DNA of 64,000 nt from Plumapathes pennacea (lineage: Eukaryota > Cnidaria > Anthozoa > Antipatharia > Myriopathidae): positions 7,841,078 through 7,905,077 of the forward strand of contig OZ038470.1 of the NCBI GenBank assembly GCA_964036295.1, in the 5' to 3' direction. Below are positions 1 to 64,000 of the stretch, in pieces; position 1 is the stretch's first letter, and each line of letters starts with the position of its first letter. Position numbers and translations under genes: made by a program. The notes below the pieces were generated by a model. The model searched no databases. It was not told where the DNA came from and saw only the letters and a list, made by a program, of their open reading frames with translations.

Positions 1-55
1 CATGGTTGGTGTGTGGTCGATACACAACTATCACCTCCATTGTTTCCCTCCTCAG

Positions 56-3000
56 GTGGAACACATTATCAGGGAGGATTACCTGGTTGAGGGAATGGAA
101 CTTTTGGAGCTCTATGCTGACTTGCTGCTTGCAAGATTTGGTCTCATAGAAAGCATGTCGTGAGTATATAGGAGACATTTAACTTAATATGCCTCGATCT
201 TGACTTGGCTTTAGTGTTTTTAGTATTGACAGTACAAATTTCTTGTTAATTAGTTTTAGCACATCTACCTTTCTTCCTGCCTCAGATATTGTGATGAGGG
301 AATGGTGGAAGCAGTAACAACCCTTATTTGGGCAGCACCGCGCTTGCAAACAGATGTCCAGGAACTCAAAATAGTAAGTTCATGTTATTGCATGAATGAA
401 GTAGTATATGAGGTTTGAAACATCATTCACAAAAAACACTGTAGTCTTACTTTGATGCTTAGTAAGTGCTTACAAATATAATAATATTTAGTAAAGCCAA
501 ACATGACTAATGCTTAACTGTATAACCCCATGTGTCCTACCTAATTACTAAAAGTTCGTAATTGGCTAGGTATTGATTCATTTGTTCATTTGTTTGACAG
601 ATTGCTGATCAGCTTGGTTTGAAGTTTGGCAAGAAGTTTGCTCATGAGGCCAGCAACAATACCAATGAAACTGTGAATGAGAGAGTAAGTAAAACATTGT
701 GCATATCAGTTATAGGATTAAACATTAAAATAATGTAACTTACATTATAGTCTTCTATCATTCCATGTGGAGATTATGCACAGAGTCTTGGCACTGGAGG
801 ATTGATTGCAGAAGTGGTTAACGGCTGTAAAAGTTTACTGCCCTTTCTAAATGCAAGCTCCAATAGCCAGTTTTAAATGTCAATTTCCTTTGCAGCTGAT
901 TTTGAAACTCAGTCCCAAGCCACCACCTAAGATCCTGGTGGAGAGATACTTAGTGGAAATTGCTCGCAGTCACAATGTACCATTTGAACCAGACCCAGCT
1001 GTGATGGAGGTAATGGTGCTGAACTGTTATTGATTTATTGTCTGATGAGTGCATTCTGGTTATCACTAAGGCTAGAGAAATTAACATTTTCTGGTATTTT
1101 TGGAGGACTGAGTGTGGGGGTCAGGAAGAAGGAAAGTTAATTTGAAAATAAACTAAAAACTGTTACAGCACACTTAAGAATCTCTTTTTCAACATGTTTT
1201 ACAACATCAGCTGTCATGAAAGTTCTTACCTCATTTCTTGGTTATCAGATATCTCTCATTTATGCATCTGCACCAAATAAGTTTGGATTTTTTTCACTGC
1301 CCATCCTTTCCTGGTTCAGATGAAGACCACATGTGTACGAGTAACTACTGCTTGTCTTTTCAGGCCAATGACCTTGACTTACCCAGTGTTGATGATATGA
1401 GGAAACCAGGCGGGGGTTCATACGGTGGTGGGGGTGGGGGACACATTGGATTCGAACCATTTGCTGGTGGAACCATTCAAGGCAACACAATTCCTGGCAT
1501 TCCAGCCATGACTGGTGGTCATGCAAGCTTTGCTTACCCACCTGCACCTCAAGTAAGTGACATACACTGGAAGTAAAAAGATGTTTTTGTTTAGTCTCAG
1601 CACTCACAGATGTTGCTAAGCACCGGCTGCCTGCGAATTTCACCAGCTGAGAAATAACACATTTCAGCCGGCGATTGCCCGATAAGGGGTATCGAACAGA
1701 GTGCCTTCTGATGATAGCTGGCCGAGTTAAAATCTAAAGTGGCATGCTCTTTATTTCGCTACATCCCTGGGCACCATGTGCACTTCTTTCAAGATTACAC
1801 TGGGACAAATTTTGTTCTTACAGTAATATTTTTGGAGGCTTGTATAATTATTATAATTTGCTATCACTGACTACTTATACCAGGGTCCTGCACCACCCTA
1901 CACCCAGTCAAACCCTGTAGACCCAGCAGACCTGCATTTGATGGAGAAGAAGGTAACAGTCTCACAGAATGATCACTAATGTCCTACAAGTGACCTGGCT
2001 TCAAAATGCCATTAATTTCCAAGATGTCTTTCCTCTGTTTAAAAACTAGGCCTACTGTAGTGTGAAACCCTTCTTATGAAACGAGTTTGATTTGCATGAA
2101 AATAAACATAAGAAAAACTATCTATTTTTTGCATAGCAAGGTGTCATACTAGGCCTCAGTTTGAAGCAGAGGCAACAGGTGTCTCAGAATTGCTTAATGC
2201 AATAGAACTTTTACACCCAGTAGAACCCACTATCTCAAACTCTCAAGGGAAGCAAGAAATAGCTCAAGATACTTTATAATAGTTTATTAGTTCTACTAAG
2301 GGAAATTTCCAAGTTCATTTCTAAGGGAAATTGAATTCTGTCAGGAGCTGATTCTGTTCAGTTTGAGATAGTGGGGTTCCACTGTATGTATTTAAAAGTT
2401 GTTGTTACATGTTAGGGTGAGCATTAATTCATTACCTTTACATTATCTCACCTTGTGGAGCTGTACTGTTTTGATAATGGCATTGTCCATGTCCACAGGT
2501 GCCACCCTATCCTGGTAACGATCCACTTGGCCCACGTCCAGGTAAGTCTGTTAAAGGGGCAGTGTCACAATATGCGCATGCGCGAGCATTTGGTCGAATC
2601 TTGAAAACATTCACCCAATGTTTTCAGGTTTGAAATCCAAGATATGGTCCACAATGGGGGTAGATCTGCCACTCGATCAATCAAAGATACCACTGCCCCT
2701 TTAGCATGTAGGATGAAAGAAATATTTGGTAGTGCAACAAACTTAGGCTTGATTACTTTTCTTAGATGAACCTTCACGTGCAAAGATATTCTCTGTAAGA
2801 CTGCATCAGAAATTGGAACATGCATTTGGTGCTTATAGAGTACATGGACTGTATATCAAACTTTCTCTTTACTGTCTTCCTCCTCAGGCTTGCCGCATTC
2901 TCCTTCACCATCAGCCCCGCCACCCACGGCAGGGAACGGCCCCAGTATTCCAAGTCTACCAACTGTGCCTACAGACAATTTGCCCAGCAGTGTTCCCTTT

Positions 3001-3081
3001 GGGGGCGCCAGTGCTGGGGGAGAAGACGTGGACTTTGATGACCTCACCAGACGGTTTGAAGAACTGAAGAAAAAGAAGTGA
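56..3081 (+). CDS. IST1: IST1 homolog, ESCRT-III-associated protein (3' part, 8 exons)
   Basis: IST1 binds CHMP1 and VPS4 and regulates ESCRT-III filaments in multivesicular body sorting and abscission. Coding exons: 56-159, 286-373, 601-684, 896-1009, 1364-1552, 1884-1952, 2499-2541, 2888-3081. All junctions are GT..AG, phases agree, and the sum is 885 nt (294 aa plus stop). The first exon opens with VEHIIREDYLVEGMELLELY, which matches human IST1 from about residue 57, so the N-terminal helices lie before the window. The IST1 helical core follows (LIWAAPRLQ, then PPKILVERYL). After it comes a Gly/Pro-rich linker shorter than in human. The C-terminus DVDFDDLTRRFEELKKKK is the MIT-interacting motif that contacts VPS4 and spastin MIT domains. 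Intron 7 contains an inverted-repeat element (2551-2703). Identity is near certain; exon edges are hand-called. Confidence 0.95.
2218..2384. repeat. Inverted-repeat element, family B copy 1 (IST1 intron 6)
   Basis: The 167-bp segment begins cagtagaacccactatctc and ends gagatagtggggttccactg, so its ends are near-perfect inverted repeats. A related element with the same layout lies at 37940-38112 in the type I receptor gene. It has no coding capacity and fits a non-autonomous DNA transposon (MITE). Confidence 0.75.
2551..2703. repeat. Inverted-repeat element, family A copy 1 (IST1 intron 7)
   Basis: Ends are ttaaaggggcagtg and cactgcccctttag, in inverted orientation. The left arm (about 2551-2645) is closely related to the left arm of the longer element at 35650-35882, including the 'cccaatg' and 'tttgaaatccaag' stretches. 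This copy is shorter and has lost most of its right arm. Confidence 0.8.
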
Positions 3082-3984
3082 ACTAAAAGGCAACTTACTA
3101 TGTGATAGTGACTTTGTATTATAAACTCGTTTTATTCTGAAAGTGTCTCTTTTCATAATCACTGAAAGCAAAGTGGTGAAGCCAGGTTTTGTAGCAATGA
3201 AAGCGTTTCTACTTCACCGAGTGTTTTTCAGGACAAAGCAAAACGAAACAAAACAGCTGAGGGCGGCAACGTTACTCAGTCATATAATGAGACAAATTCT
3301 GGGGACCCGTTATTAGCTGATAAGCGCTATAGGCCATTCACTATATGCTTGTTGCCTGTTTCAAAGCGAGGCCCAGTGACCTTTCTTACTAAACAGTAGT
3401 TCTAGTTTCATGTTCATTTTCCTGCAAATTAAACTCGTTTTCATTAGAAAGGTTTGGCACCAGGCCTCGCTTTCAAACAGAGGCATCTCGGAAATAGCCT
3501 ATTCCTTTCGCGTTAAAATGTATTCACCTTCAGTTCCTCTTTTCAAACGAGAAGATGAGTTGTTTCTTCTGGATGTTGATGGAGGCTTATAGATCTATAA
3601 GTGAAGCGTTTGAAGATTCACTCCACAGCGGGACTCACTCCACAGCGGACACGCATCTTCCAGAGTGCAGTTTCCAGTGTAGAGATGCTCTGTGATGAAA
3701 TAAACGATTCCTTTTGTTAAACAGCTGTTTGTAGCTTTTGGTACTCACTTTTTGGACACATAAGCCTGGTTCGCATGTGTAAAGCAAGTGAAAAAACACG
3801 ACGCGAGCAGTGTTTATACGTAAAATGCAAGCATATTCGTGAAAGAAGCGCAAATGCAACAGAATGGGGACTGTTTTCGTTTTGTTGTACGGCTTGCGTT
3901 ACGTTTGCTTGCGCTTAAACTTGCTTTACAGGTGTGAACTGGCAAAGACCGATGTATAGTGCCTAGAAAATAGCAATCATCCTG

Positions 3985-4345
3985 TGGAACCTCCCGTAAG
4001 CGACCACTACCACTTTTGAGGCTTACTGTCTGAGATTATTTTTTTGGTTGTTTTTGTTTTTTACCTCTTGTAAGCAACCGCTCTCTGCTCCCAAAGAGCA
4101 ATTTTCTGAGCAAAGACTAACTTCTTTGCAGAAGACTGGAAAAAACACTGACATGTAATGTAACGTGCACCAGGACACAAGGTTGATTACTTAAAACTCA
4201 AGGTGTTATTCACTCACTAAAACTGCATCGTTTGATCACTGGTTATGGCTCAAAGCCGAATCTCACTCAGGCCTCTCATGGTGAGAAATTCCCGTAAGCT
4301 ACTACTCAAAGCTGAACGAAGGGTGGTCGCTTAAGGGAGGTTCCA
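3985..4345. repeat. Inverted-repeat element between IST1 and the GPS receptor gene
   Basis: A 361-bp segment starts tggaacctcccgtaagcgac and ends with the inverse of that motif, differing at one position over about 23 bases. The interior has no coding potential. It occupies much of the gap between the IST1 stop (3081) and the next gene. The rest of that gap (3082-3984, 4346-5104) holds the probable IST1 3' UTR and the upstream region of the next gene; I see nothing else in it. Confidence 0.75.
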
Positions 4346-5104
4346 TTGTATACGCAATCTATCCCCACACTTGCGGGCATGAGAGTTCTAAAGATTTCTC
4401 TTTTTTAAATTTGGGTGATGAACTCCGAAATCGGAGTCACACTCGTTTTTGTTTGTTCGTTTGTTTGTTTTTTCAGCCGTTTAATTTTTTACTTTTGAAA
4501 TTGGAGTCCATTCTACTTTACTCCTCCAATGAAAACGAAATCAACCGAGTCAGCTTCGTGACGTCGCTGACGAAACTGGTGCTCAGTCCCTCGAATGAGT
4601 GAGCAGTTCGCTGCAGCAGGTACTTTGCGGGAATAAATCAAAACAGAGTCAAGCGTTCACGTCTCGTCTAATTATCCCAGCTCTCTTGATCACGTACTGT
4701 TTGAACATGTCGGCGTTGAAAATGTCCGTGTCGCAGGCAAAGAGAGGTTGTAAAGCGCGCCCAAAAGCGCGCGAAACGAGTTTCACTTCGAGATGTTTCA
4801 CCGGGACTAAACACTCGGGTAAACTTACAGTCATCGTGTTTATAAAATGACCTCATTTGTTTCCCCTTCGGTGAGTCGGATCAATTTTTAATTTACACTT
4901 GAGGGCGTGAAAGGTTTCCCGTGAGTTAACTTGTGTTATGGCTGACCATAGCGAAGTATTAATGGGAGAAAAGAAAGTCGGAACCCGAGCACAAGCCTGT
5001 CGCGTGCCGCACGAGAGTGCCTTGCTTCGAGCGTGTCGCCCAGTAAACGTCTTCACTTCATGTAGGGTCGACGCTTGTTAGTGTTGTTAGTCCACTCATG
5101 CTCT

Positions 5105-8100
5105 ATGCAGGTACGGAAGGATCCGACCGACACTGGAGCTCGTGCCTGGAGCTGCCTTAATCGCTTCTTCGTCGGATTGCTGTTACTTCTCTCAGGTAGG
5201 CCGACTGCACCGTGTAGATTGCGCAAAGCGACGCTTCGCTTTGAATTGACCATCAGCAAACATCGCGCCGTTTATTTTCTGCTCTGACCTTTCCTGCGCG
5301 ATATTTGTTTTGATTTAACGACTTTCGCTTTCGTTCTTTGAGGCTTGCGCTTTTAAGAAAGAAAGTGCACCTTCTTATAGGATGTAATAATAGGACGATA
5401 ATTAACCTGATGAAAGAACAACCAAAACTCTAAACGAAATGCGCACCGAATGTTTAGATTTTACTTGTGTGACGATTATATCCCGCTGATCAGTAAGTTT
5501 TACATCTTTAGAAAACGTCAAAGCGACAGGTGTGCTGTCAATATGCATCCGTGCTCCACTGAGTAAATGTCGCTCGGTTTGTTTGACTTCTTCTCAGTGA
5601 AGTCACGGCTGTTTTACTGCTGAATTGACAGAGCGGCTAGGCCGGATCGAGAGACTAACTGTTACACTTTTACAACGGGTCCATAACACGTATACTGATA
5701 AAAATGTCCTTACTTAAAACTAAACAAAGACGCGGTATAGTCCAAAATGGGAAGTTGTTCACTTGTACATTCGGTCAACTGGTTTTATTAAGCAAATACT
5801 GCAGACCGGTACCTGGTCCTAACTCAATCGTGCCGGTACATTCTTGGAAGCTCGGGTTTCAACCGTTATGCTAGTTCGAGGAATCACTTGCTTGTCGAGG
5901 CGTCTCTCTGAAGTCAGCAGCAGACCATCACGGATAGTGAGGAGAACTTGGAGAGCGAGAGTTTTAATGAACCTTTCAAGCATTACCTGTACCTACAACA
6001 AACTTCCATTAGCGACGCAACATTAGCAACCATTTAGACATAGAGCAAAGGTAGAAGAAAGGAAGAATGAATGAATGATGTAATGTGCATTCAAGTGGAT
6101 CTTAGTTTTAAATACAAACTAGGAAACAAAAAAGGATAACCGCTTGCAAATGTTAGTTTGGACTGTCGCCCAATTGCGTAGGAATCCAGGTAGTAAAACA
6201 GGTTTACAGCAGTGGTCAAGGTCGATTTTCTCTTTTCACGTTTTGAACAGCTGTGAGAAGTTTTGTGTGGAGAAGTTTACAGCTGATCTGTTTGTAAGAA
6301 CAAAGTTTATAACAGTGATCAAGGTCGATTTTCTCCTTTCAGTTTACAAGCAGCTGTGACAAGTGTACTAAGGAGAAGTTGACAAGTGATCCGTCTCTGT
6401 ATTTTAGTGGAACTCTCCAGTAACTTTCAATCTACCCAACACCAATTTGTACGTTTTTTTATGAACAATGTGTTATAAATCTTCAGTTTTTAATAATTAT
6501 CTGTCCTTCTACAGGTAATCATACTTCAGTTGTGTCATTGAAAAGTTGCAAAACTCCGCAGATTCATTACAACGTGACCTTATATGGCGGAATAGCGGCA
6601 GGCACCTTCGCTAAAATGGACAGAGTAGACCCTGACATGTGCGCCCGACTTTGCTGCCGACAGCAAAGTTGCGACCTGGCTTTTTCTGTGGACAGGATGT
6701 GTTACAATGTGAATTGCAAGAATACTAGACTTTGTCAAACCAAGCCGGCCTTGCACTCGAAGCACAATACTGTAGTGACTTACGTCACAAGAGGTCCCGA
6801 GGATAGAAACCAAAGCAGAATCATGAGCAAAACAAAGGACTTTCCTTCATTTTCCGTGAGTTCAAATACTGAGAGAACTAGCAGCTCCCACAGAGCAGTA
6901 AAAAATGGTTCAAACTTGGCGAGAAGTAATTCAAATTTCTTGCTTAAAACGAATGAGGAAGGTGGAAAAAATTCACTAAAGAAAAACAGACACAGAAAAC
7001 CTGAGCACGCATCAAAAACTTCGCACAAATCATTTGATGTCCATCGTCATTCCGGGCGTCCAAACAGAAGAGAAAAAACGCACAAAGAGATGCAAGATGG
7101 TTTCATCTCCCCGCTCAGCTCTGGAACGCCGTCTAAGCGGGAACACAAGTTTATACAGTTGCAAGGTGGACGTCTCGCTGGCCTTACAATTGCAAATGTA
7201 CCGCCTGACGTTTCGACAAACTTGGACTTGAATGATCGCACGGCCAGCAGTCTCCCGCCTGGATTTTTTCTCAGGTCTGGGCCGAGATCTTCGCATTCAC
7301 AGCAACAGCATTACACCAGTTTATCAGCTGGAACTGTTTCTAGTCTTAAACTGTCAAGCACTAGCAGAGCAAACAACACCTCATCTGATTGTAAGGCGCA
7401 TCAGATTTTACAAAATGTAACCTTGCGATCGGGTTTGAAATCCGGGGAATTCACCGATTACGGACTTGTCAAAAATATGTCCACCTGTGTGGGATACTGC
7501 TGTCAGCAGCAAAACTGTGACGTGGCTCTGTTGCTCGGTTTAAAATGCTACGCACTACACTGTTTCAACCCGGCATTGTGCAAAGTCAGATCGGCTCATT
7601 CCGCTGCTTTAAATCCGCGTGTAGCATTCGTCTCCAGGCTGCACGCTATGACTGATGACAGACAAGGAGAAGGTGGTCTGAATTTGAGGGTTAAAAGTTC
7701 CGTGAAAAAGCATACAGCAAAACTCGCGGCTCCCAAGCCTGTGCGTGCAAGTCACTCGTCGGCAAAATCACACCCAGCATGCCCCAGTGGCGCAGTGCTC
7801 AGTGACGTCACCTTACGTGGGGGCCGAAGGGCGGGGAAGTTTAAGCTACGTGCGGTATCACGTGATATTCACAAATGCATCAAGATTTGCTGCGATAGCC
7901 CGAGTTGTGACGTGGCCTGGGTACTAGGGCAGTATTGCTATTCTGTGGAGTGTCACAGTCGAGACCAATGCAAACCAGTCAAGGGTGGTGACGGAAAGAT
8001 TAGGTCCCAGCTCTCGCTCGTCTCACGAAAACATGAGCAAGGTGCCAGTCAAAGTAAGTGGACTTTCAAGATAATTGTAAAGAGCGAAAATCCGTAAAAT

Positions 8101-11100
8101 GTTGAAGAATCCTGTTGATCGGCCCTTTCATAACTCATTTATTTATTATTCTTTTAGAAAGACAAGAAATTCCTGGAGCCAAGAAGGCTATGGTTTCTAA
8201 AGGTTCGTATTCCTTCAGGACATAATTTGACTTTGCAAAAGAAATGTGGTTTTCAAATAAATCGTGAGTGACGTTTGTTACGTCAAGATATCCGTCCGAC
8301 ATGACGTCATCAAGCCATATATCTGTCATCACTTATCTCCTTGTTTTGTGTGGCAAGACTTGGTGTGATGAAGGGTTCTATTTGATCTTGTTTCAGACTT
8401 GCATTTCATGATTCATTTGAACCTAACCAGCGAGCACTTCACCGAAGCCTTGAAAAGTGACGAGTCACTGGAGTTTCTCAATCTGGCGGAGAGGATCGAG
8501 ACTACGGTGAGAAGAGATTCAAATAAGTTCTCTTTGCTGCTGTTCCAAACTGCTATCGCCGCATAGTCGGCAGTGATAAGAGACGTGCGACAGATTCAGA
8601 CCATGCACTCCAGTACACAATTTAAAAATCGAGTTCAACACGTTTCTGCAATCCTGGTCAAAAGTATGTGGGACAAGTTCTGAAAAAATGCTATTTTTCA
8701 ACATTACTCTCTTTTCAACAACTAAAGCGGCTCCTTTTCCAAAAGTTAACTCTCCCCCTCCCCCCATACAATGTTGCATAAAAGGAGTGCACTTTGAGCA
8801 CACTCAGTCAACATTGTATGGGCGGAGGGGGGCGGGAAGGGTCAAAGTGTCATAATTATCTGATAAATTGCTAAGTGTCCCAACACTTTTGACCAGGATT
8901 GTGTGTTCATCAGAGCAATCAGTTAGAACAACCAAGTGAGGTGGTCATTTAGGTCTCCTTCTGGGATTCGACGTTCCTGTTCAGTCGACATTTGTTTGTG
9001 TTCTCAGATCGCAGCCGTGTTCGTTGGAGATGCCTCGTACACGGACGCAACGGTGCAGTCTTTTGGGTTAGTACGGTTTCCAAAACACAACCCATGTGGC
9101 CAACTGAATGCTCTTGTCCTTATTCGCTCATTGCACGGTGTCGCCATCATGGATTCAAAGCGAGGCTAACCGGCACAAAATTCGCCAGACATAAAACAAA
9201 AGGAATCCCTATCTCTCTAAAGCACCAAGGCGTCTATAGAGAAGATGCACATGTTTCATTTGGCGAGTCACACGCACAGATTTCCTAGGTAACCTCCTCA
9301 GTTATGCCAGGACAGTCTCGTTTTGAAGCTCGCGCCAGTTCCCGTGCAAGGAGCCCATTGCTTCCACTAACAACATAGAGTCATAGATTATCATGCTAGC
9401 GTAAACAAGAATCTATAACTTAAATCTGTTGGTCGTAAAACTATCCTGATTCCTTAACGGGACCGGAGTTTACCATAAAGAATCAAAACTTAACGATATA
9501 ACATGGAGTGGATTGTTTTATCGCAAGCAAGGGTGAACGCCTTTATGGAATGCTAATCCGTGTGAGAACTAGCCTTTTAACACTTTCACTCAGGTTGCTG
9601 TGGATAAGCTTAACGCCGTCAAAGTGGTTTAAGCTAAACGTTTTAAGCGTTTAATAGCCATTCGTCGGTGCAACTGAAGGTGACCTTATGCTTCGCTTTC
9701 GCGCGGAGTCCGCTGAAATGTGGGCTCAACTGTAATAAATGCTATTGCTTTCCCAAGGCCCACCCCACAAATGTGTAAGTTCAAGATGACACTGAAAGCT
9801 GGCGCACCAGTAAGGCGAACCCTCGAGACGCTAGTGGAGGCCGTGAAGAAGAAAACACTGAAAGCCTCCATCGATGGAGACCCTATTAGCATCGGCGTCA
9901 GCACTGAAGGACTCCAATTCGACACCTCAGCAGGTAATCATGGAGACAAACTGCACTCGTAGAACTGGAATTTCGGCACTCAGCAGTTTAGGACACAAGT
10001 GTTTCCTAAGCCTGATTTTCACGAGCGACGCAATCACAATTGCCTAGTGTCAAGCGAGATAAATCAGTGAAAACGGGCGGCGCAAGCAAGGAAAAGGAAT
10101 ACTTCGATCCTTGTGCATGCTTGGCTAGTGAAAACCAAAGGCCGGACTCAGAACATTTGCGACGAACGAAATTGTGTTGAGTTACACTTCTATCTTGCGC
10201 AAGATAGTATGCATAAGTCATGGGGTTCCGATGCGCAAGTCGTATTACGAACATTTTCGTCAGCACGCAAGTTTTGAGAATTCGGTCCCGGGCTTTACTA
10301 AACAGCAAGAGTTAGCCACGACCGCCAGCACTGAACAAGTGTAGAACTCAATATTGTACCAGCATTGAGGTCAGTACTGGGCCAGTCTGAAGCTTAGCAC
10401 TGGTACAAGGCAGGATACAACTCAGCCAATCCTTCTGTTTTTCTGCAGGATGCAATCTTGTTTGTGACCCGGAGCACGAGTTTGATGTAAGTTGGGGCCT
10501 CGCTGTGTTCAACAGTACTGATCACCGACCATGCCCTCGAGGCTCCAAAGGTATCCAACTAAACTCAAGTGCCCCTACTCCACTTCCCTAATTCTGACAA
10601 ATGTCAAGTACTTCCCCCTCTCCACTCGCCTAATTCCAACTGATGTCAAGTACTTCTCTCTCTCCACCCCCTAATTCCGACAGATGTCGAGTACTTCCCT
10701 CTCTCCACTCTCCTAATTCCGACAAATGTCAAGTGCTTCCCTCTCTCCACCCCCCTAATTCCGACAGATGTCAAGTGCTTCCCTCTCTCCACCCCCCTAA
10801 TTCCGACAGATGTCGAGTACTTCTCTCTCTCCACTCCCCTAATTCCGACAGATGCCAAGTACTTCCCTCTCTCCACCCCCCTAATTCCGACAGATGTCGA
10901 GTACTTCCCTCTCTCCACTCCCCTAATTCCGACAGATGCCAAGTACTTCCCTCTCTCCACTCCCCTAATTCCCAATAAGTGCAACCTGTTTCTTTCAGGA
11001 ATGGTTCAGAGGAAATGCAAAGGAGAATCTGACACCAATGCCACGTGGGCAACGCCCGACTTCAGCGAGTGTGTATCTCCGGCGTACCAGCGATTTTACG

Positions 11101-14100
11101 ACCAGGTACAAATATCGCATGAACACCAACATTGTAGATTTTACTGTCTCGTTTCTCTGTTCAAATGCCTACGAAATGACCTCTGTTCAATATTAACGTG
11201 AACACTACTATTACAGTGTGTTCACTAAGAGCTCTTACTTGAGTGGTCACACCTTTAGTTTTTATTTGACAACTGAGGAGTTGGAAGTGAACACTGCTAT
11301 TAGAATGTACTCTTTGAGAGCTCTTACTTGAGTAGTCACACCTTTAGTTTCATTTGATAGTTCAGGAGTTGGAAGTGAACACTGTTATTAGAATGTACTC
11401 GTTGAGAGTTTCATTTGAGTTGTCACACCTTTAGTTTTCATTTGTCAGTTAACGAGTTGGACGTTTTTGGGCTGAGTCACACTCCTTTTAGGAGTCAAAA
11501 AGGATAAACAAACCCAAACTCCTTTCTCAGAATCAAAACAAGCACTAACAGACATTTAATCCTGTCAGTCCTTCTTTTCTCTCCACAGCTAACTCGTGTT
11601 AATCTCGTTTTAATCCTCTTGAACAGAGTAAAAGATTTGCTGAGGGAGCGAAAAGTAAAGTTTCCCTGAAGGAGCTCCAGAGCAAGATAGGTGTCACTCC
11701 AGACAAGTTATTGGATGAATTGGAGAAAACGGTTTTCCTCGACAGTTATCGGCAAGATATTGAGAAGACCAAAAACAGAACGCATGCAAAATCACGCGTT
11801 GTACACGGCAAGACAAAATCCACCATCGTACAAAAGAAGAAAAAGAAACTCGCAGCTCATAACACTGAGAACCATCCCAACTCAAGTACTGTCATTGTAT
11901 CGAAACCTTTGACAGAACACCATTCCGCTCCACTGCAGATTGATTCCCCAAGTGACTTCTCTCCGCCCAAAGTTACGATGCCGCAGTCAAAACCGAAAGT
12001 CCTGCCCATTAATGCTGAACAAAAAAACTCCAACGGGGGTGGGACAGGAAGTGTGTGGTTTTCTTCGCCGAAAGTATTTCCCTCAAGAAACGCTAACATT
12101 CCCCAGGGTCCAGAGAGAGAAGCAACAGCGGTACGAACCCAACCACCACTCATCAAGCGTCCATCCAGCAACTTCTACCCAGGAGCAAAACGGTACTCAG
12201 TTCCGAAAGAATCACTTCCTTCCCGCCTTCCGTCACAAAATATTGCGAGTCAAGCGAGAGACAGTCCAGCGGTTCGCAATAGCCCGTTACCTGGGCAACA
12301 ATACAACCCAGGCCTTCTGCGCCAGGGTCGGCCGACAGTGAACTCTCTGTACCAAAATAGGGTGGGTCAGAATCGAAATTATTTTTCTCGTGGAGATTCG
12401 AACAGTGTCGGTATCCAAAGACAAAGACTCAATCAGCCAGCGTCTCGTTCTTACTCACTCCAGCCTCAGAGTTCGTACGCTGGTTCGCTGGCCAATAGCC
12501 CAGCTCCTCAACCCCAAAGTCCGTACAATAATCAGCCAGCTGGGCGCCAGGCCTTGCAAACCGGCACAGCAGGAATGGTGCCTAACATGTATGGGCAGTC
12601 GCCTCTGATTGCAGCTTCGAATTATGGGAGAATTTTCCCAGGACCAATCCGCTACGGCGGTCAGCGGTTCGACATTGGAAGGAAGAAGCGGGCAACTGAA
12701 GGTTATGCTCGCAGTGAGAATAACTTGTCTTTAAATAGAAACAAACGGCAGAACACGGTTTGGTACAACACACGTACCTACCCACAAACCAATGCGAGAA
12801 ATAACCTGCCGCTGGCAGCAACAAACAGTATCTACCAAACGCATGCGCAAACCTCGGGGAATGTCAATCAAAACGTGGCAGGTACTTATGGCATTCAGTA
12901 CGGAAGACGTCCCGCAGCACCCCAAAGGCCTTATGGGCCGTACCCGCAAGGCCCTCCACGCCCAGCATTAGGTCCAGGGGCAAACCCAGGCGGAGCTATG
13001 ATGCAGGGACCTTACGTGCCAAGTCAAGGGGCCCTTGATAACGCAAGAATAAGGAACCCACTGACAAGCTCCGAGACAAGAAATGGAGCCTTTCCTGGCT
13101 CCGTGGCCTCATCGACACCATTAGGTGGGAATCCGGTTTCACCGCGAATAAACTATCTTAGGCAGCAGGAAGTACTCGCCAGACGAAAACAAGCTCAAGC
13201 TCAAGCTCAAGCGCAGCTAAACCGTACCGCGAGTAAACCGAAGCTCCTAGATGCTGCTGATCGAAGCGCGACTCCGCGAAAGAAGCCAGCAATCCTCGCT
13301 AACAGCGGACATATTACTCAGCCACAAGAGACTCACACTGTGCAACCAAATCCAAGGACTAAGAGTCCAACGCAACTGAAAGAATCGCACTCAGAGGAAA
13401 TGCTGGCTAAAAAGATGCACGAGATGATGATGCTGAGCCCGTCAAAGCCGCACGCAAAGTCAGCCGTGCTCTCACCAAACAACTCTGCGAGTTTAGTAAA
13501 ACAGAAACATTTGGCGCCAATGTTCGGTGGAGACCTTCTGCTCGCGGCAGACACGTTGAAGCTACTCCAGCGGTTGTACCAGTACGCAGAGCCCACCACG
13601 ACTCGGCAGCAAGTGAAGGTATGAACCACTCACACACCTCAATTATGCGATCCCTGCATGTCAAAGTAGAAAATTTGACTTGAATTTGAAACTGTGCGAC
13701 CAGTCGCCAATTTAATAAACATTTACAACACTGTAAAAAGTTGGACCATCACTCAAACACCACTAAATGGACTATAATCTGACAAAAGTCCACAAAATGT
13801 TACAGAGAATGTCTCATGTGTATAGGTGCAACAGTACTTGGCCATGGTATTGGATTATAGTGCACCTTAACGTGTGAAATAATTAGTCCAACTTGTAAAA
13901 TACACTTGTAAATGTTTTATTGAATTGGCCCCACCTTTTCACTGACGCCATGTTCTCTTTAATGCGCCTACTCTTCCAGAAATTTGTGAACGTCAGCAGC
14001 CATATTTTGGACTTGAACAACAAAGCAGAGTGGATAAACACTGGAAAGGTAGGAACTGGGATGTTTTAAGATCTTTACTACTTTTATTGTGCACAGTGTT

Positions 14101-17100
14101 TGGAACGAAAGCTTGTGAACTGTGCACACTGCATGCGTCCATGCCATAGATAGTAATCTGAAGAAGGAAACTGGACAAGAGGAATGAGCCGACAGGAAAT
14201 AAGAGCAAGAAAAAGTGAAACGAAGACAACTGAATTAGGTTAGCCAAAGAGGCACAAGAGACGACGATTTTAACCAGTAGAGAGAGGATAAGCGAGAAAT
14301 AAAAGGGAAGATCGACTCGGGTGAAATAGAGGATAGCCTGAAGAAGGATGTTGACTGAGTTTGCGAAAGTTCGTATTCGAGCCTTATTATCGCTTTTGTT
14401 TCTTCAGCGACTCGCATCTCTCAAGAAGAAAGGCATGAATATCTTAGAAGATAGCAATGTGTGGGACTGGGAACATTCCAAGAAACTCGACGTAAGTTAT
14501 GACGTACTCATCAGAGACTTACGTCCTTTAACCAGATATAAGTTCTCGTTCACGTACATTATCTGTCATCAGTCATGAAAATGAGGCCCGAGCAGACGTT
14601 ATAAAACTCAACTGAACAATCAGGGCTCCAAACCCATTTACATCCCATAATGAGCAAGCAAGGCTATGAATTAAGAGGGTGCTTGTTCAGTTAAAGTTGT
14701 AAAATATTCTTTGGTCTTTGCACAGAAAACGTCTAATGTGTCAGAGGATGTGTACCCGGTGCTGAGCCTCGTTCGCACGGTACAGTCATACGTCATGAAC
14801 GCTTCTCGTAAACTTGAGTCAGATCTTCGAGAGCCAATCTTCACGAAGAACATCAGTAAGTATAATTCTCAACTAGAAATACGATAATCGCAGATACCCC
14901 CTCGCTCTGCCATTGATTGGGCTTTTACTTTGGTACTGCTCAACAAGAGCAGCCTTTGTATCTCCGCAGTTGCTTTAATCATTGTTCACCAGGCAAAACT
15001 GCTTCATCGCGACATCTGCTGGTTAGCGGTGTACGCGGAGCTAAAAGCAGAAAAAATTTTGAAGTCGCGGTATAACTATGGCATAGACAAAAGTATAGTT
15101 TGAATTGCAAACGGGAGTCATATATAAGTTATCATCTTAAATGTCCTTCAGAAAGTTCTCGTGTTGGATCGCACCCGGTTACGGTGTTTCAAAAAGACTG
15201 TTGTTCACACCGTTTTGCGTTCCGAGGCCGCCACAACTCTTCAACGTAAAATTCTCAACGTTTCGCTGTGTGCGAGCGTTCGCATAATGTCGCAAACAAG
15301 AGTTATGAGTAGTTCCGTTCGTAAAAACGGACTTACACAAGCGGACACGTACCAACGCTTTCGTCTCCACCTTTCACATATGTTTGTGCGTGAAATTATG
15401 GATAGACACTTTGTATCTGGAAATTGGTCGTAATAATATAGTTTTGTTTTTCAGTGATAGGGCTGCAAGTTTTTAACCCCAGTACTCAGGACTCCACACG
15501 GCCAATCTCTTTTCCAAACTTCTCGGATCCTAAAGTGGCAAACTGGAGCGATGCGAGGGATTCTTTCTCGTTTAAACCGGTGATTTTTCAAAACGCTGTC
15601 AAAGGTGAGTTCACCTGACGTTTCTACAAATTATGAAATGACCATTGCAGCTGCACCTTTACGTCACTATAACGGAGAATCGAAGTGAAATGATGTTATT
15701 GACAAGTTGAAAAAGGCAGAGGGACTATAAGTGCTTTCTTACAACCACTAAGTAAAAGTGTATCAGTAAAACTTTCAATTTCTCTTCCTATTTCTTCCAT
15801 CTCTTTGGTGACTTTCCTCTGCATTTGTTATTGTGGCTCAGTTGTTGCTACTTGCTGTTTTCTTTTCTCATTGGTATATCGAACAAACTGAATATTGAAA
15901 TTATTCCATATATGCCGTTTTATGTTTTCTTTTTCACAGACAGTTATATTCTCTGTTCATTTTGCTCAAGCTGCGCATGCCCAACGTGTCACGTGTTTCT
16001 GCTCATGTATCTTGACTTCTTGTGAGCCGTTCTTCCGACTTCTAGCCGTCCAGTTGGAAAATTTTGACTCCAAAAACTGACCGAGAGAACTCTAAGATCC
16101 GCAGTAATATTCTCACACACCAAAGCGGCTTAGAATCTTGAGTTGACTTGTATGAGTATGCAAACCATCCCAGAAGAAACATTTTTATTATATTTCAGCC
16201 TCTGATGTTTGTGTTTTTTCGTTCCTCCAGACAAAAACGAGAAGGTTCACATGGTGAACAGCCGCTTTAAAACTGTAGCTGATTTGGTTCCACAGACTAC
16301 ATCGACGAGCGGACCTGGGTGAGAACTGCATTTTACAGTTCGGTATCGAAATGGCCGGATATTTCTTCCTTTTTCAATAGTCTCTCTATTCTAATTCTTA
16401 ATGCCCGTTAATTGTTCGAGTCTCCAGTGCATGGATTTTATTACAGATGACAGAACTAACTGATAGAAAGCGCTTACCTTGCTCATATCGTCAGTCTTCC
16501 AGTTCTTGCCGTCTTCGCTTTTCCCCCTTCACACTCTGTTCTTGGTCGAACAACACTGCATTCTTTTTAACAGCAGAGAATTTGCGCAGTTTGCGCAATT
16601 GTCTCAGTCCTTCGACACGAAAAAGAATGTGTTATTTCATCACTAATCATCAGAGTAAGCGACCAAACGCCGAATTGCTCTTTACCTTTCGATTTGAACT
16701 TAGTACGGTCCTCGTGGATGCTTATTTATACGTCGTGTAAAGCTAACGCACCGTCCCTAAACTATCCCGAGGGCTTTCGCGGCATTTCACTGTACGTTCC
16801 ATTTTCTTGTGTCCATAATTGCTGTTCACACGTATTCTGCATGTCACTTCACAGGGGGGAAGTTGACAACAGCACTATCATCAGCAGTGCCATCGTGTCG
16901 AGTATTGCAAACCCGGGGCCTGGTAGCAACTTAGAACCACCGGTCAAAATAGTGCTGGCACACAAAGATGTGAGTACCCCCCCCTCAGCATGTTTATCTG
17001 TCTATCTATTCACGGACTCGATTCACCCATTGGGGTGGGACTTTAATAAAATTAATCTTTGTTATATTTCTGATCTTATGGCATTTATAAACTACTCACT

Positions 17101-19493
17101 TGCTGTGTAAAATTTGATTCTCAACAGACATTCTTATCCCAGTTTGAACAACAGTGTGTCGCCTGGGTACCCGCTGACCGGTACGTACGTCTGACGAACA
17201 CTCGTGAAAGTGCACTTCAAATTCCATTAGGGGCCCCTTGAACCTATCAATTATGAAACTGTCTCTATGGAGTGGGCGAGGGGAGGGGAGGGGGCATTAT
17301 CCACTTTTGAGTCGAATATTTAGAAGACTGCTTTCATATTACTTTCATATTTTTTCCTTTCGACTTCTTTGTTACAAATCCACATTCGATCTTGACGTTA
17401 GGCGAAGTAGGAAAGATTTGCTGTAGGTTCGTTGTGGATTTGAAGGACGCGCGCTCTCGCTATATGGAGGCGCGGATACTAATGCGAAGCTGTGTGATCT
17501 GCGCCACAGGACTCAGGAGGGGGAGTGGTCGAGTGAAGGATGCTCGCTGGTTGACTCCAACAAGACGCATGTTACCTGTGCATGCTCACACATGACGGAC
17601 TTTGCTGTGCTCACAAACACCCTCAAGCTCAAGGTACGTCAATAGAACGTCGAAAAACCAAACCAAAGGTGAATTACAACGCCAATCAGAGAAGCTGTAA
17701 GAATCCTGTACCTGTCCAGAAACCAAAGTAATTACAGCACCAACCACAGAGGCTGTAAGATCAAAACACTTTCAACCAATCAGAAACCACAGTAATTACA
17801 GCGCCAATCACAGCGCTTGTAAGAAAACACTTGTAGTCCGTCTGTCTTTTCCAACTTGTGAGTAACATTAGTTTCGCTTCGCTTCGCAGAATGGTGTGCT
17901 TGTGTCACAGCCCCCTCCTTCCAAGGCAGTACCAACTCGTGAGAACAAACCGAGCATGCGCATGTCCGTACTTCTGGCAATACTCTTGCTTCTGCTGATC
18001 GTGCTCATCATTTTGGGGATACTGTTTGTTGTCTGGAGGTATTTAGTCTTTCTTATCCTTGAACATGTCCGAGGAAGGGCGTAGGGACTGACTCTCTTAT
18101 TGTCGGAAGTTTTTGCATTGGAAAATGTCGTAAAGCTGCAGCAGCTTGCTCCAAAGTTTTTTCATTTATGGAATGCTTTAAAATACACCTAGTTTAAAGT
18201 AGTGGCCGGCTTGACACTCCTTGGATTGCTATTGTGAAGTCACATCTAAACCAATCAAAGTCAAGCCAAATTAAGTCAAACCAAGTGGGCGGGCCAAACG
18301 ATACCCAAGCCAAGTTTAGTTGAGTTGACTTGGGAGTCCGTTTGGCCAAGGCTTAGACAGTCAGTGTTAAAGTGTTTACACGACAAATTTTCTTTTGATA
18401 GAAGAAGAAAAGCACGGGAGAACCAAGAGCAAGACTCGGCAGGAAAAACAGGAACAGGACGTAAGTTACGAGGAACAAAATTAAGTGAAAAATAAAATAA
18501 AAAAGAAGCACAGGTCACATTGATGCTTTAACTTGAAACTTCCTGACATGGCCATTTTTCCTCAGGTTCATCTTCAGCGTCGAGGTCTAGTGGTTCACAG
18601 GTAACTTTGTCATAGTTTCCTTTGTTATGCTCTAAATATCAAAATTGGCCGAGGTTTCGTTGCTTTTAACTAATTCTCTGTATCACGACTCTACACAGCA
18701 TAGCCCAACAATCAGAGATGACGAGTCACGGTCCAGCAGCCAGAAAAGCGAATTTGACGTAAGTTTATACAGCGTTATTCACGAGTCAGCTATGCTGTGC
18801 ATCACTACAGATTAACAAGAGACACTGATACACGAGATAAAATACACAGAAATACGGGCAGAGAAAAACAGCGAGGCACAGGAAAACAGACAGAAGTACA
18901 GACAGAAAAGAGACAGAATGCAGAAATATTCAAAAACAGAATCAGACACATACAGTCAGGGGGCATTGATATAAAAGACAGATATAAGGCGAGCAAACAG
19001 CGTAGATTTTCGTACCGAATCGAAACAAGAACTCTAAAGGTATCCTTCGGTTTATTCAGATGGTTTTTTTTTTTTTTTTTTTTTTCATGTTATCAGGAAA
19101 TGATCTCTGCGAGGAAGAAACGGATAGCCCAGGACAAAGAGGTGCGGGTACAAGTATTATCCGCAGTACCAGCATACAGTTAGACACTTCACTGCTGTGT
19201 GACTGACAATTCACCGCTGTATGACTGGGTTACTGAAACAACCTCACGTGAAATATCTTTTTGTCCTTGTTTAACAGAGAAAACTTCAAAGCGGCGAGGA
19301 TAAGGACGAGCTACTCATGAAAGAGAAAGCGTTGCTCTTCTCTGACTATCACCAGCCTTATCACTTCCTGTCAGACTCCACCGACCCGAGCCAGCAGGCT
19401 TCAGGAAGCACAGATCAGCGGTCCACCAGAAGGTCCAGATCCTCTCGGTCAGATAGACGGCCACGAGAGCGGAGAGAACCTGGACACGATTAA
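5105..19493 (+). CDS. Single-pass membrane protein: 3x MANSC-like, SEA, HormR, GAIN/GPS, 1 TM (23 exons)
   Basis: Exons: 5105-5195, 6515-8053, 8158-8202, 8397-8506, 9008-9066, 9758-9933, 10449-10550, 10999-11105, 11627-13618, 13980-14048, 14408-14491, 14726-14855, 15455-15604, 16231-16318, 16855-16969, 17128-17180, 17510-17633, 17890-18038, 18402-18460, 18566-18600, 18699-18758, 19097-19141, 19278-19493. The sum is 5598 nt, in frame, 1865 aa. Residues 1-30 form a signal peptide (core FFVGLLLLLS). MANSC-like repeats, similar to the KIAA0319 N-terminus, start near 42, 323 and 453, each with a C..CC....CD.A pattern. A SEA-like domain spans 559-672 and a HormR domain 674-743. A Pro/Gln/Asn/Tyr-rich stalk (744-1407) has furin-type sites RKKR (1095-1098) and NRNKR (1113-1117). 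The GPS runs from C1629 through W..EGC and CAC to SHMTDFAVL. One helix (about 1704-1727) precedes an Arg-rich tail. There is no 7TM region; the tail exon ends in TAA. Adhesion GPCRs of the ADGRF type combine SEA and GAIN-GPS with 7TM, so this is an anchor-swapped relative or a convergent design. The start codon is chosen by the signal peptide. GAIN subdomain A is only weakly recognisable. Confidence 0.85.
8649..8901. repeat. Inverted-repeat element in intron 4 of the GPS receptor gene
   Basis: A 253-bp segment starts caatcctggtcaaaagt and ends acttttgaccaggattg, an exact inverse over 17 bases. The interior holds a second inverted pair (catacaatgttg and caacattgtatg near 8765-8820). It looks like a MITE inserted in the intron. 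Confidence 0.85.
10188..10262. repeat. Dispersed repeat fragment shared with 26645-26725
   Basis: Both places carry aagatagtatgc followed by taagtcat, then a second 'aagtc' and an 'acaaacatttt/acgaacatttt' stretch. This copy is in intron 6 of the GPS receptor gene; the other is in a FAH intron. It is probably part of a short interspersed or MITE-like element with unclear ends. Confidence 0.55.
10565..10978. repeat. Minisatellite, about 42-bp unit, roughly ten copies
   Basis: The unit contains ctaattccgacagatgtc followed by agtacttccctctctccac. Unit starts are spaced 41-42 bp (for example taattc at 10589, 10631, 10672 and 10714). Because the unit is a multiple of three, both strands show open frames of over 100 codons that are artefacts of the repeat. 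The array fills most of intron 7 of the GPS receptor gene, starting about 15 bp after the exon end at 10550. Confidence 0.95.
11199..11464. repeat. Tandem repeat, about 88-bp unit, three copies (family K)
   Basis: Units begin gtgaacact at 11199, 11287 and 11375. They share attagaatgtact, gagagctcttacttgag and the segment tcacacctttagtttcattt. The same unit recurs at 42710-43050 and 61690-61985, and in reverse orientation around 41757-42165. It lies in intron 8 of the GPS receptor gene. Confidence 0.9.
17645..17830. repeat. Imperfect tandem repeat, three copies of about 60 bp
   Basis: Three degenerate copies share attacagcgccaatcacag followed by gctgtaag. They lie in the short intron between the GPS exon (ends 17633) and the transmembrane exon (starts 17890). 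Confidence 0.7.
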
Positions 19494-21253
19494 TTTTAGA
19501 TTTTGAATTTGTACCTAGGTCACTTGAACAGTTTTCGCGCGTCCACGTTTCCAGGGCCCAAGTAGTTTAGCTTTAAAAACTCCTTGCAGGTCGACTCTTT
19601 CAAGACATTGGGCTCTTTGAAAGGTTTGCAGGCGCAGCTGCATCCGGGAATCTAGTTCTGAATATCGGTGCCCAGGTCCTGTATCATGGACTTGATATAA
19701 TAAGTGCGTGGCCTCGGTATTTTTCTATAAGTGGAGGCAAGTTTTAATTACGAAAGAGTACCATATATATTTTTTGGATAAAAAAAAAAGAGTTGAAAAA
19801 AGAAAAAGAAAGAAGTGTAGTCCCGACGCGACAGGGCACAAATGTATTGTGGTAAACTAAGGCAGGTTTATCGCTAAATTGAAAGTTAGACGGAATCTGT
19901 AAACTAGGGTTTGACAAAAGCTAAATTGCATTTTTAGAACCAAGTATAAATACCACGTTATAATCGTGGTCCGATAAGTATTGCTACTCTTTGGACCTTG
20001 TTTAGACCAGGACTATCTTAACCGCGGTCTAAACCTTGTTTAAAAAAATCGGCCCTAAGAGTCTAGTACTTTGTTCAAAGCACGATTAGGCTAATCCTGG
20101 ATTTAAAAAGGTGCTCCAAATGCCTCAAAATGCAGATTCTTCCAACCTTTTAAGAAGAAAATGTATGAGTGATCTGGTGAGAACTTATAGTTTAATCAGC
20201 TTCCATCAGAGAAAGCTATCAAAGGCCAAGTTCTCCATAATCTCCAAAATATATCTTTAGTGAAAAACTGCAGGAGAAAATCAAAGTTGATCGCTCGGGA
20301 GAGAAAGGGTTAAGACTGAAAATAGGAAAGTTTCGCTCACAACACGACTTCCTTAATATGTTTTGAGATAGGACCAGTTTTTATGTGTTTTTTTTATTAA
20401 AACCCTGCAGTTTGTTGGTCAAGAGGGGAATAATTAAGTTAATCCAGGATTAGCTTGATCGAGGTTTGAGTATCGGTCATCCAGGTACGTGAACCCAAAA
20501 GTTTACAGTTTACGACAGGTGTTACTTCAGCTACACCGACGACGCGAATGAGTATCGAAAGTACTGAAAAAAAGACTACGTATTGAGTCGTCAGCTATAA
20601 ATTATACATTTTGAACAAGAACTAGACAGTCTGAATGTCACGTTTCTGGGCTACGACACTCAAACCGCTTTCTTCTTGACACTTTTTTGCGCAAGTTGCC
20701 CCGGGAGCTTTCTTTTTCCGATAAAGACCATCGCTATGCATTGTGTAACATGACGCGCAGAGGAATTCAATGTATAACGAGGAAACACTTGGAAACCGGA
20801 CTAATGCTATGGTCGTTGTCCGATACAGACATCATGTAAGTACCCGTTCAATGTCGAGCAGTTCTACATGGTATTTGCTTCTGGTAAAATCGTCCGGAAA
20901 TCGATGCCGTGATTTCTAACATGATTCCTAACAACAAAGCAGACAGGCATGTGTGTGTGTGTGTGTGTGTGTGTACACCAAATGCGACAAACTATTAACC
21001 GATCAATTTAAGGATCAGTAGCGATAAAGTATTCATTGGATTGACAGCTGTCAAACAGATTGTCTGGTGACAATCAAATTACACAAAGAACACGATTTGA
21101 ATCAAAAACATTTTTTATGCAACGGGTGTTTATGCCACTTCCAGCACTAACAGTTTCTTCATTAAATATGTACCACCTGATACGTCATTATTTTTAGATG
21201 CTCCGTAGCTTTTACGCTGGTAGTCGACGCTAACTATTATGGATTTATCTGCA
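19494..21253. other. Gap between two convergent genes
   Basis: The GPS receptor gene (+) and FAH (-) converge here, so both 3' UTRs should fall in this stretch. I see no further coding exon. It includes a (GT)n microsatellite at about 20950-20974. Confidence 0.6.
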
Positions 21254-29689
<8,436 letters not shown>

Positions 29690-30102
29690 TCTCGAAGAGA
29701 TCACGAACGTCTTCAGCTTCGACTACAACGTGGACAGGCGGCTGGGAAGGAAGGGAGGCGTGCTGGGGGCTGGGCCGATTCTCTAACCCAGTTCACCTCC
29801 AAAGGGCCAAAGGGAGGCCCTGGTAATTGGCGAGGCATCCTTGCAGAAAAATAACTAACTTATGTCGGCTTTCTGTCCACAGAGCTGATATGGATTGGGA
29901 AAGAAAAGCCCAACATTTTGTCACTTCACAAAGAGGTGTTTAAAAAGATATTCCTCAAGGAGAGCGGACGAAAGACAGACAGTGCAGACAATAGACTTTT
30001 GTGTGAGGTGGGGCTGCGTTCCTGTCACGTGACTTTGCCGTCTGAACGCCTGTTGTCAGACAGCCGATTACTTAACCAAATATTCATTCCCACGATACGC
30101 AA
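29690..30102. promoter_or_regulatory. Shared promoter region between FAH (-) and type I receptor (+)
   Basis: The start codons of FAH (29689, minus) and the TGF-beta type I receptor gene (30103, plus) are 413 bp apart and point away from each other. The 5' UTRs and core promoters of both must lie here unless distal exons exist. A plus-strand open frame crossing the region (29918-30124) has no recognisable product and is not called. I see no clear TATA box. Confidence 0.6.
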
Positions 30103-33100
30103 ATGGGAATGTTACGCAGCCTAGCTGTTTTGGGGACATTTTTGTTTTTTACTGGTTACGGTAAGTAATGTTTCCTAATCATATTCTCTCGTATACTTCA
30201 ACTCATCACACATCAAAATGGCAGTTGCTTAGTACATGCATTACACCGCGGGAAACAAAGGACGCTGGCGGCACTTCGATCGATCTGTATGTTTTTTCTT
30301 TTGCTTTGTTCTTTCTATCTTCCTTCACTTTACTTGGTCTTACCGATAGTTCGGGATAAATGATCAATTATAGTGTCTTCTCGGTCTTGCAACACAACAA
30401 CAGCTGTTGTGTTAATAAACGAGACAAGATCCGTCTTCAAGTGTGGCCACAATAAATTGGCGATCCGGCCAAGGGAAGTTGTTCTTTCGATCCTTTTTCG
30501 TCGAGCATAAGACCTAATGCCCAAGCGCTGTCTGAAAAACTTTATGGCAAAAGGAAATTGACCATTCATAACAAGAGCGAAGATCTGATCGAATTTACAT
30601 TATGCAATGTGAATAAAGCCTTTCGCAACCTGTCTGGTTAAATTGGACATGTCTGATCTGCTCGACATCGACGCCGTGTTAATTTCTAACACGCATTTTT
30701 TTTTTTTTTGTTTTTTTTTTTGTTTTTTACTCTCCTTTGTTTTGACATATTTTCAAATTTTGCCATACTTTTAATCTCCTTTCGTATGATTGATATTGTA
30801 CCTTGTACCGCTGGCATGTTATACTCTCTCCAAGAGGTTCTTCTCTTCACAGAATGTGCGAATTTGTTAAACTTATACCCTTTTTACGTCAAATAAATGG
30901 TTGATAATATATGAGAATAATATACATATGCATTTTGTGGGAAGAATGTCTCTGTCACCTTGGGATCTATGGTAAAACTCGCTCTTATCACTAATTAGCT
31001 GTGATGAAGGGTTAATGCTTGATATTTGCTGGTGGTGAACAAGAGGTTGATGTACCATGACACTTTATGCATATTTGACCAAGCTTCATCACGAACAGCA
31101 GCTGTTTGCTTCTCGGAACAGTCCTCTGACAAATATCCATGCATATTTTCTCACCAAAAGTAGTTTATTGTTAATATATCAAAACTCAGGACTACCACAA
31201 CAATAATTATTACAAAAGCTGCTAACAATAGTTTCAAGGTGGATTCACATATTTGGCACGTTTGCAGCTGATTCACCATTACAACTCTAGTAATGCTGTG
31301 ACCTGATTTGCCAAATCATCAATGTCTGCCATTACGTTACATTTTCTAGATGAAATACATGTATCAAGCCACAAAGCGAACAAGTACCAAAAGTGTGGCC
31401 AGCTTTTACAGGCATTTTCTATTTTCTTAGAAGCACATGAGAATTGTTGAAAACATTCAAGAAGTGTGGAGAAGCAGTCATGCTTCTCAACACTTTTCTT
31501 GCATTACCAATCTCCCGCTTGCCTCTACAGTTTACAGTCAAACCTCTATTAAGTGGTCACCTTCAGGGATAGTCAACTGACCATTTAATAGAGGTTGACC
31601 ATTTAATAGAGGTCTGCTAACAGATAATTAATTATTAATTACATTGTGGCTGACTGGAACAGAAGGTGGTAAAAGAGGAATTTGAAGTGCACTGCCCAAT
31701 AGTGGCAGTTTTACACTGATTATGTTGTGCTTGATCAGCTGCTAAAAAAAACTGAACATGCCTGGCTTATCGTCATGTCACATCGCATTGTTATCTAACT
31801 GGGTGACCGTTAAATAGAGGTGACACACAGTAAAATTAGACAAATGGGGAATCTGAAAGGAGACTGTGTCCACTTAATAGAGGTGACCGCTAAATAGAGT
31901 TCAAGTTTACAGTAATTAAGTGGAGCAAATTCCGGGACTTTGATAAGTGACCGATTAATAGAGGGTGACCGCCTAACAGAGGGCTGCTTAATAGAGGTTT
32001 GACTGTATAGGTACATTGGAACTCAGTAGTATGTTTTATTTCTTTACTGTTTATCTCCCTGGCATACATGTTGGTAGACATGATTGTGTATGCGTTCTCT
32101 TGATAACATCACAGTCTCATTATTTTGATCTACAAAGTAACGACCCCCTGAAGTAGGAACAAATTTCACAGTTGCCAGTAAATACCGAAAGGTAGTGACC
32201 TCCCTGAAAGTAGCGACTCTCCAAACATAATGAGTTGAGTTTCTGGTTAAAAACACAGTGGCGGGGAGTAAAATAATTACAAATACACCTGTTCTTTGCA
32301 GGCATGCTGTTTGATTCTAATAATTGTGATAGGTACACTTTTAGCTATCAGAAAGGTACGACCCCTGAAAGTATTGACCCTCCAAAAGTAGCGACAAGAA
32401 AAGCTGCTAAATCCAAAAGTTACAGAACAGAACAGAATGCCTTTATTTAAACATGATAACTGTTAAAGCTTGTAGCTTGTGAGTATTGTTATTTCAGAAC
32501 TTTATACTGTAGTATGTTACTTCTTCCATGCCTACTTTGAGTATGGATTGAAAATCAAAGGTCACTCACAAAATTGGTCCAAGTTAGGAGCGTACCTCAT
32601 TGCACTAGTCTTTACTTTCTGCTGAAAAGACTATACTAAATATGATCAATCTCTGTGTAATTGAAAACTTATAAAGCAAGTCAAAGCACGTAGCATCTAA
32701 TTTAAGCTTGTTGTCAACATTTTTTTTATTGCATGTCTTTGGCATGACATCTCCATAGAAACTAATGAAAGAAGTGCCCACTGACGAGTTTAGAATATTT
32801 ATCATGAAACATGAAGACTGGCAACAGCAGTCAACCAAATAAGCTTTTCACTGGAAGATGTTCAGGCTAAAAGTTTAGAGAGGGTTTTGTATTGTGACTG
32901 TTCGTCTAAACTTTTAGGCAGGTTAAGACAATATTGATCCAGTGCTGTTAACACTTGTCTTGGAATACATTTTGTTCAAGGACAGAAATCCATGTGATGG
33001 AAATCTAAAACTAGTAGTATTGAATGAGCTGCATGGATACCTGAAGTCAACATTCTGGTGTATAGAAAATAGTATGGAAAAGTATCCTTTTTTGTATTTC

Positions 33101-36100
33101 AATGCTTTCACTGCCAAGAATGATCAACTTCAATTTTCTCCTTCAGTTTCTCACCTGAAATAATGTCATACAGCAAGAAGAACTTGGCTTTTGATATCTT
33201 GCTCAGACTGAAAGCTGAGTAATCTATCAATAATTCCTACTACTGTATATCACTTATACATTTCTTCTTAGGAGAATAACAGGTAAACTTCCCTCCTGCT
33301 TTTGGCTGATAAAGTTACACAGCTAAACTTAGACACTATGCCCCATCCAAGTTGCACGTCAGTTACATCACTGAACAGCTTTTTGTTACTTTCTAGGGCA
33401 AGCTGCCAGGAATGCCAACAGTGTGACATGTTACTGTGACATGTGTACCAAGGATAATAAAACATGCACAGCAGATGATGGTGCCAAGTGCTTATACAGA
33501 TTGTATAGGGAAGAGGATGGAACAGTTGCTAAAGACAGAGGCTGTACCAAAAACTTTCCACAATTCTACTGCAACGAACATGAGACCTCAGAAAAATCTG
33601 ATGAAAGAGCATACTGCTGTTCAACAGACATGTGCAATTATAAGGTCAACATCTCTCTGGCAACCCCTCCTCCACCAGTCAACCTTCCAAGTAAGGACCC
33701 TAAATATTCTACATAATACTATGTTGAGTCTGTCCATGTATGTGTCTGTAATGCTCTTTCCAAGGCCTCCTCATCATATGGCTGCCACATGTGAGTGAAA
33801 GAAAGTATAAATATTGGCCTTGTATGCCAACCATAGTTCTTTTGGAAATCAGAAATAAGTTTAGAAAGTGGATTTGAGCTGTCAGGTGACTGGGTGTCAG
33901 GCTGATACTGCCGCATGTTTGAAAGATGGGAGATTTTGATGTCGACTGATCGGCGATTCACTGAGTCGGGTACGGTCAAGTGGAACAAGCACATACTACA
34001 AAGATGCACTCAAGATGCTTGGAATGGACTTCAGAAAGGGAGAAAGAAAGAAAAAAATTAGAAACAGAAAAGAAAAACCAATGTCACAGTATTTTATGGG
34101 GGTTCCACTGTAGTATTATAATATTCCTCAAACTATTCAGCCTAATAGGCCTTTTACAACAGTGTTGTTAGACCTGATGACCTACTCTCTTTTGAATGCC
34201 TGAAATGGGATGGGCGAGGAAAATAAGCGGGAAAGCCAAGCCTGATGTTGAAAGATGAAGTTTGGTTGCACTTCAAATCTCAGAGGAACCATCTCATTTA
34301 TTTAATAGATTTTAAGAAAACCCTGTTACAAGAAAGAGTACACCCAAATAGAGTGGTAAAGTGATGACGTCATAAAAATATTGTTTCGGAAATAATGGAC
34401 TTTGCGCAATTCTTCGGAATGGCCTATCTAAAAAAGTTCACACAGAAAAAATTGGCTCTTTAGTGCATTAAACGGCTGAGATATAGGCTTTTGAAGTTCA
34501 AATTGCTTCATACTAAACCCTCTTATTTGGTGTTGGTTCCTTTGATTTGGAACCAACGCTAAATAAGAGGGTTTAGTTAAGACTATCTCGAACTTTAAAC
34601 TTCTCTATCTTCACTTTCAGTAGGGCTAGCGATTTGAAATTTTGCACACGTTCTTTCAGCAGCTTTGTATATCGCATGATGTGGTTTTGAGGTTTGAATG
34701 GAAAAGTTTGCAAAATGATGACGTCACACTTTACCAATCTATTATTAAGTATTTCAGGTTTCAGCATAATTAGCCTATCACAAACTGGATGATTAAGCAA
34801 TTTTGTACTATCTGCTCAACAGGAAGTGTTTAAAGGATTTTACCCTTTCATGTCAAAAGAATTTCTTGTGAGACCCATCTGCTGCTGCACAACATTTTTG
34901 TTTTTTTTTTTCCTGAAGGCCATCAGATACTACTGCAATTAATAGCAATTTTGTTTCTGAAACATGCGCCATTTTGTGCAGGTTGGCACAGGTTGGTTTG
35001 GCGAAAACTGAGAAGGCGGGACCCATGATGAACATTTCTTTGGCATTCTGTGTATGAGACTTACAGAATGTTTACAACATCATTTATCCATATTTAGTTG
35101 CCACTCTGGAAAACATTTTAGACCTCTCGGGAAAACAATCACTGGCACATAAAATTTAGAATATATTTGAGGTTGCCCCATAGAAAAGAAAAGTGAAGTT
35201 GATCACTTTGAGGAGTGAAAGGGTTAATGGTCTGGTCTCACTTTGTACAATATTTCAGCAGGGCCACCCAAGAAGTCTCAAGGGCTGAGTACTATCATTG
35301 TGGCTGTGTCTATCGCTGGTCCATTTTGTTTCATCTGCATTATGATCATGTTGTTTATCTGCTGGCATCAGCAGAGACAGTGGCGACAGCTAGAACACCT
35401 ACGGAACGCAGAAGCCCGCCTGCACTGTCTAGAGCACATTGAAGATGGACAAGTGATACCAGCAGGACACACACTCAATGATTTATTTGACATCTCTGTT
35501 GGTGAGTGGATGTATATGCTGTACATGTAAGATCTACAGTAGCTTTCATGACATTATTTGAATGACATACAGACGTTTGAGGTTTTGCTTACTCCAACAA
35601 AGGGCTAACACTAGAAATGTCAGCTTACTGTAAACCACTCCTACAGCATTTAAGGGGCAGTGTCATGAGATGCACATGCGCACATGTCTGGTGGAATCTT
35701 AAAAACATTTGCCCAATGCTTTCAAGTTTGAAATCCAAGGTGGCATCACAGCAGTGATGAGTGGCAGATTCACCTCCAGTTTGGATGCCATCTTGGATTT
35801 CAAACTTTGAAACATTGGGTGAATGTTTTCAAGATTCCACCAAATGCTCACACATGTGCATCCCATGACACTGCCCCTTTAAGCTTATCCAAATCGACCT
35901 CCACAGGTTGATACATACATTTTGCCAATATTTCATTGCAAAGTTTATTAGACACTCACAGACATGTTAATTTGTGCATCCTTTGTAGGCAGCGGTTCTG
36001 GCCTCCCATTGCTTGTTCAGCGCACCATTGCTCGGCAGATTCATCTCCTGGGGACCCCGATTGGGAAAGGTCGATATGGAGAAGTCTACAAGGGAAAATG

Positions 36101-38371
36101 GAGGGGTGAAAATGTGGCTGTCAAGATATTCTTGTCCCGAGATGAGTGTTCCTGGTTCAGAGAGGCAGAGATTTATCAAACTGTCATGCTCAGGCATGAC
36201 AACCTTTTGGGTAAGCAATAACACAACAAACGGAGCATTTCTAGTTCTTACTTCTTTACTCGTTCTCTGCAAATTTTAAGGGACAAATAAGAATGAGAGA
36301 ATGGAGAAAGAGGGATGAATTAAAGAATAAAATCATAGCATAGCAAGAAAGCTTGAAGGAATGAAGAGCACATTAAAATGTTGGTGTACAACTTGTTGGT
36401 GCACTTCCCTTGCAGCGTGAAGTTACTCTAACTTGAACCTCCGTTTGATTCTGTGTCACTCAAAATTTTTGTCTGTCCACTCTAGAAGAGAAACATTCAA
36501 ATTTACACAAATAATTCTTGTGGCAATACACGGCTTTGTTGTCACAAAATCCAATAGTCCTAACTCCTGGTAGGTGTGCATAATTATGTGTACCCAAAAC
36601 TTTGCATGAAGACTTGCCTTACAGAAAATATCAATTATTGGTTTTGAAGAATGCTTACCATCTGATATACTGTTTGATGATGTACTGTAACATTCAAACC
36701 ACTAATACATGCATTCATGCTGCCTTTGAGCACAGTTGATAATCTTTTTTCTGTCAAGTATACCATACTTTGGGTAAGAAATCTGTCTGCATAGTTGATC
36801 ATCTTTATTCTGTCAAGTATACCATACTTTAGTAAGAAATCTGTCTTTTTAATGTTTCAGGTTTTATTGCTGCTGACAACAAGGACGATGGAACTTGGAC
36901 ACAGCTTTGGCTAATCACAGATTATCATGAAAATGGCTCCTTATATGACTACCTTCAGCATACGACCCTTAACATGCAGAGTCTGTTTGCCATGGCAGTT
37001 TCCATTTCCAGTGGACTGGCCCATTTGCACTTGGAGATTAACGGAGCTCAGGGGAAACCTGGTATCGCCCACAGAGACCTAAAAAGCAAAAACATCTTAG
37101 TCAAGAGAAATGGTGAGGCCACACGAAGAAAGTACTGTTTGATAGTGGTGTATCAATCGTATTAGTATACAAGTGTGAATATTATTATAAGCCATCCCTG
37201 CTGCCTGGCAAAAATTTGTCCGCACTGGTCCGAATTTGAGCCAATATACTGCCTAATAAGCAATGAAGATGCCACAAGTAGCTTTTGTGCTACCAGAATA
37301 CAATGTAAAGCTCAAGACACAAAGTAAAGTAAAGTGCAAAACACCCCCTCCCTCCCCCAGTTATTTTGTACATTTCTGGAAATATTCAAAAAAACTTTCT
37401 TTCACTGGTTCTGAAAGTTTGTCTTGATGTATTTGGTGAACAGAAATTAGGCCCTAGGTATAGAAAGGCTTAGAATATTGCAACTGTTTGAAATCAACAG
37501 CAGAGACTAACTTCTTTTATAGCCACCCTCTTTGTTCAGTATACAATATTACTTACTGGTACTCTATATCTGCTTTGTAGGGACATGTTGTATTGCAGAT
37601 CTTGGACTTGCTGTTTGTCATAACTCACTCACATCCACTACAGACATGCCGCATGGAAACCGTGTGGGCACCAAACGCTACATGTCACCTGAAACACTGG
37701 AGGCCAACACAATGTTCTGTTTTGAGACTGCAAAGCATGGTGACATCTATGCTTTTGGCCTGGTTATGTGGGAAATCACTCGGAGATGTTTACTTGAAGG
37801 AATCGTAGAGGAGTATCAAATGCCATACTACGACAAAGTGCCATCCGACCCCAGCTTGGAGGACATGAAGAAAGTTGTGTGTGATGAGCGTTACAGACCT
37901 TACATCTCAAACAGATGGAGGCAAAATGAGGTGTGTGTACAGTAGAATCCTGCTATCTTGAACTCTCAGGGGAAATGAGAAATAGTTGGGGATCAAGATA
38001 GAGGTTCTACCAAGGAAATTTTCTACCAAGGAAATTTTCAAAGGAAATCCAATTCTGTTTAAAATAGTGGGGAGGTCTAGGTAACCAAGTTTGAAATAGT
38101 AGGATTCTACTGTAATTCCAAAGAACTTTTCATGGTCAGCATGACCATCAGTGAAAAAACATGGGTGTGACTCGACAAAGATGTATAAACAGTATGGAGA
38201 ATTTGTTGACTGACATTTTGTTGTCTGATTTGTGTGCAGGCCCTGAAGACCCTGTCCAGAGTGATGAAGGAGTGTTGGTATCACAATGGTGCAGCACGGT
38301 TGACAGCTCTGAGGATCAAGAAGACGTTGTGCGCTGTATGTGAGGCGGAGTGTCTTGATGTCAAGGTGTAA
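30103..38371 (+). CDS. TGF-beta superfamily type I receptor, ALK4/5/7 type (complete, 7 exons)
   Basis: A transmembrane Ser/Thr kinase that type II receptors phosphorylate at the GS box and that then phosphorylates receptor Smads. Exons: 30103-30160, 33397-33690, 35259-35501, 35989-36210, 36861-37112, 37581-37930, 38240-38371; 1551 nt, 516 aa, phases consistent. Residues 1-19 are a signal peptide. The ectodomain has ten cysteines ending CCSTDMCN, the activin-receptor three-finger fold. The membrane helix is about 127-153. The GS region reads [20 protein letters not shown]. Kinase motifs are intact: [29 protein letters not shown] and GTKRYMSPE (SPE rather than the usual APE). The L45 loop reads ADNKDDGTW, as in ALK4/5/7 (Smad2/3 class) and unlike BMP receptors. 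Intron 1 (3.2 kb) and later introns hold several MITEs. A possible poly(A) signal aataaa is at 40040. Which of ALK4, 5 or 7 it matches cannot be decided; it may predate that split. Confidence 0.95.
31533..32007. repeat. Inverted-repeat element in intron 1 of the type I receptor gene
   Basis: A 475-bp segment starts tacagtcaaacctctattaa and ends aatagaggtttgactgta. The interior repeats 'taatagaggt' and 'gaccg' in both orientations several times, giving nested hairpins. It is MITE-like and non-coding. Confidence 0.85.
32130..32395. repeat. Short repeated motifs, 'gtagcgac' type, in intron 1
   Basis: Motifs such as 'taacgaccccctgaa', 'gtgacctccctgaaagtagc', 'acgacccctgaaagta' and 'ccaaaagtagcgac' recur across about 265 bp. 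The arrangement looks like another decayed fold-back element, but the ends cannot be fixed. Confidence 0.45.
34354..34736. repeat. Inverted-repeat element with CRE-like ends in intron 2 of the type I receptor gene
   Basis: Ends are tggtaaagtgatgacgtca and tgacgtcacactttacca. Each terminal repeat carries a full TGACGTCA palindrome. The centre has a 63-bp hairpin (34513-34575, arms aaaccctcttatttgg and its near inverse). No coding capacity. Confidence 0.85.
35650..35882. repeat. Inverted-repeat element, family A copy 2 (full fold-back)
   Basis: The 233-bp element has arms of roughly 100 bp that are near-perfect inverses: taaggggcagtgtcatg at the left and catgacactgcccctttaa at the right. It is the intact relative of the element at 2551-2703. 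It lies in intron 3 of the type I receptor gene, about 100 bp before the GS-box exon. Confidence 0.9.
37940..38112. repeat. Inverted-repeat element, family B copy 2
   Basis: It starts cagtagaatcctgctatctt and ends aatagtaggattctactg. The internal 'ggaaattttc' and 'ctcaggggaaatgagaaatag' segments match the copy at 2218-2384. It lies in intron 6 of the type I receptor gene, starting 9 bp after the exon end. Confidence 0.75.
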
Positions 38372-40324
38372 GAAGTTTATAATAAGATCAAATAATTTGG
38401 AAGTAAAAAAAATGTATACCAAGTTGCATGTTACTGTATAACAGGTGCAGCTTTTTGGTCAACTCTTAAAATGGCATAAAAGTCTTTTGGGTTTAGCAAT
38501 ACTTATTTTATTATTTGATGCTGGAGTAAGTCAAATTATTATATGGCACAGATAGTATGCATAACCTTGTTGGTCAATTTACCAGTCCATAGTATGCACA
38601 GCCTGGTCTTTTCTCGGTGGATTATGCCACATAATATTATTAACCTTCTGTACTGAAAGTTACGGCATGTTTCATGCTTTGGCCATAAGGTGTGGAAAAA
38701 AAGTTAGTTGGTCCATTACCATACGGACTAATTAATTAATATATATACTTCATTTTAGTTTATCTCACTCCATACAGATTGAATGTGTGACATCTTAGGC
38801 ATGTCAACCAAAGTACAATGTGCCACTCATTATCAGGGTGTGATGGGAACATAATAGTTGTGGTCATGTATGGTGCCCAGTATTCCCCACACTGTGCATG
38901 ATGAGATCAGTGATTTTGTGCTCCACCTTCATTTGCACTTCCAGAACCTTTACTCTGTATTTGGAGTTGTACAAAGAACTGTACCCTATGTGAACAATTT
39001 TGCACCCTGCATATATACAGTACAGCCTGACATTTGCAGAGACGAACATTAGTTATTGATAGCTTAGTAATAAGACTAACATGCTTGTTGATTTTTAGTC
39101 ACTGTAAATAGAATAAGAACAATCAAATAGATATAGTAAGAATATTAGAATGGTAATTAATAGAACAGTATATACACTATGGTCCTAGCGGTCGCAATTG
39201 GTGCAACTTCAAGACCATGAAATGCTGGCAACAACTTGGCATAGTAGTGGCACAAAAAGTCCCATCCCCAAGGTTGCATTTGTGCCATTACACCAAGAAC
39301 TTCTGGCATATTGTACGTGGTGTAGTACAGTGTAGCACTAAGTACTACCCAAAATGCTTTTTCCTGTAAGAAGTATTGTTGGTCCACATCAGTGTAGTGG
39401 TGAGATGGACAGAAACAATGTAAGGTTCATGTTTTGGATATGCTGTACATCAAAGAATGTGATGTAAGCATCAACCCTTTAGAGCAACTCCTTTGGGCAT
39501 GGTTGTCCAAGATTAACCTAAATCCTTTGGTCTACAAACTGCAGTATTTTGGTGAAATACCAACAAGTGTTGTCATGTTGTGAGCAAAACCTTCCCAATG
39601 TCCTGCTAAAAATGGTAAAGAAGTTTAGATTTACTGTAATCAAGGATTAACCCAGGTTCATTTTAGCAACTTTCTCATAAAGTTTAAAGGAGTAACCAGT
39701 CTATGTGTATTCAGCCTTTATTAGCATACAGTAAACATTTTTCCTGGGACTGTCAGGACTTGGAACTACCTAGCAAATGTAGTAAATTAAATGCCCCAAA
39801 TTTGCAGGCTTTTTGTCAGCTGCCACCAGCGACAGCTATAAACCAAGCCATCCATTATATCCACCTATTCTTAGTGAAAGGTATTTAGGATTAACTATTT
39901 TTAAATAGTTAAAATAGCTTAAAAGCATTGAGCATAAACAATGTGTGTATAATCATGTATATTAAGGAAGTATGTAGTATGTGTTTCTTTAGATTTTAGT
40001 GTGTACCATACATAATTACAGATACTTTAATTGTTGGGCAATAAAATAGACAAACCTGCAAAGTGTGGAGTAGATTCCTTTTCTCACAAATACCAAAGCA
40101 GGCCAGTTAATTCCTCAACCATCAACACGAAACCAACACATGAATGTGAGATTTTCAGAAATGACGTCGGGTGAAATGAGATGTCACTGGTCCTGCGAAC
40201 GAGGTTTGCTTCTTATCTCGTACCCAGACTCTTATGGGCCTTTGTACGAAGTTGGGTGCGTTGGAGATGGCGGCGATTTTTCCCTGGCCAGACTACTCGA
40301 AAAAGAGTCGACGACGTGCAAACG
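38372..40324. other. 3' flank of the type I receptor gene
   Basis: No coding exon is supported. The stretch is AT-rich and contains a plausible poly(A) signal (aataaa, 40040-40045), which would give a 3' UTR of about 1.7 kb. The dioxygenase pseudogene begins just after it. Confidence 0.5.
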
Positions 40325-40781
40325 ATGAAAACGGCTTTTGATGATTTGGGCTACATCAAAGTTCCAGAATTTCTGTCACGTGAGGAGATCGACGTCGTTA
40401 AAGCACAGCTACTGTGACCACCAGATCGGCTCGCTTCCGCCACAGTGCGCCTGAAGACAAATCTTGGCCAAGAGAAACATTGATACGGCTCGAGTGCATG
40501 CAGAATCACAGCGAATTCTTCAAGGGTCTTTCCGAGTCAACAGTCTTCAAAGGATTCGCAGACGTCCTTCTTGGTTTGGCGTGCGAACCGAAGAATGTGC
40601 AGTATTTTTCAGAACCTCCGGGAGCGAAAGCGACCCCACCTCACCAAGATGGAAAGTACTTTATGCACGGAAAAGGAATCACGTTTTGGTTGGCTCTGGA
40701 GAACGCCGACGAGGTTTGCAAGCCTTGTTTAGACACGTAATTTTAATACGCCTTCACCTCTGTGTCTGTGTCACCAACGTC

Positions 40782-41212
40782 ACGTTGCGTTTCTGTAAAG
40801 CCTTGTCCTCACAGGCGCATAAGCATAAGAATAAGAGAGCGACAGTGGCGACATAAGCATAAGCATAAGGAACGAACATGTTCGTTCCTTAAGTCTGGTC
40901 CTCACTAGCGCATAAGCAAAAGCACAAGCATAAGCATAAGAATAAGAGAGCGACAGTGGCAACATAAGCATAAGGATAAGGACCAAACATGTCCGTTCCT
41001 TATGCTTATGCTTATGTCGCCACTGTCGCTCTCTTATTCTTATGCTTGTGCTTATGCTTATGCTTATGCGCTAGTGAGGACAAGGCTTTATGCTTATGTT
41101 TATGTCGCCACTGTCGCTCTCTTATTCTTATGCTCATGCTTATGCTTATGCTTATCAGCTTATGCTTATGCTTATGCTTATGCGCTAGTGAAGACAAGGC
41201 TTAACGCAACGC
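40782..41212. repeat. Large fold-back element built from TTATGC repeats
   Basis: Four related blocks lie in the order two forward then two reverse. Each block combines gtcctcac, a hexamer array (cataag)n and the conserved core agagcgacagtgg. Outer ends are aagccttgtcctcac and gtgaagacaaggctt, flanked by cgttgcgtt and aacgcaacg. The centre has a small palindrome (gaacgaacatgttcgttc). It is inserted in the broken PhyH-like gene, after its H.D exon. Confidence 0.9.
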
Positions 41213-41756
41213 CATGTTACATGACAGAGATGTTGTTTTTGTGCAAAAATTGTGAATTACTTAGATCCTGCATGTCACTATCCATTCACCTAGTATTCAG
41301 TTATCAAAAGCTAAGACCGGCTTGAATCTTCACCAAAGGCGGCCTCAACTTACAAAATGTCGCGGAAACTCTATTCGCGCTCAAAAGTTTCTACTCGCTG
41401 CTGGTCCGCACGACAAAGGACTGTATCTTTTACTTGCTTTATTAGTTCCCGACCCAGTTACACATTCTCCGCTACTGCACTCTTCACAACAATCATACTG
41501 GGCATCTGCCCTTGTCCTAAAACGGGCCTCTATTTATATGGTCTAAGCCTGCGTAGTTCTACAGTACAAATTCCGTAGCTTTAGAAATTCTACTGACTAA
41601 AGTCCTCGACCGTAGTTTTACTGTAGTGTGGAAGCGTCTGAAATCTAATACTGGTAATAAAAACCGGAACTTTCCTGACTGAATCTATGACTAAACCAAT
41701 TAACTAAATCAATAACAAACGCGGGAGTTCCCGACACAAAACTTCCAACAACTGAA

Positions 41757-42170
41757 CTGTGAAATGAATCAAAAGGTGTGACCACTCAAATGAAAACTCT
41801 CCCTAAAGCCCTGGCCAAACCAGTTACAAGTCGATGCAAGTTTTCAAACTTGCGCGGACTTGCCAACAAACGAAGTTCGTTTGTCCACCAACTTGCATCG
41901 AATAGTTGAACATGTTCAAATTTTCATAATAACAGTGTTCACTTCCAACTCCTGAACTGTCACTGAAATGGAACCTAAAGGTGTGGCAGTGGTTACCTTA
42001 TTGCATAAATTTCGCGACACTAATTTTGGGGGTGCACGTTTCGCGACACTTTAATTTTCGCAGTTTTTTCACAGTCTCGAAATTCTAGTGAAAGTTAGTG
42101 TCGCAAAACTTTCGTGTAATAAGGTACTCAAATGAAAGCTCTCATTCAAGAAGTAGTGTTCACGTCGTTG
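41757..42170. repeat. Reverse-oriented family K repeat with a nested 'CCCTGGCCAAAC' element
   Basis: Reverse-strand copies of the 88-bp family K unit appear at about 41757-41800 and 41930-42000, with a trace at 42127-42165. Between the first two, 41804-41926 matches the left part of the element at 61146-61551 (taaagccctggccaaac, then agtcgatgcaagtt). A second small inverted pair (cgcgacact, 42010-42055) is also present. Confidence 0.65.
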
Positions 42171-42709
42171 AGCAAATTTCTTTTTTTTTTGTTTCATACT
42201 TTTCAGTTTTAAGTTTAGTGAACAATTTTAGTAGATGCTTTCTTAGGAAAATGGCTGCCTATACTACGTTCCTAGTTCCCATAAACTCGGAGAACTAGAA
42301 CATCGCAAGACAGGCCAACTTGGGTTCAGCCAGAGCTTAAGAGAGTTTCTTTTTATCATGAAAAACATGGAAGAGAAACAAGAAGTGCTGACGGGGCCGC
42401 TGCTGGCCCATCATCCCTACACTGTCCACCGTGCTGGCGAGAACCGGTCAGCGGGCTCGCGCGGGAGACCCGCTCTGGGATTCACTTATTGGGCTCAAGA
42501 ATGCCGGGACGATGTGCAGCTACACGGGCGCCAAGCTGAATACCAGTCTCGACTAGTGGAGGAGTTAAGACAGGAAAATCGGATTTAACGTCTCTTCGGC
42601 TTGCTTGAAGTCGAAAATGAAGAATCCGGTGACTGACACACAAGAATATCAAGCAATTCGCTGCCAGGTTTCTCTGTCAGTACAAATTAAAGTTATCCAA
42701 CAACAACAT

Positions 42710-43050
42710 ATTTTAAAACTGCTATTAGAATGTACTCGTTGAGAGCTTTCATTTGAGTCGTCACACCTTTAGATTCAGTTCACACTTCAGAAGTTGGAAG
42801 TAAACACTGCTATTAGAATGTACTCGTTGAGAACTTTCATTTGAGTTTTCGCACCTTTAGGTTTCATTAGTGGCAGTTCGGGAGTCGAAAGTAAATACTG
42901 CTATTAGAATACCCCGCAACAATGAAACTTTTTTTTTTTTTTTTTTTTTTGTTTTTCCTCGTTCTGCAAAGCACTCTGACAATATGTTACAATCTTGCAA
43001 GCTTTCGTTTGAGTGATCACACTTTTAGGTTTCACTGGACAATTCAGGAG
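42710..43050. repeat. Tandem repeat family K, second array
   Basis: Three to four copies of the 88-bp unit (actgctattagaatgtact, gagagctttcatttgag, tcacacctttag) occur here. A T-run at 42929-42950 interrupts the array. The array follows the C-terminal fragment of the PhyH-like pseudogene. Confidence 0.85.
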
Positions 43051-43295
43051 TTGGACATTTTCTTATAGTTCTCAGTGTTTGCTGGCGCGGTAAAATTCGG
43101 AATGTAAAGCGCGCGGAGGCCTGGGGGAGAGAACTATCAAGCCGCGCGCCCCCTCTCCCTGGAGCAGAGAGTTAGTTGAGGAAATTCGCCGAAAGTAAAG
43201 CCAGTGCAGTGCCGAGGTCAACTTCCCACTTTCAGTTTAAAAAGCAGTTAAACGATGATTAAAAAGCAAGAAAAGACAAAGCAGCAAGTCCAAGT

Positions 43296-45089
43296 TTACT
43301 TGACCCTAAATTCCCGCAACACGATCGGCATAGTGATAAAGTGGCGTGTTGAAACGTGGTAGCCCTTCTTCAGATCAAACCGAAAGACGTCAGCCAACAC
43401 ATTCTGCGGCATCCACACGTTGATACTGTTACACTCAGTTTCGCCGCAATGCCGATGACGCAAACTGCAACAAATCCTCAGATATTTTGGCCGAAGCATG
43501 TCAGGGCCGCGGTTGTCACAGTTCCCAATGTGCGCGAAATTAACTAATCGGATAATCGCACACTGAGTTGGCGACACAAAATATTCGATGGCCCGGTTGC
43601 CAGTTGAAAACTCTCCAAATGTGGGATTAAACCAAATTTCTTCTCACGATTTCTTGGTGGATAAAAAACGGCAAAATTTGGTCGAAAATCAAGTGAAGAG
43701 ATTTTAGGTTTAACTAAAAGTTTGTTTGATATCCAAACTAATAGATGAAGACAAATTAAATACAGATTTCACATGTGCTTTGAACAACTGGGCCCCAGGT
43801 GAGACAATCCATTTTCAATACTGAGTCCTCAATGGGCGATTTGTCATTTTACCGCTTTTGTTTCTTGGTAATGATCGGTTACTGACTTTACCGTGCGCCC
43901 GACTTAGCCCCACAGGCCAGTCCACCGGGCTAGTATGCATTCAGACACACACGTCTAAGATCTTGCTCGACCTGACTACTCGATCGGGCATGCCATTCCA
44001 GCACATTAAGTAAAAAGTTCATTTTGCATCGTCAAGTTCCCGGCTTATTAGGATATATTCCGCTTAGTTTAGTCTGCCAGTCGCTAGTATCGAAAGCGTT
44101 TGTAAGCTCCCGGAAAGAAGCTCTTTTGTTTGAAGTGGACCACTCGGAAACACTAGCCAATGTGTCCGCCTTAAACCAGCCAGGCACGGAAATAAGCCAA
44201 TTGAAAGAAAGCTCTCGATACTTATTGTTTTATAACACAGCATCCTATTGTTGTAGTACAAATTGGACAGACTTTTAGTCTTTTCGAAACAGTGACTTTA
44301 CTGTTCATACAAAGGGGTCACTGACAAAGTGAGTACGAGCAATGTTCAGTTGGGAAATCTAAATTATTAAATTCTGCATCGATCAGTTGCAGCTGTTTCC
44401 CAATCTTTGAAGGATATAATAAATACATACCGTAAACCGAAACTGAATTGCTTTGAGTAACGCGACAGTGCAGCAACATAGTGTGATGCCGCAGTTCATT
44501 CGTCGCCTTTAGGCGGTCAATCGTCCGAATCATTCGAAGTGTGACATTCCGTGTAAAGTGTGATGGATTTTTCGTGTAGATGAGTGCTCTGTCAGCCTGT
44601 CTCGGATCTTTCCTCGGGTCTGGAAATGACAAGAGGAAACGTTTCCTTACTATAGCGGACGGGGTTAGATTAAAAATTGGAAATTGCGCGATATCCGAGA
44701 TGGCGCCATATTTCGAGTACGACCATGAGGTTCTGCCCTGTTCTGGTGCAAAATTGCAACAGTAACAAGAATCATTTGATTTACACTCAAAGCTCCGAAT
44801 CTTCAAATACTGTGAGGTGTCCTTACTATTCATCAAGACAGAGAAACAGAGAAAGTGACTGGGTCACATAAAAAGAATTCATAGTTGGACCATGCAGCTG
44901 CTAACTTTAAATATGATGAGTGAGCCGTTTGCTGGCATTTTACAATTTAAACACTGAGTAGTGAAATAAAGAAAATTAGGAAATGAGCCATCGAAAAGGA
45001 GGCTATGCTAAAAAGCAGTGAACTGTTCTTGACAACTGACCAGTTATTGCAAGGGCTGGGTGGAGTCGCCGAAGGAACATTGCTTTTTA

Positions 45090-45133
<44 letters not shown>

Positions 45134-46007
45134 TATATTTTGTTTTATTTTATTTTATTTTTATTTTATTCTTTATCTTTTTTGCATTTGTTACGCTTTT
45201 TGAGAATTGCATTGGTTGGAGGAAGGTTTGAAATATTATCGGCCAAATGCCGACTTTTGAGTCCGTTTCAGGGCTTTAGAGTCAACTCCAGAGTATCTCA
45301 CAGTCAAGGCCATCCAGTTTACAGCTGCAATCACTTCACTGTCATTCTATCCAGCATATCCAGTACTCGGCGTAAATAACATTCGCCAGCATTCGCTAGT
45401 GTAACGAAAGCTCACTTAATTGGAGGCGTGGACTGAGGTTAGCAGGTCACAATTTCACAAGTGTAATTGCTAGTTGAGGCAGTTATGCTGCGCGACGTTG
45501 CAGTTGTTGCATGTCTGTGTGTGCGCATGAGTGTACGTTTGAGTGCATATCCTTGCACGCCTTTTTGTGTGCGCGCCGTGCGTTTCGCATGCGTTGTCGT
45601 GTTGTGTGCGCATCTGCGTGTGCGTGCGTGTTTGCGCACGTGTGTGCCAGTACATTCACGTGTTCGTGCGTGGCTTCATTGCATCGATTCTCGCAGAAAT
45701 GAGCACCTATTTTTATTTAACGGCAGGTCGTCAACAGTAATCTATCATCCCCTTACCGAATGTAACAACTGATCTCTTGCGTACGGCTAGCGGATCAAAC
45801 CGAGCCGGGGTGACCCTCGTGTTAGCCGCCCACTGTGAGGCGACATCACAAAATCACGCAGAGTGCAACAGCACAACCTTAGTTTGACTTACTTTTCCCT
45901 GTTCTCCAGATGAACGCCGCACTGGCGAGGAACAACAGTTCAAGACGCCAAGCCACCAACTTTGATGAACAGACGTGAACACGTGCCAGCACGGACGCAT
46001 TGCGCAT
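43296..46007 (-). CDS. Unrecognised secreted-type protein (tentative gene model A)
   Basis: I do not recognise the family. Tentative exons on the minus strand: 46007-45893, a 23-nt microexon 45324-45302 (speculative), 44737-44431, 43543-43296. With the microexon the phases fit and the model totals 693 nt (230 aa). Exon 1 (MRNASVLARVHV...) has a hydrophobic run LELLFLASAAFIW and could be a signal peptide. The third exon carries RKRFLLSFPDPRKD and NVTLRMIRTIDRLK. It has a good donor (gtatgt) and the reading continues after 'gattag' into a cysteine-rich last exon (NCDNRGPD, LRICCSLRHRHCGETEC) that ends REFRVK. The two downstream exons are the better supported part. The first exon and the microexon could belong to nothing. 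Confidence 0.4.
45090..45180. repeat. (TTA)n microsatellite followed by TTTTA repeats
   Basis: About 13 TTA units (45093-45132) pass into a TTTTA-rich tract. The long Leu-rich open frame here is an artefact. Confidence 0.95.
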
Positions 46008-46358
46008 GCACCAAGCATGCACACGAGTAATAAAATGCTCCTTCCAATATTTGCCTGGGGTGAGCAAATTTTATTAGGGAAATTAAGTAATAAAGGGATC
46101 TTTCAGCGGTTTGACCCGTACAGGAAATCAGCTCTGAAAACTCAATGATTTTCCTGTGCTACTGGCTTTCAGCTTTTAATTGACAGTTCCGACAGTTGTG
46201 CTGGGACTACCATTGGTCAGGTACGTGAAACTCATAGTCGAGATTCATCTCAGTGTAGCATTGAAAGAAAGTCTTGAAACAAAATCGGATGCAACTGTTG
46301 GTGAGTATACTATAAAATGAACTCATCTGGGTCGATTCTGCGCAGAGACTCGGGCGGT

Positions 46359-46636
46359 TTATAAAACATAAGGTTTTATTGACATGGCCAAGTACTGAAC
46401 CGTTAGTCTCCACACGGTGCATGGTCGGCAGAGCTCTGGATCAAAGTTCCACTGTCGCTACAGTAAAACAAACAGATGAGTGACATTTTTGGCGTTACTA
46501 AGATGTACTTGTAGTTTTTACTTACACAGTCGTGTCTATCATTTAGCCTTGGCTTCACTAGTGTAAAACACACACGCAGTGTGATCTTAATTTGCTTCGT
46601 GTGCAAAGGCATTTGGTCGGAGTTATTGATTTTGTA
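46359..46636 (-). CDS. Terminal exons of a second unrecognised gene (tentative model B)
   Basis: Two phase-matched segments on the minus strand look like spliced exons: 46636-46526 (after 'catttcag', ending TGT before gtaagt) and 46457-46359 (after 'actgtag', ending TAA). Both are phase 0. Together they read YKINNSDQMPLHTKQIKI through RHDC, then RQWNFDPELCRPCTVWRL to SIKPYVL. The earlier exons were not found. No domain is recognised. The short length makes chance possible. Confidence 0.3.
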
Positions 46637-47739
46637 CTGAAATGAATTTTGTCTCAAAGGTTTTTGGCTTGTGGCTGATACGGGCTTGAACACAGAGGCG
46701 CACAAGGCTTTCACTCAAAGGATCACCAGTCACCCGCCGCGCAATTCCGGAAGCAGGTGAATTTTTATTGCATTCTTTAAGCAACCTTTCCGCCTGTTGT
46801 CGCCTTTCCGTCTGGTCTTATAATAGCCACTGCGCAGCAACTGCATGTTATCAGATTGACATTTTTTATATCAAAACCCTTTAATGAGAATTCCAACTCT
46901 GAGAGGCCTTTTTTTTTTTTACAAATCATTCTTGATTTGCTATTTGATCAAGCTTTGCTGCTGAGCTCTAAAGACTTTCGGAAAGCACTCATACAGCTTT
47001 GATAGAGAAACTTTCACTGGGACTAATTCATTCCAGACTCCAGCAGTTGTTAGTAAAGTTTTAATACCACTTAAGTCTCCACTCACTCATACTACTAACG
47101 GCTAATTTGTCAATTGACAATTGCAACCAAATTAGAGGTGCACAGCCGGCGCGAGACTACAAAAAGCGACAAAACTGCATACCCAGCCGAACAAGAACGA
47201 GGTCTCGACAAGCGCGTAACTCGTCAATTTCAGTCCGGTATACTAGCGGCAAACTCGCAGAATAACACATTTCTAATGAAGGCATCCTTCTGCTCTGAAT
47301 GGCCAGAGGGATTATCTCAATCAAGATAAGGTTTACACAAGTTCTTTCGACCAATGACATTTTAAGTATCTTATAGTGTTACAGATTTAGGGGCCGGTTT
47401 CCTTGGCGTTTTACCCAAGAGAGGTATACAAGTGAAAAAGAACTGTGATTTTCCTTTTTTCGTACTGCTAATCTAATGACGAACAATTCAAAACCACATT
47501 TCCGGCAACTTCTATTGATGATAATTAGACGCGAAGAAGAAAATTCTGACCCATGACACAGAAGTAACCGCTAAAAACGTGTGTTATACTATTACAAACG
47601 CGAGCAAAGAATAACGCAGAACTTCAGGGACCTGAAACACCCTCCTTCACTGGATCCATCACAGGCGCATCAACTATTCACGCATTTCTTTATAAGTCGA
47701 AGTGCGCAGTTTACATGAGAACTGACAACTTGGGTAGTT

Positions 47740-47744
47740 TGTGT

Positions 47745-47775
<31 letters not shown>

Positions 47776-47815
47776 GGGGGGGGGAAGGGGGGAAGGGGGG
47801 GGGGATGGGATGAGA
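47740..47815. repeat. (GT)n plus poly(G) tract
   Basis: A GT dinucleotide run (47740-47758) continues into about 26 consecutive G and further G-rich sequence. Such tracts are length-unstable and prone to assembly error. Confidence 0.95.
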
Positions 47816-48427
47816 TGGTGGCAAAAGGACCGGTCTCGGGAACGGCGCACACCGTTCTAAGACGGACATCTGATGGGAGCGGTTGCCGTTTCTTCAGTTA
47901 TCCACTCGACCAACTTTTAGACGGACACTTCTCCAAAACGGACATTTGGAGACTGGTCCGATGGTGTCCGTCTAAGAGGGAGTTGACTAAATAGGCACGC
48001 CCCGGGTGGCTCAGGGAGGAGGTTTTCCTTGGTCTCCGGACAACTTTGTCCGTATCGACAAGGCCTTACCCAGGGTTGTATAGGTTATCACATCACTACT
48101 TTCACATTCCAAATAGATGCATAAACGGAACGCTAGTCTCTGTGAGAACCAGTTTAGGTCTGCGACGGCGTAACGGTAAAACGTATCAATTGATCGGTGG
48201 AACGTTACGGCGTTCAGCCATCTAGTTTTAGGTGAACCAGAGGCTCTTACATATATCTGTATGGTTTATGGATACATTGGCCCTGGCAACTGCCACTTTC
48301 ACGATCCAAGGCTCAATGGGAAACACTCCGAACAAAAACGGACATTTTTAAACTCCGTCCAACGACCTGAACACAGCCACAACAAAATTCCATTGAACTG
48401 ACTGTCATTTAAATGTGCGGCATGCCG

Positions 48428-48476
48428 GATAGCTCAGTCCACATGGTTCTCAAGGTCGAATCATTGGCAGTCGAGC
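48428..48476 (+). other. Possible tRNA-derived fragment
   Basis: The string gccggatagctcagtc resembles the 5' half and A-box of tRNA-Lys. A B-box-like 'ggtcgaatc' follows at only about 30 bp, too close for a real tRNA, and the anticodon arm is missing. It may be the head of a decayed SINE. Confidence 0.25.
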
Positions 48477-49804
48477 GGTTTTTAAGTAGCAAGACGTTAA
48501 ATTTTGACAAGACAATGCACCAATCTTATAATCACTATAAGAACCAACAAAAGTAGTGAAGTGTCGAGTGATTTTGCGGGCGTTCATCTGGAAAACCCAA
48601 CTGAACTAATTAGTGCAGAAAACTTAGTTTATCCGCCAATGTGGCCGAAATAGTGGCCTGGTGGACGAGCTCTCTATACTATCAGCATCAAATAACTGCA
48701 ATATCGGTGCCATGATAACAATAATAGTAATAAAGAAAACAGATATTTGAAATAATAACACCTAAAGAACAAGTGAAGAATGTATCTTCTCGAATTCAAT
48801 TTAGTAGAAAATTCACTCCTCAAACTGTGAAAAAAGGGGGAAAACTAATCACGAGATTATATGATGATAAATCATTCATAGAACATGATATATCTTTTAC
48901 AAAATTCACCACAAAAAGAAAGAAAGGGATCTATTTTTAAAAGCCCAACATGGAATGTATTACGAGGATAGATGTATGCAAATAGAAAGAGAGGACAGCC
49001 TAGCTGACCTGATTTATAACACCAAATCTTGAAACTGTGAGTGCACAGGCAGTGAATTAAACAGAAATTAGAGATTGAATGAGAAGAGAGGGTCTTGAGT
49101 ATCGCACGCAGTCGGCTGGTCAGGGAGCCAATGAGAGATGTCAAGAGTCACAGCGATAACTCCGGATGTCGGACCAGTTGAGTTATGCGACCCACTGAGA
49201 GCCAACTGAGTATCGGCGACAATAACTAACTTTCAACTTCCTCTCCGTTAATTTGCTCAGCTTTGACATATAGCGACCTACTCACACATCTCTATTAAAC
49301 CAAAAAAATAAGCCGAGCAAGAAAGAAAGAAAGCTCTGTCTGATTCCTTGTGGGAGGGCCGGAATTCTTCCGGATCTTCCAATTTAGTTCTGTCCGGTTT
49401 GAAACGCAGTAATTGGTTTTTGTGGTTAGCAAAGAATAAATAAATAGAAATACAAGTGCTGAACGGTTATTAACATGCACCCGGGATAACATTCAATCCG
49501 GATCAAAGTGTCAGTCGGATTGATTCGTGCACAATTCACCTCTTAATGCGCTTGCGAAAAGCTCGGTCAAACTAAACAGAGGGAGACAATCAAAATCATG
49601 GTACGTAGTATAAGAGCAAGCCAATCTGGGCCATGATCGGCAGTCAAACAGGGCCATCAAACCTAGTGGGCTTACGAAATAGTACTGGACCACGTGCTGT
49701 AGTCTAATTCTCTTAAAATTGAATGTGATTAGGGTGGTTCCATCCGGCCTGTATATATATTTTTGTGCTAAGATATGAAGAGAACAGTGGCTGACTGTAA
49801 GCTC

Positions 49805-50278
49805 TCAATGAATGGTAACGGAAATGCTGTGCAGATTAGAACGGCGAGTGACAAACTGAAGAAATAAGCATGCGCAACCGTTTTCCGATAATTTTGTAGT
49901 ATAAAAGGTTTTGGCCTGACGCCAACGGCTCGCCTGTCTATCACTGCCTTGTATCGGTCTCAAAACCAGAGTTTCGACACTTCGACCAAAATGCACACGG
50001 CCGTAAACTGAATTAAATTGCACGCGAAGAATTTGCCTCGGATTGATGCGGACCAGACCCGTTTGGTTTGAAGTCAATTGCCAATTAGTATACTTCTGGT
50101 TGATATAAAAGCGCATCTTTTCTTGGCACAGGGTTTGGCCAAGGCCTTGTAAAGGGACTTTGTACCTCGGGACTTTTTCCAACGGCCCCGAACACGCCCC
50201 ATCCGATTTGGCGTGCTGCACGTGGGTGTGTTGAAGAAGAAAGGACAGGCGCAGCAACCTTGACATTTCGGCAGTCAC
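49805..50278 (-). CDS. 157-codon open reading frame, function unknown
   Basis: The longest unassigned open frame in this part of the window starts MTAEMSRLLRLSFLLQ, a possible signal peptide. It includes CQEKMRFYINQKYTNWQL and VRINPRQILRVQFNSVYG, which look more protein-like than random frames. No family is recognised. A splice acceptor-like 'atttcttcag' lies inside the frame near its 3' end, so it may be part of a spliced gene. It is upstream of models A and B on the same strand and could be a 5' exon of B. Confidence 0.3.
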   Translation of the reverse strand: MTAEMSRLLRLSFLLQHTHVQHAKSDGACSGPLEKVPRYKVPLQGLGQTLCQEKMRFYINQKYTNWQLTSNQTGLVRINPRQILRVQFNSVYGRVHFGRSVETLVLRPIQGSDRQASRWRQAKTFYTTKLSENGCACLFLQFVTRRSNLHSISVTIH

Positions 50279-53200
50279 GACACGGCCGGCCGGCTATCGC
50301 TGTCTTCCCCCTGCGCTCTAAAAGGTACGGACACTTTAATTTATCTCCCGAGGCACAATATTCTCGTTATTTCGAGTGAGTTGCACAAGTGAGCTCGGCG
50401 CTCGGGGACAGTCTTCGCTGTATACCTTCAAATTCTGTAGTGTTTGGGGAAGTTCTAGCAGAATGTAGTGGGTAAAATATTCCCCTTGGTTTGATGGTGG
50501 CTTGACCAGTTTTGTAGTCCGTACTATTGATAAATTGCGCGAGCAAACCTTGCATGATTACACTTAATAGGGCAATTTGTCAACGGACGCGAACCGAACT
50601 CCGACGCGCGCACACGGCTTCGAGTTGGCCGGCATGCCGAGAAACACAAAAAATTAACAATGAGAACCAGTGGTTCGCTATTAAAACTCCATAACCGTTA
50701 TACACAAATCTCTATAAAGGTTCGATCACGGCACTCGTAGTGAAATTTCTCGACTATAAATATAAACTCTGAATGGCATTCTTGATGTCCTAAATAAGTA
50801 CATATTGAATTCATTTTCTATCATGCAATGACTCCTTTGCAGTGTTAAACTTTTAGTGCCCATGTTGGAACAACCTGAAAAAGGACTGGTAAAAGCCTGC
50901 ATTCTCAAATACGGAACACCTGAAAGAATTTTAACGGGCGAAGCAGGTTCGCATGTAAACAGAGAATTTCACTCAACGCGCACTGGCCATATAAATGCCG
51001 TAACGTTTTCACGAATTCTAAGCTAAGGGCTTTAATTAGTTTTATCTAGACTCAGACACAGTGGTTGTAAAAAGCAGCTTTAAAAGATGATACGATCATA
51101 AGCAGCTTGGCGTGTGTAAAATACAAGCGACCTTATACTACTTCCGAGATTTAACACCAATCCCATCCTTCGGTGTTACAGTACTCTTGCAGGCGCCAAG
51201 CATCTGTAAACAAATCTTAATTCGTCAAACATGGGTTTATTGATCACAGAATGTATCAGTTTTCATCAGTATTCTACAGTCCAAGGCTGCACACTTGATC
51301 GCAAAGCATTTTGAAAACAGAGTGTTTTTGTGAGTCTCGACATGAGTGCAGTCAGGCCTCGAGTGCTCTTTGTTTTTCTTGGTGAAGTATTTTTGACTGC
51401 AAGTTTTGGCCTTTGAGATGCCACCGCTTTCCTGTGTTGACTGAGTATGTCGTTGGTGATTCATTTAAGCCTATTAACAAGATCATATCCATATCAGGAA
51501 GCCCCAGAAGCCCCGGAGAGGAATTCTACAAAAACCTTCGGGAAAGGAAACGTTTTTGTCCTTAGTCAAACTGAAGATGCTTCTAAGCGAAGACGCTAGT
51601 TCTATTTTAAAAATACACAAACTTTCAATTAGTTTTAGTACTAGTTCTGTGGCGAATCACCGTATCTATATCGTGCATTATCCAATTAACTTTTGAACCG
51701 TATGGCTTGTATTACTTTTGTGCCGTTTCGCGCTGGTTTCATCACGAACAGGCGGTAGCGGAAAATAAGAGATTGACTTCATTATTAGTACATCAGAACA
51801 GAAAATTGATTCTGAGCAATATTTATAGAATTTCGATGGATATGGAATTTACAGCTGCGATTAAGTTAGCATTTCTGACGGTTGCTCCTGGAACGTGAAC
51901 GATAAATCAAGTCCTCGGACTTGTTCCAAAAGGTGCGGTTGTTCCGCTGTTCTTCCTGGCTCTGCAAATGTGTTTATCTCATTAGCGAGGTTTCCGGTTA
52001 AAATATGTCTTTTGTACGTAGCAAAAGAGCTCGAATCGACAAACGACAGATTCGCAGTGTTTATTTATTTGTCGATTAGTTAGTGGTTTGTTTCCTTGTG
52101 GCTATATTTTCATGTTGTGCTTGGACAAATATGCAGTTGAACGATACACCAACATGTCGAACAACTCAATTTTATACAAAGTTTCTGCATGTCGCTGATT
52201 GAATTTGACTCCCACAAGCAAAAACGGACCTGTTATGGAAAATACAAGCGAGTCAACGAGACAAAAACATGAAAAAAGCTAAAAAAGTCATGCATAAAGG
52301 CACATGTTTATCATAAACTATGCCCTAATTCATAAGTCAAGCAGTAATAGTAGTAGTAGTGGTAGTAGTAGTATACTTTATAGTTAATAGGAGCATAATT
52401 CTGAAAGTTTACACTTATTTCCATTGAAACTGTTCATGAAGGAGTGAACTTTTATGACACAGAGGAAACAGTATTACAGCGTCATTTGCGAAGAATTTGA
52501 GCTCTGCTGAGTTGTCCGCAAGATTTAGTATCACGCCTTTAATATTTCTGTGATCTTGTCCATAAAATATCTGGGTGGTTCAAATTAGGTCAGCGGCCTG
52601 CCGTACCGCTAAGCGCAGATTAAGGGTTGTGCATGCATCTCCGGGGTGCATCTCCGACGCCAACTCCAGTCTTATCAGGATGCGCGCGGTCCTCCTTTTC
52701 TTTCCAAGGTGTATTGCGAGTGCCCCGAGTTGCGAGCGCACCGCAATACGATCTTGGAGCCGGGAAAAGGAGGGACTGCTGGCAGTCACTAATTTCTACG
52801 TATTTACTGAACACACCCTTCGGTTCAGAAGGATGAAACGTGGCGGTAACACTGCACCAAGTTGAATGATTTGCTTTTGCTCTTAATTTTCAAAAAAAAT
52901 TACTAAACCGTTACAAAAGAAAGTAATCTCGATAATGGACTCCCAAGAAAGAGAATACAAACTAAAGTCGCCGTGGAAACTCAAACAGCACCGCAAACAC
53001 GCGGCGTCTTTATACAGCTCTGAAGCGGCGCACAAATGGCGGCGACGCCCATCCGTGCAGGCTGTGTAGAAAATATATTAAACGCGCATTCCAATGACGA
53101 AAAAGAGCCATTGGAGTTTGATATTGTCCTAGTCTCGTACTGAGCCCAACTTGGCCGGAACTCTAGAAAATGCCGGGGTGAGAAACTGGGAATTGAGTGA

Positions 53201-55896
53201 GTTTATGATAAACTAAACTTTTGTGGGAGATTAGAACTCCTTGGTTGAACGAAACCCGTTTGAAGATTGAGTAATTATACTAATACCTTGATGCCAAACA
53301 AAACCGGCGTTTTTGCCAATGAATTAAGTAAAACCTCCTGTAAAGTTATTTTCCCTCGCCAGCCATCAGTCGTCGATCTTTATTTCAGAATGTGAAAGTG
53401 ACCGGGTACTTGTTATAGCGGGACACATGCTAGCGTGATTTGTAAGGCCTTTTGTATGTCGCTTCAGAGTGAAAAAGCTCACAGACCACAAAGATAGAAC
53501 CGCAAGTTTTTGGTAAACTGTTTGTTTGTCACATAATAACGTTTTTGTAATACGTTAGTCCACTATTATCATTGCTTGAAACAACATTTTCCAGTTTGAC
53601 TGATTTAGGAACTACTACGCTTTCTGAACTATACTAAGAGGATTTTGAACTAAAAAGAAAAAACAAAAAACAAAATCAAGTTGTCAAAAATATTGGAAGG
53701 CATACAAAACAGTACATATTGCTCTGCGGTCCATGTACAGTCATTGTCTCCAGATTAAGACTTTGAACTCAGCATTACTTTACAACTCATGCACGCGTGC
53801 TTATACAAAGAGCAGGGCTCAACAAAGTGAAAAGAATAATTTATAGTCTCCTTTCTCTCCTTTGATGCTGGTAAACCGCCGATTCGCGGCAGGATAAGCC
53901 GCTTTGATCTTCGCTTTTTCCGAGAGCGGTCACTTCGTCCCGTCTGTCCTGCGGCTTTACAACTGCGAGAAATACGCTTTGCATTGTTGCTAAACAAAAC
54001 CAGGCGTTAAACGGAGAGTCGTTAAACCGACAATGACAACTGTTCTGGCAAAAACGAAAGGGCAAAAAGGAATTTGAACCGCGTGGATAAGTCGTAATGT
54101 ACAATCAATGATTTTTTGTACATTTGGGTTTTGAAGCGCTTGACCTTTTTCAGTAGAAGTAACTCCACCAGTTTGGCATGGGGGGTTGCGAGTGGCTATA
54201 TGTGGGGTATTAGAAAACGCGCTAATTTGCCTCTAAAACTACCGACGTTTCCTTGTTTACCTGTGAGATTGGACAATTGTCCTTTTACATGAAAAGACTG
54301 CCCGCTTTTCGGCTAATCTTAATTATCAGTTTCTCGCCGGTTTTCATTCAAATACGCGCCCTTGGCACCCGCTACTAGATCAAATACGAATTTCCTGCGC
54401 AGGAGAATAAACAAACGACTTAAGTGCTTTTACAAACAGTGGCGAATGCTTTGCTGTTTATTAACCTATTTAAAATCCATTTCTAATGCCAGAAAGTAAA
54501 CGTTGCGAACTCGTGATGAGCGATTCGCAACATTTCTGATGTTATACTAGTCTTCATTCGTGAAGGAAATCAACATGTCTCATTATGAAAAAGATACCCT
54601 GTGAATATAGTTCAGGAAGCCTGTTCAACAATACAGCTGTTTTTCCTTGATATTAATCCACAGAACAGCCAAGACATCCCGAACATAGCAGGGATTCTCG
54701 AACGACCTACGTAAATGTCGGGCCTTTTATTTGCTATTCCTTAATCGGAAACTAATTCAAGTTTAGCCATACGGAGCCACATTCTTATGCTAATCGTGTC
54801 CCTGCCCTCATTGTGTTCTATAGAGTGTATAACAAAGAACCGAACTCATCTCTTTGAAGCAATGGCTTTAAAAGACAAGACGTGAGCCTCTGACCGTACA
54901 AAACTTCAAGCCATTCCACACAAGAGAGACGTTTGGTCAAAACACTGGCAGTATCATCTTGGAGGAGCACGGGCCAGACCAGCTGATGGAGTATACAACT
55001 GTAAGTCTTTATTCCGTGTGTTTAGTTGTCCGGTATCTGTAATCGCCACACAATTTTTGTTTTCATGAAGTAAAGCGGGTCAAAGATCTTGCACTGACAG
55101 GGTCTTTAGGGTATAAGACCAAAATGTACGTGCAGAGAACTCTGCACAAGACTTTTATACGGGAAATAACAACCTTCATAATACGGTCCTCAAAATTTAT
55201 TTAGCTTAAATTGCGCCCAAACTGCTGCAAAATATCCTGGTCTCGACCGCCAAAGTTAAATGTGTTGTTTTTACAGTTGAACCGGACCTTGTGGTCACCA
55301 AAAGAACTTACAACTGTATTGTAGCAAACGTGAGCCAACACATGAAGGGAAAAAAAAGCTGAGGTCAATATTTTAGTAAGTGCTAATTATCGCACAGCGT
55401 CGAGAAACGTAGATTGCAAAATGCTGACTTCAAGAATTTACCTCAAGGTGGTGGCTATAAACTGTTTCTTTTTAGCCTGAGGTGACGCGAAAAAGTAAAG
55501 AAAAGTAATACAACTCTTTCGCCGCTATGTTTATTCAAAACTGATTTGTTGCAGCAATAGCACAGGTGAACAGTCCTTTTATGGAGAAACAGCGATCAAT
55601 ATTTTTTATAAATGTAGAGCGCACGCTAGCTTGAGATGTTCGCAAAAACAATCGGAGCAACAAAGCCGTCCAAAAAAAGCATAAAAACGAATGCAGACGC
55701 AGATATTGGAACACGTGCACGTATTAGTCAATGGCTTCATGAAAAACACAGCATCGATGATCGAATTATCAAACAATTTACCTTGGTTTCAGAATTGTCT
55801 CTTTCTATGATAAACTGTAGTAAACTGATGTGATCTGTTGTGATGGAAAACGGAGCTTCGAGAGGCATAATAGAAAATCACAGTAACATAAGGAGA

Positions 55897-55937
<41 letters not shown>

Positions 55938-57661
55938 CGTGCTCTCCGGAAACTAGTGTATGACAGCTTCGTGTTACTCCAACAATCGATTCGTGGCTTA
56001 TCCGCAGAGACAAGCCTTATCCTATCCTATCATAATTTGGTCACAAAAAAATAAAAGAATGGAAAAAATGCGAGGAATGCTTGTTAGACAGATTTGATTG
56101 TTTTTCAACTAGTCTAGGCCCTCGACCGCTCCTTCACTGTTGTGACCGCCATGAGATTACGACCGATAGAGGTATTTGTCCACTTTGTTGTGAGTTCCGT
56201 TTACAAACCACAATGATCAAGTTCTTCACATCACTGTATAATGTACGTGAGAGCTTTAGTTATTTCCTGAATCCCAATGCGTAGTTTTCTACGCTCAACT
56301 TCGACAAGAAAGACGAACAGAATACATAGCTGATCTGGAATGAATTGGATAAGTTGCAAGTCCAGAAAGCATAATAATGGTTGGTCAATATCCTAAGACA
56401 ACATGTAACACGCCTGTTTGGTCTAGTATCGCAACTGCAGCACACACATATACTGATTCTTGATTCACTGACTGGCTGACTCTCTCTCATATTCCACTCG
56501 CATATTCACTCACTCACTTGCACAGTTTATTCATTGACTCAGTTAATGATTCGCCCACTTTGCATGGCCAAACAACACATGGCGCTCCCAGACAAAACAA
56601 GAGAAGTAAAATATTCTTAATAGACTCCATACTCCGGGACAATAGCTGCAAAGGTCGCTCCTACAACATACTGAATATTTCATTTCCGGTAGGTGGAGAA
56701 GACGAGATTGACAAAGTATGACTCTTAGTCTCAATGAAACCACAAATTTCCGAAGTACACAATACGGCTCCAATAGTGGATGCAAATGAGATTATCACAC
56801 AACAAAGCGAACCTGTCGAAAATCAACTTCATATTGTTTGATTTGGCCAACAGTTCTATTTTCTGACCACAGCAGCTTTATACAACATATACGTTTTCAA
56901 GTTTATTAGTTCAGATTTAGAAGCTCCTCTATTCGAGTGGCAGCACGTGTCGATAAAGCTTGTCTTACGAATTGTAAACGCTGGGTTCGATATGTGACAC
57001 AACACGAGAATGAGAAAGTGGGCAGGAAAAGAATTCAATTTGAAGGCATCCTGCCAAAACGAGATCAAAACCGGGTATTGGCAATGAATTGTGCTGTCCT
57101 TGGGACTTGGCCATTTTCTACGTCAACAGAATGTCAAAAGAACCCCTGCCAGTTGGTGCAACTCGGGATTACTGAGTGCCAAATTTAACTATCTACCTCT
57201 ATTAATAGGCCTTCTTTAGCTCATGCTTTTGTTTTGTTGTTTTAAAACACTGTTCTCTCCCATAAGACAACGGGGACAGCTTTGGAGGCGGTAACAATCG
57301 CGTTGTTTTGCTCTATGCGTTTCAATAGCTCTCACTGTGATCTCTAGTTCCGCCTTTGCTGACTTTGAAAAAAAGGAACATGTCGGGATTAAGACGAAAC
57401 CACGGGAAGCCAAAGCTTGTATAGAGACCAAAGCGGCAAATTACTCTAGAAAGTTCCACCGAGGAACAATGAAAACGAAACAGCCCGACGTCAGCGCCAC
57501 TCAGTTGTCAAAAAATTGAATGCAGCAACTCGAGCCAGTTCGTGATTGAAGCGTATTTTCAATTTTTTTGTGTACAGTATTTTGATGCGATTAGTTTGAC
57601 GCAATTATCATATCACTTACTAATCTTTGACACAATAAAATTGTTCCCTACGTGCTTCATT

Positions 57662-57663
<2 letters not shown>
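50279..57663. other. Long stretch without a supported gene
   Basis: I find no recognisable protein here. There are short AT-rich simple repeats, (GTA)n near 52342-52373 and (AAT)n at 55899-55934. A few isolated open frames sit next to splice-like sites (56518-56721 and 57337-57519, plus strand). Upstream exons or the promoter of the FGF gene at 58079 may lie within it; for example a donor-like cagctgatg...acaact|gtaagt ends near 55001. Confidence 0.45.

Positions 57664-57693
<30 letters not shown>
57664..57693. repeat. Poly(A) run after an AATAAA
   Basis: Thirty consecutive A follow 'gcttcattgc', about 30 bp after 'acacaataaaattg'. This spacing is what a retroposed transcript leaves. The sequence before it (open frame 57337-57519) has no recognised parent gene, so the retrocopy idea is unproven. 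Confidence 0.5.
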
Positions 57694-57696
<3 letters not shown>

Positions 57697-58078
57697 TTGC
57701 TAATCGTACAATATCACGTCTAAAAGAAGCATTTATTATCATTATTGCTGACTTTTAACGGTACATGGTGTTAGGGAAATTGAGAAATTTGACTTTTTTT
57801 CTTAGCCTGAGTTATCTACAGAGTCAAAAACATTCGTCGCAAAGCCACCAGAGACAATACTGCATTCTTTCCAACTTACTATGGTATTGGCAGGGAAACC
57901 GCAAACTTTTATCCTGCTCACTGATTAGATATCTTAAGTGGAAATACAAGGTGATTGCTCTGACGAAGGGCTAACCCTCAATACGTCAGCCAACAATATG
58001 TCCCCATCAACCTTAGGTTGATACAATCTGTATCTAAAGGTTTGTTGTCTGTGCTTGATTCTACAGCTTCTCAAAACC

Positions 58079-59912
58079 ATGATGGTGGTATTTGCCGCGA
58101 CACAAGTAACACTTGGTCATCCAGTCAGAAGAATCGAGGTTCACAAGTACGGAGCGTTCAGGAACAGCTTGGAGGGCCACTTCAAACGACTAGGAACCGT
58201 GCACGAAAGCTCTCGTCGACCCTCCTACAGACAACACGCCAAGCTGTGGAGCAAGATGGGCTACCAACTGGCAGTGCTGCAAAATGGCACTGTTCAAGGC
58301 GTCGAGGAAAGCTACTGCAAACGCACAGGAACATGTAAGCATTGCCTGCGTCCGCCAGTTTGTGTTGCTGTAGTGTTGTATCGTGTCGTGTAATGAAGTG
58401 CTGTATCGTGTTGTTTCTTGTGTGTCGCGTCGAGTAGTGTTGTATCGCATTTTGCCGTAATGTCGTGTTGTGTTGTATCAAGTTGTGTTATTTCGTGTTG
58501 TATCTTGTCGTGCCGTGCTTTATCGTGATGTTTTGTGTTGTGTCGTTTCTTGTCGTACCGTGCTTTATCGTGACGTGTTTATTGTATCGTGTCGTGTCGC
58601 GCTATGCAGTGTGTATTGTATTGTGTTGTCTAAGTTATGAAAAAAGCCAAGAAAATGAAAACGAAAGACCCCCAGCAAGTAATCGTGCTTGTTTTTGTGG
58701 CAGGTGACTTTGAACTGCAGTCATTTGGCCCAAGTGTAATTAAAATAAAGAACGTCAAGTCTGGCCGATATATCGGGATAAGTGCACTAGGAAAAGTCTT
58801 CACAACCAAGGTAGGGTGTTGCGTGAATCAAGGCGACAACAATAACTGTGTATAGGTAATCGCATGATTTCGAGTGCAATTTGGAATAAATTAGCACGAG
58901 TAAATTTTTCAAAGACCACAAAATTGCACGAGCGCTGCGCGAGTGCAATTTGTGGTCTTTGAAAAATTTATGAGTGCTTATTTATTCCAAAATTGCACGA
59001 GAAATCATGTGATTACTTGTTAATAACATTCATACAATAATTTACGTCGCGCAATTTTTTTCAATTTCGTTACAATTCACAAGCGTCTCTCAAGAACTTT
59101 GTTTTCTCGCAAACAGAATCGGAATCGTCCTGAGGAATGAAAACACGCCCTTTGTTTTGTTTGGCTTCGCAAATACGCGCGCCAGCTGTCGGCAATTTTA
59201 ATTTCAAATTTCTGTACTCTTAATTTCACATTTTTGCACTGTTTGGGATAAATTGACGTGCGCTCAGCCAATCAGAATGCAGAAATTACTGTATGCAGGT
59301 TATACTAACAGTCCAAAATAATTGTTCAAACGTCTTCTTAACAACCTCTAAGTGAATGAACGTACAGCTATTACGTCATTTTATTTCCAGTGCTAATGTA
59401 ATACTCTATCCGGTTACAGAAAAAGTAAATTCAGCAGCTGAGTCGCTTGTCAGAGTGAAATAGCTCGTTTTTGTCTGAACAACTCGTTGGTGCTTATTTC
59501 CAATATGTTACTCTTTTAGGTCGGTGTAAACTATTTAGCGACTTTCTCCAAAATACCTTTGAAGTGTCGCGAAAGTTCCATGTAATAAGGTCGTAGAAAA
59601 CGACGGGAAAAGGAAAATTATAGAATTAAATCAGGACAGGAAGGCGACGTGAAAATATCTTAAACTGTGATGCAATTAAACTTTGCTCGTCTGATTCAAC
59701 AGCAAATTAACACGAAAGAAACGCTGATGCACGAGAAGATATTACCGTCGAACTTCACGATTTTCTGGTCACAAAGATACAGAAAAAATGGAAAGAAACT
59801 GTTTTTTGCCTTGAAGCGAAATGGCGACGTAAAAAATGCATCTAAGGCGAAGGAATACCACAAGTCTACACACTTTGTGATATCATGGATTCCAGCAATC
59901 AAGCCAGCCTAG
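58079..59912 (+). CDS. Fibroblast growth factor ligand (3 exons)
   Basis: A secreted FGF-family ligand for FGFR tyrosine kinases. Coding exons: 58079-58334, 58704-58810, 59703-59912; 573 nt, 190 aa, phases 1 and 0 consistent. An acceptor (ctacag) ends at 58066, so a 5' UTR exon or further coding exon lies upstream. The N-terminus MMVVFAATQVTLGHP is a short signal-peptide-like segment. The beta-trefoil core is recognisable: KLWSKMGYQLAVLQNGTVQG, then FGPSVIKIKNVKSGRYIGIS and ALGKVFTTK, then KKLFFALKRNGDVKNASKAK with the terminal THFVISWI. The FGF intron pattern is kept (introns after the first and second thirds of the core). The conserved Cys found in most FGFs after the second intron is not evident. 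Intron 2 carries a fold-back element. A poly(A) signal aataaa is at 60188. I cannot assign a vertebrate subfamily. Confidence 0.9.
58370..58630. repeat. Cryptic tgtcgtgt/tgtatcgtg repeats in FGF intron 1
   Basis: About 260 bp of degenerate repeats of tgtatcgtg, tgtcgtgt and gttgtgt fill most of intron 1. Open frames over it are artefacts. Confidence 0.85.
58853..59019. repeat. Fold-back element in FGF intron 2
   Basis: The arms are long inverses: aggtaatcgcatgattt with ttcgagtgcaattt at the left, aaaattgcacgagaaatc and atgtgattact at the right. An inner hairpin (tttttcaaagaccacaaa and its inverse) is centred near 58938. It begins about 45 bp after the exon 2 donor. Confidence 0.9.
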
Positions 59913-60962
59913 GAAACACGCAATCTCGGAGGAAAGTCCCGGAATGGTATGTGCTTTGCGTGACGCTATGCGTGACGCAATCTGCAACCATTGCGTTATG
60001 TTGGAGATGGAACGCCGACCAGTTTCGGCTCGCCTTCCGTGTTACGAAAGTTTCTCGGCGAGATCTGCTAGATTCAAGAAGACGCCTCCTATAATGTCGC
60101 TTGGAGTTGGTTTTCATCAAGGGACACGCCGCAGAATTCATAGTACTTCTCACCGAACTTTGAATCAGTACGCATAACTGAACTGGGAATAAATTAAAGT
60201 CGTTATGCATCGTACGTATCAAAAGATTTGCTCCAAGGAGCGAGCAATAATTATGAGCTCTATCTTCTGAATGACTATTGAGATACTAGCTTCCAAAGTT
60301 TGGCATCATTGCTAACCTTTCTGAGTTCTGGCGTTATAATTTTAAAAGTAATTTGGAAAGTTTGTACAGGCATTACAAAACAGTGTCACGAGAACGTACG
60401 CATCGACAGCTTTAATTTGAATACTCGCACTCTTGTGTTGAGAAATTCTGACTCACCAAAAAGTCGAGGCAGACATCCGCTTGTGGATAGACTTTTGTAA
60501 ATAGTCTCGAGTGTCGATTTTTTTGAAAAAGATTTCTCCTTTCTCGTCAGTTTGCACTTACCCAGTCTCAACGAGACCGCGCTTCGCAAACCGTTGTTTT
60601 TCCACCAAAAAATGACCCTTTTTGGAGTCAACACACTACAACTTAGAGACTTATAGCCAACGTCACGTGTGACGACACACCATGAACACGTGTCCATCAC
60701 GTGATCATGTCTCAACTTCAAATTCTATTTATTTGACGTGACTCATACTTTATCACAATACCAGGTGATGATTCGAACTTTGGGCTCGAGGTTTATACTA
60801 TATTTACGAACAAAATACGTATCTGTATTTATTTTTAAAATATCAGTAGTCCATAGATCACTGTTTATTTGCATTTAAACTATTTTACGTGATGTCATAA
60901 GCAGCACTTTTGACGTCATAACTTCATGTAACTCTTCGTATTGTGTAATGTAACCAGGGTTC

Positions 60963-61096
60963 GGTTGTTCAAGGAGTGTATAGCGCTATTCACCTGATAA
61001 ATTGCTTACAGTGGATAAGTGTTAACATTTAAGCTTATTTTATCAACTGGATAAGTATTTATCCAGTGGATAGCGCTAACCACTCTTTGCACAACC
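60963..61096. repeat. Inverted-repeat element (ggttgt..tagcgcta)
   Basis: Left end ggttgttcaaggagtg followed by tatagcgctat; right end tagcgctaaccactctttg then cacaacc. Inside, 'ttatccactg' motifs are also repeated in both orientations. A compact MITE-like element of about 134 bp. Confidence 0.85.
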
Positions 61097-61145
61097 GGTT
61101 GCAGATCTGAGTATTGCTCGAAAACTACTGAGGATTTAACAAGAG

Positions 61146-61551
61146 TAAAGCCCTGGCCAAACGAGATGCAAGTCGATGCAAGTTCGACATGACAAAAAAA
61201 ATTTGCATCGACTTGCAAAAGGTGGCCAAACGAGACGCAAGTCGATGCAAGCTCATGCAAGTTTTGTAAAAACTTTTTCTTTTTTTTGACGGTTCTGAGT
61301 CAGAAACCGAGTAAAAAATCTCTCTTGAGCTGGAACTAAATGAGGCTTTTACTTTAGATTTTTTTTATTTAGACTTGCCTTTGCTAACGTGCTCTTCGCT
61401 GTTTTAGGTGAAAAACTTGCGTCGACTTGCATGAAAATTTGAACATGTTCAAATTCCATGCAAGTCACTGCAAGTCGATGCAAGTTGGTGGCCAAACGAA
61501 ACGCAAGTTTGAAAATTTGCATCGACTTGCACCTCGTTTGGCCAGGGCTTA
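61146..61551. repeat. Inverted-repeat element (taagccctggccaaacgag ends)
   Basis: A 406-bp element starts taaagccctggccaaacgag and ends ctcgtttggccagggctta. The interior is made of many copies of 'gtcgatgcaagt' in both orientations. A truncated copy lies at 41804-41926. Both copies sit beside family K tandem repeats. Confidence 0.9.
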
Positions 61552-61689
61552 ATGGGTGGATCAACTGAAGATACCAGAAACCAAAATAAATGGAAATGAA
61601 GGATTAAACTACCTCGTGATCTGATTCGGGGCGAGGGTAACAATGAAAGGAGAGGAGGGCTGAAACCTTGCCACCACCATGTTGAAATT

Positions 61690-61985
61690 AGATTGTTCAA
61701 GAGTACACGATATTATGAGAATGTGCTCAATGAGGACTTTCATTTGAGTGAAAACAAGTTAGGTTTCATTCGAAAAGTTTCATCTGATAGTTCTCCAGTT
61801 TGGAAGTGAACACTGCTATTAGAATGTACTCTTTGAGAGCTCTTACTTGAGTAGTCACACCTTTAGTTTCATTTGATAGTTCAGGAGTTGGAAGTGAACA
61901 CTGCTATTAGAATGTACTCGTTGAGAGCTTTCATTTGAATGGTCACACTTCCTATACTGTAGGTCTCAGTTCACATTTCAAGAGT
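61690..61985. repeat. Tandem repeat family K, third array
   Basis: Three copies of the roughly 88-bp unit occur (gtgaacactgctattagaat, gagagctcttacttgag, tcacacctttagtttcattt). The middle unit is nearly identical to those at 11281-11464, 50 kb away. Confidence 0.9.
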
Positions 61986-62393
61986 TGAACGTCAATTAAG
62001 TTTCGAGTCCACTTCGCCTTAGGCAATGAAAGGATTGCATACAAGACTTTTTTGTAGGGCGCCGTAATGAACATCTCTTGGATAACTCAAAGTTCACCAA
62101 ACCACGTGTAATTTTCGACAAAACACAGTCCCAGTCTTCCTCTACTTAATTTTCCGTCAGCGGGCATGATGGGTAAGCAAGCCGGTTCTCAGTCATAGAT
62201 TTATCGACTTACGTTCGATAAACTAACGATAACAAAACTCGTTCTCGAATAAATCAATCACAAAGAGCGGTACACAGTATTTAGACACGGGTCCTGCCAA
62301 AGGTCGGGACCACCCCACAACTCTTGATAAAAACTTTTGATAACATTTAGGCTTGATCAACCTATTTGGATTAAGTTCTTGTGTTCTAATCTT

Positions 62394-64000
62394 TTATGAT
62401 TGCTGAGCGTTCTCGTTTGTCTCCACGGAATTCTCGAGTATGAACCTCGCTACGTCACAGGAGCCCCAATATGATATGTGTGAGGTAACTGCTGACCAGT
62501 AGTTACTCTCCATGTAGCCTTCTCTGAGGACAAAGTCCAGTCTCTCGGAGAGTGCTGAAAAAGAAGAAGAAGAAAAAAAAATTCCAGTTGAGAAGGAAGA
62601 CCTGCAGCTATCATAGATAAAAAACAGCTTGAGAAGGCAGACCGTCGCGAAGATCAACGGAGACGAAAATTCAGTCGCGGAAACTTGACGGACAAACAAG
62701 CAGACCCCGAGTGAACCTTTGAACTGACCTTTTTCGGGCACCTGGACGTGCTCCTCCTTCGCAGCCTCACTCTCGGGATGCGAATCCACCTTGTCACCTC
62801 CCCCTTGGTCAGTGGCGGCGTTGGCTGAGGACTTTGCTTTTGACGAGCGACCGAACCAGCTTATCCAGCCACTTCTGCTGCCAGCAGACGCTCCGTCTGT
62901 GGACGCCTGATTTCCCGTGCCGCTCACAGGAGCAGCAGCAGCTACAGCGCTCCTTTCACCTCCGACGCCAGGCGCATTGACGTTGTGGTCGACAATGACG
63001 ACCTCCTCGTCCTCCTCATGCGCTTCCTCTTGGTCCTCGGCGCCTGTCGCGCCATTAGCAGCATCGTCGGAGGTTTCCTCGGATCGTTTAGACTTTCTAT
63101 AACCCATCTTGGTGTAGGCCGACGCTAGCATTTTCCACGCTCCCCCGCTAGACTTGGATTTCTTCTCGTCGTTGTAGCCGGATTTCTGGCTGTCAAACCG
63201 ATGCATTTGGAGCGGTGGGATGGAGGAATAGTCTTCGCTGATGAGTGGCTCTAAACGATAGGCCTGGGAAAAATAGGATATAATTCAGCACATAAACTAT
63301 ATCCAATCGAAAGCCGTTTTTTTTAGTCAACTAACGCTCGAAGAGCAAAACAAAGAATAAAAATCCCATATACCTTTGCACGCATCGCTCCTTGCTTTGA
63401 CAGCATCCGCAATGATATGATATACATGATAAATCACATGTATTCCCGTCGAAGTTCGGATATTTTTCCGGGCTATCCTTACAACTCCTAAAGTTGCTTC
63501 ATAACCGCGAGGGTGACTTTCACTATCAGTATCCGCCATGTTGGGTCGGAATCTCCTATTTTTGCCACCATATCCGCTTTGATAGTATAAAGACTTCAAA
63601 AACTTGAGTCCAAAAGAGAAGGACTTTTTCGTTTAAGAATTATTAAGAAAATGTGCCGATGATAGACTGGATCAATTATATCGAATCTTCACTTGCCCGC
63701 ATAGGATCACGGGCCTTTTTTTTTTTTATCTTGGCTACCCACAGGGCATTGCGGTCATAATTTTGAACCGCCTGGAAGATAAAGCAATCTCGCCTCAACA
63801 ACAAAAGTTTGATACCAGCTCTTAAGAGAACTAGATTAAACTAGGTACTAGACAAAAAGGCCTTACTATGGGGTCAGCGGGGTGGTAGATGTTCACTACT
63901 CTCTTGCAGACGGACTTGGGTAACACGTGATCTTCTACGTCATCTTGTGGCCTGAGCCCTCTTAAAGCTAAAAACACAGCCAGCGGTGAACCAAGACAGT
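62394..64000 (-). CDS. DDHD1: Phospholipase DDHD1 (PA-PLA1), C-terminal exons; 5' part beyond window
   Basis: DDHD1 is an intracellular phosphatidic-acid-preferring phospholipase A1 of the iPLA1 family. Exons on the minus strand: 64000-63867 (incomplete at its 5' end), 63263-62729, 62554-62394; phases agree. The first begins CLGSPLAVFLALRGLRP and ends VVNIYHPADPI, which joins AYRLEPLISEDYSSIPPLQ in the next exon. These are hallmark segments just after the lipase GxSxG region and at the start of the DDHD domain. The middle exon then has a long acidic, Ser/Ala-rich insert (as in human DDHD1, but of different sequence). The last exon reads RLDFVLREGYMESNYWSAVT and ends with the conserved SHISYWGSCDVARFIL segment before the stop at 62394. 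The lipase serine region is outside the window. Confidence 0.93.

Follow-up and report, generated by a model that had tools for sequence, protein, structure and literature searches.

Adhesion GPCRs of the ADGRB, ADGRL and CELSR groups carry HormR, GAIN and GPS regions, in that order, ahead of a seven-helix (7TM) core. The GPS is also found outside these classic GPCRs, in the polycystin-1 family. The MANSC domain recognised by the Pfam family KIAA0319_N forms the N-terminal domain of KIAA0319 and KIAA0319L, in which it is accompanied by PKD repeats; KIAA0319 itself is a single-pass membrane protein. Forms of adhesion receptors with a single transmembrane helix (1TM) are also known, 1TM isoforms of Drosophila Cirl having reportedly been described by Bormann in 2025. 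These place a latrophilin-type GAIN on one helix, are splice isoforms of a 7TM gene and have been reported to associate with the 7TM form (PMC13197933). Likewise, LAT-1 deltaTM2-7 and ADGRE2-1TM bear a GAIN/GPS on one helix and are active or cleavable, both being laboratory constructs (PMC3776922, PMC12488864). Polycystins, by comparison, have 11 helices plus other domains (PMC9672506).

The gene described here lies at positions 5105-19493, on the plus strand, of the window, the whole 64,000-nucleotide stretch of Plumapathes pennacea DNA that was analysed (C9:7841078-7905077 of a 290-Mb, 24-contig assembly). With a probability of roughly 0.7, we consider it to encode a large single-pass receptor in which three KIAA0319-type MANSC domains are followed by HormR-GAIN-GPS, one helix and a short tail; it would represent a two-member family whose 7TM exons have been replaced, and would serve as a self-cleaving, releasable adhesion molecule or co-receptor. 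The gene resembles the ADGRB, ADGRL and CELSR receptors in the order and sequence of its HormR-GAIN-GPS region, in the borders of its GPS exon and in the FAVL that follows the predicted cut, but differs from them in having no 7TM core that could be found, three MANSC domains in front and an insert of about 570 aa in the GAIN. With KIAA0319 and KIAA0319L it has the MANSC domain in common, whereas the PKD repeats are missing and a GAIN/GPS stands in their place. In contrast to the Cirl gene, no 7TM exons were found downstream and, unlike the LAT-1 and ADGRE2 constructs, the arrangement is natural.

Re-spliced from the sequence, with sites chosen by eye and checked by script, the gene consists of 23 exons separated by 22 GT-AG introns, its 5598 nt encoding 1865 aa with a single terminal stop. 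Exons 1-6 lie at 5105-5195, 6515-8053, 8158-8202, 8397-8506, 9008-9066 and 9758-9933; exons 7-12 at 10449-10550, 10999-11105, 11627-13618, 13980-14048, 14408-14491 and 14726-14855; exons 13-18 at 15455-15604, 16231-16318, 16855-16969, 17128-17180, 17510-17633 and 17890-18038; and exons 19-23 at 18402-18460, 18566-18600, 18699-18758, 19097-19141 and 19278-19493, all on the plus strand. This chain is the same in-frame series of 23 exons as that of the preliminary description, which had doubted the joints linking 17128-17180, 17510-17633 and 17890-18038; identical phases were found again at these joints in a second gene, described below. Repeats are present in two of the introns: most of intron 7 (10578-10972) is a 42-bp minisatellite of 9.4 copies, and intron 8 includes an 88-bp array of 3 copies (11198-11461), in a region resembling repeats elsewhere on C9. 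Elsewhere in the window, the 3' part of an Ist1 gene (ESCRT regulator) occupies positions 1-3081 on the plus strand (Pfam 8.4e-42 on exons joined by eye), and an FAA_hydrolase exon lies on the minus strand at about 23900-24060, approximately 4.5 kb past the gene end. A protein-kinase exon at 37523-37945 (+) presumably resembles a TGF-beta type I receptor, and a DDHD-like segment at 62394-63284 (-) scores slightly under the Pfam cut-off.

Exon 1 (5105..5195) provides the start codon and, on splicing and translation, a signal-peptide-like N-terminus, whose FFVGLLLLLSG stretch was recognised by eye and is short of the 19-residue hydropathy threshold. Exon 2 holds the three MANSC/KIAA0319_N repeats, at residues 42-123 (6547..6792), 323-405 (7390..7638) and 452-536 (7777..8031), each identified through Pfam, the first two also by alignment. 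A Pfam scan of the window protein matched KIAA0319_N in three stretches, far above the cut-off (113.4 bits against 27; 4.3e-33), in agreement with the three KIAA0319-like cysteine repeats originally noticed, and also matched MANEC (35 bits against 25.5; 1.8e-8), to which the first repeat contributes. The second repeat was likewise found in the genome search, and the third, at 8.6e-15, ranks first among the 74 KIAA0319_N matches that were listed genome-wide; against the PDB, the MANSC profile gave a weak match to HAI-1 (2msx; E 0.017). A SEA-like domain at about residues 562-651 (exons 4-6, 8397..9933) exceeds the Pfam cut-off when its segment is taken by itself (28.9 bits against 26.4; 1.3e-6) but falls under it within a 743-aa piece (24.2 bits; 3.9e-5). 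The HormR (HRM) domain at about residues 675-735 (exons 7-8, 10449..11105) has ADGRB2 as its top PDB match (E 1.1e-4) and aligns with the HormR of the second gene, itself above the cut-off at 37.4 bits, but reaches 23.5 bits (7.2e-5) against a cut-off of 26.2 in the segment alone and does not appear among the matches for the 743-aa piece. A genome-wide HRM search returned one match, on C12, and none at the window gene or the second gene, a result that says nothing on either, since two exons share the coding of this domain.

When the entire window protein was scanned with Pfam in three pieces, no PKD, REJ, PLAT or 7TM family was listed. Two further identities were considered and rejected: an orthologue of KIAA0319, given that the window protein has no PKD match and that the K319L-like PKD exons of the genome turned up on C10 alone (three matches at C10:1393463-1395209, the only ones returned for the genome), and a polycystin, given the one helix and the lack of REJ and PLAT in these scans. 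The C10 PKD exons are situated just beyond a run of 49 KIAA0319_N matches (C10:1317177-1385050), some of them in one 5359-aa open frame, and this cluster is likely to be a KIAA0319-type locus greatly expanded in MANSC repeats.

The GAIN domain starts in exon 9 (11627..13618; 1992 nt), as judged from translation and alignment with the second gene, is interrupted near its start by the insert, which is P/S/A/Q/N-rich and Cys-free, and resumes before the exon ends. Both ends of the exon align to the GAIN of the second gene, in which the counterpart exon is 189 nt long. The insert, a feature absent from the preliminary description, also carries RKKR and RNKR, putative furin-like sites. The bulk of the domain is encoded by exons 10-15 (13980..16969); Pfam GAIN is matched at 48.1 bits against a cut-off of 26.5 (1.3e-12), and over residues 1412-1673 the identity with the second gene is 30% (E 2e-20). 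Exons 16-17 (17128..17633) encode the GPS, in which all the landmark Cys and Trp residues claimed for it are present; it scores 56.3 bits against a cut-off of 22.5 (4.6e-15), and the GPS end of the protein matches the PDB chains of ADGRL3 (4.7e-14) and latrophilin-1 (6.6e-14). The predicted cut falls between Met (17592-17594) and Thr (17595-17597) in H-M/T-D-F-A-V-L, where the slash marks the site, and the cleavage-site His and Thr are intact, as are the GPS cysteines.

Beyond the GPS, VLLAILLLLLIVLIILGIL (residues 1704-1727; 17965..18036) is the sole segment in the 1865 aa with a 19-residue hydropathy of at least 1.6, peaking at 3.7. It leads through RRRK into a cytoplasmic tail of 138 aa encoded by exons 18-23 (18037..19493), delimited by translation and by intron order and phases, and ending in a TAA stop; one strongly hydrophobic helix with a short tail is also what had been read there originally. 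It is very improbable that these exons instead belong to an ordinary adhesion GPCR with missed 7TM exons, or to a 1TM splice isoform of the kind found in Drosophila, where the single gene Cirl yields 7TM plus 1TM forms (PMC13197933). The tail stops at 19493, the FAA_hydrolase exon beyond it is on the opposite strand, and the second gene has an identical kind of ending. The LLGxTW motif, or a near form, of the sixth helix (TM6-type motif), which we take as a mark of the adhesion-GPCR-type 7TM class, is absent from the three plus-strand frames of window positions 17501-64000 (46.5 kb); the pattern is loose and also produces chance matches, hence its absence is supporting evidence. A genome profile search for 7tm_2 likewise returned no match in the window's stretch of C9, but it scored 150 of 295 candidates and overlooked many true 7TM loci.

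The extent of this oversight can be gauged from the genome-wide survey, in which at least 101 GPS, at least 74 KIAA0319_N and, from the candidates scored, at least 149 7tm_2 matches were obtained, all counts being lower bounds. A 7tm_2 match is located no more than 15 kb downstream, on the same strand, of 76 of the 101 GPS sites, and the window gene and the second gene (C9:2148316) are both among the 25 sites that lack one. Twenty of the remaining 23 were looked at as controls, and the TM6-type motif or a near form was found downstream in 17 of them; judged on their sequences, these 17 are probably 7TM receptors missed by the profile search, and with at least 17 of the 25 blank sites missed, a blank in the 7tm_2 search is not proof. 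Control loci L042 and L043 contain many hydrophobic segments and look, we presume, polycystin-like. At L036 (C8:2588408-2598400) there are two near-identical GPS exons 7.5 kb apart, with no TM6-type motif after the first within the locus, and this first exon may be a partial duplicate. At C5:22906656-22936951 there is a tandem cluster of seven genes, each with a full-length 7tm_2 domain contained in one open frame (476 to 1114 aa). Taken with the motif search, the profile results disfavour a transcript in which the GPS exon is joined to downstream 7TM exons.

The second gene is found on the minus strand of the same chromosome (loci L021-L023). Traced from its last MANSC repeat to the stop, it has a 740-aa product with Pfam matches to KIAA0319_N (36.5 bits), HRM (37.4 bits), GAIN (90.9 bits) and GPS (63.9 bits), each above the cut-off, and none to SEA. 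Its single helix, MALMWIGIPVLIVGIIGAL, peaks at 2.42 and is followed by a tail of about 230 aa, and the 10.5 kb starting at its GPS exon contain no TM6-type motif. The MANSC exon, a 66-nt exon and the HormR follow one another in the order and frame seen in the window gene, and from HormR to tail 16 introns agree in order and phase between the two, the unmatched introns being one in the window gene (before exon 11 or 12) and one in the second gene near its end. The splice sites of the second gene were selected visually and with knowledge of the frame to be expected, such that the agreement of the introns is strong rather than blind. The two tails match in intron order and phase only; their sequences are not alignable, which would speak against a shared signalling partner. 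When 632 stop-free pieces of window positions 5001-20000 were compared with the region of the second gene by tblastn, matches of exons 2, 8 and 17 were among the best 30 rows, although this is not a clean test of conservation because many matches join intronic repeats.

Two MANSC-like segments upstream of the traced part score 30.6 and 24.9 bits with KIAA0319_N (cut-off 27) and are presumed to belong to the second gene. Between two MANSC segments of this region lies a 1962-aa open frame with a very high content of K, H, E and D (positions 9246-15131 of the reverse complement of L021-L023 joined), probably a giant disordered exon. Just 3' of the stop, in L021 (C9 about 2143400-2144500, minus strand), are two open frames with several helices each; the first has a Met of its own, and neither matches a Pfam family.

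The pairing of these domains also bears on whether the hand splicing might have fused a MANSC gene to a neighbouring GPS gene, the end of MANSC exon 2 being about 9 kb upstream of the GPS exons. The frame and the GT-AG sites are, however, continuous across the joint, and the second gene repeats the order from MANSC to GPS. Moreover, any of the 74 KIAA0319_N matches lies no more than 40 kb upstream, on the same strand, of just two of the 101 GPS sites, and these are the two C9 genes; widening the distance to 100 kb adds a third pair, on C1, 85.6 kb apart, with a GPS site that does have a 7tm_2 match. A division into two genes is accordingly disfavoured, and we rate it marginally lower even than overlooked 7TM exons: an error of splicing or fusion is unlikely because the second gene has the same core order. 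The hybrid architecture on a single-pass anchor holds, and given the second gene, the single-pass receptor is probably a real type rather than a misread gene.

The borders of the GPS exon provide an indication of how this type may have arisen. The exon starts 16 nt before the second Trp in the window gene and 19 nt before it in the second gene, with equal phase, and ends in both in phase 0, 30 nt past the Phe of TxF/SxF. These positions were compared with those of 22 further distinct GPS sites, from 28 loci, in which the motif could be recognised, the borders being read from the sequence; many of the sites are tandem copies, such that the independent cases are fewer than 22. In 20 of the 22, an AG stands 19 nt ahead of the second Trp, the two misses being the polycystin-like loci, whose GPS exon is without the borders common to the window gene and the 7TM receptors; in 12 of the 22, a consensus phase-0 donor lies 24-30 nt beyond the Phe. 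The resemblance of these borders to those of the genome's 7TM receptors suggests that the 7TM exons probably gave way to others at the intron that follows the GPS. In such an event, an adhesion GPCR with HormR and GAIN would have had its 7TM exons swapped, at this phase-0 intron, for exons encoding a single helix and a tail. Loss of the 7TM in a descendant of such a receptor would be the simplest reading of the sequences, and it is from these that we infer its direction.

The opposite direction, in which the one-helix form is ancestral and the 7TM forms are derived, seems improbable. GAIN and HRM domains do occur without 7TM outside Holozoa (PMC12716839), and the exon borders in common with the genome's 7TM receptors, while fitting descent from them, can be read in reverse too. 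By contrast, the HormR-GAIN region of the second gene is nearest to ADGRB and CELSR among solved chains: it matches BAI3/ADGRB3 (4dlo) nearly end to end, over 339 residues (E 1.6e-35), the next best PDB chains being CELSR1 and ADGRB2.

For a receptor derived in this manner, a releasable adhesion molecule or co-receptor that cleaves itself is the working we favour on the present analysis. The protein would cut itself between the Met and the Thr of the GPS during maturation, with both fragments remaining associated afterwards; the MANSC/SEA ectodomain would bind matrix or a neighbouring cell, and could then be pulled off by ligand or force. Its role may thereby be that of a releasable adhesion molecule, or of a co-receptor lending its ectodomain to other receptors; it would not itself be a G protein-coupled receptor. 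This proposal follows from the intact His, Thr and Cys residues together with the precedents of ADGRE2, LAT-1 and Cirl. A 1TM form of ADGRE2 can still be cleaved and has been observed at the plasma membrane; replacing the 7TM with a calnexin helix promotes the cut (PMC12488864). Worm LAT-1 minus helices 2-7 keeps its fertility function, even on an integrin helix (PMC3776922). Of reverse signalling, fragment exchange and co-reception, which the authors of that study weigh as explanations, they argue against the first two; nor do they favour a role purely as ligand or an exchange with LAT-2 (PMC3776922).

The main rival, which we consider unlikely, albeit the most credible of the alternatives weighed here, is a protein that does not cleave itself: a plain scaffold for adhesion whose GAIN serves as a structural module and stays uncut. 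In its favour, Met precedes the cut where all five solved relatives with alignments shown have Leu, and the very large insert in the GAIN could harm folding. In addition, the one-helix fertility function of LAT-1 requires the GPS but can dispense with the cut (PMC3776922). The full 7TM region of ADGRE2 strongly promotes cleavage, which means a single helix may cleave poorly: 3TM and 4TM forms cut about half, the extent for the 1TM form being reported as not measurable (PMC12488864). On the other side, alongside the intact cleavage-site His, Thr and GPS cysteines, the second gene has HL/S at the corresponding site, and HM/T also occurs in 7TM relatives of the same genome.

Among the open-access titles and beginnings of abstracts that were listed, none describes a MANSC/KIAA0319 protein with a GPS or a GAIN gene without 7TM, and predicted proteins of this kind may well have gone unnoticed in protein databases. 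The combination of MANSC with GAIN alone is not new, as one article already lists MANEC among the extra domains of adhesion GPCRs (PMC12716839); the unusual part is the missing seven-helix core. We would give even odds to the wider proposition that these genes constitute a dedicated animal gene family, in which the GAIN/GPS has moved at a fixed exon border onto a single-helix anchor and been joined to KIAA0319-type MANSC domains. Its members would be the natural counterpart of the laboratory 1TM constructs, either force-releasable or acting as a partner that provides 7TM adhesion GPCRs with its ectodomain and tethered peptide. The gene pair also connects the GAIN/GPS module with the N-terminal domain of KIAA0319, a protein associated with dyslexia. 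In keeping the GAIN/GPS and its exon borders while dropping the seven helices, it separates the two, and provides a native setting in which the functions of the cut and of the hidden peptide could be examined with no GPCR attached. The roles suggested for latrophilins, whether independent of the 7TM or as partners between 7TM and 1TM forms, would likewise be testable with this pair of genes.
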